A stretch of DNA of 64,000 nt from Prostheceraeus crozeri (Eukaryota; Platyhelminthes; Polycladida; Euryleptidae). The first letter of the stretch is position 1. Each line of letters starts with the position of its first letter. Shown here piece after piece: positions 1-64,000 of this stretch. The stretch is from the NCBI GenBank assembly GCA_907163375.1, contig CAJQUW010003214.1:1-64000 (forward strand). Direction: 5' to 3'. The notes beneath the pieces are model-generated. The model was not told the DNA's origin. It saw nothing but the letters and a program-made list of their open reading frames with translations, and did no database searches. The position numbers were made by a program, and so were the translations under genes.

Positions 1-434
1 GAAATTTCCGATGCTATCATCAGAGCTCCGGAGAGACAACCTACCTCTGTCAATCTCTCGTCTTAATGAAAATTTCTCTTTCGGTTGCCACCTTATATAG
101 TTTGTGGCAATCAGCTGATGACGTAATCTCAATCATCCAAAACTTTAAACGCTTCTATCTCCAATTCTAGAGTTCCGATTGAGCTGGAAATCACCCTACC
201 AATGTAGAATTTGACGCTGATTCCAAATCTGGTCTCAGATCTGCCATTGGAGCTGCCGCTTACCCGCTAGATCTCAAAACATCCCAAATTCGCCGTTAAC
301 TCTGTCATTTTTTCGCCAATTTCCAAAATCTGAACACGACAATCTGGTCGGCCGCCAAAGTCAACCTCGACGGTCGACCAAGACTATCTCTCCCGAGGGG
401 GCGCTGTGTTTATTGTGGAGGTTTGTTTAGTACT
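1..434. mobile_element. Right terminus (TIR) of a second Polinton, cut by the window start
   Basis: The sequence matches the terminal inverted repeat of the complete Polinton at 26201-48891. Shared blocks include the Gly/Pro-rich-looking 'gaggggGCGCTGTGTTTATTGTGGAGG' family of ends (positions 396-421), the 'TTAACTCTGTC' repeat units and a TATA-bearing inner segment at 61-130. The end reads ...TACT at 431-434, the complement of the AGTA start of the other element. The rest of this element lies outside the window, so its target duplication cannot be tested; the six bases after the end are AATTAG. A CR1-like coding fragment begins within about 40 bp, so the Polinton probably inserted into or next to that retroelement. 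Confidence 0.85.
91..99 (-). promoter_or_regulatory. TATA box inside the truncated Polinton TIR
   Basis: The complement reads CTATATAAGG. The same TATA segment with flanking 'TGATG..GCCACAAACTATATAA' context is present in the left TIR of the complete Polinton at 27014-27020, so this is a promoter kept in two separate copies and pointing into the element. Confidence 0.5.
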
Positions 435-474
435 AATTAGAACCCTGAAGATAACTCTGCTCCTCTTTCCACAG

Positions 475-651
475 GAGTGTTCAGTTTTAGAGAAAATGCC
501 TCGGCTCCAAATAAAGATGGAGCGAGAACGAAAGTTTGAATTGCGGAGGGAACTGAAGTTTCGATGAAGTCTTGGTGAAAAGGTCATCATCAGGAATGGC
601 AAAGTTGTTCAATCCTTGAATGATAGAAACCACCCGGAAAATTTTCACTGA
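475..651 (+). pseudogene. CR1-like ORF1, C-terminal fragment
   Basis: Two overlapping frames encode a basic, charged segment (MPRLQIKMERERKFEL, then SLGEKVIIRNGKVV) ending at a stop at 649-651. It matches the C-terminal end of the ORF1 protein of the CR1-like element at 18518-19261, which also ends in a basic helix, a GE-x-VIxRGKVV motif and NFH before the stop. One frameshift separates the halves near 570. ORF1 proteins of this type bind RNA and chaperone reverse transcription. The 5' part of ORF1 is absent, so this is a 5'-truncated copy or one cut by the adjacent Polinton end. Confidence 0.6.
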
Positions 652-665
652 AGCTTTTATTAGAT

Positions 666-1752
666 ATAATCTGTCCCACTGTAATTCTGTTAAATGTGCG
701 TTCTTTGTTTCCCAAAATTGATGAACTAAAAGTTGCCCTTTCGCTCAAGTCTCCTGATTTCACTTGTATTACCGAAACCTGGTTGAATGAAACGGTGAAT
801 TCTTCCTTGATAGAAATTCCCGGGTATACAATCTGCAGAAATGATCGTTGCTTTCGCAGAGGTGGCGGAGTAGCTGTGTACCTAAAGTGTAATTTGTCTT
901 TCATCGATGTGACCTGCAAATACAAGCTTCCAGAAGATGTGGATTTTATAGCTATTGATATTATTTCTTTCAGTCTGCTATTGATTTGCCTCTATGTACC
1001 ACCAAGCCTTTCATCAGCTACGTGAGGTTGGTAACAGCATATTATATTTGATTGACGACTTCATTGTGAACAAGCCAAACTACCACCAAATGATTGCTGG
1101 AGATTTGAATTCATTTGATGTTTCGAAGCTGTGTGCAGATTTAGATCTTTATGATCTCATTACAAAGCCAACAAGACAGAATGCGATACTTGACCACATC
1201 TTAGTCTGTAAGAACTTGTCTGAAATCTACGACACAAATCAGGTCAGATATGATGCACCTCTTGGCAATTCAGATCATCTGATGTTGACGCGTTATCCAT
1301 CTAACAAAGCCTCTGGTATTGTAACTGATGGCATCAAATATCACAAGCTGTATGATTTTCGTGAATCAAATTTGGATGCTTTGTATTACCATGCAATTCA
1401 TTTTGACTGGATGGGACTTTTGATTGCTTATACCAACATTGACATGAAAGTACAGGCATTTCTTGACTGTTTGATGCTTTTCATTGAAACATTCATTCCC
1501 CATACTTATGTAGCGATTGGTCCGAATGACAAGGACTGGATTACGCCTCTGACAAAGCATCTCATCAATGAAAGATGGACCGCGTACCGAATGAAGAACT
1601 GGAACCGATACAATGAGTTGAAGGTCAAAGTTAAAAGAGAAATACAGACTGCTAAAGAACTCTGGGCAAACAGGATCATGAAAAGCTCCCCGCATGGACT
1701 CTGGAAAGTGTTGGCTAGTCACAGCAAATCTGGTAAAGGCATCAACTGGTAA
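666..1752 (+). pseudogene. CR1-like ORF2, APE-type endonuclease domain (broken)
   Basis: The reading starts with NVRSLFPKIDEL and continues with CITETWLNETV, RGGGVAVYL and, after a frameshift near 1000-1010, AGDLNSFD, DHILVCKN and GNSDHLML. These are the conserved blocks of apurinic/apyrimidinic-type endonucleases of non-LTR retrotransposons (Asn, Glu of TETW, Asp/Asn of GDLN, terminal SDH). This domain nicks the target for target-primed reverse transcription. The frame ends at a TAA at 1750-1752, after which the same frame continues as reverse transcriptase, so the stop is a lesion. Closest relative in the window is the reversed copy at 17430-18488. Confidence 0.85.
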
Positions 1753-3313
1753 ACGCTTATTGCGGAGCATGGAAGTTTAGAGAATCTGCTTGATAGCATT
1801 GCGAATACAGTATCCAACAAATACATGTGTAAGCCTAGGCATGGTCAAGGACATGGCACTGATAATCGCGCTGCTCCATTCAACTTCAATGTTACGGGTA
1901 TCAACAACCACACTACTTGGTATTCCGAAATTAGTGGAACGGAAGTCATGCAGATGCTACGAAGATTACCCCTCACGAAATCATCAGGTGCGGACAAGGT
2001 ACCGACCAGAATCTACAAATTGCTAGCTGGAGTGATCTCGGAGCCCTTAGCTAATATCTTCAATTGCTCCCTTGCTGATATGACGTTTCCTTCGGCATGG
2101 AAAGTTGGAGTGATAGTGCCACTTCCGAAGAGTAGTCCACCGAACGTTGACAATCTCAGATTTATTTCCATCTTCCCTGTGCTATCAAAATTGTTTGAAC
2201 GCCTTTTTCTTAAACGCTTCCAAAGACTGTTCCTAAGTTACTACGGTCTAGAGCAACATGGGTCTAAAAAAGAAGCGTCCACCACTACAGCTCTTATTCG
2301 TTTAACTGACTCTATGTTCCGTGCATATGATGATAAACGGAATTTTGGCTGTGCCTTGTTGAATTTTGATTTGACGAAAGCTTTCGGTAATGTGAATCAT
2401 GACATTTTGCTTGAAAAACTTTGCAATTTGAGTTTTCCTCTTGAAATTGTACTCTGGTTGAAATCATACTTTGAAAACAGGAGCGCCATCATCAAAATAA
2501 GTGATTTGTATTCGCGAAGTGTGAGCATCTCTCGAGGACTGCCTCAAGGATCCGTGTTAGGTCCTATACTTTTTTGCGTGTATATCAGTGACCTTCATGC
2601 CACATGTCAAAGCAACGTTATGGTTAAGTACGCTGACGATATAAGTATTACCATCCCATTGACAAAAGATGATCGTGATGTTATCCGCTCAAGTATTGAG
2701 TGTGAAGTTAACAACGTCCAAGCCTCGTGTTCAAACAACTTTTTTGAATTTGAATACAAGTAAATCTAATGTAATGATTGTTTCTCGACATCCGACTGTT
2801 TTTGATGCCCCTATATCCGTCAACCATGTCAAGGTGGCAAAATGCCTTGGTGTCTACATCAATGAAAAATTGACTTGGAAGCATCATATCGCTCATCTTC
2901 GTACGAAATGTAGCAGACGTTTACACGTCATCCGTCGTATGAAGAAATTAATTTTGATACCGAAGCTGCATAATGTCTACCTCGCCATCATTCGCTCTGT
3001 CATGGATTATGCGGCTCCCGTGTTTGTCGGACTCTCCCAGAAGGATAATAAGATACTTCGCACAATCCAAAAGCGGGCGCACCGCATCATGTATAATGGT
3101 GTATCAGACTGTGAGAAATGTCCCAAAAAATTGGAAGACAGACGAGTTATGCTATCTTTGAAACTGCTTCAACAAATAGAATCTGATCCTAGCCACATTT
3201 TACATGAACACCTGCCAAATAAATCTGTTATGTCCAATCGATATTTGTATCCCCATGTTCGATCTGACAAATACGCGAGATCATTTTTTCCGTTCATTGT
3301 TCAAAAATTGTAA
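1753..3313 (+). pseudogene. CR1-like ORF2, reverse transcriptase and C-terminal region (broken)
   Basis: Reverse transcriptase blocks appear in order: SGADKVPTRIYK, VGVIVPLPK, DLTKAFGNVNHD, SRGLPQGSVLGPILF and the catalytic KYADDIS around 2625-2645. The frame is open from 1825 to 2763, then a frameshift near 2740-2765 moves to a second frame (2669-3313) with KCLGVYINEKLTWKHH and the C-terminal thumb/linker region. It polymerises cDNA on the nicked target. The 3' UTR contains AAATAAACGCTTTC (3401-3415), and no clear microsatellite tail is seen. The element is dead: at least one stop and two frameshifts across ORF2. Confidence 0.85.
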
Positions 3314-3420
3314 TGTGTATGGTATATGTAGGATCTCGAGAGATCTGACTTTGGAATTTCTTTGACTTTTTATGTAACGATTGTCTTGATTTTCATTTAT
3401 TCAAATAAACGCTTTCTATT

Positions 3421-3811
3421 AATTGTCACGTTTAAATGATTTGGAAAGGATTTTAAAAGTTGCTTGTATTCATGTTAATTTCTTTTGTACACATGTCACA
3501 GTTTTCTTGAAAATGGCTATGGCACATGAACATGAATAGCCGAAATATATGGATAAAAAAATCAAAGAAGTTAAAAACTTCTATTTGGCTTTTCCAAATT
3601 TTATAAACATGACAATTGGCCAAGTCATTTTCTCTTACAAAGTACGTACTCCACTGTATGTCAGATCCATTACTCACTTCCAGCTCTGTATGCTTTCTGA
3701 GACATGGAAGAGGGAATAGGGCAACATTGCGTCCGTGATTTCAATATGCTCCAGAATCGGTATGGATCAAGTTGAGAATGTAATCAATTCCTTTTCAAAT
3801 TTGATTTTAAG
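3421..3811. other. Non-coding stretch, upstream intron of the LARGE-like gene
   Basis: This runs from the end of the CR1-like element to the next splice acceptor. I see no exon that fits the gene upstream of 3812, and no recognised repeat. By inference it is intronic, ending in a pyrimidine-moderate tract and AAG at 3809-3811. Confidence 0.4.
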
Positions 3812-3895
3812 GTTATCATCATGGACACTGACGTGGTTTTCATTTCGAATATTTTGGAGCTATGGAAAACCTTTGATAAATTTAACGATAAGCAG
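3812..3895 (+). CDS. LARGE-like: LARGE-like glycosyltransferase, exon with DxD motif
   Basis: The exon reads VIIMDTDVVFISNILELW and continues to DKFNDKQ, then meets a good donor (CAG|GTAAGG at 3896). It follows an acceptor AAG at 3809-3811. DTD is the metal- and sugar-nucleotide-binding DxD motif of GT8 enzymes. The wording around it (DTD, then a hydrophobic stretch and ELW) is typical of the xylosyltransferase domain of LARGE, which extends matriglycan on alpha-dystroglycan in the Golgi lumen. The exon is 84 bp, phase 0 at its 3' end, and joins in frame to the next exon at 3955. Upstream exons are missing from the window. Confidence 0.85.
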
Positions 3896-3954
3896 GTAAG
3901 GATCTGAATGTTCAGCGACAATATGTTCTTTTATTTTGAATTGAATCATTTCAG

Positions 3955-4035
3955 ATGATCGGTTTAGTAAGCGAAACAAGCTTATGGTATCTCGGAGCTT
4001 ACAAGCAAGTATCTGGTATGCCGTGGCCAGCAATT
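3955..4035 (+). CDS. LARGE-like: LARGE-like glycosyltransferase, exon 'LVSETSLWYLG'
   Basis: After a 59-bp intron (3896-3954, ending ATTTCAG) the exon reads MIGLVSETSLWYLGAY and ends MPWPAI before a donor GTGAGC at 4036. It is 81 bp, phase 0. In LARGE proteins this segment carries a conserved 'WYLG ... WPA' block just before the 'G-x-G-(F/Y)-NTGV' block, and the latter is exactly what the distant exon at 20370 begins with. Joining the two preserves the reading frame. This linkage across 16.3 kb is the main evidence that both belong to one gene. Confidence 0.85.
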
Positions 4036-4261
4036 GTGAGCAAAACATAGATACTTTTGATTTATCTAAGCATTTATTTTCCAATATCGCTGTTTTAACC
4101 TATCCGCATCGAGCTCTGAAGCTCTACGAGATCCCGAGAGAGAGGGGAGAAATTGAACTCTCCTTCGATACTAATAATTATTCCGAATTTCATGAAATGT
4201 GCAATGCAACATCATTAATGGTGGTATTCACTCGCTCCAACTCACTCATCTTCGTAATATA

Positions 4262-4940
4262 AATCGCAATTGAAAATTATGGATCACCATTTTTAACAGA
4301 CATATTTGAAATTTTGACGAATTTCATTTTTTATTGTTGGCAAAAAAAATAATTGCTTTACGATGTCAGACGGTTTCAATGTATTTAAAAGGTATTCATG
4401 AGTACAAACCAAGTTGGGTAAAATCTTGGGTTTGAAAGGCCCATCCATGATCTTTGGTAAAGTCTTAGGTAGGTTCCCAAGAGCCAAGATCAAATACCCA
4501 CGATCGAAAAATCAGAACCTAAGATTATGAGGTTATTGCTATATTTTATCCTTTTTGGTAGCCCATCATTGGTTTTACCATCATATAAAGTGATCAACAG
4601 AGTTGTTAAAATATGTTTTTCAGTCTTTTTGAAATTGAATATCGTATTTTTTGGAGAAGTTATTCTCTACGTGTTTTAAGTCCTTTTACATGCGTTATCC
4701 AAGTATTTCTAGAAGCTCAGGGCGTATAATTATAGGCATGCTGGTCTATTTATTTCTGATAAAAGTCTATTTAAAATTCTGTAAACTTCATTTATTCACA
4801 ACCCATCACATTTAACATTAATTTAATTATTTTGTTATTCTATATAATTTATCATACTAGTGTTGTATTTTGATGATCCAGAGAAATCAACTTAACAATG
4901 ATGTCAGATCTATGACTGGAATATACAAAAATGAACAAAT
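4262..4940. other. Intronic non-coding stretch
   Basis: A-T-rich sequence without a supportable coding frame. It lies between the LARGE-like exon at 3955-4035 and the tail of the reversed CR1-like element. Confidence 0.5.
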
Positions 4941-4941
4941 T

Positions 4942-4964
4942 TATAATAATAATAATAATAATAA
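4942..4964. repeat. (AAT)n microsatellite, 3' tail of the reversed CR1-like element
   Basis: About eight ATA/AAT triplets. On the minus strand they directly follow AATAAAGTCTT, the 3' end of the element at 4967-7390. Short tandem repeats at the 3' end are typical of CR1/L2-group elements rather than poly(A). Confidence 0.75.
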
Positions 4965-4966
4965 GA

Positions 4967-5885
4967 CTTTATTCGCGAATACAACGAGCGGTATATGGCA
5001 TGGTTCACAAATCATGAAAATTTCGAATACTTAATGAATGAATTGTTGTAAACAGACGATCTCCGTTGAAAGCATAACAATTTTCTCCGAGATCTGATTT
5101 GGGAATCAGTGGATCTGACAATAAAAAATTCAGATAAAGGATGGCATGCAGAAAACCTAGAAACTTTACGAATCAGTCGTATACAGATGTTATTAAGCAT
5201 TTGATGAAAATCACATTTAAAATTGACATTGGCCCAACGACGAGCAACGCGATCAAGTCGTTCAAGTTTTTTCACATGGGACTTCTTTAGGTCGCAAATA
5301 ACGGGCCAGCAGAAAGAAATATGGGTAAAAACAAGACCAACGTAGGCCTGCCAAACAATATCGCCTTGCCGACAGTTATACCGAATCCGTCTAACTAATG
5401 ATAGGGACCGGCAACATTTTTTGTACAGGAAATTAAATTGATCGTCCCATATGTTATCGGAGGAGAAAAACATTCCCAAAATTTTGAGAGAAGGAACATC
5501 TTCAATGACAGTGCCATTCACATGAATATGAGTGGGAGAGGAAGAGGTCGGTTTGCCTGAAATAGTGAGACTCTTGGTTTTTGCTTCATTGATGCAGAGT
5601 TTCTTATTCTGAGCCCACTCGACAAAAATATCAATGTCATCTTGTTCTGACAGGTGAACGAGATATATCAGCCGCGTAAGCTATGATTTTGGTATTTGTC
5701 AGATGAGGAAGATCATTAATGTACATGACAAACAACAGAGGCCCCAAGATAGACCCTTGAGGAACTCCGCTGGAAACAGCTTTCCACGAAGCTTGTGCAC
5801 CATTGGTAGCGACCCTCTGAAAACGATCTTTCAAAAAGGACTGAATCAAAGAAACAATATAAGGATTGCATTGAAAAACAGTCAC
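4967..5885 (-). pseudogene. CR1-like ORF2, reverse transcriptase fragment and C-terminus
   Basis: On the minus strand 5885-5637 reads YIVSLIQSFLKDRFQRVATNG-like fingers/palm sequence, SSGVPQGSILGPLLF and IAYAADIS. The catalytic block is therefore YAAD instead of the usual (Y/F)ADD, so one catalytic aspartate is lost. After a frameshift, 5521-5012 encodes the C-terminal region beginning SLKILGMFFSSD. The first part of the reverse transcriptase (before the SLIQSFL block) is missing, an internal deletion between this piece and 5912. Downstream lies the AATAAA-type end and the (AAT)n tail. This copy cannot be active. Confidence 0.8.
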
Positions 5886-5911
5886 AAGGGTGTTCAGAAC
5901 AGATAGGTGAC

Positions 5912-7390
5912 TTAACGAATCGTAGTCTCGGGAATTAGGGGGATGTGGGTAGGAGTAGAAGGACCATCCTCAAGAAAGAAGTCGACGTCAGGATCAGAGA
6001 AGAAGGATTGAAAATCTTCATTGAGTGTGACGGCCTTGTTATAGTCGATGTTAGAAGATCCATGCCGGTTCTTAATCTGCGCATTAATAACTTTCCAGCT
6101 ATCAGCAGGGGAAGAGGACTTCATTCTACGGAACTGATTCATTTTGGATTTTTTCACTTCTGAAAGAAATTTTTCTCTAAGACACAGGTACTTGGGATAA
6201 TTGCCACGGGAGAGAGCCCTATCTCTAGCATCTTAAATGGCTTTAAGAGATGGAGTAAGAAAGGACGGATCAGAACTTCTCATCCTGACTGTTTTTTCCG
6301 GAAAGAAGAAGTGATAGAATTGTAGAAGAAGAAACTGTAAAGCGTAAATAGCTTCATTGATATCATCAAAATCAAGACAACAGGCGTTCCAATCAATTGA
6401 CTGAAGGACACTATAGCACTGAGCAAAGGAGGCGGGAGAGAAAGACCTAACTTTGACCTTAGTGACAGTAACAGGTTTGTTAGCGACAGTTTTCACAAGG
6501 ATACCTTTATGATCAGATCTACCAATGCGGGAGAGGAGGACATGATGTTCAAATCTGAGGGGCTGGCTTGAGGCAAAAATATCCAAAACATTTTTTCCTC
6601 TAGTAGGAAATTGGACAAGTTGTTTCATGTTGTTCAAAACAAAAAAGTCAAACAATTTATGACGCAGGTCATTCACATCTCCTGTTAAGATAACATGTTT
6701 GGACGAACGGTTGTCTGTCAGCGATTGAAGAGAGTCTATCACTATATCATGAGAATTGACATTTCCCCAGTATGGATGATACAAGACACAAACATGGACG
6801 TCAAATTCGTACAAGTATAAGCACAAAATACTCGACTTCAGACCATCAACACTGCTAGTAGGACTTCCAATACGAGGAAAATGACATTTGCAGTAGATGG
6901 CTACACCACCACCGTGGCAGTCACGGTCAGATCTCACCAGATGATAATTGGGGATGGAGATTGATTCACTGTCAATACTGCTGTCGAGCCATGTTTCGGT
7001 AATGCAGATAACGTCGGGAGTGAACTTGGAAGCTCGAAGTCTCAGTTCATCAATTTTGTTGAATATGGACCTGGCGTTAAATAACATAACGGAGGGTGTG
7101 GGCTTAGTCAGCAGTTTTGGCTTTCGAGATGACACATCCTCATGTAGATCGTCACATTTCTTGGGATTTGACTTCGGAGTTCTGATAAGAATCCTATGAT
7201 AGAACAAGGCTCTTCTTTGTACACGGGGAATGGGATAGTCACGCCGAAGGCTGAGGATTTGGGAACGTGAATAGTGCAGACGAGGTGATGAAGTCATTGT
7301 GATGTAATCACACGGGAAGCAGGAAAGTAGAGTCGAGGACAAGGAAAGCGTAGGCCTATAGGAGAGGCAGGGGCGACGTAGATTGCGCAA
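5912..7390 (-). pseudogene. CR1-like ORF2, endonuclease domain and linker
   Basis: The frame 7390-6233 is open for 385 codons. It contains LLFNARSIFNKIDEL-type sequence (SVMLFNARSIFNKIDE), CITETWLDSSID, GGGVAIYCKC, ILTGDVNDL and GRSDHKGIL, the APE endonuclease blocks. TGDVND has V where most relatives have F. A stop follows, then 6157-5912 continues the linker (SSPADSWKVINAQIK). This long open endonuclease next to a deleted reverse transcriptase is the best-preserved part of the element. It lies antisense inside the LARGE-like intron. Confidence 0.8.
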
Positions 7391-7574
7391 TCAGATGTGG
7401 TCGCAGAAGACAGGTGGGATATCCCCGCATTGCTGAGTAATGACCAGCAATGTATGTGCACAATATTGCATTCATCATACTAAATTGTGGTTTAATTCCA
7501 ACACGAAATTCTCAGTAAAATATCATAGCTCATTAATTGGAAATTCGGTTTCGTTGTGGGCCTACTACCCAAGA

Positions 7575-7684
7575 CATTGCTGGTGAGTGCCGTTTCCAGA
7601 ACCAGAATTTCATGGCTAGCAGACAGTCGAAAATATTTTTAAATATCTACTAACCATGAAATTCGGGAAACGACACAGCAATGC
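7575..7684. repeat. Short foldback (inverted repeat)
   Basis: An arm at 7575-7623 (ATTGCTG ... CCGTTTCC ... GAATTTCATGG) is repeated in reverse complement at 7650-7684 (CCATGAAATTC ... GGAAACG ... CAGCAAT). It could be a small MITE or a hairpin. No target duplication was recognised. Confidence 0.5.
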
Positions 7685-7795
7685 TTCCAATGGTGGAGAA
7701 GAGGGTCTACCTTAGAGCTTGCATTCAACATCAAACGTTAATCACATACAAGTCTTCAGCGACATATAGGTAACCAATCATCAATTCTTCCAAAG

Positions 7796-7800
7796 GTTTA
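7796..7800. repeat. 5-bp target-site duplication GTTTA, left copy
   Basis: GTTTA lies directly before the left LTR, and the same five bases follow the right LTR at 11982-11986. A five-base duplication fits Ty3/Gypsy integrases. Confidence 0.9.
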
Positions 7801-8039
7801 TGTGAGCGTGTTGTATTTCTAATTCTCTGTTGTTCACTGTCTTAGGACATAGCAATCCGACTCTCGACCGCATGCCTGACATCCTATTATCAAGTGTTCT
7901 GGTGACGTTTCATGATAATAACATTTCATTATTGTGCATGTTTCGTGAGTTGTTTTATGCCATTGTTATACAGGTATAAATATCCACGTCTGCAAATAAA
8001 GTGCATCTTTGCTATTTGGAATTCGCGTTTTTACTTACA
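7801..8039 (+). repeat. Left LTR of Ty3/Gypsy-type element (239 bp)
   Basis: It starts TGTGAGCG and ends TTACTTACA (TG...CA ends). Inside are a TATA-like TATAAATA near 7975 and AATAAA near 7995. It is identical by eye to the right LTR at 11743-11981. The sequence directly after it (AGCTATCACGG) does not start with the usual TGG of a tRNA primer binding site. Confidence 0.95.
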
Positions 8040-8068
8040 AGCTATCACGGCCGTTTGTCTTGCTGAAC

Positions 8069-11000
8069 ATGAGCGGCTCGTTAAAGTTGGTCGATATCGT
8101 GAAGAGATTCAAGGGTGAGCGTGATGAAAATATTGATCAATGGTTCAGACGATACGAGACAGCGGTGTCTATAGTAACCGCCCCAAAGGATTTAGAGGCT
8201 GAGATGGCTCGAATGATGCCTCTATTTTTGGATGGTCCTGCTTTCGCGACCTGGGATCAATTGGAGCCAACAGATAAAAATGACTTTAAAGTTGTGATGA
8301 AGGCTTTGAAGAGAGTTTATGGACTTAACAAGGCAAGTGCCTGGCTAAAACTCAAATCCCTCCGTTTGTGGCCTGGCGAACAGATCGACATCATCGCAGA
8401 TGATGCAAAGACATTGTTGAAGGTTATCACTGGCAAAGATCCTGATGAGGAGCTGGTATCGTTAGCTGTGATCGATGCGTTACCAGCTGATGTAAAGGAG
8501 AAGGTGTATATCCAAGACGGCGAAGATATGAAGCTCCAAGATGTTCTGTCTACGGCGAAGGCGCTTTTGGCAACTCGAGATGCCTTACCCACCGCAGTCG
8601 CTGCGACGATGGGTCCGCAAAACAGCCAAATGAAAGTCTCCAAGCAAATGGTTCGCTGTCAAGGCTGTCGCCGCTTTGGCCATGAGAAGGCCAGCTGTAT
8701 TATCACCTGTTTCTTTTGTAACGAGAAAGGGCATATTCAGCGATTTTGCCCACACCGTCAACAACAGGCAAGTGCGAGCATGGCTGCGGCGACGGAAATC
8801 ACCGGTGCACAAATCTCACGTCCAATGAATGTCAATGGGCAAAGGATGAACGCGCTGATCGACACTGGATCTGTGACTTCTGTCATTGGTGAGCATGTGG
8901 TTGGGAATGAGAGTCGGTCTAGGTCCTACATTAGTCTTCAATCTTTTGGTAGGCATAATGTATGTGCGTATACGTATGTTGTTTTGAGTAGTGTGATAAC
9001 TGATAATAATGAAGAGCTGGGACCCATTAATGCATATGTAGTCTTAGAAACTGATCTACCTACTGGTATTGATATCATTTTGGGTTCGAATGTATTTGAG
9101 AGAACGGGTTTAATATTACATCCACGCGTACGTCCAGGTACTGAGCTAAAAGTAGATTTTCCCTATAGTAAAGGGCCTGTAGTTTCGGTATTGCATAGTG
9201 ATGATATTCATGATAAGGATTTTGTTGCTACTTTTAATGGAAGTAGGTGGTGCGTAAGGTGGAATTGGAGACAAAATTTAGAACCAGGATCCGATTGTAA
9301 GATACCGTATAATATTATCGATGAGCAGGATAAATCACCGTGTGATGCTGAAATAAATGACTGGATTAATGAGGGCATATTAGTAAGGCATGACGTAAGT
9401 TTCCATGGGAAAATAAAAAGGTACTTACCGATTATTGCTGTGCGTCAGCAGAAGGGCGATACCGTTAAAGTTCGCCCTGTCTTGGACTATAGAAGTTTAA
9501 ACGAATCCATTGAGTCTCATACTGCTGAAGCTACTCCTACTTGTGCTGACACGTTGCGTCAGTGGCGGCAACTGGGGCCTAAGTGTTCTATTATTGATTT
9601 GAAGCGTGCCTATCTACAGGTAGAAATTGATCCGAGTTTATGGGCATACCAAGCTGTTAGGTGGAAAGGAAGTGACTTTCTGTTGACGAGGCTTGGTTTC
9701 GGCTTGGCCTCAGCCCCAAAAATAATGACAGCTATAGTTACACGAGTATTGCAGGGTGACCAGAAAATCAAGGAAGGTACTTCTAGTTACATTGACGATA
9801 TATATGTCTCTGAATCGGTTGTCTCATGCGAAAAGGTCAGGTCCCATCTGAATAATTGGGGCCTTATAACAAAAGAGTCACAAAAAGTTGGTAAAGGAGA
9901 CGTTAGATTACTGGGACTATGTGTGGACTCAGGGTTGAGATGGCGCAGAGACGGTTCTCTGCCCTTAATAGCTAACATTCTTACGCGGCGTGAAGCACAT
10001 AAGTACATAGGAGAATGTTTAGGACATTACCCCGTGGCGGGATGGCTTCGAGTCGCCTGCGCGTTTGTACAGCGGTGCACTGCCGAAGATCATACTAGGT
10101 GGGATGACCCAGTTTCGGAAAAAATAATGAGTTTGATTCGAGAAATAGATGTTCGACTGAAAGTGTCTGACCCTGTCGGAGGCATGTGGGAGGTTGATCC
10201 TAAAGCTCCAATCACGGTCTGGACTGACTCCAGTTCTCTAGCCTACGGGGTTTATTTAGAGGTTGAAGGTCAGGTGGTCGAGGATGCGGCTTGGCTGCGC
10301 CCGAAGGATGATGCTACGCATATAAACCGGTCTGAATTAGACGCAGCTATCAAAGGCCTGAATCTTGCCTTAAAATGGGGTAAGAGGGACATTACGATCA
10401 AAACTGACTCCATCTCAGTTTATAGATGGTTGCAATCTGTTATTCATAAGACAAGAAATGTTAAGACTCGTGCACTCGCAGAAGTTTTGATTAAGCGTAG
10501 ACTTAATATTATTTCAGACATTATCCGTGAGGAACAGTTGGCAGTACAGGTCGTTTGGATTGAGTCAAGTTTAAACAAAGCAGATTCATTGACTAGAGTG
10601 CCTAATTCATGGGTCAGGGAGAAACTAGATAGCGTTGATTACGCTGACATCAAGTTTGTTCATGAAATCAACCATTTTGGCACGAATCGAACATATGAAT
10701 TATGTAAAGAGCGGTATAAAAATAAATCCGTTTCAAAATCTGATATTAAGGCCGTCATTGGCGATTGTGCAACTTGTACCCGCATAGACCCTTCGAATCG
10801 CTTTAGTTGGGACAAAGGATCGATATCCGCGAATAATGTTTGGGAAGTTTTAGGCACTGATGTAACTCATGTAGACGGTAGACCTTATTTATCCGTTATC
10901 GATACTGCTTCCAGATTTACAATCTGGCGTAGCTTAAGAAATGAATCCTCCACTGAGATAGCTTTCAACATTGAACAGATCTTCGCAGAATTTGGTCCCC

Positions 11001-11674
11001 CAGCGTACATAATGAGTGATAACGGGACAGTTTTCCGTAGCCGCGAGTTTAATGAGCTGTTAGATAAGTGGAAAGTTCAACAGGTCTTGACTTCCGCTTA
11101 TAGGCCCCAGGGAAACTCGGTGGTTGAGCGGGTTCATCGTACCGTTAAGAGAACCGTAAAGCGTACAGGAAAATCCCTCGCAGAGGCCGTTTTCTGGGTT
11201 AATAATACAAAAGGTAAAAACGATTCAACACCTTACGAATTAGTTTTCTGTGCGAAGTCTAGAAAGCCGGATGTTACAGCTGATCGCATTGAGATAGAAC
11301 GACCCAAATTGAATTACGAGGTAAACGATAATTACTTTGATAAAGACCGTAATCCTTTTCTTGTTGGCGATAAAGTTTTTCTTAAGCCTCCTTCCTCCCG
11401 ATGTGATGACGTTTGGAGCGGTCCACACGTCGTGACAAAAATCATTTCGAGTGTTTCAGTTGAGTTAGATGATATAAATGTCTCTCGTCATGTATCGCAT
11501 TTAAGACTGGTACCTTATTGCAGGGAATCTACCGAAGTCGACTTAGAAACGAAATACTGCTCTTTGACGAATGATAGCGATGTCGAAATTGATTCTGAGG
11601 CGGTACCCCGAAGGAGTAGTCGCGTGACTAAAAGACCTATTTTTCAAGGTGACCATGTCGTTGATTACAGATAG
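8069..11674 (+). CDS. Ty3/Gypsy-type Gag-Pol polyprotein, intact single ORF
   Basis: One frame of about 1,200 codons encodes the whole element: a Gag region, two CCHC zinc knuckles (CQGCRRFGHEKASC and CFFCNEKGHIQRFC, about residues 195-227), a protease with LIDTGS (about 264), and a reverse transcriptase with RPVLDYRSLN, DLKRAYLQV, RLGFGLASAPK and YIDDIY (about 574). RNase H (WTDSSS, about 716) follows, then integrase with an HHCC zinc-binding part and the triad in GTDVTH, SDNGTVF and NSVVERVHR (about 928, 982, 1018). Gag and Pol are not separated by a frameshift. I chose the ATG at 8069 because upstream codons of the open frame lie inside the LTR. The reverse transcriptase wording resembles a widespread invertebrate Gypsy-like group rather than BEL/Pao or Copia. 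With identical LTRs the copy may still be active. Confidence 0.93.
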   Translation: MSGSLKLVDIVKRFKGERDENIDQWFRRYETAVSIVTAPKDLEAEMARMMPLFLDGPAFATWDQLEPTDKNDFKVVMKALKRVYGLNKASAWLKLKSLRLWPGEQIDIIADDAKTLLKVITGKDPDEELVSLAVIDALPADVKEKVYIQDGEDMKLQDVLSTAKALLATRDALPTAVAATMGPQNSQMKVSKQMVRCQGCRRFGHEKASCIITCFFCNEKGHIQRFCPHRQQQASASMAAATEITGAQISRPMNVNGQRMNALIDTGSVTSVIGEHVVGNESRSRSYISLQSFGRHNVCAYTYVVLSSVITDNNEELGPINAYVVLETDLPTGIDIILGSNVFERTGLILHPRVRPGTELKVDFPYSKGPVVSVLHSDDIHDKDFVATFNGSRWCVRWNWRQNLEPGSDCKIPYNIIDEQDKSPCDAEINDWINEGILVRHDVSFHGKIKRYLPIIAVRQQKGDTVKVRPVLDYRSLNESIESHTAEATPTCADTLRQWRQLGPKCSIIDLKRAYLQVEIDPSLWAYQAVRWKGSDFLLTRLGFGLASAPKIMTAIVTRVLQGDQKIKEGTSSYIDDIYVSESVVSCEKVRSHLNNWGLITKESQKVGKGDVRLLGLCVDSGLRWRRDGSLPLIANILTRREAHKYIGECLGHYPVAGWLRVACAFVQRCTAEDHTRWDDPVSEKIMSLIREIDVRLKVSDPVGGMWEVDPKAPITVWTDSSSLAYGVYLEVEGQVVEDAAWLRPKDDATHINRSELDAAIKGLNLALKWGKRDITIKTDSISVYRWLQSVIHKTRNVKTRALAEVLIKRRLNIISDIIREEQLAVQVVWIESSLNKADSLTRVPNSWVREKLDSVDYADIKFVHEINHFGTNRTYELCKERYKNKSVSKSDIKAVIGDCATCTRIDPSNRFSWDKGSISANNVWEVLGTDVTHVDGRPYLSVIDTASRFTIWRSLRNESSTEIAFNIEQIFAEFGPPAYIMSDNGTVFRSREFNELLDKWKVQQVLTSAYRPQGNSVVERVHRTVKRTVKRTGKSLAEAVFWVNNTKGKNDSTPYELVFCAKSRKPDVTADRIEIERPKLNYEVNDNYFDKDRNPFLVGDKVFLKPPSSRCDDVWSGPHVVTKIISSVSVELDDINVSRHVSHLRLVPYCRESTEVDLETKYCSLTNDSDVEIDSEAVPRRSSRVTKRPIFQGDHVVDYR

Positions 11675-11728
11675 CAGACCTTATATTGTTTCGTATATAA
11701 TATATACTTTTGTATATTAGTTTCTTAA

Positions 11729-11742
11729 GAAACTAGGGAGCG
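11729..11742 (+). other. Possible polypurine tract before the right LTR
   Basis: GAAACTAGGGAGCG directly precedes the LTR start at 11743. It is purine-rich but interrupted, so this is a positional inference. Confidence 0.4.
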
Positions 11743-11981
11743 TGTGAGCGTGTTGTATTTCTAATTCTCTGTTGTTCACTGTCTTAGGACATAGCAATCC
11801 GACTCTCGACCGCATGCCTGACATCCTATTATCAAGTGTTCTGGTGACGTTTCATGATAATAACATTTCATTATTGTGCATGTTTCGTGAGTTGTTTTAT
11901 GCCATTGTTATACAGGTATAAATATCCACGTCTGCAAATAAAGTGCATCTTTGCTATTTGGAATTCGCGTTTTTACTTACA
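11743..11981 (+). repeat. Right LTR of Ty3/Gypsy-type element (239 bp)
   Basis: Identical by eye to the left LTR over all 239 bp. It is followed by GTTTA (11982-11986), the second copy of the target duplication. Identity of the LTRs implies a recent insertion. Confidence 0.95.
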
Positions 11982-11986
11982 GTTTA

Positions 11987-12860
11987 TTACTTAAGATTCG
12001 ATATCTCACGTATTGTCTGATACCAAAATCGAGGTCGCGGATACTTCGGTCAGCAAATCGAGAATAGAGAAGTCATTGAGAGATATAAGATTGGTATTAA
12101 AAGAAAGTTTATGAGCGGCAGGGTTGGAACCGGCCGCCGGCCGGCTAGTTTTAGTAACGCCGACCCGGCTCCGGACGCAAATTTTGAAGACCGGCCGGCC
12201 GGTAGGCCGATTCTAGTAACGCCGAGCAACCGGTTACTATAGTTAGACTCATGTGGACCGTTGACGACGTTCAGTCTGAAATAAATTGCTTAGTCAATCA
12301 TTACAGCATTAACAACATGTAGATGTAACGTAATTTCAGAGTATCTACACGTATGTTTTGTGACATAAATATTACGAACTGTTCTTTAAACTGTCAAAAA
12401 ATGATTACTGGCACTTTATACTGCATGTGCATATAGATAACCCTACTTCGTCAGCTTCCTGAATCGTATATTCTAGCCTGCATGAATTTTGTTTGAATAA
12501 GCCCTGTGCCATGAATATGATTTATGCTGCGCAGCCAGGGTAGACCAGATGTTCGGTTATGAAAAAGCGCAAGTTATAGAAAAGCACGATGTATTTCGCT
12601 TACCGCCGGTAAGCATGGTGACGTTCTGAAATCACAAAATAATTTCACAATCTAAATAAATGATCCAAATTTTAGTGCAGGCATGATCGATAAATCATCA
12701 ATAGTCAATAAGCGTTTGATATCTCTATGAAAATAACAGAAACCAGATTTACTACTATCTAAAAGTCAAAAGTAAAATGAAGAAAACAAACCGAGAGACG
12801 AGACAAGAAAAAAGAGGTACAACTTAAAGGACTTCAGTCCAAGCAGTTCCTGTATTGCAC
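11987..12860. other. Intronic non-coding stretch with a GC-rich island
   Basis: Mostly unremarkable AT-rich sequence. At about 12125-12235 there is a local island of CCGGCCGG-type repeats containing two copies of 'TAGTAACGCCGA' (around 12154 and 12212), which looks like part of a repeat family. No coding frame is supportable. Confidence 0.45.
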
Positions 12861-13125
12861 TCACACTTGTTCACACTTTTGAGCCTCTTCGACCATAAGG
12901 ATTATTTGATAAGGCGTTTTTTGGTAAACCGGCTCCCGATCTGGTGTTTCACAATGTTCCCAATCAATTCGGTGGCCGGTGTCGATGACATGCGAGGCAA
13001 CTTCTGAAGATGTAGCGGCATTCCTCACATTACTTCTGTACTCCTTCAAACGCTCCTCCACCGTTCTCGAGCTCTCTCCAACGTATGCCCATGATCAGGA
13101 GTCATCGGTATAGTTGAGGCGATAA
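12861..13125 (-). pseudogene. Penelope-like element remnant, GIY-YIG endonuclease end
   Basis: The minus strand encodes VYRLNY, one stop, then SWAYVGESSRTVEERL and KEYRSNVRN, followed by a segment with SEVASHVIDTGHRIDW. The order (VYR-x-x-Y ... AYVGE(S/T)xR ... RxxEH/Y ... H...TGH-x-(I/F)-DW) matches the GIY-YIG nuclease that closes Penelope-like retroelements. Only the C-terminal part is present, with a stop at its front. No reverse transcriptase was found nearby. Confidence 0.65.
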
Positions 13126-13169
13126 ACTTTGATTCAAAGTCGTAGGCTTAATCATTAATAAGACGATCA

Positions 13170-13510
13170 ATCAATCAACCAAATCGATATTAATCAATAG
13201 ATAGTCCAGCATATAATCAAAGTGATTGAATGATATTCTTTATATCATATTTGTTTTCTATGTGAAAATGAGGTCTAAATTTGAAGTTTTGAGCGCATCA
13301 ATATTCCATTTTCATATAATCAATCACTGTCAATCAATCAGATCGATATTGATCAATAGATAGGCTGTAACTTCTAATCGGCTGCTTAAATGATATTTCT
13401 GATATCATATTAGTTTTCTATGTGATAATGTTGCACATTCGACTTCAGCAGTGCATTTTTTAGGAAATCAATCATTTCTAATCAATCAAATCAATGCTGA
13501 TCAATAAATG
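13170..13510. repeat. Degenerate tandem repeat, about three units of 150-156 bp
   Basis: The block 'CAATCAAxxxxATCGATATTxATCAATAxAT' recurs at about 13172, 13328 and 13478. It is followed each time by similar text ('GATATCATATTxGTTTTCTATGTGA'). This is a small satellite-like array. Confidence 0.7.
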
Positions 13511-13689
13511 TCAGTGGATAACATATGTGTTTCTCTGTTCAGAAAACGGCTATCTGACGATTGTCAGTTGTCACCCACTCCGCGAGCTCCCTTTACTACT
13601 TGAAGTCGACTTTTACGAAATGATTGTCGACTCCGTCACCACCCACCATATCAACAAGGCTCCAGCACTCGTTTATCCGTTTTTGTAGA

Positions 13690-13835
13690 TAACTTCTTAT
13701 ATTGTCATCTGTCTCTTACTTCTGTCGTGACTCGCATCATTCCGCTTTCATGCATTGGACACTGTCGAATGCGTCTACCGAATGTCATTTTGTAGACCAA
13801 TAAAGATTACATTGTCATTGTCATATATCAGAAGC
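13690..13835 (+). repeat. Possible non-LTR element 3' end
   Basis: The segment ends AATAAAGATTACATTGTCATTGTCAT. The polyadenylation-type AATAAA followed by two copies of TTGTCA looks like the short tandem 3' tail of a CR1/L2-group or SINE element. No coding part is attached. Confidence 0.35.
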
Positions 13836-14290
13836 TGCATGACTTATTGATTCAACTCATCGAAGGAAAACAGCTCCGACAAGCTGCAGACTTTAACTCA
13901 GATGCTTGCATTATTCCACGATTATGTAGGCCTGTAAAAGGACGACACTCACTCAAAAACTGTGCTCTCGATGTTGTCTTCCTACAATCACCGAATTTTC
14001 AAGTAGCCTACATCGACTCCCAATTTCTGAAACCATTATTGAATAATTCCAATGAGTTTCAGTGAGATTCAAAAGATACTTCCAACTTCAAGGTTTGGTT
14101 AAAATCAATGAGAGTGACATTTTGTATCATTTGACGAGCATCCCAGAGAATGTTGTTCAGAACTATATATTCAGTAGTGGCAAACATCCATAAGAACTTC
14201 ACGACCGACCACCGCGTGAGGAAAGCTGCAGATTTCTCCTCAACCCTCTATCTTCGAGCATGAAAGGAAGCTATTGAAATTGCTAAAGTA

Positions 14291-15604
14291 CACGGTGATC
14301 GCGATCTTCCCACCGATTCTTCTCACAGTTTATTCAAAGGTATAGATGAAGTGTGTGATTCATAGATATCTACGTTTCAAATTTCAAATCTTATCAAATG
14401 TTATCAAATTCATTTACTTCTGAGACACGCACGATGGAATATCGCAATCTAAACAACACTGAAATCGCATCAATTGTATCGTTCTCAGTTACTTTCAATT
14501 GTGAAGAATACAGGCGAATGTTTTTTGAGAAATTTGGAAAAGAGCCACCACCAGCACGCACCCTTCGTGATTGGAAAGCAAGATTCTTGGACATTCTGAC
14601 CATCTTACCTCGGAAGCCTGTTGGTGATCATCAACAGAGAAGATTATCGACAGAAAAGAAAGAAGATGTCCTTGCCGCATTTGAAGACGACCCATTCCTA
14701 TCACAGCGTAAGGTGGCCCAAGAAGTTGGTGTTGCGCAATCCTCTGTCAACAAGATTTTCAAGGAAGAGGGTTTGAAGCCATGGAAGATGGCATCTGTTT
14801 GGGAATTGCTTCCAGACGATCCAGGGAAACGGTTGAATTTTTGCAGGATTGTCCTAACAGAGTTAGAAGTGAAGAACATCTGCTTTGGCGACAAAGCAAC
14901 TTTCCACCTAAATGGCTGCGTCAACAAACACAACGGTTTCGTGTATGCCATGGATAATCCGAAGATGATTGCTGAAGATAAGGCGCTGAGCTCACCTGGT
15001 ATTACGTCCTGGGCTATGGTGTCACCTGACTTTGGGGTTGTGTATGAACTGTTAGAGACGACCATGAACTCATAGCATTACAAACGTATTCTTCAAACTC
15101 ACGTCATCCCACTTCTCAAGCAGCATCGACATAAGAGAAAATTTTATCAACAAGATGGAGATCCTCCCCATTTTGCGATAGTGGTTCGACAGTTACTCGA
15201 CAATCAACTCAACCGATGGATTGGTCGTGGTGGGTCTATCCAGTGGCCTCCAAGAAGTCCAGATCTTTCGGTTTATGACTTTTGGCTTTGGGGATACATC
15301 CGCAACGAATTGTACAAGCCCCCAAGACCGTCTACAGCCACGACATTGAAGGAAAGGTTGATGGACTTACTTGACAACATTCCGAAATCGATGATTCGAA
15401 AGGCTTATGAATCATTTACTCGTCAATGTAAGTTGTGCGAGGAATCCTATGGAGGACACTTCAAACAGAATCTTTGATTTTGTAACATTTGATTGAGTCA
15501 TTGTTTGTTTTCACTGTATAGAACATGATTTGAGACACTGAATTTGTTTCAATTCATTCAAATCAAAGCGGTAAAAAAATTGCGGGAAGATCGCGATCAC
15601 CCTG
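14291..15604 (+). mobile_element. Tc1/mariner-type DNA transposon, 1,314 bp
   Basis: Inverted repeats of 21 bp lie at both ends (CA[C/G]GGTGATCGCGATCTTCC..., one mismatch): left 14291-14311, right 15584-15604. Each is flanked by TA (14289-14290 and 15605-15606), the standard Tc1/mariner target duplication. The single gene inside carries one in-frame stop. Confidence 0.9.
14434..15477 (+). pseudogene. Tc1/mariner-type transposase with one in-frame TAG
   Basis: The N-terminal half has two helix-turn-helix parts (PPARTLRDWKARF; FLSQRKVAQEVGVAQSSV), as expected for binding the inverted repeats. The catalytic part has the first aspartate in FGDKATFHLNG, the second in YQQDGDPPHF and the third in SPDLSVYDFWLWG. 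About 40 residues separate the last two, longer than the 34 of mariner. The frame is interrupted only by TAG at 15073-15075, with the same frame continuing on both sides and no indel. A single substitution therefore separates this copy from an open frame, unless the codon is read through. Confidence 0.88.
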
Positions 15605-15606
15605 TA

Positions 15607-17400
15607 TACTATGGGCGGTATGTCAATGATGCATTCCTAATTCTTATGAAGCGAAAATGAGAGCGAATCTCTACTCCTGAAATTCAATGAAAAGCACAAA
15701 AATGTGATATTTACAAAAAATGAATTCAATAACTCCTGTCGAACCTCATTCGCAGTAACCTTCCCTCGCTGAATCTTAAGAAAAGATATCAATCTTTTTT
15801 TAACAAAAATCAATGAAGGTAATCTTTTTGAAAACTATATTTGAACACAGTGCTCCTGTTGAACTTACGAAAATGCATTACCAGAAAGTATCTCTTACCC
15901 AACCGAAAATCTATGATAATATACAAGTATGATTGTTTTGTGGAACAAAATAAGTTTAGAAGGAAGAAAAATCAAAACTTCATACTTCCATTAGCAAATA
16001 TTTAACATCGAGCTGGAACCAAAAAACCACAAAAGCTGAGGCAGGAAAATCAAAGATTCAGCATTTATAATAACATGCGAAATTACAACTCTCTGTAACG
16101 AAAAGTATGTCGCTTTTCAAATTGAACCCTTATCTGTATGTGAAATAGAAGGATTATTTCTGATCAGGCTGTGTTGATAGACATTGCATTTACAAAATTA
16201 ATTCATTCTGGAAAAATGTAAACGTTTTAATTCAGCTGCGTGATCTAATGCATGACTTTGGACGTTCTTTACATACATGCTTTAAAAACACTGCTATTGC
16301 ATCAGAGAATCAGTAGCTGATGTTAACATCTTTAATTTTGCGTCTCTGTGACTTTACCTAATAATGTCATTCTTGAATCTTGGTGTATCTCAAGCGCGAT
16401 TGTGGAGAAGTTGCGTCTACCACAATATTATTTACTGGACAGAACATCACGTTGCTGAAAACAGAATAAGTAACGTGAATAAATAAGAAATACATAATTG
16501 TAGGAAGCAAAACACTGATTCAATATGAATATACCTAACCGATCGACTGCTACTACAATTTGAAACATAGTGTTTGCTTTCTCAAAAAGTGCCTTTCACT
16601 TTCATAGGGCAGGTTCGAAGTCATTGAATCAATTCAAAACTTTTTTTGGCGAAAGTGGAATGTCAATACAATACATTTTTATATTAATCACAGAAATCCT
16701 TTGGAATTGAAAAATTGTCTATAACTGCAATGTACAAGAAGAGCATAGGTATTATTTCCATCAAAAAGTTTATTTTTGTTTCTATTTTCATAGTCGCATA
16801 TTTTCAGATTTTCATATTTTCAATTTTGCAGCAACCGATGTTGTGGACATTCCGGAGAAAGAAATGTAGCATGTGCCGAAAGGTTCTAAACTGGAAGACA
16901 TTTGATCAAATAAATATTTTCCAGTCAAGCAAAATAGAAGCAGTTTCGGGCGATTGCAGTTATGACTTGCTTCGAAGTAATAAAAGATCAGAGAGGTCAA
17001 TTGTTTTTACTTAAATAAAGTATAATAAATGATTTATCGAAGATAATTTTTTTTGAATCAAACATGAATAAGTATAGCGGTTGTAACTGTTCCGGTCAAA
17101 ATTATTATATCAATTACCATCCTAGATCTTTACTTGATCAAAAATCAATGTTTTCTATTAATTATTTTTGCATATTGATGGAGAGTATAGTGTCCCTGTT
17201 GATTTGTTAATTGCAGTCTGTCGAATCTTGTTCACCCCGTGCAGATCACTCTTGTAAATGCTTGCACTAATTTTGTGTTTCACTGGCATTGAGAAAGCTC
17301 CAATAGCGAATCGTCTGCCAACCTTAATGAAATAACTGTATCCGAAGACGTCTATTTTCTAACTTTATTATACAACTACCCGGATACGTGGAGACTCTAT
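15607..17400. other. Intronic non-coding stretch
   Basis: AT-rich sequence with no family that I recognise. An open frame at 16727-17014 would start with a hydrophobic segment, but it has no other support (see rejected items). Confidence 0.5.
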
Positions 17401-17429
17401 CTTTACCATTGATGGAGAGCTTTAGACTT

Positions 17430-18488
17430 TTAGCTCTCCTCATTACTTCTCACCTCATTTACAACTTTCCATAAGCCATTAGCACTAGTCTTGTAACGAT
17501 TTGCCCAAATCCGCTTTGCAGACGCAATTTCAACCTGAACTTTACTTTTAAAGTGATAGTAACGCGGCCAATCTCGCTTCCTGAAAGCATCCCATCTCTT
17601 ATCAATCAGCAATTTGAGCACAGGAGTAACCCAGGGCTTATCCCGACTCGAGAAAGTCACTATTTCAAATGGAATGAAACTCATACAATAGTACAATGCA
17701 TTATAAAGAAAGTCACACATTGCACCTACATCTGTGAGCTGCTGAAGCATTAAAAAGTCAACCATCGATAGCCGGTGCAAAAATTCCTTCATATTACTTT
17801 CCCTCAAGTCATAAACTGGGACACAACAGAATGATTTCAAATCCTGAGTTAAATTTGAATGTAGAATTATCGAATTGTGATCGGAATTCTTTATAGGAGG
17901 CCCAACTGAAGCTGAGTCGTTGTACACACTAGCAAGATCATCATCAATCCAAATCTTGTCAAGGATTGTGCAATTGCGAGTTGGGTCGACTACTTTATTA
18001 GATAACGCCAAATCCTCCTCGAAAATGCTGTCTGAAAAGTCATTGAAGTCTCCACCAATCATGATATTCCAGTCAGGGTGGGCAGACAGAGCACAATCGA
18101 TTTCATTCAGCAAATAACTGCCAATGTCACTATGACCATCCCTATTCAAATTTGGAGGGATATAAACAACACAACATAAGATATTGCGGGATTGATATTT
18201 CAAGATAGTGAAAAGAATCTCACAAAAGGACGGGGCCGTAGTAGAGGGCAGATAGGGTGAGGACGTAATACCTTCATTCACCCACAAACAGACACCGCCG
18301 CCTTTCCGATTTTGACGATCCATGCGAAAAAGTTTGTAACGTGGAATTTTCAATAAATCATCCTCAACATAACTAGAGAGCCATGTTTCAGTGATCATGA
18401 TGATGCCAGGTAGAAAGTTCGAAACAGTAAGACAAAGATCATCAAATTTTGGCAGCAGTGAACGTACATTACAAAGAAACACAGACAT
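17430..18488 (-). CDS. CR1-like ORF2, endonuclease domain only (3'-truncated element)
   Basis: The minus-strand frame encodes MSVFLCNVRSLLPKF, MITETWLSSYVED, RKGGGVCLWVNEG, IMIGGDFNDFSD, ILDKIWIDDD and NSDHNSIIL, the complete set of APE endonuclease blocks. After that comes the linker (YDLRESNMKEFL, ANGLWKVVNEV). It stops at 17430, before any reverse transcriptase, and no reverse transcriptase follows to the left. The start is the ATG at 18488; the ORF1 stop lies about 30 bp upstream. Loss of the 3' half while the 5' end is kept is the reverse of normal 5' truncation. Confidence 0.8.
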   Translation of the reverse strand: MSVFLCNVRSLLPKFDDLCLTVSNFLPGIIMITETWLSSYVEDDLLKIPRYKLFRMDRQNRKGGGVCLWVNEGITSSPYLPSTTAPSFCEILFTILKYQSRNILCCVVYIPPNLNRDGHSDIGSYLLNEIDCALSAHPDWNIMIGGDFNDFSDSIFEEDLALSNKVVDPTRNCTILDKIWIDDDLASVYNDSASVGPPIKNSDHNSIILHSNLTQDLKSFCCVPVYDLRESNMKEFLHRLSMVDFLMLQQLTDVGAMCDFLYNALYYCMSFIPFEIVTFSSRDKPWVTPVLKLLIDKRWDAFRKRDWPRYYHFKSKVQVEIASAKRIWANRYKTSANGLWKVVNEVRSNEES

Positions 18489-18517
18489 AGAACATAAGCA
18501 TTCATATTTAAAAGCTT

Positions 18518-19261
18518 TCAATGAAAATTTTGCTGCAGCTCATAACGTTTCACAACCTTGCCTCTATGAATCACGACATCCTCCCCTTGAGTTCTTCTGG
18601 CCTTCAACTCACTGGTTAGCTGTTTGTATTTCTCCTGCTGTAATCGAGTAAGGTCCTGGTGGATATACACCTCACGGAAGTCAGTGGAATTACGAAGAAA
18701 TCTTGAATTTCTGAGAATCTCGCTTTTCTTTACCACACTAGACACAGACAATTTGAGCACTCGAGGCCTGCCGTGAATAATTTTCCCCATACTTCTGAAC
18801 CCCGACAGACCAGCATCATAAACTCTCAAATGCTCCAAAACCTTCCGTACTTTGATCTTATCATGCTCAACGCGATCCTCTATTGACCCATCTGACTTTT
18901 CAGGGATGCCTCGAATTATTAAATTATTCATTCGCATCACACGATCATCCATTTCTTCATAGAATCTATCCGTTCATGCTCCTGAAAATAGAGCCTCTTT
19001 CATCTCATCAATTTCCTTCTGCTGCACCTCTTGTCGATTCCCAATAAAGTCTACTCTTTTGCTCAAATCCTCAAACGAAGTCAACAACCGTGATACCTTC
19101 GAGTTCAAATCGTCAATCCTAGTCGTAAAGCTAGCGATGATCTCAAGCTTCATCTCATTGAGCATATGTTTAAAAACATCAACATTGTTATCACAACCAG
19201 CATTTGCACGATTAGTACGACCACACTTCCGGGTTGGACGTTCATCTTGAACCGAAGACAT
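18518..19261 (-). pseudogene. CR1-like ORF1 (RNA-binding protein) with one in-frame TGA
   Basis: The first part (19261-18974) ends in a coiled-coil-like region with heptads (NEMKLEIIASFTTRIDDL, then SKVSRLLTSFEDLSKRVDFI). After one TGA in the same frame, 18952-18518 encodes an RRM-like core (NNLIIRGIPE; VYIHQDLTRLQQEKY) and a basic tail (KARRTQGEDVVIHRGKVV). The layout coiled coil - RRM - C-terminal domain is that of LINE ORF1 proteins, which trimerise and coat the RNA. The matching C-terminus at 475-651 shows the two elements are one family. ORF2 begins about 30 bp downstream. Confidence 0.75.
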
Positions 19262-19311
19262 GATGCTGAGATAAGATGCAGTTCCAAAGGAAGCAAAACT
19301 ATACCGTTGAC

Positions 19312-19366
19312 GGATTCGAATCGAGGAAACTTAGTGCGCCAATCCAGAACACAAGCCACTAGACCA
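19312..19366 (-). promoter_or_regulatory. tRNA-like Pol III A and B boxes upstream of the CR1-like ORF1
   Basis: On the minus strand an A box TGGTCTAGTGG (19366-19356) is followed by a B box GATTCGAATCC (19322-19312). The distance from box to box is 44 nt, exactly that of a tRNA gene. The T- and acceptor stems do not pair well, so it is not a working tRNA. It sits about 50 bp upstream of the ORF1 start on the same strand, as a tRNA-derived promoter or SINE head would. Confidence 0.5.
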
Positions 19367-19399
19367 CAGAACCACGTCAGTCAAGCAACTCAGTAGATG

Positions 19400-20369
19400 A
19401 TCTTCTACAAAGAATCAGAAAAACGCCTGCATGAACGTGCCCGATCACGTGAAATTAGCTGAAGCCGACAACAGAACACGGAATGTGAGAAGCAATCACG
19501 ACGAGGCTGCAGCAAAGATAAATATTCCAAATTTCGAATCACAGAAGCACCGCCGATAAATAAATCCACCACTGAATTACAGATCACAGCACAGCGAAGG
19601 GAATGGTGCCAAAATCGTCGAAAAACGTATTAGTGACACCTGAGAAATTCACAGAAACTCATAGAAGAACTGCAGCACCAGACGATCACGATAGACGACC
19701 AGTGCCAGTCAACTGGCACATGTGACATGCATAAATCAATTGCAATGATTCTTTCATTTCAGTATTCACGTATTATTAATTTTCTCTTATTTTAGCGTTT
19801 CATGTCAATTATTTTCTATTAATAAATGGCTTTATTTACACATACCACCCAGCGCAGCAGATTAGTAGCCCTAATATCCTATCATTACAATTGGAGAAGC
19901 GGCTATTTGGTATTATCAAATGATGTAGACTAGATAATAGTGTCAGTGATATAATTCAGCAGAATCAGTATGCAACCATCCTCCGATGTCAGTTTGTAGT
20001 GAGCCAGTTTTGCTGTCTACATCTGTGAATAGTTCTCAGTATCATATTTGGCAATGCATTGCTACTGCTCCTTTGCTTTGCTAGCATTTCAACTTTAAAC
20101 AATGTCGCTTTATTCATTGTTATCATAGTGGTTTCATCTGTTACGCCGCATGCATCGATTTTCGTCAAATTGTGTTCCTTTATGTCAAATTGTATCTTTG
20201 TAACCTCACTCCAGCGTTGCACCTGAAGGAGAGCTGGCCGAAACATGTTGTGCCAATCAAATCTAAGATGAAATGTGGCCTTTTTTTTATTTGTAAAATT
20301 TGTAAAATCTCAGTCATTTCCTGATTAGTGAAGAAAGGTATGACTACTTAATCATTCTATCACCTACAG
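19400..20369. other. Intronic non-coding stretch before the last LARGE-like exon
   Basis: No coding frame or repeat family recognised. It ends in the splice acceptor CACCTACAG. Confidence 0.5.
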
Positions 20370-20789
20370 GGTCACGGCTTCAACACAGGAGTGATGATGT
20401 TTTCCTTGAATCGTCTTCGCGCTTCCGGATGGAAAAACGTTTGGACAGACACAGTGCGTCATGAGCTGACGAAATTTAAGCGCGTCAGGTTAGCTGATCA
20501 AGATATTATCAATGCTGTAATTAAATCGAAGCCTAGTATCGTTTATCATCTTCCCTGTCAATGGAATGTTCAGCTGGGAGACCTGGCGATACGTGAGTCA
20601 TTGTGTGAGCTAAATGAGACTCGCGTCATGCATTTTAATTACCCGGATAAAAAAATTAGAGAGGACATTACAAATGCTTACTGGAAAAGTATTCCTCGTT
20701 TTGCTGGATTGTTTCTATCAAAGATGAAGCAGTTTCGGGAGTTGAATGGAACTCTGTTAAGAAGGAGCAACATGTTGTGTCAAGTCTGA
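20370..20789 (+). CDS. LARGE-like: LARGE-like glycosyltransferase, last visible exon with stop
   Basis: Directly after the acceptor the exon reads GHGFNTGV, then SLNRLRASGWKNVW, RLADQDIINAVI, VYHLPCQWNVQL and VMHFNYPDKK, and ends at LLRRSNMLCQV and a TGA (20787-20789). In LARGE GT8 domains the NTGV, ADQDI.NAVI, LPC.WNVQL and H-x-N blocks line the donor-sugar site. The exon supplies the last third of that domain in frame with 3955-4035. Vertebrate LARGE continues with a second, GT49-type glucuronyltransferase domain after LLRR. Here a stop and AATAAA come instead, so either this is a GT8-only family member or an unrecognised donor joins the exon to another beyond the stop. Confidence 0.85.
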   Translation, partial: GHGFNTGVMMFSLNRLRASGWKNVWTDTVRHELTKFKRVRLADQDIINAVIKSKPSIVYHLPCQWNVQLGDLAIRESLCELNETRVMHFNYPDKKIREDITNAYWKSIPRFAGLFLSKMKQFRELNGTLLRRSNMLCQV

Positions 20790-20867
20790 AACTGTCAAAG
20801 TCATAGGGACTGTCTGTCTGTGTAGAGACAAAACGCGTCGGGTGAATTGTATTCGTACTTTTACTGC

Positions 20868-20873
20868 AATAAA
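20868..20873 (+). terminator. AATAAA polyadenylation signal of the LARGE-like gene
   Basis: AATAAA lies 79 bp after the stop codon, in the position expected of a genuine 3' end. Confidence 0.6.
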
Positions 20874-20917
20874 ACATCGTGAAAAATTGGGAAAGAACCT
20901 GTTTTTCCTATATACAT

Positions 20918-20922
<5 letters not shown>

Positions 20923-20949
<27 letters not shown>
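20923..20949. repeat. (AT)n microsatellite
   Basis: Thirteen or so AT units. Confidence 0.95.
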
Positions 20950-21800
20950 CATGCACTTCTATACCAGTGGTGTATTCAGGCTGCTGCACGTGCAATCGCA
21001 GCACGTGAAAAATTAGAGTTATCAAGAAGATTCTTAGGCCTATTCAATCTGGTCTCAAGTGATTATAGTTACAGGCCTACTCGTCTTTCGGAGTTATGAA
21101 ATCTGAGTAATTTCTCTTCGATCAAGATGCATTTTGAAAACTTCCTGTGATCTGTCCGCCACCTCACGCACCGCAGCTAGACATCTCATTCCTGAGCTCT
21201 CATTGGATGATATCATCGCCAAGAAATTCTTAGCTTGAGCGCTGTATGAGTGAGAGAAACAATGCGAGCTGCGCTGGAAAATTATTAGCCAATTGAAGCA
21301 ATCATTTTTTCATCTGATGTTTTCGCATTCGGCTAAATGCACCTTAATCAGTCCTATCGTTACATATTACAAGAGAGAAAACTGAATTTGATGACTGCAT
21401 ATCAGGCCATCAAAAACTTGCAGAGGTCGATCGAGGACATAATGACAAATTTTGATGATTGATTTACATCAAGCCGCAGCCACTCCTCAACACAAAAATC
21501 TTTGTCAGTCTGTAAATAATGATCAGATTTATACATCTGGGAGTGAGCGAATCGACATTCGTAAAAATTGCTTGAATTTTTCTCAAAGAATTATCATTGC
21601 GTTTCACAGATTTCATTCAAACTCTCTCCCTATTTGACTGCTTTACAATAATCGATAAAGGAACTTATGATAAGCTTGTTCTCCGTTATGAATGTGATGT
21701 AAATAACATTGAATGGAAAAACTGTCAAGAAATTTGTAGGATTTGTGATAAATCATTACCCGGCATGTAGGAGTAGTAATCCCGTCCCAAATTCAAGCAC
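20950..21800. other. Intergenic stretch with a possible hAT/ZMYM1-like scrap
   Basis: At 21367-21465 a short frame reads LQERKLNLMTAYQAIKNL followed by QRSIEDIMTNFDD and a stop. It recalls the region before the catalytic core in hAT transposases related to ZMYM1. It is too short and uninterrupted support is lacking, so the call is weak. The rest shows nothing. Confidence 0.3.
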
Positions 21801-21815
21801 GGTGCGGTGCAGCGA

Positions 21816-21851
21816 TGAGTCATCGCTGCTGAGTCATCATGCTGACTCAGC
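21816..21851. promoter_or_regulatory. Cluster of three AP-1/MARE-type sites
   Basis: TGAGTCA occurs at 21816-21822 and 21830-21836, and TGACTCA at 21843-21849. The last sits in TGCTGACTCAGC, which matches the Maf recognition element over 12 bases. The centres are 13-14 bp apart. Function is inferred from motif only. Confidence 0.45.
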
Positions 21852-21934
21852 CCTGCCCCCCTCTGAAAGGAAGGTGAGGGAGAGGACCAAGGATGTGTTG
21901 GGAGGAATGGGTCCGAGAGGAGGAAACAGGTCCC

Positions 21935-24160
21935 TGCCCCCCCCCCTCGGCAGCGATCTTCCAACTTTGGTGGTAGAGATCGTAGAAAGTCGTGTTATAA
22001 CTCGTTTGAAAGCTAAGAGTGAGAAAAATGCAGTGGAAAGCTCAGTTTGGTCCTATTTTCCTGGGTTTAGGGAGGAAAATGGCAGGAAAACGGCAGAGTT
22101 GGAAAAGGGTGGGTTTTCGTGGTTTTGGGATGAGAAAGTCCATTTTTCGTCATGAAGGAGGCCTCGGATGGGAAAACGGAGTGCAAATTCGGAAGTTTTG
22201 GCCAATGTTAGGTCTAGGAGCTTCTTTCCAGCTCAATCGGAGAGAAAAAATTTTGCCCTGCCCCCCGGAACGATCTTGGCTTCTAGTGGATGGATTTCGT
22301 CATAGGGCCACTCTTTTGAAAGAGGAGAAGGAGAAAAACTCAGTAAAAGAAACGGCTTGTCAATCAGTTCATCCGTTTAGAAGTTAGAGCAGAAACAAGA
22401 TTTTAGGAATTCACGAAAAAACGACAGAGGTAAAATGTGGTACGTTTTGGGCTGTAGAGTCAAAACGAAGTATTGGTGAGCAAAGTGATGGAACAAGTGT
22501 TGGGATAGGTTTCAGATTGTCATTCGAAACTTTAAAAATTTTCGTCGCCGTGCCCCCCTGCCCCCCTGCCCCCTCGCGAAAAGTGATGAAAAATGTTTTG
22601 GGATAGGTGTCAGATTGAAATTCGGAACTTTGAATTTTTTCAAAATTTTTCCCTACTTGAGGTCCCACACTTAAAATTGTTTCACTTGTGGCATGTTACA
22701 TGGCCATGTGTTGAGTCACCCACTTCCCATAGTCAAATGAGAATGGATTAGGTGTCATCTGATATAGAATTGTGAGACATATCGATTGCAAGTAACCGCA
22801 TGTCGCTACGATGAATACTTTTGGAGATAGAGCCATTTTAAGTTTTCTACTTTGCATGTTTAATACCCTGCAACGTAAGTCTGATCACTTTTTCGAAGGA
22901 ATAGGTAAGCGACGGTCGTCGCTCAGAGCTCCTGATATCGGGGTTTCAAATGACTCTTGCATCTTTTGAAGTATGCAAGCTATCTTCTTACTTCAAAGGT
23001 TGTGTGATAGAGTTTGATGGTGTCTTTACTACTGATAAAAAATTTTAAAAGTAGTATGAGTTGCACAATGCGGAATTTTTCAAAAATTCTCCATTTTCAG
23101 TTTTTCAAAGTTTTAGCATGTAGTCTGAGGTTTTCAAGTATGCTGAGTTCAAATCTGCTATCAGATTTGAAATTTGACTAAGTCTAAGGAAGCTTCGAGT
23201 AGCTAGATCCCAGCTACTGATCACTACCTTTGGCTCGGCGTTGCTGTTACCACTTCGGGGCAGTGACAATGATGTCTTCAGCTGCAAAAAGCGGGTATCG
23301 GGGAAGATCTTTCACTTCCCTAGTGATCGGTACAAGGAGTCTTGCTGTAATATTCCACTGACAGGGTGTTCCTTCGGGACGGCGGATGATGCCGTAGTGT
23401 GGCAAGGGAGTGTGTCATATTTTAGACCGAAACCGCTGGGGCGACCCATGTTGGGCATTTGACACAGTTCTCAACGTAGCACTTTGAACGCCAATCGGTT
23501 GAGTCTTAGCTATCTTGTCATGGGTGGCATCTAAACATCTCCATTGCAAAACACTGGTGAATCACGGCTTGCTATCCCTCTCTACGGCTTGCTATCAAGC
23601 TGATCAAAGAAACGACTTGGGATGTTTCCTCTTGTAAATAACTCCACCGGTTTTCATGTCTGGCTATCAGGTCATAGACGGTGTAAGTTGCGGAGATTTT
23701 CGATTTCATACTTTCTGTTGGTGGGCGTTCTTTCGAGACAGCAGGGAAGTCCGTAGCGATGAGTACTGCATTGGACGTCGGCAATGGTAATCCTTGTGAA
23801 ACCTCTCTGCGTCATGTTTCCAAGTGGTTGCCTTTCGTCTCAACGTTGTACTCTGACCTCCAGGGCGACATTTAGCTATCTGCCACAGGTTGCCTCATAA
23901 AATATCCATTGCACTTGCCTCCCGATAGTTGGCCAACCATGCGAGAATGAACCATGCGTTCTGCTTGTCTCTATCATGGAGGCTAAGTGATGAATGGAAT
24001 AAAATGGTAGGGCATTCATGCGCCACACGCAACCACACGCTCATTTCTCTCTTCGCTAGTGAACAAGCTCTTGTGAGTGTCGTCAGAAAGTGTATCATGT
24101 TGTACCAAAGTTTTACTGCCACACAGGTTAATGTATAGTTAGAAAGTTTGATCATGGCGT
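21935..24160. mobile_element. Decayed left arm of a third Polinton
   Basis: From 21940 the text matches the TIR of the complete Polinton in the same order ('CCCCTCGGCAGCG', 'CCAACTTTGGT', 'GATCGTAGAAAGTCGTG', then 'ATCGGATGGGAAAACGGAG' units). Further in, 23640-23660 matches 27460-27480 ('AACT[G/C]CACCGGTTTTCATGTC'), while 23470-23520 and 23880-24050 match 30050-30250 ('GTAGCACTTTGAACGCCAAT', 'CGCCACACGCAA'). Thus a non-coding arm of the same family, much diverged, lies a few kb from the complete copy and in the same orientation. No gene of it is readable. Confidence 0.7.
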
Positions 24161-26194
24161 TTTATGAAACACAAATGTCATAAAACGTTAGCGTTAGTGT
24201 AGTCAAATAGTCTTTACCACAACACACGTTTGAGAAAGTAAAGTTTGATCATCGAAGTTGTATGACTGACCGAACTCATCACAGCACTAGAAAGTTTTAT
24301 CGAAAAGGTTTTACTGCACAGTGTAGATTGTCTTGTAACTTACTTTCACAGTGTTAGAAAGTTTTATTGGAGACAGTTGCCAAATGTTCCCTTATTAGAA
24401 AATTCAAACTTCATGACTCTTAGATTGCTGAATACTTCATCAAGTTTACTAAAAGCAGTTTTTTACTGCAATGAGACTGAGAGTTTAGAATGTTATATGA
24501 AAACAGTGTTCACCACAGCACAAGAAAGTTTTACTGCACTGTGCAGATTGTTTCACAGTCTTAAAAGGTCTTATAGTAAGTACTACAGTGTTGAATGTTT
24601 TATAAAACCGGGTAAAGTCTTGTCAAAAACGTTGAGTGTGTGAGAGCTATCTCCATCACATTGAATCGCGTGGGTTCCAAAGTCCATAATCCAAGGGTAG
24701 GCTCCTCTACGGTTGGATTTAGGGATTTATATCACATGCATTAACCGTTCGTGTAGAATACGTGAAGCACATGTTCGCTTAAAATTCTAAACGCAAATGT
24801 TGAAATAAGTTTTGTAAGAAGTCTTTGACAGGCTGTTGTGAAACTTAGCAAACGCTGAAAAAAGTTTTATGAACTGTTTCTGCAGTCACGCTCGTTAGCG
24901 TACCAGCTTTACTAAATGTGTTGTTTGCCTTTATCAAACTGAGTGCGTGTATAGACTGTTTTGTAAATAAAGACAGTGCTAAACGTGTTTGCACTCTACA
25001 TCGACAGCATACAAGTATACACATAACAACAGGTAACGTTGTAAGTCGAATGGATATGAGTTAGAAAGCACTCAAAACATGTGTGAGATAAAAATCAACC
25101 TGCTAGATTAAGTGAAACACAAAAGTGTCACAACTATTATACGGGAAATAAAGGAGAACTGTGTAGCGAGAACGTTTACACTCATCATAGACAGATAAAC
25201 ATATAGTCTAACTTCAACTTTCTGACATTCAAATGAAATTCGCAAACATGAACCGTGGTGTAAAAAACTTTATGACAACAACTTTATGATGATAAATTTT
25301 TCATAGATTGCAGTCGCGTTTAAAGTTTAGAAACCTGTAGAAACGCATAAGTCTTAGATGGAGTTCAACGACTCGACCATTGAACTCACAAAATGAACAC
25401 TTCTGTGTAATGAACACGCTCATCAGTAGAAAACATCAAAGCATGGTATGTCATTGAATGATGAAGACTGAGTGATACGTCAGTGTAACTATTTCATGAG
25501 TATGAAACAGCGAACATTACATTAGGACTGTTCATGAGCGATATGGACATCTCGCTATCCGAAGTGGTATAAGTTGAAGATAATGTTGAGACGGCAACAG
25601 AGCTTAAACAATAACATTAATATCAACCACCAATACATGATACTAGGCTACTTAGGTGTCCACTGGGTTATTATAATGATAATAAACTTAAATAAAATGC
25701 TCATTAACAAATGTATAGCAACATTGAAATATTTATTTGCATCATGTTAAATGCATACAAGTTTAAAGCTGCTATAACTGCATCTATAAAATGTCTCCTC
25801 TTCTTCATGGAATTAGGTATGAGTCTTCCAGATGAGTCTTCTAACGGTGAGCCTGGACATGGTGAAAATGTATTTTATCTTATCTTCCATCCGACGCCAA
25901 TCATCACTCATCAAACAAAGTGCTCATTTTTTATCTTCATCATTTCATCTCATTACTCATTTCATTCATCATACCATTCATCTGTAATGTTTATGCCAAC
26001 ATTGGCGTAATAAACGCTTTTCGACTTTTGACTTTGACATGACTGCCAGTTTTTTTTGTGCCTCTATATCAATTTCTATGCCTCCGAATAATCTATGAAA
26101 TTATTGTGACGTCTCCGCTATAAACTTGTTGAATTTTCTTGAAGAATCCAGCAGTCGATTCGGATGACAAAGTCTCTCCATTTTATTAATTTTC
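24160..26194. other. Non-coding stretch between two Polinton copies
   Basis: At 24100-24640 a motif like AGAAAGTTTTACTGCAC recurs several times in degenerate form. At 25800-26045 the text ends TAATAAACGCTTTTCGACTTTTGACTTTGAC, resembling the CR1-like 3' end at 3401-3415, so a short 3' fragment of such an element is possible. No coding frame is supportable. Confidence 0.45.
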
Positions 26195-26200
26195 CACTGG
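26195..26200. repeat. Target-site duplication of the complete Polinton, left (CACTGG)
   Basis: Six bases before the AGTAG terminus. The right copy at 48892-48897 is CACTGA, one transition apart. Six base pairs is the Polinton standard. Confidence 0.8.
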
Positions 26201-26648
26201 AGTAGTAACCAAATCTCCACAATAAACACAGCGCCCCCCTCGGGAGAGAGTCTTGGTTGGCCGTCTAGGTCGACTTGGGCGGCCGACCAGGTTGGTAGAT
26301 GTTGTAAACCGACAGAGTTAACGGCGAATTTGGGATGGTTTAGGGCTGTAGAGCCAAAACGAAGCATCGGATGGGAAAACGGAGGGCAGATTCTGATTCA
26401 GCGTCAAATTCTGCATCCGTAGGGTGATTTCCAGCTCCATCGGAGAGAAAAAATTTTTGGGACGTCCCCCCCTCGGCAGCGTTGCTTCCAACTTTGGTTC
26501 TAGAGATCGTAGAAAGTCGTGTAATAGCTCGTTTGAAAGCTATGAGTGAGACAAATTCAGTGAAAGAAACGGCTTGTTCATATCTGTCTTCGTTTAGATG
26601 TGAGACGCCATTTAAGATTTGGGAAATTGGCGAAAAACGACAGAGTTA
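26201..26648 (+). repeat. Left terminal inverted repeat (448 bp)
   Basis: It starts AGTAGTAACC. Compared base by base with the complement of 48444-48891 I find 8 differences, all transitions, and no indels. The homology stops sharply after CAGAGTTA. Confidence 0.95.
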
Positions 26649-26950
26649 ACGGCGAATTTGGAATGTTTTGGGTCTAGCGTCTAAACGGCTGCTTCAATGG
26701 TAGATCTGAGACCAGATTTGGAATCAGTGTCAAATTCTACATCCGTAGGGTGATTTCCAGCTCAATCGGCGAGAAAACATTTTCAACATTTTTCGGAAAA
26801 ACGACAGAGTTAACGGCGAATTTGGGATGGTTTTGGGCTGTAGAGCCAAAACGAAGCATCGGATGGGAAAACGGAGGCCAGATTCGGATTCAGCGTCAAA
26901 TTCTACATTGAAATGGTGAATTTCCAGCTCAATCTGACCTCTAGAATCGG
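26310..26950 (+). repeat. Sub-terminal repeat units in the left arm
   Basis: The unit 'CGACAGAGTTAACGGCGAAT ... GTAGAGCCAAAACG ... ATGGGAAAACGGAGG ... TTTCCAGCTC' recurs at about 26311, 26638 and 26809. The first copy and part of the second are inside the TIR. Single related units occur at 1-434 and in the decayed arm at 21.9-22.7 kb. Confidence 0.8.
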
Positions 26951-27013
26951 TGATAGAAGCGTTTAAATTTTTTGGATGATGGATATTACGTCATCAGCTG
27001 ATCGCCACAAACT

Positions 27014-27020
27014 ATATAAG
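27014..27020 (+). promoter_or_regulatory. TATA box of the left-arm transcription unit
   Basis: ACTATATAAGC, conserved in the TIR of the truncated Polinton at 91-99. It points toward the genes at 27737 onward. Confidence 0.55.
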
Positions 27021-27736
27021 CTGGGAACCGACAGAGACATTTTATTTAGACGAGAGAGTGTCAACGGTAGGTCGTCTCTCTAAAGCTCCGATGATAGCAT
27101 CGGACATTCCAAATTTTGGGTAAACCGACTTATTTCATTGCTGATATCAGCTAAGGCGTCAGACTTAAAGGTTAGCCAGGAGATGGCCTTTGTCTCCAGG
27201 CCATAAAAGACTCCAAAACTTTAAAGGCTTGTAACTTTGCTTCTACAAGTCCTTTTGACTTGATTAAAAAAAGATTCGATAAGACCTATATTTTCAGACC
27301 ACTTATCAAATTTCATAAGTAGCGCTAAATGCCGAAAAATTTTAATTCGCTACTTTTGGTGATTTTCGGGGTTTTCAAACCTTCTGATTTCAATAAAGAC
27401 CTTTACAAAGTTGTCAGAGGCGAGCTTTGGCTCGAAACTTGCTTCCTGATGTAAATAACTGCACCGGTTTTCATGTCAAAATCGGGGTCCGAATACCAAC
27501 ACAATGATATGACGCACACTCTGTCCGCGGGAGGTTGGATTTGAGGGCCGAGGCCTTGGAGTCCGGATGAGATCCCCTCTGAGTAATGCCTGTAACGGAT
27601 TCATCAGCCTAGCTAGTCTATCCTCAAGTATTGAATGACATATTAGTTGTATTTTAAAATGATTGTCAATGTATTCATTCGTTGAAGTTATAAATGGTAT
27701 AAGTAGTATTTCTATTTCATCCTTCCTTTACAGAAA

Positions 27737-28063
27737 ATGGGAGGAAATTCGAGATTTTTGCTTAAAAAGTGCTCTTGTGGAGAGATTAAGAGAGGTGGCG
27801 AATTTAAACGCCGCATTAACAAATACAAAAATACTCCTCACTTTCACGAGGAAAGAGGTGTTGTTTCCGGCTGCATGCATTGCCAAAAATTTTTAAAAGG
27901 CAAGGACCAGACGGCATTTTGCATTGCTCACGCCGAATGTCCGATCAAAAAGGCTAGTAATTATGCAACATCAGACATCGGCAAAGTGATCACAGACTTC
28001 TTCAACGAAACAACAGTCGATCTAGACGCAGATTTGCAAGATGCAATTGATACCATCTTTTGA
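27737..28063 (+). CDS. Small Cys/His-rich protein, left arm of Polinton
   Basis: This frame of 108 codons has paired cysteines: CSCG near the start, CMHC in the middle, then FCIAHAEC. The spacing suggests one or two zinc-binding sites, and the N-terminus is basic (KRRINKYK). I do not recognise the family. A splice-acceptor-like tract (CCTTCCTTTACAG) ends 3 bp before the ATG, so an upstream non-coding exon from the TIR promoter is plausible. The frame ends at TGA, and the next coiled-coil frame starts without a gap in another frame, so the two may once have been one protein. Confidence 0.55.
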   Translation: MGGNSRFLLKKCSCGEIKRGGEFKRRINKYKNTPHFHEERGVVSGCMHCQKFLKGKDQTAFCIAHAECPIKKASNYATSDIGKVITDFFNETTVDLDADLQDAIDTIF

Positions 28064-28707
28064 GTCCTACTGCACCGACTACAGAACAACTGAGTGGATC
28101 GGAAAGCTCAGACGACTCCGATTCTGAGGAGGTCGTTATCAATAGAAAAGTGGAAGACATAGGAAAACCGTCAAATCAGTCTTCCCCGAAAAAGAAAACG
28201 ATCGCACAGCAGTCTTCCCCAGTAAAGAAGGGGGTCAAGCAGCAAACGGATAGCTGTAATAAGGATGCCAAGATCGCAAAAGTGAGCCAGGAATATGCAC
28301 TCACCAAATTAAAAGACGAACTGGCTCGTTACAAAAACAAATGTGCGGCCCTTAGGGTGGAGAATTTTCACCTCAAGGGTCAGGTAGCCGAGATTCAGGC
28401 CCTGAAGGCACAAGTCATCAATTTAGAACCTTTCCGCGGAAGGGTGCCTAGCAGCGAAAAACGCGTTACTGAGCAGGCGACGTATATAAAATCTTTAAAA
28501 GCTTAGGAAGAGACATCAAAGCTGAAAATTGAACAACTTAAGACTAGCCTGACTGAGACCCAGAAAAAAGAGGAGAAAAGAACAACGCTCCATCTTCCCG
28601 TCGTCAACAGCAGAATTGTTGATAACATAATCATAGAAAGTGAGGACTTGGACACCACATTCGAGTGCTACGATGGGGCGATGGCGGGGATGCTATGGCT
28701 ATTTTGA
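28060..28707 (+). pseudogene. Acidic-serine and coiled-coil protein with one in-frame TAG
   Basis: The frame begins with a Ser/Asp/Glu-rich stretch (SGSESSDDSDSEEVV), then a Lys-rich stretch and a long heptad-like region (LKDELARYKNKCAALRVEN, then LKGQVAEIQALKAQVINL). A TAG at 28504-28506 is followed in frame by further coiled coil (LKIEQLKTSLTETQKKEEK) and a short acidic end. There is no ATG at its start, which supports a frameshifted extension of the preceding zinc-binding frame. Function unknown; acidic-basic coiled-coil proteins of this kind often bind nucleic acid or scaffold complexes. Confidence 0.5.
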
Positions 28708-28721
28708 CTATCTATGATTCG

Positions 28722-29065
28722 TGATCTTATTGAACTCTTTATACTCTACTTTTTATCTATGTTATAATTACATGTACGTGTATCTAACTCTTTATGCATG
28801 GATATTATGAAATTCAAATTGTCTAGCATCACAACTAAATAGAATCTTATCCTGCAAGGACTGGATTTTTGGACTGCGTAATTTTACCAGGACAAATTGG
28901 TTCTTGCCACCTATCTTCATATCTTTTCCCGGTACATCGGGGGCCGATTTCCAATTTGCCCTGGTAATTTGAATTTCATAGTATCCATGCATAAAGAAAT
29001 AGATACATGTACATGTCATTATAACATAGATAGCAAGTAGAGTATAAAGAGTTCAATAAGATTCT
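28722..29065. repeat. Long inverted repeat (about 100-bp arms plus nested inner arms)
   Basis: The left arm 28722-28825 ('CTTATTGAACTCTTTATACT ... TATGCATGGATA') is repeated in complement at 28965-29065 with under ten mismatches. Inside, 28881-28900 and 28950-28970 pair again ('TTACCAGG[A/G]CAAATTGG'). The whole can fold into one long hairpin with a loop of about 60 nt. It lies in a gap between genes of the Polinton. It could be a foldback element or a structural site of the element. Confidence 0.75.
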
Positions 29066-29093
29066 GCTTAATAATCGCTGCTTACACATTTCG

Positions 29094-29301
29094 ATGAAGC
29101 ATGATGGTGACATCAAGGAATTGCGCCACCGCAAGCGGAAACTGCCGGCCAAATATCATCCCCATCCACCGCCATCGAAGGTTCAACGAACCGATTAAGT
29201 TAATTTATGGTAAGTTAATATCATCTCTATCACTTGAATATAATTTCATCTATTTTCTTTCTATTTTTCAGATGCGACGTGAACGAACCAACGGTCTTTA
29301 A
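29094..29301 (+). other. Short transcript unit with an ATG|GTAAGT splice site
   Basis: A frame from 29094 reads MKHDGDIKELRHRKRK and stops at about 29196. Then ATG at 29207-29209 is followed directly by GTAAGT (29210), and a 62-bp intron ends TTTTTCAG at 29271. The downstream exon begins ATGCGACGTG and meets TAA within ten codons, inside the first structured element at 29281. No protein of worthwhile length results, so this may be a leader exon or a decayed gene. Confidence 0.35.
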
Positions 29302-29383
29302 GAGGCCACCATGGGGCAAAAAGTGATAGTACCTCCACGTGGTTTGCCCTGGACAGACTTCGGTCTGACTGAATCTATCACAT
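29281..29383 (+). ncRNA. Structured RNA element, copy 1 (histone-like stem-loop plus UUCG hairpin)
   Basis: It begins with GGTCTTTAAGAGGCC (29293-29307) flanked by AAC and ACCA, close to the stem-loop that ends histone mRNAs. A second domain follows: GTGATAG (29323-29329) pairs with CTATCAC (29375-29381) and encloses CAGAC-TTCG-GTCTG (29354-29367), a stem capped by a UUCG tetraloop. Copy 2 is at 29744-29843. Function inferred: 3'-end formation or RNA stability. Confidence 0.55.
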
Positions 29384-29421
29384 AATTAGAAAGACTGAGT
29401 CATGTCATTGTATCAGAGGGG

Positions 29422-29429
29422 TATATAAA
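29422..29429 (+). promoter_or_regulatory. TATA box of the small gene at 29467
   Basis: TATATAAA lies 38 bp before the ATG at 29467, leaving a very short 5' UTR. Confidence 0.6.
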
Positions 29430-29466
29430 CCATTACCTCTCTTTCATTTTCATTCTATACTCCATC

Positions 29467-29730
29467 ATGAAAACACCTAAGACGACAGTCAGCTCTCCTG
29501 ACAAGCCTCGACTTAGACCGAGAAATTTATTTATTGAGTTTTTAGAAATGGAGGAGCGAGAGAGAATTTACAACAATCTTGCTCGAATCGGCTCATCGGT
29601 TGCCGATTATGCCGATTCAACAGAGTGGAGATATATTCCGCCCTCTGACAGTCGGATGGAAGTAGAGGAGGTCGATGCCGCTGACATAGAGAGATTAAAA
29701 GTCTCTCTCAGCGGAATCGGCCAAATCTAG
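29467..29730 (+). CDS. Small acidic-helical protein of Polinton left arm (87 codons)
   Basis: A compact gene with its own TATA box and, 24 nt after its stop, the histone-like stem-loop of copy 2. The protein has a basic N-terminus (PDKPRLRPRNL), a charged helix (FIEFLEMEERERIYNNLARI) and an acidic C-terminal part (MEVEEVDAADIERLKVSL). No family recognised. The complete frame, TATA box and 3' structure within 430 bp argue that it is real. The arrangement (short 5' UTR, no intron, stem-loop close to the stop) copies that of replication-dependent histone genes. Confidence 0.6.
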   Translation: MKTPKTTVSSPDKPRLRPRNLFIEFLEMEERERIYNNLARIGSSVADYADSTEWRYIPPSDSRMEVEEVDAADIERLKVSLSGIGQI

Positions 29731-29743
29731 ACATGTATCCGAG

Positions 29744-29843
29744 AACGAACCATCGGTCTTTAAGAGACCACAAGGAGCAAAATGTGATAGTACCTCCTCG
29801 TGGTTTGCCCTGGACAGACTTTGGTCTGACTGAATCTATCACA
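29744..29843 (+). ncRNA. Structured RNA element, copy 2
   Basis: GGTCTTTAAGAGACC (29755-29769) forms a perfect 5-bp stem with a TTAAG loop. TGTGATAG (29783-29790) pairs with CTATCACA (29836-29843) around CAGAC-TTTG-GTCTG. Compared with copy 1 both the stems and their flanks are kept, while loop bases vary, and the outer stem gains one pair. Confidence 0.55.
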
Positions 29844-29845
29844 TG

Positions 29846-30310
29846 AATATAAAAAATATAATCACAAAGTTGTATCTGCTGTCAGTCAACTTTAACGTTG
29901 CATGGCACGGAGAACTTCGGCATAATTCTTCCTGTTGGTGGGCGATCTCTCTTGAGACAGCGGATGATATCGTAGTGATGAGTGTGGCAAGGGCTTGAGA
30001 CTTACCTTAATCCGACTTTCCAACGGTCGTCGTGGTCTCTTCGCTCAACGTAGCACTTTGAACGCCAATCGGTTGAGTCTTAGCTATCTGCCGCAGGTTA
30101 CTTTTTAAATTCTCCGTTGCATACGTTATCTGAGAATGAATCATGAGTTCTCTTAAAAACTGCCTCTATTATTGAAGCTAAATGATGAAGGGATGAAATG
30201 GGAGGGCACTCTTGCGCCACACGCAAACATATACATCTTCTCTCTTTACTAATGATACGATCTCTTTTGATAGAAAAGTAGACCGATAATAAATGTGATG
30301 ACATTCGCAA
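29846..30310. repeat. Non-coding Polinton arm sequence shared with 23.4-24.1 kb
   Basis: Blocks such as 'GTAGCACTTTGAACGCCAAT', 'GGTTGAGTCTTAGCTATCT' and 'GCGCCACACGCAA' recur at 23470-24050 in the decayed third Polinton. This marks it as an inherited, non-coding part of the left arm. Confidence 0.6.
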
Positions 30311-30404
30311 CCATGTTTACAATAAACCCCATATCTAAATTCCTCCTTTTATTTCCATTTCTAGATCAATACATTGCAAAACAAAGACATGTAGTTCTTT
30401 AGAT

Positions 30405-30677
30405 TTATTTATCAAAGTTCAGTGGGACTGGTTTGAAGTCATTATAAATCCTGTAATGTACCACTCGCTTTGGTGCATCCGGCAGTCTTCTGAGTCGCGT
30501 CGTCTTCGGTGTGAACTCGCCCTCACTCCATACAACTTCGGTGATTTCACTTTTGCTACCACTCTTCTCGACATTGTCGATTTTGGGTTTATTGCCACTG
30601 TTCACATCCTCGTCCCATTCATCGACAACTTCGAAAATTTTGTGGAAAATATTTAAGGCTTCAGAAGAATTTGCCAT
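30405..30677 (-). CDS. Small Polinton protein with C-terminal 'RRLPDAPKR' motif
   Basis: I chose the ATG at 30677 because a TATA box (TATATAA on minus, 30736-30730) lies about 55 bp upstream; the longer frame to 30749 would start inside the promoter. The 90-codon protein is helical and acidic at first (MANSSEALNIFHKIFEVV), then has VVWSEGEFTPKTTRLRRLPD and APKRVVHY. A degenerate paralogue of the last block lies head-to-head at 30866-30985. Family unknown. Confidence 0.5.
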   Translation of the reverse strand: MANSSEALNIFHKIFEVVDEWDEDVNSGNKPKIDNVEKSGSKSEITEVVWSEGEFTPKTTRLRRLPDAPKRVVHYRIYNDFKPVPLNFDK

Positions 30678-30865
30678 ACTAACCTGTTCGATCGTATGAT
30701 GTGAATGAGAAGTGCTAATATCTTCTGATTTATATAGGATATTCAACAATACTTTCCTCAGCCAATCAGAATCACTCTAATTTAGATAAAGACTGTTAAA
30801 GTCAGAAGATTGCAAGATGTACCAATCTCAGCTAAAATGACAATTTTGTGATCGTCAATGAGTGC

Positions 30866-30985
30866 GATGAAGGCTTGAGTAGTCAGGAGAGTGGTAACAA
30901 AACTATAAGAATTATCTGGACAGACGAAGAGTGGACACCGAAAAGAACTCGTGAGAGAAGAGTGTCAGATGCTCCCAAACGATAA
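30866..30985 (+). pseudogene. Degenerate paralogue of the 30405-30677 protein
   Basis: The + frame reads IIWTDEEWTPKRTRERRVSD followed by APKR and a stop. This mirrors VVWSEGEFTPKTTRLRRLPD-APKR of the neighbouring minus-strand gene. Upstream codons are interrupted. The pair suggests an inverted duplication inside the element. Confidence 0.5.
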
Positions 30986-31157
30986 AGTATGCTTTGATTT
31001 TAAATAAATCTAAAGAACCACATGTCACTACTTTTTGATTTTTCCCTCAGTGATTGAGGTAGTATTTAGGAAAGAATGATAGTGTCTAGCATCAGCTGCT
31101 ATGATTTACACTGAGCTGTCAAATGACTAGATTTTCACTATGATGTTGATGACTACA

Positions 31158-31611
31158 TTACCCAGAAATAAGTGAAAACAGACAGATATAACAAATGAAA
31201 CATATATTCCGAAAGTACAAATAATTTAGAAGATCTTCAGTACTAATATCATCCCAAGGCGATTCGCAGTTACTGCAGTCACATTTCAGTTGTCGCACTC
31301 TTTCCTCGGCTGCAGCCAACACACCAAAGATGTACTCCCATTCAATCTTGTTCCTGGGTTGAGACGATGGGCTGTACCATCTCCGTATGTCATGGAGAAG
31401 ACTGATATCATCCTCCTTCGACACATCCTCCTTGTTGTATAGTAGGTACTTCCACCTCACATACACCATCCATCTCCTCTTCCTCAGTCAGAGTCGGATA
31501 TTCCAAGCTTGGAATATCCTCCGCTTTTTCCTTCTTCTCCAACTTCACCTTCTTTGGAGCGGGAGGGCAAGTTGATGTGTCCACGGAGAGAGTTGCTGTT
31601 GGCGAATTCAT
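31158..31611 (-). pseudogene. Small Polinton protein, frameshifted
   Basis: The first part (31611-31408) is Lys/Glu-rich (APKKVKLEKKEKAEDI; LTEEEEMDGV), and the second (31469-31158, other frame) has DDISLLHDIRRWYSP, a CDCSNCESPWDD cysteine cluster and a hydrophobic C-terminus (FICYICLFSLI). The frames overlap at about 31408-31470, so one indel probably separates them. A cysteine cluster and a possible C-terminal membrane anchor are visible. Family unknown. It is divergent from the polymerase gene, sharing the promoter region at 31612-31842. Confidence 0.45.
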
Positions 31612-31707
31612 GACTTCAAATTGTGTGCTATAAACTTGATTTCTTAGTGCTTAAGTACAAGTAAGTAGCCAATCAAATGAATAGCCAATGAATGACGAGT
31701 ATGAGAG

Positions 31708-31717
31708 TATATAAAAG
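31708..31717 (+). promoter_or_regulatory. TATA box of the DNA polymerase gene
   Basis: TATATAAAAG, 135 bp before the start codon at 31843, in the space between divergent genes. Confidence 0.6.
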
Positions 31718-31842
31718 GTGGGAAACAGACTTATTTTTCATTCTATATTTGAGACGTGTTGAGAATAAGTGAAGTCTCTATTTTGATAAACTATACAATT
31801 TTCTGACATTGAAGTATCATTCTTAAACTTGATTTCGTTGAA

Positions 31843-34800
31843 ATGGTAAGTTGAAAATTTCCTCACTCATCTCCCTCAAACGTTTGGCTAATACCATCTT
31901 TCTCAAATTCAGCCATCTACTTCATCACCAAAACGCTCCCTTCTCGAGGAAACTTTAGAGCTGTTAAGTGAATGTAGGTTGTAACAATAGACTATAACTT
32001 TAATATAGATGATAGAATGATTCCTCTTTCAGGTGATGTTAGTACCAGCTCAAGCGGTCAGTCGCGGGAATCTAATGAGCGGGAATCTGCTGATTGTGGT
32101 CATATCTTTACGAGGAAGCGTGATCTCGCCCGACACATCAGACAACGTGTGTGTCAATCAAAGACATCATCAATCTCCCGAGGTGAGGATGATTCTATTC
32201 AACATGTCTCTTTTACTTGCGACTTTTGCATTCTATCTTTTAAAACACGTTTTGAATTATCTTCACATAGACTTCACCACACGCATACAAATGATAGTTA
32301 TAGTAACAAAACCTCCCCTATCCGTCTCACTGAAGTGTCGCTCAATAATGTAGTGAGAAATTACCATATGGAATCCTCAGAAACCATTGCTGATTTTCCG
32401 GAGTGGTTTTATCAAAATTCAACATTAATAGATGCGCTCTTTAGAAATTTAGACAACTTTAGAATAATAGCGCTCATCTATCTTAAAATAAAATATGTTA
32501 AAGTTGATCATCATACTGGCGAAATAGTGCAGAGGTTGGAGTTTTACATACCCTCCTCACCTGCTACAGAGGTAGTAGATAAAGAAGTAAGGCTAAATTT
32601 TTATATTGAAGGGCTAAAATCAAATATTGATAAATTTAACGTGCGCGATAGTGGTCTGATTTTTGATGGTGTAGAATCTGCCATGTTTAAAATTACTCTA
32701 TTAGAAAATTACAGTGGACGAGGCTCCTTCAATCTTCCAAAAACGTTAAAAGATAAGAAAGCAGTCATTTCTATAGATTGTGAATCGCACTGTTTTAAGT
32801 ATGCGGTCTTATCCATTCTCCACTATCATGATGTACAGAACAACCGTTTACGTAAAACCAAATATCATCAATGGGAGAATGAATTGAAATTTGATGACTG
32901 CAATAGTGGAGGTATGAAATTGAAAGATATAGAGAAATTTGAAAAATTAAATAAAATTAAAATAGTTGTTCACGTCTGGCAAAAAAGGACTTAAAGGTGT
33001 ACGCTACAACAAACGTTCATCAACTTATGATCGTGTTGCCAACCTCTTGTTGGTATATGAGGATAGCAGTCAACAATGGCATTACTGCGGTATTCCAAAT
33101 ATTTATCGACTATATTCCCACTTAACATCCAAAAGGGGGTAGCATTTCATATGTGACCGTTGTATGAGATCCTTCTGGTCAAAAGATAAATTTCAAACAC
33201 ATTATGAATGGTATAAGCGAGGTAAATTGCAAATGGAACGCATGTCCAAAGATAAAATCTTTTCATATAGAGAGAATGGTAGTGAAATAAGTCCTCTTCG
33301 TGTCATCTATGCTGATATCGAATGCTATATTGATGATAACATCCACAAGCCAGCAGCCATATCCTGTTATGAGGTATGGCATAATCATTTCCAAAATGAA
33401 GATAATAAAATGCACGTCTGGCAAGGTGAGGATTGTATACACAAATTCTTGCAATTCCTGGAAAGTGCTAGTAAATTTCAACAAAAAAATGATAGTGAAC
33501 TCTATCACAGATCATTAAATATGACAGCAGATGATCAGGTAAAATTTGAAAGTTGTATAGTCTGCTCAAAATGTAATAAAACGTTTGATGAGGGTAAAAT
33601 TAAGAAAATGTGTGACCATGATCACATCACTGGTAAATTTAGAAACGTACTGTGTTCAAGATGCAATTTTTCTCTAAGAATGAAACGGCGCACTCTACCC
33701 GTAATTTTTCATAACTTCAAAGGCTATGACAGCCATATGACAATAAAAGGGGGGTTAGGAAAAATGAAGGGATGGTTAATGAATGTTATAGCTCAAACGA
33801 GGGAAAAATTTATGTCCATGACTGCAAAAGTACCAGTCAATAAGACTAAAGAAAATAAGACAGTCTACTTTGATATAAAATTTTTAGATTCCTATGAATT
33901 CATGACTTCATCAGTAGCATCTCTCGTTCAAAATCTTAAGTCTCTTCAACTAAATCAAAATTTGAAGAAGCAATATCCTAACTTGACAGATGAAGTCATC
34001 ACATGCAAAGGAGTGTTTCCATATGCATACTTTGACAACATTTCTAAACTTAGTGAGACTTCTCTTCCATCAATAGATAAATTTAAAAATGATTTGACTA
34101 GTATAGAATATAAGGTAGAAGATTACAATCATGCTCAAGTTGCATGGACAAAATTTGACTGTCAAACGTTTAGCGATTATATGATCGCCTATCTAAAATT
34201 AGATGTATTTTTGCTGGCTGATGTATTTCAGGAGTTTCGACGAGTGACATTAGAAGAAGATAAATTAGACCCCATCCACTTTGTCAGTCTTCCAGCCATG
34301 TCATTCCAGTCTGCTTTTAAAATGACTGGAGAGAGAATCCATCTTTTACAAGATCCAGAGATGTATAATTTATTTGAGCGAGGAATTGGCGGTGGTCTCA
34401 CATTTGTAAATAGACACCAAATAAAATCAAAAATAGTAGATGATGATCAGATTCATCTAAAGTACTATGACCAGAATAATTTATTTGATAGTTCACTATC
34501 CAAACCTCTACCTCACTCTGAGTTTAGCTGGCTAGGTGATAGTGAAATTCAACATTTCTCCAATCCTTCAAACATACTAGCTATTCCAGATGATGGTGAT
34601 TGGGGATAATATTTTGAGGTAGATCTTATCTATCCAAATAGTATTAAAAATAAAACTGTGGATTCTCCACCTCCGCGCGAATCAGGTGAAGTGACTGAAG
34701 ATATGTTTTCGGACTTTATGAAACAATTTCATAAAGATTTAGAAGGGAGTGGACAGCCCAAGTATAAGCCTTGTTGCAAACTTTTCCTTACTTAATTTGA

Positions 34801-35813
34801 TAAAGAAAATTTTCTAGCCCACTTTTCCATCTTCAAAATTTTATTTAGAAATGAGTGTGATTTTAAAAACAGTTCACCGCATTATCAAATTTAGACAGAA
34901 AGCCTTTCTGAAACCATATACTGATAGTAGCAGCCAGAAACGTGCACCAGCCCAAAATAATTTTGAAAAGGATTTTTATAAATATAAGAATAATAGTCTC
35001 TTTGGTAAGACGATGGAAGATGTTAGAAAACGTATAAACTATAAACTTGTGAATCGTAATGATAAATTTCAAAAGTTAGCGGCATCACTTCTCTTTATTG
35101 ATAGAGATATTATAGATGATGAGTTGGTTGGTATTAAAATGATAAAATCAGAAGTAGAGTTGTGCAAGCCCATCTACATTGGACAAGCTGTATTAGATTA
35201 TTCCAAGCTTGAAATGTATCAACTCTTCTATAGAATATTAAAACCATGTCCTCTAATTAAAGACGTGCGTTTGCTGGGTGGTGATACAGACAGTTTCTTT
35301 TTAAGTATTTCTGCTCAGAAAGAGTTAAACTTCAATGAAATAGGAAGATCTTTAGAAAATTATTTTGATACGTCAAATTATCCTACAGATCACCCACTAT
35401 ACTCTACTAAAAATAAAGCAAAATTAGGATGCTTCAAAGATGAAATGGCAGGAAAAGAAATTAAGGAAATGATTCTTCTTCGTCCTAAAATGTATTAAAT
35501 GAAAACAAAAGACTCCAGTGACAGTATTAAGCGCGCAAAAGGCATATCTAAGTCGATTGTTGTAAATATGAAGCATAGGATCTATAAGAAGGCCTTTAAA
35601 AATAAGTGTGTAACGTTTGTCAACATGACCATCTTAAAATCAAAGTTGCATGAGGTAAAAACTCATACATTTAGAAAGCGAGCACTTTCAGCGTGGGAGG
35701 ATAAGAGGTGTTGGATATGGCATAACATATCTCTTCCACATGGTCATCCTGATACAATCATATCACTAACTAAAAGAATTAAACTCACACTACCACATTC
35801 AGGAGATGTGTAA
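31843..35813 (+). pseudogene. Protein-primed DNA polymerase B (pPolB) of Polinton, broken
   Basis: The ATG (31843-31845) is cut off by GTAAGT at once; introns are 31846-31912 and 31974-32032. Exon 3 opens with a C2H2 finger (CDFCILSFKTRFELSSHRLH) and a weaker one before it. Then come the family's N-terminal region (GSFNLPKTLKDKKAVISI), exonuclease motifs (YADIEC; HNFKGYDSH; YLKLDVFLLADVF), and an endonuclease-VII-like Cys/His cluster (MCDHDHITGKFRNVLCSRCN). Polymerase motifs follow: DQNNL, KNNSLFGKTMEDVRKR and GGDTDSFF. It replicates the element from a terminal protein. Breaks: frame change near 33000, TAA at 34607-34609, frame change near 34800, TAA at 35496-35498. Family length is about 1,100-1,300 residues, so nearly all of the gene remains. 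Confidence 0.9.
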
Positions 35814-35974
35814 ATATGTTCAGTCTCAAATCAGCATTTTGATGATGCTTTTGTTGACATTCATTGTTGTTTTATGTATCGCTTTAGATTGCCCTTCCTT
35901 GTGAATATATGCCTACAGTCAGCTCATTCCCCTATATCTGTGAAAAGACTTTTTCATACACATATTTTTAGTTC

Positions 35975-35980
35975 AATAAA
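35975..35980 (+). terminator. AATAAA downstream of pPolB
   Basis: AATAAA 160 bp after the polymerase stop, just before the convergent minus-strand gene ends at 35995. Confidence 0.45.
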
Positions 35981-35994
35981 ATTTTACAATGACT

Positions 35995-37415
35995 TCACTT
36001 TGTTTTCCGAAACACTAAAGTTGCGAGGGATTTAGTATCTTTGACATGGATGCACTCATGTAAACCATTTGTAATTTTGATAGAAATAGATGGTATAGTT
36101 TGTTTGATAACAGGATGGCTGAAAATATGTTGAAACATCTTCTTGACTATTCCATATAAAGCATCCTTATCATGAATGAAATCACGTAAAATGTGTTCTT
36201 TTTCCTCGCCAACAGAAATAGGTAGAATCAAATCACTTTGAATGTAAAGGTGTTGTTCATGTTTATCAAGTGTCATTGGTGTTTCTATACCAATCGTATG
36301 CGCAGCAGTAAACATATTTTGTAGCATTGAAAAACCAGAGTTTTTCAATTTTTTTGCTCAATTGACATTGAATGTCATCACCCAGTTTCAGAACAACTCG
36401 TTGATTTTCAATTGAAAACAAAATGTGGTGTGTCTTACATCATATTTACTTTTCATCACATGCTTCAACTTCTGTTGTATATAAGGATTTATTACATGAA
36501 TGAAGATTTCAACTGCATGATATCAACTAAATCAGCTTTAGTGTGATATTCATGAGAAGCATAAACCAAACCGCTTCCAATAATAGGTGTTGCATGTCTT
36601 ACAAAATGACGCAAGGTTGGAGAGAAATAAACTGTAAGTTTGTCATTATATTTCTGAATAACCAACTTATCTTTGTCCGCCATAATTTTCTCTCCATACT
36701 TCTTACCCACAGTCTCATTCCATCGTTTTACTAACTCAATAAGTGATAAAGGTTGAACACCACGCTTTTTCAAAATGATGCGTTCTTCACATTCTACAAC
36801 ATCTTCATCAAATATTTAAAATTTATAATGAAATTTGTTGATTCGATTTGAATAAACTTTTTTAACAATTGCAGTAGCAATTGACGTTAGATGTATTCCA
36901 TGACCAAAACCGAGATGTGGATGGAATTCATTATCCAACCTCAATGTCAGACCTTTAGTAAAAGAATGAAAGCGAAGGAACTGTCTCCCACTCCAATGAT
37001 GGATAGTAAACTCATAAACTTTCTGATCCTTATTCTTCATGATGGAAGTATTACCACTATTGAATGCCTTAATAATTTTCTCATTCACAAATGGACCATA
37101 ATAATCTGATTTTATCTGAATCCATTCATAGTTCCACTTTCCATCTTACGTTAAATTGTATGAGAACTGGAATTTATTATTCATTGTTATTCCATCATGG
37201 GTGCGAGGAGTCAATATCATTTCTTCCAAATCATTCACATTCTGAATATTGCTATCATAGCAAATGCCGGAAACACCCACTTCCCATTCACCTTCTAGAT
37301 GTAGTGAGCGATTTAATTCTACTCGAAAGTCTGGTGGTTTATTATTAGGAAATTTATTCATAGAAGCATTACTGGGTAAGTAAATTAGAAACGAATCTCT
37401 ATTTTCACTTTCCAT
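35995..37415 (-). pseudogene. Polinton virion-type protein, paralogue A, heavily broken
   Basis: The start at 37415 reads MESENRDSFLIYLPSNASMN and then HLEGEWEVGVSGICYD. The N-terminal block (short beta strand, Asn-rich loop, 'L.GEWEVGV') recurs in the neighbouring gene 37490-38857. Pieces continue at 37088-36816, 36773-36492 and 36348-35995 in different frames. The uncharacterised family with this N-terminus is common in Polintons of invertebrates; by position and order I infer a virion surface or minor structural role. At least three breaks. Confidence 0.6.
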
Positions 37416-37489
37416 ACTAATCACATTGGAAAAATATATCAGCATACTTTTGGATTAACTCTTCATTCGGAAATGGAGTGTGATACTTG

Positions 37490-38857
37490 TTACAGCATCT
37501 TTATGAAAAGAATCAACGCACCAGCATCGTCACAAATTGCAATATCAATTTGTGGGATGTATTTTGATTTCAGCTTTGTATAATGCACTTTCTTGAAAGT
37601 ATGCTCAGATAAAATACTGCAGCTTTTTGGCTGGTATGGTATCATTGCTAGCAATGGAGCTTCAACATCTCCCACACGTACATATTCACCAATATTGGAA
37701 TATATCTGAAAATAGTTAATACGACGCGATAGCGACATGTCTGCGCTAGCTTTGGTTACAGTACCACTTTTAAAGATATTTTGATCAAAACCCAAAATGT
37801 CCATTATAGTTTTATCCATAATTAGTTCAATGCCTTTTCCACTTACAGTGAGAGACAAAGCACCTTCTTTTTCAGAAAATGAAATATGTTGCTCATTAAT
37901 CACTTCATTTAAATAATCTACAACCAATTTAACTGAAGTAATAATGCGAGGCATCAACACTCTTGTTTCATGTAAGATACCATCTAAAGGCTCTATACGC
38001 TTTCTGTATAAAGATACGGTCCATTCTGTATCAAATTGATTTGACCTTTCACATGGCAAATGTTGCATATCAAATTTTCCAATAACAGATGCAGAACGAT
38101 GTCGTACGAATTGATGAAAATCTTTTGAACAAACTAATACTAGATCATCATCATTTAATTTACTTATTGCAATATGATTAGATGATTTGATATAAGTCAA
38201 TGTTGCCACTTGTTTACCATCAACTCGAAGGAGATGATTAAATTGCTTCAATAATGTTTCAGGAGTCATGTTTGTCTTTCTTGGCTTAATCACAATCTTC
38301 TTCACCAACTTCTTCTTATTTCTTGGAATACGATCTACATAATAAGCTTCCTCTCGATATATTAACTGTTTATGACCACTTGGGTGGTAATTAACGTTAT
38401 AATTATCATAGCTTGTTAAGGCGCTACCAAGGTAGCCTACATCATTTCTTAAACTTGGACTTAAACCAACAATCCAATCTTTCTGAACTACATGATGTAC
38501 ATAATTATGATCATCATTGTGCGGAGTAAATTGGACAATATGTTTACACGCTTTATTCAGGAAATCATAAGCGAATTTCTGACGTGATAGACGATCTTTC
38601 TTCAGCCATTGTGGAATGTATACTCGGCAGCCCTTTTCACTTTGGTAAGCAGCTGTGCGTCTCATATTATTAGTCATCACCTCATGATCAAAAGTATAGA
38701 CACAGTTACTGTGAACAAGTTGTGTGACCCCTACTTCCCACTCTCCATTCAGCTGTTGTATATTATCAATGGGAGTAGAAAAGATAGCGGCTCGATTACT
38801 AGCAAATCTATTTGTTGCTACATTGCTAAACAAAATATGGTAAAATGACATTTTCAT
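37490..38857 (-). CDS. Polinton virion-type protein, paralogue B, intact (455 codons)
   Basis: An undisturbed frame among broken neighbours. It starts MKMSFYHILFSNVATN with QQLNGEWEVGVTQLVH, the same N-terminal block as paralogue A. The C-terminal part (INYFQIYSNIGEYVRVGDV; APLLAMIPY; IDIAICDDAGALILF) has the 'x-VGDVxAPLL...DDxGxxxxF' pattern of the same widespread Polinton protein. Family function is not established; it is predicted to be part of the particle. It lies 38 bp from the divergent PC4-like gene at 38896, so both probably share a promoter. Confidence 0.7.
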   Translation of the reverse strand: MKMSFYHILFSNVATNRFASNRAAIFSTPIDNIQQLNGEWEVGVTQLVHSNCVYTFDHEVMTNNMRRTAAYQSEKGCRVYIPQWLKKDRLSRQKFAYDFLNKACKHIVQFTPHNDDHNYVHHVVQKDWIVGLSPSLRNDVGYLGSALTSYDNYNVNYHPSGHKQLIYREEAYYVDRIPRNKKKLVKKIVIKPRKTNMTPETLLKQFNHLLRVDGKQVATLTYIKSSNHIAISKLNDDDLVLVCSKDFHQFVRHRSASVIGKFDMQHLPCERSNQFDTEWTVSLYRKRIEPLDGILHETRVLMPRIITSVKLVVDYLNEVINEQHISFSEKEGALSLTVSGKGIELIMDKTIMDILGFDQNIFKSGTVTKASADMSLSRRINYFQIYSNIGEYVRVGDVEAPLLAMIPYQPKSCSILSEHTFKKVHYTKLKSKYIPQIDIAICDDAGALILFIKML

Positions 38858-38895
38858 ATTCTGGTGATCTATATATTACCAATTTGCATAACATC

Positions 38896-39252
38896 ATGAA
38901 GACTTGGATTTTGGATTCTCAACAATACATCAAAGTTGATCGCAATGGAAACGTTCATTTCAAAAATTCTCATGGAAATACATCGAGAGGAATTACATTA
39001 ACATGGCGACAATTTTTAAATCTTAATGACATCATGAGGGATTTAGAATATTTTGAAACGCCAAAATTCATCTCTTTGGGTAATCAAGTTTGGCTTCAAC
39101 ATTACAGAAATGAAATTCAAATCTGTCATTCTGATTCCTCAATCTATTTTTCATTTCGCAAATACAATTGGGAAAAATATAAAAGATGGATACATCGCTC
39201 CATTATGTCATTTATTCGTCGAGAGTTCATCGCTTTGCTATGCAGATCTTAA
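38896..39252 (+). CDS. PC4/p15-like small protein, copy 1
   Basis: The 118-codon protein starts MKTWILDSQQYIKVDRNGNV, then SRGITLTWRQFLNLNDIM. Order and spacing recall the DNA-binding core of the transcriptional coactivator PC4/p15 (strand with 'YxxV', basic turn, 'K/RGI(S/T)L' and an aromatic-containing helix). The second half (VWLQHYRNEIQIC; IYFSFRKYNWEKYKRWIHRS) repeats the pattern, as if two such units were joined. PC4 proteins bind single-stranded DNA and melted promoters. The middle segment with the usual acidic loop is shorter than in PC4, so this is a fold-level guess. A second, broken copy follows at 39289. Confidence 0.5.
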   Translation: MKTWILDSQQYIKVDRNGNVHFKNSHGNTSRGITLTWRQFLNLNDIMRDLEYFETPKFISLGNQVWLQHYRNEIQICHSDSSIYFSFRKYNWEKYKRWIHRSIMSFIRREFIALLCRS

Positions 39253-39288
39253 TCAGACACCACCTTCAACACAATGTTATACTCCATC

Positions 39289-39620
39289 ATGAGGAGTTGG
39301 AAGTTAGACTCCCTACAACATGTTGAGATTGATTATGATCAAAACGTTTATTTCAACGACTATACTGGAAATATGAGAAAAGAATTTGCTTTATCATATC
39401 GACATTTTCAATGCCTAAATCATATCATGAAAAGACATTCTATATGAAAAGACATTCACGCATAGAAAATTGCATATGGTTGCGACTAAAAAAGCAACGA
39501 ATAGAAATCTATCATTCTCAACTTTCTATCTGCTTCACATTTCATCAAGGTAGTTGGGAAAAGTATAAAAGGAAGATATGTCGCTCTATTTACTCATTTC
39601 TGCATCATGAGACGTCATCG
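39289..39620 (+). pseudogene. PC4/p15-like small protein, copy 2, frameshifted
   Basis: It starts MRSWKLDSLQHVEIDYDQNV and ALSYRHFQCLNHIMK, aligning with copy 1 in order. After a frame change near 39420-39450 it continues IWLRLKKQRIEIYHSQLS and WEKYKRKICRSIYSFLHHE, again matching copy 1. The two copies are tandem duplicates about 390 bp apart. The end overlaps the start of the TBP-like gene at 39607. Confidence 0.55.
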
Positions 39621-40166
39621 TTACACCATCGTCAACATTCTCCGCCGCATCAGACTCTATACCAAAATCGATCTCGCAACACTACATTTCAAACATTTTC
39701 ACAACAAATTCCAAACAGCAAGTATTATCCGGGTCGACCGCAAATGTTAGTGGTGAAGATGAGCAATTTACGGAACCTTCAACTCTTTCCAAATGGGACG
39801 GTACAAATTCTCGGCGCCCTTTCTCATTCATCGGCGCGGTTAATGCGCTTAGAACTGCAGAAGCTACTACGTCGGATATGGAAGAGGGAGAAGTGTGTGA
39901 TGTCGAATCTGACTGTGAACAATATGGTGATCTCTACTCAATTGAGTGGAAATGTATCGTTTTCGAAGATTCATAGCAGCAGCTACAATTTGTGTTATGA
40001 ACCAGAACTTTTTCCTTCAGCTCTCATTAATTGTTGGAATCCTGTACATATTGCAATCTTTCATAACAGCAAAGTTATCATTACTGGACTGAAATCAGAA
40101 GTGCAAGCAGATACAATCCTAGACCGTTTAATCGAATATGTACATACCCAGCGGATTGTGAAATAA
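39607..40166 (+). pseudogene. TATA-binding-protein-like core encoded by Polinton, one frameshift
   Basis: Two half-repeats of a TBP saddle are readable. Repeat 1: YTIVNILRRIRLYTKIDLATL (first frame, from the ATG at 39607), then after a frame change near 39700-39740 KYYPGRPQMLVVKM and LFPNGTVQILGALS. Repeat 2: NLTVNNMVIST, YEPELFP (39996-40016), then IFHNSKVIITGLKSEVQAD. Host TBP has the corresponding N-IV, 'YNP', 'IFxSGK', 'N-x-VGS', 'YEPELFPG' and 'SGKVVLTGAK' blocks in the same order. The size, about 186 codons, equals a bare TBP core without N-terminal extension. Three of the four usual intercalating Phe positions look kept. It sits after the two PC4-like genes. I know of no TBP gene described as a Polinton component. 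Confidence 0.72.
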
Positions 40167-40180
40167 AAACAATTTTTATT
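40163..40180. terminator. Overlapping convergent polyadenylation signals
   Basis: AATAAA on + (just at the TBP-like stop) and TTTATT, the complement of AATAAA, about 10 bp further on, serve the convergent TBP-like and protease genes. Confidence 0.5.
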
Positions 40181-40218
40181 CCAATATGATGATGTTTTAT
40201 TTCAAATCATTATAGAAC

Positions 40219-40659
40219 TTACAAAATCATTTTTTCATTAGAAGATGGGTTACATGAAAACTTTTGAATAACAGATTTAAATCGACGTACATGCAAACGT
40301 TTTAAAATGAAGTACAATACGAAAGCACCACAAGTTGATGAAAGTGGATGTTGTAGTATGCGCTCATTTCGTTGATATTGACGAGTATGTTTTCTCAACC
40401 ACTGATGTGTTGGTATATTTGGAGGTTGAGCAAGAGAGTCAAATAGTTCACCGCGTCTATCTTTTGCAATAATGATAGCTTTCCAATGTTCACCTTCAAA
40501 ATTCTTTGACTGACTGTTTAATACAATAATAATGGGATGCTGTTTTACTAAAGTTGGTAGGGTATCTAGCGAATAGACATTATCAAAAGCTTTCAACGTA
40601 GCTTTATCTGCATTACGCTGTACTTAAGCTTTAACATCGTCAGCATTCAGCCAACTCAT
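40219..40659 (-). pseudogene. Adenovirus-type cysteine protease of Polinton, one nonsense codon
   Basis: The frame from the ATG at 40659 has TAA at codon 12, then is open to the end. Catalytic residues are visible: His in GEHWKAI, an acidic residue and partner region in GELFDSLAQPP, and Cys in STCGAFVLYFIL. The spacing is that of adenain-type maturation proteases, which cut capsid precursors. Its ATG overlaps the stop of the capsid-type gene upstream (TAATG). Only one nonsense codon separates it from intact, but it lies before the active site. Confidence 0.88.
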
Positions 40660-41590
40660 TAACGATTATAGTGAAGAATCACGTCACGATACTTAGTTAT
40701 TTCAATATTTGAATCAAAAACTGCATAAATCAATACATACCATCGTCGCATTGCTACCATTAGGAGCTTTGGTGCTTCTGATGGAAATAAACCGTCTTTC
40801 ATAAAACTCTTTTGATCTTTAGGAATAGTAAATGTGAGAAGCTTTGTATGTTGAATGGGATAAATAGCATTGCTACGGTTAAGACCCTCAGCATGTCCTC
40901 AAAATTACACTTGGATTAGCTACCACTCGACGAATGTATAGCGTAAGCTCTTCCACATGGATTTTAAAATTGACAACTTTAGCATATGCATTCAACAAAA
41001 ATTCAGGCTTGTTCAATGTAAGTTTAACTCGCATGCTGGTATTACAGAGTAAAAACTTCGACTGTCTGAAGAAGTCAAGATTTAGTGGACCATATAGCTG
41101 ACATACTTTACTATCTTTAATCAAAGCAGATCGCTTTACAAAACCAGCTTTTGTCTCACTATCAAATTGTGTTGCTTGATCTCTACACCATCCCATTGCT
41201 TCCATATGACTCTTTTGTGCTGACGGATGAAACTGTGATAGGGCATTGAAATATGCTTTATAGGGATAATCGCTTTGTCCACCTTCTACCTGTTGCTCTC
41301 CAATAGTTAGAGAAACATCATGAAATAGTGTTTACCAGCGGTAAATTGTTCAGACCAACTTTATGTGCATCATCGATGTTAGTACCATCTGCTTGCTGAA
41401 TTCTGAACCGCACATCAACCATCGCATAACTTAAATCAATGTAGTCATCACTAGCACCAGGAATGACAAATTAAATTGGACCAGTATTCTCAGCAGTTCG
41501 AGGATGATAATCTACAATACTTGAACTAAGAATATCTGTCTGTATCGCTTGTTGATCAAACAAACAAAAATTTGAAGTTTTACACTCCAT
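40659..41590 (-). pseudogene. Polinton capsid-type protein (F54H12.2-like family), broken and internally deleted
   Basis: The frame starts MECKTSNFCLFDQQAIQTDI, with one TAA (GPI-stop-FVIPGASDDYIDLSY), a frameshift near 41330 and a third piece from about 41225 (AMGWCRDQATQFD; LIKDSKVCQLYGPLNLDFF). The last piece (AIYPIQHTKLLTFTIPKDQK) jumps to a typical C-terminus (YVLIYAVFDSNIEITKY). About 130-150 residues seem deleted between them. The order of blocks matches an abundant Polinton protein annotated as F54H12.2-like, a capsid candidate. No functional product is possible. Confidence 0.75.
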
Positions 41591-41592
41591 GA

Positions 41593-42057
41593 TTAGAAGT
41601 TATGACAGCGTCGTCGTTTAGCACGCGATGAAGGATTAGAGCGCGCACGGCGTTTGCGTGAATGCCTTTTCTTAGATTTTCGTGAAGTTCGCCCCTTACC
41701 AGCTCCGAGCTGTTTTCTTTTTATTCAAACATTCATTCGTTTAGGTGCTTTCTTTTGTCGATTACGAGTTAAGGATTCCTGTAATGTTCTTAACCCGAAT
41801 TCCTTCCCACGATTTAGTAAAGTACTCTTTATATTTTTTCCACTGGCAATATCATTGACAACATCACCAGAAAAGCCAACAGCATTACTTAAAAGAGATC
41901 GCTTTAAAGTTTTTCTGCCGGTAGATAAGAGAGGAGATACAACAGATTTCAGCGCGCCAAATATACTACCTCCACGTTGACGGCGAGCACCAGTGTAAAT
42001 TGTAACCGCGCCACTTACATAGGAGGGGCGTGAATAAAACGATGCAGTGGGATTCAT
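41593..42057 (-). pseudogene. pVI-like minor virion protein of Polinton, one in-frame TGA
   Basis: The protein has an aromatic N-terminus (MNPTASFYSRPSYVSGAV), then GGSIFGALKSVVSPLL, an amphipathic helix, and NAVGFSGDVVNDIASGKNIK. Proteins with this layout sit next to the capsid gene in Polintons and resemble adenovirus pVI, the membrane-lytic cement protein. TGA at 41725-41727 is followed in frame by a Lys/Arg-rich tail (KKRHSRKRRARSN) and a stop 3 bp before the capsid gene. The tail may be a nuclear signal. Confidence 0.65.
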
Positions 42058-42097
42058 TACTTAAATCTTGAACTCGCAAGTTATAGTTTTGCATAAA

Positions 42098-43170
42098 TCA
42101 CTTGCGATCACTTTGATGAAAAATGTCTGCACGACGCATCCAAGAGTTCATACTTGAAGGACAGCCGAGCCATTTAACAAGACACCATTCTTCGCCTTGA
42201 CGTTTTTTGCAACGGATGATTTTCTCTACTAAATATGTTTCACTTTCAGTGACTACCTCAATCTCATCACGGTAAAAGCTGCCATCTATTTCTTCATTAT
42301 CGTAGTCTTTTAACTTGTAAGTTGTGGGAGAGTCTTTTTTATTGATGTTTGAAACTGTAAAAATTTCTTCTGTCTAATTCGGGAGATAACCTTTAGCAAA
42401 AACACTCTTCACTTTTGATATGCGAACTTTATCGCCTATTTTTACATCACTTTTTGCATTATTACGCTTACGTTAGAATGTTTTACGCACTTCATCTACA
42501 TTGTCAGCATTCACATCTGCTGGTCTGAGTCCAATAGAGCGATGTACAGAGTGATTGTAGGCATGTACCGTATCTTGTAGAATCTTTGTCCAATTTTGTG
42601 TTAAGTTGGCAGTAAAATGTCGCCACAAGCGATTTTTCAATGTGCGGTTAAAACGTTCAACTAATGCAGCCTTATAAGGCACTCTTTACACTAAACAACT
42701 CAATGTCATATCTCTCAAACAATCTTTCCACATGCTGATTTTCGAACTCTTTTCCTTTATCACTCTGAATTCTCTTTGAAATGCGACCCTCTTGGAAAAT
42801 TGACTGAAATTCCTTGTCTACTCGTTTACCTTCTTTAGTTTTTAATGGTTGAGCCCACGCATATCGCGAGAAAATATCAATTAGTGTCAAAATAAAATTA
42901 TTTCCCGAGTTATGTTTTAAAATAGAGGCAACGTCACACAAATCTGCCTGCCACTGTTCATCAATGACGGGTACGGTACTTCTTTTTCGCTTGTTTGTGA
43001 AGTGTATAGGTAGCCTGACCCTTTAACCATTGTTTAACTTGTGATTGTGGAAGACCACTCGCTTTTGACAATTTCTTTGTAGATGCAAATCCTGCTGGAT
43101 GTTTTACATCATAGTATATTGACTTTAAAAGTTCATGTGATGACGACTGACTCTTCCTCCTTCTTCTCAT
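42098..43170 (-). pseudogene. Polinton integrase (rve) with C-terminal chromodomain, broken
   Basis: The start at 43170 reads MRRRRKSQSSSHELLKSIYY, then an N-terminal zinc/helix region (LSKASGLPQSQVKQWLKG). The catalytic domain has the first Asp in QADLCDVAS, the second in QSDKGKEFEN and the Glu in ALVERFNRTLK. The C-terminal part carries VKIGDKVRISKVKSVF, GSFYRDEIEVV and a chromodomain (YLVEKIIRCKK; VKWLGCPSSMNSW). Breaks: frame changes near 42955 and 42680, TAA near 42474, TAG near 42378. It cuts and joins the element's ends, giving the 6-bp duplication; the chromodomain directs it to histone marks. Confidence 0.9.
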
Positions 43171-43342
43171 GTTTTTGCTTTCTTGTCTTTTTACACTTAC
43201 AACAGCCACAAGATTTAGCAGATTTACGTTCATGTTCACATTACTTAGGAGTCTCACTGTAAGAGCTGGCACAGCAAGTACATGTTACATCAACATGCAC
43301 CTCCGGCGGTTCATTGCATGGCATGCAACACATCTGCTTCAT
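43133..43342 (-). pseudogene. Small Cys-rich protein, one in-frame TAA
   Basis: The 70-codon frame has cysteine pairs CCMPC, CTCC and, after the TAA, CGCCKCKK and a Lys-rich end. The paired cysteines suggest a metal-binding knuckle. It starts 1 bp after the stop of the 43344-44063 gene and overlaps the integrase start. Family unknown. Confidence 0.45.
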
Positions 43343-43343
43343 A

Positions 43344-44063
43344 TTAATAGTCTGAGAACATATATTTCTTTGGTGGAGATCTTCTACGTCTATCTCTTTC
43401 TCTTGTTTGCCTAGAGGGTGTAGATCTACGTCGTTCTCTTCCTCTTGTTTTCTTAGTAAGTGTGGAAGGAGATGTAGAAGGTGAACTCTTAAACCAATTT
43501 CTTGGCATTGTAACACTCCTAATTTTAGGAACAGAATTAACATTTGAAGTAGCACCAACTTCTGAAGTAGAATCAAGTTCTTTCAATGTTTCATTATTCA
43601 ATGCAAATTTTGGAACAATATGCCTTTTCAATAGTTGAAGAAAATATGGCCAACCATGTGGGACATAACGTTGTCGACGTTTTCTACGCGTGGCATACTG
43701 AATCAAGTCTTCATAACGCGAAGCGCTAATAATTTTATCATCATCTGTAATGATTTCACCTCTATCATTCACATTGAGATATGGTTCAATGCTGTTGAAA
43801 AGAGCTATTGCATGTGCACGAGACGCTGAAGGTGTAACAGTCGAAACAGAGTCACGCATCTTATTCTTCAAACTTTTCAATTCTTCAACAGTTTCTGATT
43901 GTAATAAAACTGCGCGATATGGATCTTTAATATGTGCATTTTCCTGATAATCCAGCTCTTTCTTATAAATTTGATTTGCTAGAGGTTGCTTTACTTGCTG
44001 TAAAGCAGTCAATTGCACATATTCTTCCTGAGGAATGACAATCGTGCGAGAATAGGAGCTCAT
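43344..44063 (-). CDS. Polinton basic protein with RS-rich tail, intact (239 codons)
   Basis: The N-terminal half is helical (YVQLTALQQVKQPLANQIYK; VEELKSLKNKM), the middle has YLNVNDRGEIITDDDKI and a basic patch (ATRRKRRQRY). The C-terminal third is rich in Arg/Ser (RGRERRRSTPSRQTRERDRR). A homologue of this layout lies beside the packaging ATPase in many Polintons. By composition it may bind DNA in the particle. It overlaps the ATPase gene by 4 bp and precedes the Cys-rich gene by 1 bp, as in a compact gene string. Confidence 0.65.
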   Translation of the reverse strand: MSSYSRTIVIPQEEYVQLTALQQVKQPLANQIYKKELDYQENAHIKDPYRAVLLQSETVEELKSLKNKMRDSVSTVTPSASRAHAIALFNSIEPYLNVNDRGEIITDDDKIISASRYEDLIQYATRRKRRQRYVPHGWPYFLQLLKRHIVPKFALNNETLKELDSTSEVGATSNVNSVPKIRSVTMPRNWFKSSPSTSPSTLTKKTRGRERRRSTPSRQTRERDRRRRSPPKKYMFSDY

Positions 44064-44698
44064 AGTTTGTAGATAATCATAGGCTTTTTCAAAATATCAC
44101 TTCGAAATCTAAATTCCTCCGGACACTCTTGTGTAAAATCAATAAATAAGTAACCGTGTGGTTTTTCAGTTGCTGCTTGAAAAATTTCAATTAAGGCTTT
44201 TGAACATCTTGGCGAAACTTGTCGCGCTAAAATTTCAAATTGACTTCTATCTCGGGGATTTTTAAAGATAGCGTAATAGTGCGTATTCAGGTTTCGTGTG
44301 CGGGCTTCTTTCCCATCAGGAAACAAATTTTGCGTGATATAGATTATAAAGCACCTTTTGTGATGTGCTACGCGAGTGAACATATCTGTAACGTCTTTAG
44401 AATTCTTGCTTTCCTTCAATAGATCATCCAATACAACGACATCGTTGGACTCTATCTTATCAACTCGAATAATTCCTTCTTTTCGAATAAAGTTACAACG
44501 TTGCAATTCCTGAAAGAGTAACGGCTGATACATACCATAACACCAAATAACTTGATTGATAAGTTCCCTAAACAATTCTTTTCTTTTGTCTAGCAAATTC
44601 AGAGTGAAAACAGTTTTGCCTGCATGGGATGGACCTGATACAGTCAGAACTTTATCACATTGAAGTCTGAAATCCATTTTATTACTGACACTGAACAT
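44060..44698 (-). CDS. Genome-packaging ATPase of Polinton (FtsK/HerA type), intact
   Basis: A 212-codon frame has the Walker A motif VSGPSHAGKTVF (P-loop GPSHAGKT), Walker B VVVLDDLL, and a sensor-like region IIYITQNLFPDGKEART. These are features of the A32-like packaging ATPases shared by Polintons and adintoviruses, which drive DNA into the capsid. No lesion is seen. It lies between the basic protein at 44707-45072 and the 43344-44063 gene, with 8 and -4 bp spacing. Confidence 0.92.
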   Translation of the reverse strand: MFSVSNKMDFRLQCDKVLTVSGPSHAGKTVFTLNLLDKRKELFRELINQVIWCYGMYQPLLFQELQRCNFIRKEGIIRVDKIESNDVVVLDDLLKESKNSKDVTDMFTRVAHHKRCFIIYITQNLFPDGKEARTRNLNTHYYAIFKNPRDRSQFEILARQVSPRCSKALIEIFQAATEKPHGYLFIDFTQECPEEFRFRSDILKKPMIIYKL

Positions 44699-44706
44699 TT
44701 ACATAA

Positions 44707-45072
44707 TTAACGCTTAAAGCCAAAGATATTATCCAATACGTTGCCCACTACAGGAGCTAACATCGGAAGTATTGCTGAAAGGAAACCACCCTTTTGTGAC
44801 AGAGTTTTCCTCTTTCTTTGAAGGGTGATTTTAGGATTGGAGATGAATCGTAATTTTGTAGTATATCGCTTAAGTAACTTTCGTTGTTGTGGTGATAATT
44901 TCTTTGTCCTCAAACTTCTCACATGAGAAACAATTTCTCGAATAAATTTATCATTAGCATGTCGTATAACATTATATCGATGATTTCCTTTCATTCGTTG
45001 AAGAGCTCGAATGGCTGCAGAAAATTTTGAAGACCTTCGACTTTTGCGTCTCGCCATTTTTCTCTTTACCAT
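44707..45072 (-). CDS. Small basic core-type protein with hydrophobic C-terminus, intact
   Basis: The 121-codon protein is extremely basic (MVKRKMARRKSRRSSKFSAA; RKLLKRYTTKLRF) and ends GGFLSAILPMLAPVVGN-VL, a hydrophobic Gly/Pro-containing segment. This combination is seen in adenovirus pX/mu-like and adintovirus core proteins, which condense DNA. It is inferred from composition and from its place beside the ATPase. Confidence 0.65.
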   Translation of the reverse strand: MVKRKMARRKSRRSSKFSAAIRALQRMKGNHRYNVIRHANDKFIREIVSHVRSLRTKKLSPQQRKLLKRYTTKLRFISNPKITLQRKRKTLSQKGGFLSAILPMLAPVVGNVLDNIFGFKR

Positions 45073-45142
45073 TGTCGCTACTTGAGTTTTCGATATTTGT
45101 ATAGGTACTAACTTTTATGGCAGAAGTGACACTCAAAATGAG

Positions 45143-46193
45143 CTATATCACAGTGGCTACATTAACAAAGTTGAATACAGCAGCGTATGAAGCAGCGCTG
45201 GCAGAAAGTATGCTTACATCTCTTAAAGATGCGTTTTTCACTTCCATCCTTTTAGTCCGGGAGCTAGCGTGAAGTTGTGCAGGGAACGAGGTAGTACATA
45301 AAACTTTCACATAGCATAGTACACCTCCAACCTACTGCAAAACTTCGCGTCTGCCGGATCAGATCATTTGCTTTTCAGAAATAGAGAGGATAACACAATC
45401 CTATGTATTTCCAATGGTAAAATTGTGACATCTGAGGTGTTGACCCCATTTTTTCGAATTTTTGCTCATAAAAGTTACACAAATTGGTATTTTGTTGAAC
45501 TGGTTATTATAGAAATCATCTACAGATCATGATCTTTCAAATGAGCTAAGTGTACATGAAGTAAATGAGGAATGAGGATGAAGTAAAGTGTACAAACAGA
45601 CACTTTTCGTTGGTTTAACTGCAAATTTTAACATAGAAATTTCAGGAAAATTGTTGACATACTCTAACGAAAAGTGTCTGTTTGTACACTTTACTTCATC
45701 CTCTGTCACTGAATGATAACTCATTTGAAAGATCATGATCTGTAGATGATTTCTATAATAACCAGTTCAACAAAATACCAATTTGTGTAACTTTTATGAG
45801 CAAAAATTCGAAAAAATGGGGTCAACACCTCAGATGTCACAATTTTACCATTGGAAATACATAGGATTGTGTTATCCTCTCTATTTCTGAAAAGCAAATG
45901 ATCTGATCCGGCAGACGGCAGTTTTGCAGTAGGTTGGAGGTGTACTATGCTATGTGAAAGTTTTATGTACTACCTCGTTCCCTGCACAACTTCACGCTAG
46001 CTCCCGGACTATTTCGCTTACATACATCACACAAATTTTCACTCTTACTAACAACTTCTAAAGCAAGTCTTTTTGACGACATGAACTTGCTAGCCTTTTC
46101 TAAATAGTAGACGCATGTACAGAAGGAATATACTTCGAGAGTAAGTAGACATAACTCGAAAACCAAATGTGCTACGATCAAGTACCATTGCAT
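45143..46193 (-). pseudogene. Small membrane protein of Polinton, split by a MITE
   Basis: The frame begins MQWYLIVAHLVFELCLLTLE, a probable signal anchor, then a Cys pair in NLCDVCKRN. It enters the MITE at 46009 and is lost. On the other side of the MITE, at 45252-45143, a frame reading MEVKNASLRDVSILS continues in phase across the TA duplication. The uninterrupted gene would have about 100 codons. Family unknown. Confidence 0.55.
45255..46009. mobile_element. MITE with about 350-370-bp inverted repeats (755 bp)
   Basis: Left arm from GTCCGGGAGCTAGCGTGAAG, right arm ending CTTCACGCTAGCTCCCGGAC. Both arms extend inward to 'GATGAAGTAAAGTGTACAAA' and its complement, leaving a loop of about 50 bp. 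The arms are nearly identical. TA flanks both ends (45253-45254, 46010-46011), so a Tc1/mariner-type transposase is the likely mover. It carries no gene. Confidence 0.88.
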
Positions 46194-46195
46194 CT

Positions 46196-46588
46196 TTAAG
46201 TTTGTTTTATAGAAAGTTGAATGCGAATATGTGAAATTGCTTCAATCACTAGACTGCTACCATGATGGCTAAATGCATCAAGACTTTGAGCAATTTTTCC
46301 CATATGTCTTTCAAAAAATTCTTCAAGATTATCTACAACTTCCATTGAATAGGAAGCAAAGTGGAAGAAACGATCTTCTACCTCTTTTTTCCCAAAATGA
46401 CTGAAATGAATTTTCGAAACTAATCGCGCCATTACAATTTTATCAGAAAAGGTATCCATTAACTTCAAAAATAGTGTGCTAGTATCACCAATAACTGATT
46501 TGATGTTAATCTCATCTTTATGAAATGTTATCACATAATCTTGAATAGTCCCTTTTAATCTTTGCCTATGAAACGCAATGTTCCACAA
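46196..46588 (-). CDS. Polinton protein with 'GS-x-x-V' leader-domain pattern (130 codons)
   Basis: The protein reads MWNIAFHRQRLKGTIQDYVI, then VMARLVSKIHFSHFGKKEVE with DRFFHFASYSM, and HHGSSLVIEAISHIRIQLSI at the end. A domain with this layout, ending in '(E/H)GS-x-(W/L)-V-x-x-I', commonly forms the N-terminal part of larger proteins in Polintons. Here it is a stand-alone gene. Function unknown. The frame is intact. Confidence 0.5.
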   Translation of the reverse strand: MWNIAFHRQRLKGTIQDYVITFHKDEINIKSVIGDTSTLFLKLMDTFSDKIVMARLVSKIHFSHFGKKEVEDRFFHFASYSMEVVDNLEEFFERHMGKIAQSLDAFSHHGSSLVIEAISHIRIQLSIKQT

Positions 46589-46589
46589 T

Positions 46590-46879
46590 CATTTGAGAAA
46601 GACATTGTTATCCTGCATCTATCCCTCCAATTGCATGAAAAACAGCAAATCTTTACATAAAGCTTTAATTGAATGACTTCTTCAAGCATGCATTACAAAT
46701 TTTGGGTTTGAAACAAATAAAATAGATACAGTTGGTAACTATCATACAGAGAGCAATGAAAACCAAACCTTACTTTGGCAGTGTTGGGGTAAGGAGGAAA
46801 AGAACATTGATTATGAATGTAACTACTACAACGAACATTTGAAATGGGAACACTCAGTTCCTTGAAACGTTTCGTAACT
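46590..46879. other. Short non-coding gap in the Polinton right arm
   Basis: No supportable frame. Confidence 0.5.
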
Positions 46880-47250
46880 TCATGATAGTGTTACTATAAC
46901 TCTACTATCCCAAGGTGGAAGTAGAATATCATTAATTACTAGATTAGGAAAAAGCTTTCTCTCCTTGGAGGGATCATTACAAAAGATACGTACAACATTG
47001 AAGGCTGCTAGCCATCTTTTAAAGTCAATAAGAAGAGCACTTTCACTAGGAAGACCAAAGTCTTTTAAATATTGTTGATTAAGTCCATGAATATGTTTTC
47101 TCGCCCATCCATCAGCTTTGGGATCACACTTGGTATGATGATGATAAACACTAACAATCTGATATGAGCAATTGTCCATAGTAATAGCACTGAGCTCCTG
47201 TACAGGTTCACCCTCACAATCCATAAAAATGATGGTGGATGACTAAAAAT
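46880..47250 (-). CDS. DEDD (DnaQ-like) exonuclease-like protein
   Basis: Just after a splice-acceptor-like TTTTATTTTTAG (47251-47262 region) the frame reads IIFMDCEGEPVQELSAI, with the D-x-E pattern of the first exonuclease motif. Then ARKHIHGLNQQYLKDFGLPS and ALLIDFKRWLAAF follow, and IFCNDPSKERKLF. The 'HGL' and 'NDPxKE' blocks are what I expect of a small DEDD-type nuclease found in Polinton-like elements. The last catalytic aspartate was not securely located. It would be separate from the exonuclease of the polymerase. Confidence 0.5.
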
Positions 47251-47284
47251 AAAATTACATAGTTTTACTCATCGGATGAAAATC

Positions 47285-47548
47285 CTATAACATATTACAA
47301 TATGAAGAAGTGCAACGATGCTGTTCACGACAAAATACACAAATAACATGATGACAGCGAAGAAGTAAAATGTATCTGATAAGACCACGTCTACGACACT
47401 CAAAGCACATAAGCGAATTGTCATAAGGTAGAGATAGGAAAGGATTAGCGATTCTCCTTCTTTGATTTGCGTTTTCCGGTAGCATTCTCCTCTGACTTGT
47501 GCTTCCCACCGCTCTCGTTGAGGATTTGATCAATAATGTTATTAACAT
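47285..47548 (-). CDS. RING-like zinc-finger frame
   Basis: Near the end the frame has LMCFECRRRGLIRYILLLRC followed by HHVICVFCREQHRC and SSYC. The spacing C-x2-C, C-x-H-x2-C-x2-C, then C-x5-C recalls a C3HC4 RING finger of ubiquitin ligases, though one ligand spacing is short. The frame overlaps the end of the 47445-48214 gene in another phase, so it may be a separate gene or the second exon of that gene. Function unproven. Confidence 0.45.
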   Translation of the reverse strand: MLITLLIKSSTRAVGSTSQRRMLPENANQRRRIANPFLSLPYDNSLMCFECRRRGLIRYILLLRCHHVICVFCREQHRCTSSYCNML

Positions 47549-48214
47549 CTGGCTGCTTCGGCATACATAGGATGGATTGAGTATGCATTGCTATAGAGGC
47601 CAATTTATTATCCTTATGATAACCATAATATAGTCCGCTTATTGTGAAACGAATATTCCAAGTGCCTTCTGCGAGCTCTTCACACCTGATGGGTGTTATT
47701 TGTTCTCCATCCTTTCGATAGTAAGAACACCAATGCGATAGTGGTAGAGAAAGTCGTTCACCTTCCCATATCTTTTTATATGGTGTATCCTTGTCATCTC
47801 TCGCTCTCCACACTTCGTCAAGGGGAGTAGGGATATCCATATTTAGTGTCACAAATTCTTCAATAATGTCAAGCTGGCGACGTATGTATGGAGCTACAGG
47901 AATGATGACGTAGTCTCCATACTGATTCCTCTTCACACTCACGTCTGTGGAAGGGATCATTCCCGTTTCCAGTGCTATAGCATGATCGAAATAGCGTATG
48001 CCTTGTCTAAATTTACGCTGTAGGGGTGTAGGATTATGCACCTGTGTTGTTTCCTCCATCGGTCTCAACTGTAGATGGCCTGAATGTAGCGAACCTTGCA
48101 CCGTCTGGACATCAGCATCTAGTCTGGTAAGTGATGTAGAACCCTGAAAGAGGAAAGATGCGATTAGGTAAACACTCAAGAAAGGAGGTGGAGGGAAGTT
48201 TTCCAACTTACCAT
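47445..48214 (-). CDS. Polinton right-arm protein with ATG|GTAAGT split start
   Basis: The exon 1 start codon at 48214-48212 is followed at once by GTAAGT. The 68-bp intron (48211-48144) ends TCTTTCAG, and exon 2 reads GSTSLTRLDADVQTVQGSLH. The protein has a central region with AIALETGMIPSTDVSVKRN and DYVIIPVAPYIRRQLDII, then CSYYRKDGEQITPIRCEELA, and ends with a basic tail (ATGKRKSKKENR). No family recognised. The exon layout is the same as in the polymerase gene. A longer frame running into the intron (to 48206) is a by-product. Confidence 0.6.
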
Positions 48215-48306
48215 TCTAGTTGAAAAGTAGGATAGATGAGCTGAGAGAACGTGCGTCCGTCACTTATACGATTCAAAGATAGAATGATTGTCACTCTAAA
48301 GTCTCA

Positions 48307-48316
48307 TTATTTATAG
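48307..48316 (-). promoter_or_regulatory. TATA box of the right-arm gene
   Basis: The complement reads CTATAAATAA, about 95 bp before the ATG at 48214. Confidence 0.5.
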
Positions 48317-48443
48317 AGAAATCCATGATTCTCATTGGATGATAATCCTCATTGGACAATAACATCAAGCTGATTCCAAATCTGGCCTCTGTTTACCAAA
48401 CCGAGCCTTCGTTCGCCCGCTGGAGCTGTTTTTTGGAAAATTC

Positions 48444-48891
48444 TAACTCTGTCGTTTTTTGCCAATTTCCCAAATCTTAAATGGCGTCTCACATCTAAAT
48501 GAAGACAGATATGAACAAGCCGTTTCTTTCACTGAATTTGTCTCACTCATAGCTTTCAAACGAGCTATTGCACGACTTTCTACGATCTCTAGAACCAAAG
48601 TTGGAAGCAACGCTGCCGAGGGGGGGACGTCCCAAAAATTTTTTCTCTCCGATGGAGCTGGAAATCACCCTACGGATGCAGAATTTGACGCTGAATCAGA
48701 ATCTGCCCTCCGTTTTCCCATCCGATGCTTCGTTTTGGCTCTACAGCCCTAAACCATCCCAAATTCGCCGTTAACTCTGTCGGTTTACAACATCTGCCAA
48801 CCTGGTCGGCCGCCCAAGTCGACCTGGACGGCCAACCAAGACTCTCTCCCGAGGGGGGCGCTGTGTTTATTGTGGAGGTTTAGTTGCTACT
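48444..48891 (-). repeat. Right terminal inverted repeat (448 bp)
   Basis: Complement of the left TIR with 8 transitions; ends CTACT. The inner TATA segment present in the left arm is not conserved here beyond 48443. Confidence 0.95.
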
Positions 48892-48897
48892 CACTGA
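48892..48897. repeat. Target-site duplication of the complete Polinton, right (CACTGA)
   Basis: Five of six bases match the left copy CACTGG. Confidence 0.8.
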
Positions 48898-48974
48898 TGC
48901 TTCAATCAATCTTGCAAGCAACGAATCGACGAATACCTGTCAAAACAGAAAAGTATTCACCTTTGAGGCAGGGA

Positions 48975-49070
48975 TGCGGAATTGTAGTCGGAGTCCCGGA
49001 GTCCTATCATTTTTGCTGGAGTCGGAGTCCTATCAAATGATAGGACTCCGGACTCCGGCCTATAACTAGA
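48975..49070. repeat. GGAGTC-rich inverted repeat
   Basis: The words GGAGTC, CGGAGTCC and TGATAGGACTCCG recur and pair with each other across about 90 bp, forming a hairpin. Confidence 0.6.
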
Positions 49071-49079
49071 CCCGAAATA

Positions 49080-51150
49080 TAAAACAAACAGATTATTTAT
49101 CCTCGTGCATTGAATAATTTCTCCTTGAAGCGGTAAAGAAACCTAACGCTTTTCTGGAATAATCACACTGAAAGCTTCTTTAGCTACAATCATCACTCAG
49201 ATAAATTAAATGTCGCTGGACGTTTCCTATAGGAGTGCCATAGATTTTGGTTAATCGGGAAGAAGCGCTGCACAAGACATTTTAATGCATCAAAATTTCA
49301 AAACAAGTGAGTGGCTGACCGGCCGTGAGAAACACAGGAAACCGTTGGCCTTGTCTCCTTTTTTTCTCGAGATAATGTGGTCTCAGCTCCTTGAGTAAGG
49401 TGGTTCAGCGACATGAGCAATCACTTCTAATGTGCACATTCACGTGGCCTTAAATAATGTTAGGGATGTTATTAAAAATTCATTTAAATTCATGAAAATT
49501 AATGTTGTAACATAAAAGTGTTTTGTATAGAAATGGTATTCCAATGCCGAGTGAAGGCCTATCATCTGGGGGCACGCGACGCCACTGTCAGATAAGCTCT
49601 ACCAAATCTCGGTGTATCAGTGGGAAACTAGTGTACAACACCGTAGCAGTCAAGCTACCGATTGACAATGTCAAGGTCGCGCAACTGCTCGAGCAACAGT
49701 CACATAGTCTTGCGATCGTTTGTACGATTGACTCAACCATCGAACAATGCAATTGCTAGGTCGTGCAACTATCGCACGAACATGCGAGGGGTCGCACGAC
49801 TGATCACATGACTGATCGTACCACTGATTGTACAACAGTCTCCTTCGAGCATACGACTGTTGTGCGACTAGACTTTTCACTGCGACTATTTGTGCGACTG
49901 ACAGTGGATCGCTTCTGAGCGCACGGTCGCAAGGTCGCATTTGTCGCACGACTATTGTGATAGCCCCTTAAAGAGCAAACTGATAGCAATGATCACTGGC
50001 CCCAGACGAGGGATTGTCGGCAGACTCAACAGCACCTGTTGACAAACGATAGCATCATTCACACAGTCTTGTCAGATGCCGGCTGCCGCTGCTATGAACC
50101 TTGTCCGATAAATGGATCAAAAAGATTTCGCTGTCATTGAGAAGAAAAAGCCAAACCACAGAATTTCACGCACATTCGCCTCACACGCTGAATAATCAAA
50201 TTGATTGATCAATAAAGTTTTTAATCCCGGGATTAGTTAACCAGGATTCTGGGATTCGCTAACATCTGTGTTTAGGCAGTTAAGTTGTATGAAGATGAAG
50301 TAACAAGGATTAACAATGAAGATAAACGTATTTCATTGTTGCAAATTGCAATACCGTTATATTTGAAACTTCCTTTTTCATTATAATATTAGACTTAAAC
50401 TATCAAGAATACAACAGACACGATAGTCTTGTAATTACATATAAGTGTGCATTACTTATTCATGCATTTTATCATATACTAGAAATAATTTTAGCGTATG
50501 TTTGTGCAGTATGACAAAAATTTACTTTCATTGATATTGATCAACAAATAAAACTGTTCAGGCAGCCGAGAGAAAGAAAGAGCATTATGCATGACAAGCG
50601 TCTTAATATTTAATGAATTTTTAAAGCGATTATTACAGAATATCGATCTTTTACCAGGCGTCACAAAAGTCGCGGTATTTGCATTTCGATTTGAAAATCA
50701 CATACCACAGTTTCAACATTATGACTTGGAAAAGCACTGAAATAAGAGAAGCTATGAAATATTCTTCAAAAAAAAGATTCATCATGAAAGTAAGGATGCG
50801 ACACAATGTCTTTGATTTCACAGAAATATACTTCACAAGTCTAGTTGAAATGTGGTCAGTGACTCAAAAGGACAGATTAAGCCTGATTAATAACGAAATA
50901 AATACAAGGAGCAGCGTGTACATCTCGGGATCATTGTAGTCTGTGAAGATAATGCCGTGGTCCGGATCCGGACTGTGGTTCGGAGTTTGGGAACCTCTGC
51001 TCTATAGAATGTTTAGAGGAAGAAAACCGCTTTCTAATGGACCTCTTTTTATAGATTTTACTTCGGATAATTTATGATCGCCAGTGACGAACTAGAGTGG
51101 GCAACTTGATTCTTTATTAGCTTACTGGGCCTACACAGCAGTTAGCCTAT
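49080..51150. repeat. Non-coding stretch with a 'GTCGCACGAC'-rich dispersed repeat
   Basis: At 49535-49975 there are many copies of words such as GTCGCACGAC and CGACTG in both orientations. Its start ('GAAGGCCTAT..TCTGGG..CAC.CGACGCCAC') recurs at 60731-60764, marking a dispersed family. The remainder (49976-51150) shows nothing. Confidence 0.5.
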
Positions 51151-51152
51151 TA

Positions 51153-51160
51153 CTTAGCAT
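51153..51160. repeat. 8-bp target-site duplication CTTAGCAT, left
   Basis: Identical to 52195-52202, directly after the other end. Confidence 0.92.
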
Positions 51161-52194
51161 TAGTGATGAAAATTTTCCGGGAAATTTTCCGTGGAAAATT
51201 ATGGAAAAAATTGGAAAATTATGGAAAATTTTGGGAAATTTTGAAAGTTTTGATTTTTTGATGGGCCCTTATAATTTGAGCGCTTCCACTGCCGAGGCAG
51301 CTGCGTACCAATAAATTGGGTCTAAAACTCTTGATTTCATCATTATTTCGATTAAAGCGATCGCAAGGAATACGATTTCCGTCCGCAGATTTTTGAACAT
51401 TCCTTTGCCACCAGTGGCTTCTACTAAATGGTTAGCATTTTTAATTATCACAGAGACACCGTTTGGGATAACGTGAATCTTGCTTTACAATAGGGGTATA
51501 ATTTCATGCAATGTGAAAGATCTGGAGCAAAAATAGCGTACTTCATTTTGGAGTTTACTAGTTGCTAGCTTGAAAGTTAAGCTTTACTATGCAGCGTTGA
51601 TCATAGTGACGAAAATTATATGTGTTGATGAACATGTGATGAAGTACGAGTATAGCACAGTCCACGCAGCATTCACGAGCGACCATATTGGAAGATATAA
51701 AGACTGTGAACTCGTGTGATATTTGGAAACTAAAGATCTCTGTGATGAGTAAAAGAATATCTATGATAGCTTCAAACTTCTGGCGCATTGTCCGATATCT
51801 TCGTTGAGCTGCAGGATACACATCCTCCATTTCAGATGGTTAAGATAGTTCCAAATCGATTTCAGATCTACCCAAATGAATTTCAGATATGATCCAGATG
51901 AATTGGAGATCTCCAGTTGAATTAAAGATCTTTTCAAAGTTGACCTTGGGACATGCATTCGGAATGATGTCGGAAATTCATTTGGAAAGATCTGAAATAG
52001 ACATGGAGAAGGTACAGATGGTAGCCTACCAAAAGTTAACATAGAGGGATGATAGAGAAGTTTTCGGACTTTGAATATTACATAGTCTTTTCAAACGACT
52101 ATAATAAGTTTCCAAAACAAAGAAAAAACGTCAATCACCGAAAAATAATTTTCCAGAAAATTTTCCATTGGAGAATTTTCCATTTGCATCACTA
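51161..52194. mobile_element. Non-autonomous hAT element, 1,034 bp
   Basis: Ends are TAGTGATG[A/C]AAAT... in inverted orientation, and both ends carry clusters of GGAAAATT-type subterminal motifs. The 8-bp duplication CTTAGCAT on each side is perfect and of hAT length. No transposase-like frame exists inside, so it must depend on another element. Confidence 0.9.
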
Positions 52195-52202
52195 CTTAGC
52201 AT
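52195..52202. repeat. 8-bp target-site duplication CTTAGCAT, right
   Basis: Second copy of the hAT target duplication. Confidence 0.92.
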
Positions 52203-52770
52203 TCACAACGCATTTGCTACTGATTGCACATCATTTTCTGGCTATCGTAGAATTGCTTTTCCACTAATGACATGAAAGCTAGGCTTTCTCTTCTCACCAC
52301 ATTAGGCTCAGCAGTAAAGCATCAATCCACATTTTTCCTGCAAACTCTGTAGACTAAGAATAAGCATTTATATCGGTATTTAGCAGAGCATCTGAAATAA
52401 TCCAAATCTGTGAGACATGCATGCTTTTTATAACGTCCATCAACCTTGAGATGAAAAATAAAGAACGTATTTGAACAGGATAAGAAACCTACTCTTACTT
52501 CGGTTTTCTCACATATGGGTTCTCCCTCCGAAAATATGAAAGTAGAAAAGCCAAAATCTCCAAATTGCTGACTTCATAGAATTTCATATTATATGCATAG
52601 ACAGTAGAGTTGATGGCCACTCATATCCTGCAGCAAGTAGTTTTACAGACATCATTCCTTGTTCCTGTCTCAAATCGGACGGACAGAAACGAAGACACGA
52701 AAGTAAACAAGGTCGAGTAAATACATAAATTTGGAAATTCATACAATTTTCACAAATCTCACCTTGTTTG
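52203..52770. other. Non-coding stretch
   Basis: No gene or repeat recognised. Confidence 0.5.
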
Positions 52771-52771
52771 A

Positions 52772-53100
52772 ATTGCTGTGGAGGAGTGGCATCGATAGCT
52801 ATGGTAATGAAACTGATAGTGTGGATGTAGACTGGTGTGCTGAGCTTAAGTTTGGCTTTTTTGGGCAATCGGTGCAGCAGCGCAGAATATTTTGGCTTTT
52901 TTGGATTTGAGTTTCGAAATGTGGACCGATTTTGTGGATTTGAATTGCTGTGGAGGAGTTGCATCGATAGCTATGGTAATGAAAGTGATAGTGTGGATGC
53001 AGACTATGGTGTGCTGAGCTTAAGTTTGGCTTTTTTGGGTAATCGGCTGATTTCTGTGGCTTTTTTGGCTCTTTTGTGATTTTGGCTTTTTTGGATCATT
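52772..53100. repeat. Tandem duplication, about 160-bp period
   Basis: The segment 'GAATTGCTGTGGAGGAGT ... GATAGCTATGGTAATGAAA ... GAGCTTAAGTTTGGC' at about 52775-52870 recurs at 52937-53045. Between and after are short repeats of TTTTGGCTTTTTTGG. Confidence 0.8.
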
Positions 53101-53639
53101 TTTGGCTCTTTTGGAAATGATCATTAACCCAGCAAATAACTCTCCAAAATGTTTGTTACTGAAAGTGGATCGAGGGAAGTTCATGAAGTTTAGAAGCGAG
53201 AAGATCAGCGGACAAACCTGTAAAAGCAATTGCAGCTGCAAAGATGATAGATGATAGATGAAGATGGTTGATGGTATTGTAGTAATGATAATTGATAAAA
53301 CCGAATATAAGTGATTTCTTGACGACGCCATCCACTGAATTCTGTTGGCATAATTCTCATGGAACACCGGCTTGCCATGGAAGCAATATTTCCTATGGGA
53401 TGGGAATAATAATATGCACTCGTACATGTGCATATCGAATGAATCTTGACACCCCATATCATATGGACTATAGATTGAACTAGGTGATAGCTTTCTAGTA
53501 GTCCATGTACTCAATGAATTCAGGCTGAGGCTGATAAAGGAAGATTAAGGTAGACTGCTATAGGAGTAGAAGCTCATCATCAGAATTTCATGAGACGGAG
53601 CTTATACATTGTTTCAATGGTGAATATAGTTGAATTTCG

Positions 53640-54366
53640 CATTCAAACGTCTATAAATTTTCCTTCCCCTTAACCCCTGGAGGGTGTCCTGAAATGCCAT
53701 CTGGTCGGGATGCTCGATGAAAGGGGAAGTCCCTCCTGCTGCCTCACCGCGACAAAGGGGTGAACACCACATGGTGGCCAAAGCAGGCACTGGGACCGAG
53801 TCACGGCGGGATGACCGTACGCACAAGTGCCACCGGCTTCGGGCGTATGAGCGTGTGGGTAGGGCAGTTTTCTATAGGAGGAACAAAACTGTCCTTGGTG
53901 GACCTTCGGGAAAATTCCACCTAAAATTAGGGGATAGGTCTCAGCAATGCCAACGGTCAATGTTATTTGGGCGGATGAGCGTCATGAGTCTAAGAATATC
54001 CTATTGGCTACAAGCTGGCTGCAGTCATTTTACATCGCGACTGGTAAGGAAAGTTGACGTCGGACGAGTTTTCGGTTGTTGAAATGGCAAATGCATACGG
54101 TCAATGGTGTCCTCAATAAGGAAGTAAGGAATTCTCTTCTCCAAAAATTGAGGCGGCAGAGGAATCAAAGCACTAGACGCGTTCCATTCCACCTTACAAG
54201 GTTAGCCAAAGAAGGATCGTCATTGCATCATAATATCAAGAATAACCCTGACTGACACGGATAGATGGAATTCGTTAGTCCTAACAGACAATCCATCTAG
54301 GAGACGGTTACTCCAAAATCACAACCCCGCCGTGCCAAGCGTGGCGAGTAAGGCAACCCCCTTCAT
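53640..54366 (+). repeat. 5' region of the RTE-like element
   Basis: GC-richer than its surroundings, with an ordered, gene-free leader ending 'CGTGCCAAGCGTGGCGAGTA' before the ATG at 54367. By position I take it as the 5' UTR of the RTE-like element. Confidence 0.5.
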
Positions 54367-55560
54367 ATGATGAATTTAAGCACAACGAATAGGCCCTCAG
54401 TACCCAGCAGTTCTGGAGTCACCCTTCAAAGCAGCAACAGGAATGATGAGAGAACAGAGGGTGCTAAGAATCAATGGATTAAAAGATGCTGCAAAGGAAA
54501 TAAGACGACAAATATCTCTGTTGCGACATACAATTGTCGATCGTTAATAGACCAACCAAGTAGAGATTTTCGACTACACGAACTTGAAAGAGCCCTAGAA
54601 TCTGTGAATGTAGATATTCTAGGCCTATGCGAAACCAGGAGAAATGGAGAAGAAATGATGCAGACCGAAGGAGGTAATGTTTTATGCTGGAGTGGATCAA
54701 GAGGCGCGAGAGGTACGGGATTCTGGGTGAGCAGGAGGTGGAAAGACAATATCGTAGATTACTATTCGAAGTCTGATAGGATATCAGTTCTGATCCTAAG
54801 AATAAACAGAAGAACAGCTTTAAAGTTAATTCAAGTTTATGCACCTACTTCCGACAGCGAGGGAGCTTCTACGACGACATTCAGGCAGTAATCGACGATG
54901 ATAGATGTGGCAAGCCGATCGTAATGGGCGATTTCAATGCGAAAATTGGAGAAAAGCAGGACAACGAACAATGCATCGGGAACTACGGTTATGGCAGAAG
55001 AAAAATGCGAGGTGCAAGACTGATAGAATTTTCTGCTGCGAATAACTTGAAGATAACCAACTGCCTCTTGAAAAAAGTCCAAATAGAAAATGGACTTGGG
55101 AATCACCCAATGGAACAACCAAAAATTAAATTGACTTCATCCTCTGTAGAGATCCCGATCTTGTGTACGTGTTGGATGTTGGAATTATTAACCGATTCGA
55201 CTTTGACTCTGACCATCGTCTTTTAAGAGCAAAAATGAAAATAAATGAGAAACGAGAAAGAGCAAAAAAGATGAGGAAACTCTCTACTCCAGGTAACTTC
55301 ATACTGGACAGGAGAAGAGAATTTCAATAGAAACTCTCTAATAGATTTGAGAGTCTACACATTGAAGATACAGATGACCTAAATGTTGAATATTCGACGT
55401 TCACCTGCGCTATAAAAGAAACAACAAAGTCATTGAAAATTGAGAAAATGTCAAAAACAAAAAAGTTAACAGACAGCACAGTCAATCTGATTAATAAACG
55501 AGAGGAACTGCGGAAGAGAAGAAGAGAAAGTAACGAAGCAGAGGCCGAAATAGATGTTCG
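54367..55560 (+). pseudogene. RTE-like non-LTR element, endonuclease domain only
   Basis: The frame reads ISVATYNCRSL, DILGLCETRRNGEE, GTGFWVSRRWKDN and LKLIQVYAPTSDSE. After a frameshift near 54880 it continues IVMGDFNAKIGEKQ. A further shift leads to the final block with DFDSDHRLLRAKM near 55190. These are APE endonuclease motifs of the RTE clade (GDFNAKIG and S-DH). The frame then fades into AAATAGATGTTCG at 55560 without a reverse transcriptase. So, as with the 17.4-kb copy, the 3' half is missing. Confidence 0.8.
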
Positions 55561-55689
55561 CATCCCTATTCTAATTCACATACTCTAATTCAATTTCGGA
55601 ACAAGCCGTTCCGATCGCAACACACCAATAAGTGTACCGAATCATTAAGTATGATCTCAATTCGCCTATCAATCGGAACGCGGTTCCTA

Positions 55690-55800
55690 TTTACATGTTC
55701 CTATCCATGTTCGCATCCATTGGCAATTCGGAACATGTTCATATCCATGTTTGCATTCGCAATTCGGAACATGTTCCTATCCATGTTCGTATCCACTATC
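55690..55800. repeat. Short tandem repeat with GGAACATGTTCC palindrome
   Basis: Three units of about 37-41 bp: 'TTCGGAACATGTTCxTATCCATGTT[C/T]GxAT'. Each contains GGAACATGTTC[C/A], a 12-bp palindrome in the third unit. Confidence 0.8.
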
Positions 55801-55830
55801 AGTGCGTCCGCAATACTAACTACTATTGAT

Positions 55831-58600
55831 TAAATGATTTGCAACACATGAATCACATCATCCGATGGCATTCTGGAAAAAAGTATTTTGAACACGAGAT
55901 TATCAATTTTTAGTTCTGACAAGAATTGCATCCATTTTCATTGCAAAAATCGGTTGAATTGTCCCTAGCGGAATGCTGAAATTATGTTGGCAATCATTAT
56001 CAGCGATGTCTTCTATACTCGTACCTTTACAGTTACGCCCCGAATTTCTGTAGGATTTGAATTGCAGGATTGTACATGTAGCTTAAGGCGACGGATTGAT
56101 TAACGACTCTGAATAAAGATATTCAATCGGAAAAACGTTGCATGCGACGTTTTTCCTAATGACCATCATTGTAGGATACAAGCTCATTTTTGGACTAAAG
56201 CTGATTAAAAGCTTTCTTCCTACCCAGGGAAGTGTTAATTATCAGGCTCAGTTGTTATTCTGAGGTCTGAAACCTTATAGCTCATCGAATGTTCAATTAT
56301 AACAATTATCTAAAAAACAACTCACTTCTTAAATTATTTCTTTGAAAACATATGCGCATGGAAGCATGCACATCTGAATGTGATATACTCATGAAAAGGC
56401 AACGGCAATCCTTGAAATTAAACGGGAAAACAATTAAAAACAGCTACAATTGCTAACATAATTTCAATATTGTATCTCAAAGGCTACTATCGAAACGATC
56501 AAAATGTTAAGTAAAAGTTCAGACCTGAAATACAGGTTATCGATGTCATATCTCAATTTGATATTTTCATGACGATGTGTCTAAATTTCACAACTTCAGA
56601 GTTGCCAAAATTATTTTTGAATCGAAGATGTCAATTTTAGCGACGAATTTTCTTAAATACACGCAGCTGCGTGTGTTTACAAATGGAAGTCAATGGAATT
56701 GAATTGAATTTTCCAAATTAGGAGATAAAACAGTTACTCTAGTGAAAGTTCTCATTGCTCTTGTCATGCAAACATTTTGCTGTGTAATTTCTACCATTAA
56801 GAAATAAATTCTTAACTAAGATTATCCATGTTAATGGGAATGACTACCCCTGAAAAGTATGAGTCTATGGAGGTATGTGCACTGACATGTTGATTGTGTG
56901 ATAATTTTTGCATAAATCAGTGCCTACGAATGCATGAAGATATTACGTCCTCAAAGACCGTGTCTGAATTAAATAAAGGATATAATGGACATGGATTAAC
57001 ATTGATTAAATTCAATTAAGCTCTGAGATCGACACACTTCTGTTAATGATCAATGATCAAATTTCTAGTGCCCACAGAACTGCAATCCAGAGGTAGGATG
57101 CACCAGTATCAGTACCTATAGTTATAAATCCATGGTTATTGAGTAAGTGATTGAACCAAAGGAGCTTCATTACATCAGTCGAACCTTTCTAAACTTCATT
57201 GCATCCCCAATTAAACCCTGTTAGTACTAGTCCGATGTTGTTCTCATGTAGGGCCTATGCAATACCTGCATCTCCTTAGGAGATTCTTTCTATATGTTGG
57301 ATGATATCCACTGTTAGCAAGAACCTTAAAGAAAGAGAAAGCTCGATTATCAAGTGTCAATATATCGTCATGAATACATGACTTAAATGAAGGTAGCACA
57401 GATGGAACCAGCCACCAACCCGGTCCAGGATGAAACAAAATTAGAACAGTCGGCCGATTGGTAAGACGCCAGCCACCGATCCAAGGCTGCCATAGCGAGA
57501 ATGTGGCCTTCGTGAAAAGTACGCAAAATTTATGAATCTTCAAGAATGTGACTGGCGTATAGTGGTAATTGCAAAGTAGGTATAGGGCGTTGAGGCAGAT
57601 GCACATCGGGAAATAAGATAAATGAAATATCAACCAGCCTAAATTATGAATAGCACCACCATTTCTCTTAACACGTACGCTGACCTACTGCTTCATGAGA
57701 CGTTTGTAAATGCACAGTATCATAATTCATATACCTATACATTATAGTATGCATTTATACTTATATATGAATATTATCATGTCACATTCACATGTAAAAC
57801 GGTTCCATTTAAGTAATATCATGGAAGTCTTCTTGACTATTTCAAGCATCCATGTCCAGATGACTCCTGATAGCCGTCATAGGAGTCAATGAAAAATCTT
57901 CAAATTTCGCACGAGATGTTTTTGCATCCAGAGGAAAAACAGGACTGATGACACAGAAAAGTGTGGAGATTAATGCACCCTATTCAGGAGATAATTTAAC
58001 CAGTAAATCCTGCTTGACTTCTTTTTTATCTTCCCTATTTTTTAACTGCTGAATGTTTCCAAATTATATAAATATGAACAGCATTTAACCAGTATCGCAG
58101 CGTAGCATGTAGTGCTATCTCGCCAAGTTGCGATGAAACTTCGAAAGTGCTTAGCAAAATTCCAATCTGGAGATAGCGGAATCCCGAAATTTGAGATTTC
58201 AGCAATATAGTAAGTAAGCCCTCTGATGACTCAAACGCACTTGGTGCTGAGAAAGTGACAAGTCTCATGGACCATTTCAAGCCGCTTCTTCTCAAGCTTG
58301 GCGCACTTGTAGCCAATATCTTTGATGAGTGGGGAACTTTCAAGGAGTATTACGCTAGTACAGCTCAAGTTGAAGATATGAAGCTGTGGCCATGACTCTT
58401 TCAATTTTAGAGAGAATTCCCCTATGTAAGCAACTCTGGTGGAGGTCCTCTGACTGCTTCTTGTCAACAATGCCAAAACTGAGCGTGAATTCAACGCATT
58501 GTGAATTAGGACTTCAGAATCTTGCTAGCATTACTTATAGTTACGTTTCATTTATGCATTTCTTCAGGAAATCGAATTTGATTTGACATAAAAAAAGAAG
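55831..58600. other. Long non-coding stretch
   Basis: I see no convincing gene, RNA gene or named repeat. Open frames present (for example 57244-57633) lack domain features. Confidence 0.5.
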
Positions 58601-58621
58601 TATTTAATGTAATACACATAC

Positions 58622-59263
58622 CTCTCATTGGTGAAATTGAAAATGTAAACGGTTGGTATATGTCGACCTCATTCTCCACAAATGCAGCTTGATGTTCTTT
58701 TGCTTGGCCACATGATGTTGTCGGAGATTTTAGAATAATCACACGGACAAGCGATGTGACATGACTGTCAATCCCGTCGATGGTGTCCAGGTCATGCATC
58801 AGAAGGTCAGGAAAAAGAGATGACGGATCCAGTAAATGCATAACTTTGGTGATAAAGGTTTGAGGTGAGTAGACTTTGCTCCGCAGGCAGCTTTCTGAAT
58901 GGCGGCAAATTCTAACAACGCCCATTGAAGGGATTGTTAAGGGTTCATTATTCCTTGATCGCAACAGCGAGGACTGCCTCGGAAATGGCTGATTGGTGGT
59001 CAAGGTAGCAGCGCATGTCCTGCATTTCATTTTGGTCATCAAAGTCTTTGATACCCATCCGGATATGTAGACGACGACGTCATCTACATACCGTGAGAGG
59101 TAACTCGTTTCAGGGAGTTCTTCCTCCTCCGAGTCGTTCGAATCGTCGCCTGCATCCTGTGGCACAACATTTCCATTCATACTTGGTGATACACCACAAC
59201 GAAACAGAAGTCTACGATACGTTGCGGCAAAACATACCGCAGATGGGTTTGTATTCCAGCCAC
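58622..59263 (-). CDS. P-element/THAP9-type transposase, one internal exon
   Basis: The exon starts after TTATCAATTTAG (acceptor at 59264-59265) with GGWNTNPSAVCFAATYRRLL and ends at a consensus donor GAGAG|GTATGTG (58622/58621). It contains YISGWVSKTLMTKMKCRTCA, LLRSRNNEPLTIPSMGVVRI and CRHSESCLRS. The blocks GGxNxNP...YRRLL, Y-(I/V)-(A/S)-G-(F/W)-V...C-x2-C and 'L..P...V..IC...E' are those of the C-terminal half of P-element and THAP9 transposases. It is 642 bp with no stop. Flanking exons were not found, so it is a domesticated gene with long introns or a relic. The acidic SNDSEEEELPE insert is unusual. Confidence 0.75.
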
Positions 59264-60700
59264 CTAAATTGATAAGTAAGTGTGGAATGCAGTGATGATC
59301 ATCAAATGCAATGAATGAAACGCAATTGAAATCACGTCGTATCACAGCATAGCAGGCATACAAAAAAGTAGGGAGGAAAAAAGAAGGGACATTCTTCAAA
59401 AAGTAGGTGAAAAGTTATATATGATGTACGTTACAGAACATATGTATGATATATACAGTGGCGTCATTTCCGTGCCTGCGAGGCCTTCGCCGCATACCCA
59501 AAAATAATTATTTACGTTCATAAAACTTAAGTGCAAATAGTTTTGATTTTTTGTGTTTGAGAGTATCTTTGCGTTTACACCTTTACACACACTTTACAGT
59601 TTCAAGTCACTACTCTCAAATACGTTCCGAGCGCCAGCGCTCAGCTGTGAACTGCAGGGATCTTCAAGCAATCACACAATGCGCTGGGGATGTGTTCACA
59701 GGAAATCACAGAGATTTGTGTGTTTGTGTGATATGTGGGGCGTGTGCGCTTAGCTCGATCGTCTTCTCCCGATAGAAACGAAGAAGCAATTACATTGCAA
59801 CAATGAAAGAAAAGATCTATTTATAAATTCTTAGATTCAGATAGAGAGAGAGACGCAAATTTTCCCTATTCGTGGCTTCGCCAAATTTTGGAGAAGATGA
59901 TGACGCGTTGAATCGTCGTGTCTGCGTTCACCAATGGCTGAATGTCAGATCGGAAGATTTGAAGCCCCAGAAAGGAGATAGCCATGAAGTGATTCAGTCA
60001 GAGATAATGATTCAAGGCATATTCTGATATTATGTTTATGGCGATAATTTCAACAGTGGTTATTTTCTACAACGGCCAGTCGTCCAAGGGATTATGCAGA
60101 AAACTCTAACCATCGTACATGAAGTTCATGGCATTGAAATAAAAGCTAAACCACTCTCAAGGGATAGAGTATCAGGAGGAGCACAAAAACAATTTAGCAG
60201 CCCTAAATTTGAAACATGTAAGTGATTGACAGGCTATAATAAACACAACAGAGTCTTGCTACAGGTTTGCGCTGGCGAGAGCTTCCACGAGAGTGAATGT
60301 TCTCTATAGTAATCTCACCAAGGTGATCAAGCGTCATGTGAGAAATCAACATCACATTTTCATTGTCATTTGACGTTTAAAATCTTGGGAAAACAAGAGT
60401 CGCGTTGACGAACAGACAGGTTAGGATTGCATGCTTATGAGGCTGTTCAGAAAAAGAGGCTGTCACATAGGACTCATAGTGAATCACAGTTCACATGCAG
60501 AATAGTCAACATTGGGTAGTCTAAGGACTTCAGTGTACCTTTCCTTTAAATATCAGCATCTATTTCTCACATCATTTCATTTCATTCTGTAGTCATGGAT
60601 GCCGGCATGATTTGAATGTTCATGTACTTGTACAGGTGTTTGAAAATTTACTGAAATTAAGATAGTCTCAAATTAATTATTTTATGCAGTTCGTGCTGTC
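59264..60700. other. Non-coding stretch upstream of the transposase exon
   Basis: No further THAP9-type exon, promoter or repeat recognised. Confidence 0.45.
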
Positions 60701-60702
60701 TG

Positions 60703-60770
60703 CTACAGGAATATAGGAATCCACTTTGGAGCGAAGGCCTATGGTCTGGGAGCACTCGACGCCACCGGAT
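60703..60770. repeat. Second copy of the 49.5-kb dispersed repeat (start only)
   Basis: 'GGCCTATGGTCTGGGAGCAC' and 'TCGACGCCAC' match 49555-49582 with few differences, then diverge. Confidence 0.6.
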
Positions 60771-63700
60771 ATATACGTTAGTTATACGTATATACTGTAT
60801 ATTTGATTGTGGTTTGCTTCATGGACACGTAGACATAATGGATTTGAGTCATTTCATCGACAGGTCGTTTCATCAATGCTTATATCCAGAGTCAGAAGAC
60901 ATTGGAGTCCATATAAATTGATGTGTATGAGTTATTGTCTAGGAATTCTAAATCAGGAGTGAGTGTCATTCACCGGAAGTACAGAAAGCACACAATTATA
61001 AATGAACATTACGCTCGCCTATGGCTCATTTCCATAACGTTCTTGACACATCCAGTGTCAGCACAAGTACTATTTTTATTAATTGAAAATCAACTGATAT
61101 TAAGACAATTGAAAACATGATATTTCCAACTCGCTTCATGAATGCCATCAATCAAGATATCAAAGTATATTCCAGCATTTTTTATTGTCAAGTTTTCTAA
61201 ACCCCATTTATATGTTTATATGTAATGTCGAATATGAAGTGTCGTCATAAGTTAAGACAAAGCTGCAGTTCCCGTTGTTGACTGTAATTGTACTGAATGG
61301 AATGCAACCTTTATCAGAACTAGATGTAAACAAAATAACTTCAGCAAATGAATATTGTAGGATTCTGAATGTCACTTATTTTGACGAGGGTAACTTGGCT
61401 ACTCCGTCGCATGATTTGCTGTGATCCTTTTAAAATAAATCCGCTTCACATACGCTTTAGTAAAAATTAGTTTCAGCGCATTTTCAAACTTTTCGCCAAA
61501 AAATCGTTGAATTTGGATCACTGGTCATTCAAATTTATAACCTATTTCGAAGCACTTTTTTACCTTTTGCAAGCATTTTGTACGACAACTTCTAACGAAG
61601 AAACACTATTTCCTAAGTGAGTACATTTTCATAAATATGAGCCGTGATCAAAGTGATGGAAATTCAAATGTTGTGTTCAATATTTTTAGCAGTGGCTCAT
61701 GATATAAATAGTCATATCTATGTATTTTCATAAGAATTTGAATTGTTACAGTCATCCTTCTTCTGTATAATTGCATTTGAACTGCATTTGACCTGTGCAT
61801 GTAGAACATCATTTCACAAATACACGGGCATCGCTATTTTTCAGGTAAATTCTCATAATTACACTAATTTTTTTCAAGGGCACATTTTTTCATTTATATA
61901 TTCTCCTTTTCCTCATAAGCAACTTCTCAGCACATTCGACCAGGTTGGCATCGTAAATAACAATCATTAAGGAGATTTATAGCCAAAGTTACGCGAAAGT
62001 GTCAATTTTTTTTCAAAATCTGTCAAAATTGTTAATTTCGCATTTTGAATTAACATTTATATTATGAAGATGACTTCCTTAGAGCAAACGAATGCTACCA
62101 TAAGAAATTTCAGAGTTCAGACCCTACATGTGCTGAACAGCGAATTTCATGCGATTCGCAGCATGTTTGGAAGTTAAGGTTGGGGGGGGGGAAAGGGGAG
62201 AATCGTGTTTTGGGGGCTACTTCATCAATCGAATAAGATATGCTCATGAGAACAAAATTGATTTTCCTTGCTGTACCTTTAAAACATTTAAAGCTACGAG
62301 TATTTTAGAGATTTCGCACTGCTTCATATTTTGAAGCTTTTAAATTGTCATTTCCTAGAATTCGTCGCTCAACCGTTCGCTCACGACAAAAAATCGCCGA
62401 TCGCTCTTTCAATTTCAGTTCAAACAACTTTTTCCGTACGCTCAGTCGTTCATCGAAAATTCAAAGAAATGGTTCAAAAACACACATGTATATCCGCATG
62501 TATACATTTGTATGATTGCTTTGAATGGAAGTATATTCCCAGATTGAACTCTTTAGGCGCAAAAAGATCCTTGGTAGCCGTAGACGCTGCGTTTCGCTGA
62601 AATAGGGCTCGTCAGCACGGCCCGCATATGCATGCATAGTTTTTATATAGACTCTTTTTTAAAGTAGTATAGATAAGCGCACCTCAACAACGACCTGTCA
62701 GAGGTAATTGGTTTTCCTGCTAAATCTTTAACAAAGTAAGAAATCTACATGCTATAGAGAACGCCTTTGCTATTCAAAATTGTTGAGGCTTTCTCTGTGA
62801 GCTTATTGAAGGCGCATTTTTGGACTTCTGTGAAATTGCCATTACTTAAGTCACAATTTAGCTTCAGAATGCTACGTCTCATTTGTCATGAAATCAGGAT
62901 ACTCAAATTGAGTGGATGTTTCCTCAACCTTTCACGGAAAGCATAAGTTGCCAGAAATTTCTTTTTGTCTTCAGGTATTATTATTATCAAACAAGTTTTT
63001 CATCACTTACATTTCACTCAAAAACCGAGCGAGACAATTTTCAGCTGGATGGCGCGATGTATTGATAGAAGCAGAATGCACGAAGACATTGACAACAGAA
63101 AGGATCACGAAAGTCTATGTTCCTATCTACATATATTAGAAACATGAGCAATAAGTGCAATGTTAGCTGTTTAAAAATGATCAGTAAAAGTTCATTAATA
63201 TGGTATAATACAGCTACTTGTAATTCTTCGATGAAAAGCAAAGAGATTCTACACTGGAAACTCTATCATAAATTCCGAAGTAATCGGGGCAAGGATATTT
63301 GGTCATGGCTAGGTTTCGAAGAGAGATATGTATGGTGCATATAGTGCGGGTATTCAAAAGTTCAAAAGCTATTCTTCACATAACGGTCCATTACTGAGAC
63401 TTTCAGAAACGGTTACCTTAGAGACGAAGCCGTCAGGAAGATAACTTGCAGTCGATTTATTAAATTGTAAATTGTTACCAAACTTATCACTCCACGTATT
63501 AAACATCAATATTCCAGAAGCTTCTTAAAGTAAAAAGTTGCAACGCAAAAGCAAAAATGTAGCTAAGAAATGAGGACAAAAGGATGTCATGTAGGACATC
63601 GTGATGGGCAGAAAGGTAGCAGTAAATCGAACTATTTGACAGGCAATAGATGATGAGAAATGAAATTTGAATGCAAATACTAATAACCGATTTGGGGGGG

Positions 63701-64000
63701 GGGGGTCGCCGCCACGCGTTGTTCCGCAAACTGCTGATGAGATCAGTCACTGAACTCCTCAATGCTTGCAAGAATGCAAGAAAAAGTTGAGTGCCTCGCA
63801 TGCAACCAATTGCTGTCTGTTTAGTGGTGCCAATGAAGCTCAAATAACTTTCATCTCAGCAAAATATAAATCCTAATTTCGTGCGTGTAGCGGTATTACG
63901 CATTAGCTGTAACACCAGTATTAATATTCTTTGGTTAATATTACTACAAGTACTATGTTCGAATTCAACTCCAACAACTTCTAGGAAACTGATACAACGG
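60771..64000. other. Non-coding stretch to the window end
   Basis: Apart from poly-G runs at about 62180-62188 and 63694-63704 I see nothing to annotate. Confidence 0.5.

Follow-up and report, generated by a model that had tools for sequence, protein, structure and literature searches.

A TATA-binding protein gene as a regular component of Polintons in the genome of the polyclad Prostheceraeus crozeri

The locus and its genes

The window, which is the whole stretch of 64,000 nucleotides analysed here from contig CAJQUW010003214.1 of the flatworm Prostheceraeus crozeri, holds a Polinton that includes a gene for a TATA-binding protein (TBP). The principal features are given below, with lineage I referring to the closest group of related elements; throughout, L numbers denote loci and P numbers database proteins.

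26201..48891, no strand: Polinton element, 22,691 bp
26201..26648, + strand: left terminal inverted repeat, starting AGTAG; 449-nt arm, 98% complementary to the right arm
32017..35813, + strand: putative type B DNA polymerase gene, fragmented; matches Endonuclease_7 and, only weakly, the polymerase domain
37490..38857, - strand: conserved 455-aa ORF, identity 86-92% in six lineage I copies
38845..39252, + strand: first copy of a small upstream gene, free of TBP overlap; holds a TATA (39178) and an initiator
39274..39946, + strand: small upstream gene, second copy, overprinted on TBP in another frame over its 3' half; degraded here
39564..39601, + strand: TBP core promoter; TATAAAAG at 39564, initiator TCATTT, predicted +1 at 39596
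39607..40166, + strand: TBP gene with both half-repeats, disrupted once, and in this copy only
40162..40180, no strand: poly(A) signals of TBP and the protease, facing each other; read from the sequence
40219..40596, - strand: Ulp1-type (C48) cysteine protease; PF02902 E=2.9e-5, above cut-off
40888..41205, - strand: piece of a probable major capsid protein
42672..43272, - strand: integrase; rve core 42672-42941, adjoining N-terminal ORF assigned by position
44060..44698, - strand: putative packaging ATPase; weak Pox_A32 match, E=0.015, below cut-off
48444..48891, - strand: right terminal inverted repeat, pairing with the left arm

The termini are those of a Polinton, with inverted repeats that begin with AG (AGTAG) and flanks, CACTGG and CACTGA, that agree in five of six letters and are a probable 6-bp target-site duplication. 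The pairing of a retroviral-type integrase with a Ulp1-type protease is also found, the protease scoring above its cut-off and the rve match of the integrase (4.1e-7, 30.6 bits) just below the cut-off of 32.6. The DNA_pol_B match of the element is below cut-off (E=0.028), and a 954-aa relative of the polymerase in L023 has Endonuclease_7 as its sole Pfam match and matched no chain in the PDB; the polymerase and the packaging ATPase (the latter at 92-95% identity, where covered, in five of the six lineage I copies) are putative assignments made from motifs and from the gene set. The piece at 40888-41205 is probably of the major capsid protein, and the other virion gene names in the element are likewise putative; a 340-aa capsid-like ORF of a relative gave no Pfam match and no significant PDB match. 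The 455-aa ORF is presumably virion-associated. Elsewhere in the element are nested inverted repeats (45253-46011; arms of 201, 92 and 38 nt, 100% complementary) and a Cys-rich ORF, RING-like by eye and with no Pfam match, at 47285-47548 (-).

Identity and fold of the TBP

The earlier note on this DNA had claimed that 39607-40166 encodes the two half-repeats of a TBP core, with one frameshift, and had asked for a profile search and a structure prediction. Both bear the claim out. The ORF at 39411-40166(+) matches PF00352 in two stretches (E=1.3e-15, 57.4 bits, cut-off 22.9), as well as ten NCBIfam TBP models, each below its curated cut-off. The ATG of the gene is at 39607, as proposed, and the front of repeat 1 lies in a separate frame from the rest. 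Among the 38 PDB sequences listed for the same ORF at E<=10, the names of the top 35 identify TBP chains or fusions, save one that is called just ECU04_1440 protein; the best is the TBP of M. jannaschii (2z8u, 1.5e-14). A profile of 63 homologues aligns with 2z8u from end to end (E=1.8e-25) and, in hhalign, with a profile of yeast and M. jannaschii TBP (99.3%, 1.8e-20). These Pfam, 2z8u and hhalign matches rule out a chance similarity to TBP.

A first protein search gave 19 matches, 16 of them TBP-like, and a profile search found 198 proteins at E<=1e-3, of which the best 120 were listed, from ENA, JGI, NCBI and 'lgn' contigs. Most among the best 120 of 198 are 160-225 aa long, in keeping with the suggestion of a TBP core that lacks an N-terminal extension; some listed homologues are longer, with in-frame N-terminal codons that overlie the promoter. 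The AlphaFold2 model of one homologue, P0002 (63 rows), contains both repeats with a pLDDT of 89.9 and a pTM of 0.80. Its repeat 1 runs E27-38 H44-50 E54-57 E63-67 E73-77 E81-85 H90-108 (E-H-E-E-E-E-H) and its repeat 2 E119-128 E145-148 E154-157 E164-168 E172-178 H181-197 (E-E-E-E-E-H), the sole region of low confidence being residues 12-22, ahead of the TBP Met (pLDDT <50). The two homologous half-repeats forming a saddle that mark a TBP are thus found both in the profile match, which covers both repeats, and in the model.

The frame break is private to 39607-40166; the 39 other copies scored in the same genome are 94-97% identical (40 places scored, out of 1,394 first-look candidates). The overlapping polyadenylation signals proposed for the end of the gene are present, in that AATAAA at 40162-40167 spans the TBP stop codon and faces an opposite-strand AATAAA at 40175-40180. 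The gene also has the structural neighbours ascribed to it, with the protease to one side; to the other side are two small ORFs, followed by the 455-aa ORF at 37490-38857.

Distribution among Polintons

Is this gene a part of the element or a host gene caught by chance? The host assembly that was searched covers 2.05 Gb in 14,165 contigs, and every TBP locus fetched from it, 22 of 22 (20/20, then 2/2), lies beside Polinton genes, which upholds the claim of the earlier note that the TBP is a component of the element. The 20 loci were chosen for spread, not at random, from 146 non-host rows, and intact copies are favoured among them because the source list was ranked by score. Within this sample the orthologues that the earlier note had proposed to look for exist: the TBP frame is open over its full length at 14 of 20 loci and interrupted by an in-frame stop at four (L011, L013, L014 and L018), while L025 and L026 are altered otherwise.

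The TBP-bearing Polintons fall into at least five lineages. In lineage I (L015, L016, L017, L018, L022 and L027) the TBP is 83-84% identical to that of the window over the 144-145 codons compared, and L032, a near relative of this lineage, stands at 70%. Lineage II (L009, L010 and L012; 41-43%) keeps the TBP in the same slot as lineage I, between the homologue of the 455-aa ORF and the protease. Lineage III is represented by L014 (36%). Lineage IV (L011, L013, L019-L021, L023-L026 and L028; 36-41%, with L026 at 27%) has a different gene order in which the TBP is near the 3' end of PolB. Lineage V is L031, where the TBP (30-46%; L031:1630-3218) is split into two parts that are separated by about 1.2 kb, an insertion or an intron. 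Between lineages I and II the divergence of TBP (41-43% identity) is like that of both the protease, at 39-44%, and the capsid piece, at 48-50%; the third piece of PolB is at 62-64%, the integrase at 62% and the ATPase at 37-65%. It is close to certain that the product of 39607-40166 is a TBP and that the gene belongs regularly to these Polintons.

The repeat-2 signature Y-E-x-E-L-F-P-A occurs 4,065 + 3,814 = 7,879 times across the genome, with none in a reversed control, and it is missed by the host TBP, which has F-P-G there. With Polinton neighbours checked at the fetched loci only, the number of signatures suggests a large share of Polintons in the 2-Gb genome. Outside this assembly, patterns run against IMG/VR and GTDB contigs matched 20, 0, 16, 20 and 22 stretches with no relative confirmed among them, and phage records gave no match. 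Some database proteins (JGI, ENA) are almost identical to loci fetched here (P0022 to L020, P0012 to L016/L017), and the host or a near relative has probably been sampled in public data.

An overprinted upstream gene

Ahead of the TBP in lineage I are two copies of a small gene, one of which does not overlap it. The second is represented by homologues of 216-222 aa (P0005, P0008 and P0012), and the upstream gene overlaps the first half of TBP, in another frame, in lineages I (L017:4798-5502), II (L010:4306-4905) and IV (L023:4247-4876). In L031 an upstream frame of 197 codons starts at 1128 and the TBP match begins at about 1501 in another frame, coordinates that suggest the same overlap in lineage V. 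A conserved upstream gene is overprinted on the first half of TBP in three Polinton lineages, and probably in a fourth. In 18 of 19 loci the motif FSFxxAxxxL keeps a constant frame relative to TBP and lies 185-206 nt past the TBP start, save for an offset of 410 nt in L025, whose start was set at an upstream Met; L011 is without the motif. Of the 19 loci, 12 have an overlapping frame that stays open for some 200 codons or more and has the SIE-like end.

Substitutions point the same way. In five copies (L018 left out) the overlap at 39729-39946 has a pS of 0.17-0.20 and a pN of 0.04-0.06, whereas the corresponding values outside it in TBP are 0.28-0.34 and 0.12-0.14; such a lowering of both is as expected for double coding. 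The TATA box of TBP sits within the W-E-K-Y-K-R codons of this upstream gene. A profile search with the upstream gene gave six homologues, three of which were known before. A PC4-like coactivator as its identity is not supported, with no Pfam match above cut-off and no PDB match.

Promoters of the element

The predicted TBP promoter is one of several sites in the element where a TATA box and an initiator stand at canonical spacing. Within the element the strict pattern TATAAA-N20-28-TCAKTY is found 7 times, where a Markov model gives a mean of 0.47 and at most 2 in 200 runs, and the remaining 41.3 kb of the window has one; a looser TATA and initiator pattern is found 9 times in the element and twice outside (Markov mean 1.9, maximum 8). 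Predicted +1 positions are 39596, 39210, 31740 and 29452 and, on the minus strand, 48285 and 30706. An ORF of at least 60 aa lies within 400 nt downstream of six of the seven strict sites. Across the 20 loci the strict pattern occurs 37 times, a count inflated by near-identical copies, against a mean of 3.3 and a maximum of 8 in 40 runs, and the distance from the T to +1 is most often 31-32 nt (27 of 66 pairs). A TATA box stands 40-47 nt ahead of the TBP ATG in 16 of 18 loci (L018 and L025 left out of the tally); L014, of lineage III, has none before TBP and L021 has TATAGA. Among database proteins with long N-termini, 11 of 17 (P0002, P0007, P0009, P0010, P0020, P0027, P0029, P0044, P0053, P0054 and P0076) have, by eye, I-K or I-N with a His nine residues after the K or N, a spacing that, read from the proteins alone, is compatible with an equally spaced TATA box and CA. 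These promoters are no proof of dependence on the Polinton TBP, because host TBP also uses TATA and initiator elements.

Phylogeny and selection

Where might such a gene have come from? A captured retrocopy of host TBP, or a passenger without function, would have to be reconciled with its sequence, its tree and its persistence. The host TBP (L001 and L003) is near-canonical and split across at least two exons, and L002 is a TBP-like factor look-alike of TLF/TRF2 type, an animal factor, named by eye. A phylogeny of the kind that the earlier note had called for, with host TBP, host TLF, yeast and M. jannaschii set against 50 Polinton-type TBPs, separates the latter with support of 100/99 on branches of 3.16 + 1.03, although with warnings of long branches and of the unlike letter make-up of M. 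jannaschii; the split is kept (100/100) after adding two viral TBPs from IMG/VR. The position of the Polinton TBPs far from host TBP and TLF, together with the near-canonical, exon-split host gene, excludes a recent retrocopy. A tree joining host TBP with the Polinton TBPs is not rejected (p-AU 0.147), so that the gene may have an ancient eukaryotic source.

The element TBP is moreover only 23% identical to yeast TBP over 166 columns. Its dN/dS between the window and six lineage I copies is 0.30-0.34, alongside 0.19-0.24 for the protease, 0.23-0.28 for the capsid piece and 0.05-0.16 for the ATPase, and, against lineage I copies, 0.11-0.14 for the integrase (five copies) and 0.37-0.57 for the 455-aa ORF. 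As read from these ratios, purifying selection acts on the Polinton TBP between sublineages. Among near-identical copies pN/pS ranges from 0.23 to 1.85 and is often near 1 (one pair undefined), which is consistent with neutral decay after insertion and speaks against selection on single copies. That decay and the unrejected joint tree speak for a captured or functionless gene; its divergence from yeast TBP, its well-supported long branches, its selection between sublineages and its presence in at least five lineages, with thousands of signatures, leave such an origin only the slimmest of chances.

The DNA and TFIIB faces

The residues that touch DNA and TFIIB were tabulated in 113 aligned rows (MAFFT, yeast numbering; excluded were P0003, P0017, proteins of the upstream gene, those of <=150 aa and P0120 onwards), with residue roles following, in part, a study of KSHV ORF24 (PMC12529657). 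In lobe 2, N159 and V161 are kept in 112 of 112 rows with a letter, F190, F207, T215 and E188 in 113 of 113 and E186 in 111 of 113; L205 falls in a gap in all 113 rows. Lobe 1 retains N69 (97/97 letters) and F116 (113/113), and it has Pro at F99 (112/112 letters), Gln at V122 (113/113), mostly Gln at L114 (103/113) and mostly Leu at T124 (96/113), the call at F99 being that of the MAFFT alignment and not of a superposition. The TFIIA-contact lysines, where aligned, are mostly changed. Each repeat thus has the minor-groove Asn of a TBP, in every row with a letter. Three of the four wedging Phe of yeast are present (F116, F190 and F207), and some accepted TBPs likewise have three (PMC5825884). 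The stirrup glutamates E186 and E188, by which TFIIB would be contacted, are those counted above. On this alignment, lobe 2 is canonical and the DNA face of lobe 1 is rewritten; F99P and V122Q may alter classical TATA bending.

What is the product of such a gene for? A TBP fold with some other use on DNA, such as bending in replication or packaging or the binding of single strands, would fit the rewritten lobe 1 (F99P, V122Q, L114Q, T124L), and a divergent Giardia TBP without key phenylalanines is reported to bind single-stranded DNA (PMC12209930). Bending alone, however, would need no such constancy as is seen in lobe 2 and in both TFIIB-contact glutamates, and the element has TATA and initiator promoters; we regard this use as unlikely. 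The combination of kept TFIIB contacts and a half-changed DNA face might be that of an anti-host factor that rivals host TBP or titrates TFIIB, thereby damping host transcription. Such a factor would have no need of the conserved DNA contacts of lobe 2 and, we reason, an integrated element that uses host RNA polymerase II would gain little from it; we consider it quite improbable.

Proposed role

The reading that we favour, and hold to be likely, is that the Polinton TBP is the promoter-recognition factor of the element and works through host TFIIB and RNA polymerase II. In the mechanism we infer, a TBP that is a regular, selected component of these Polintons would be expressed from its own TATA and initiator promoter and would bind the TATA boxes of the element's promoters, and its canonical lobe 2 would then recruit host TFIIB and RNA polymerase II. 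The protein would be free of TFIIA and TAFs, and the outcome would be promoter recognition independent of host TFIID; the genes served may, at a guess, be late or structural. The TATA and initiator promoters and the kept TFIIB-contact residues lend indirect support to the function suggested in the earlier note, by which the element could direct transcription from TATA boxes of its own. The wider proposition stands at roughly even odds: that a clade of animal Polintons has its own promoter-recognition system, with a TFIIB-recruiting canonical lobe, a re-engineered DNA-reading lobe and a family of promoters, and that at least five lineages have retained the gene, overprinted in part by a conserved gene whose codons include the TATA box of TBP. 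Four of the points made here are additions to the earlier note: the overprinting, the copy number, the changes in lobe 1 and the initiator.

If true, a single genome with approximately 7,900 copies of the signature would have a TBP gene family of extraordinary abundance, from which the host could steadily draw TBP-like proteins. How, then, does a host cope with thousands of foreign TBP genes?

Comparison with known systems

Polintons are held to lie near the root from which many eukaryotic DNA viruses spring; to our knowledge they depend on the host for promoter recognition. The element shares with Polintons, Mavericks and adintoviruses its terminal inverted repeats, integrase and Ulp1-type protease and, presumably, its ATPase and PolB-type gene; in the literature searched those elements are without a described TBP. 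Among the matches listed in that search none announced a Polinton TBP, the subscription-only first descriptions of Polintons and adintoviruses being outside its scope. In the portions of main text available, the word 'TATA' is absent from PMC11071308, PMC11071296, PMC10120064, PMC3671162, PMC8097293, PMC4028283 and PMC8363768, and 'TBP' from all of these save PMC10120064, which was outside that tally. Words of both the Polinton and the TBP type occur in the parts seen of PMC10132985, PMC7786948, PMC11464507 and PMC12085832, and TBPs are mentioned, in the part seen of PMC10675990, solely in putative mirusvirus-derived elements.

Other members of the TBP family can also be compared. The host TBP (L001 and L003) and TLF (L002) share a genome with the Polinton TBPs; the host TBP gene is spread over at least two exons, whereas the Polinton gene is a single full-length open frame at 14 of 20 loci. 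L029 and L030 are TBP genes on IMG/VR contigs that are classed as viral, but they are 52% identical to yeast TBP and group with the eukaryotic TBPs, apart from those of the Polintons. ASFV pB263R, modelled as a TBP, is likened here by description, being a DNA-virus protein predicted to have a TBP fold and three wedge Phe (PMC5825884).

The herpesvirus late-gene TBP mimic, KSHV ORF24, is likewise a virus-encoded TBP fold with an altered DNA face, with S, N and N at yeast L114, V122 and T124 where the Polinton TBPs mostly have Q, Q and L; it is large and multidomain (PMC12529657), keeps F99 and is without the TFIIB glutamates, whereas the Polinton TBP is a bare core with Pro at F99 and those glutamates kept. 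The Polinton TBPs offer a natural experiment on which surfaces of TBP are indispensable. A small integrating element with its own TBP would show that promoter recognition can be taken over without an RNA polymerase of one's own, a takeover that would resemble that of some herpesviruses, but with the TFIIB interface retained.
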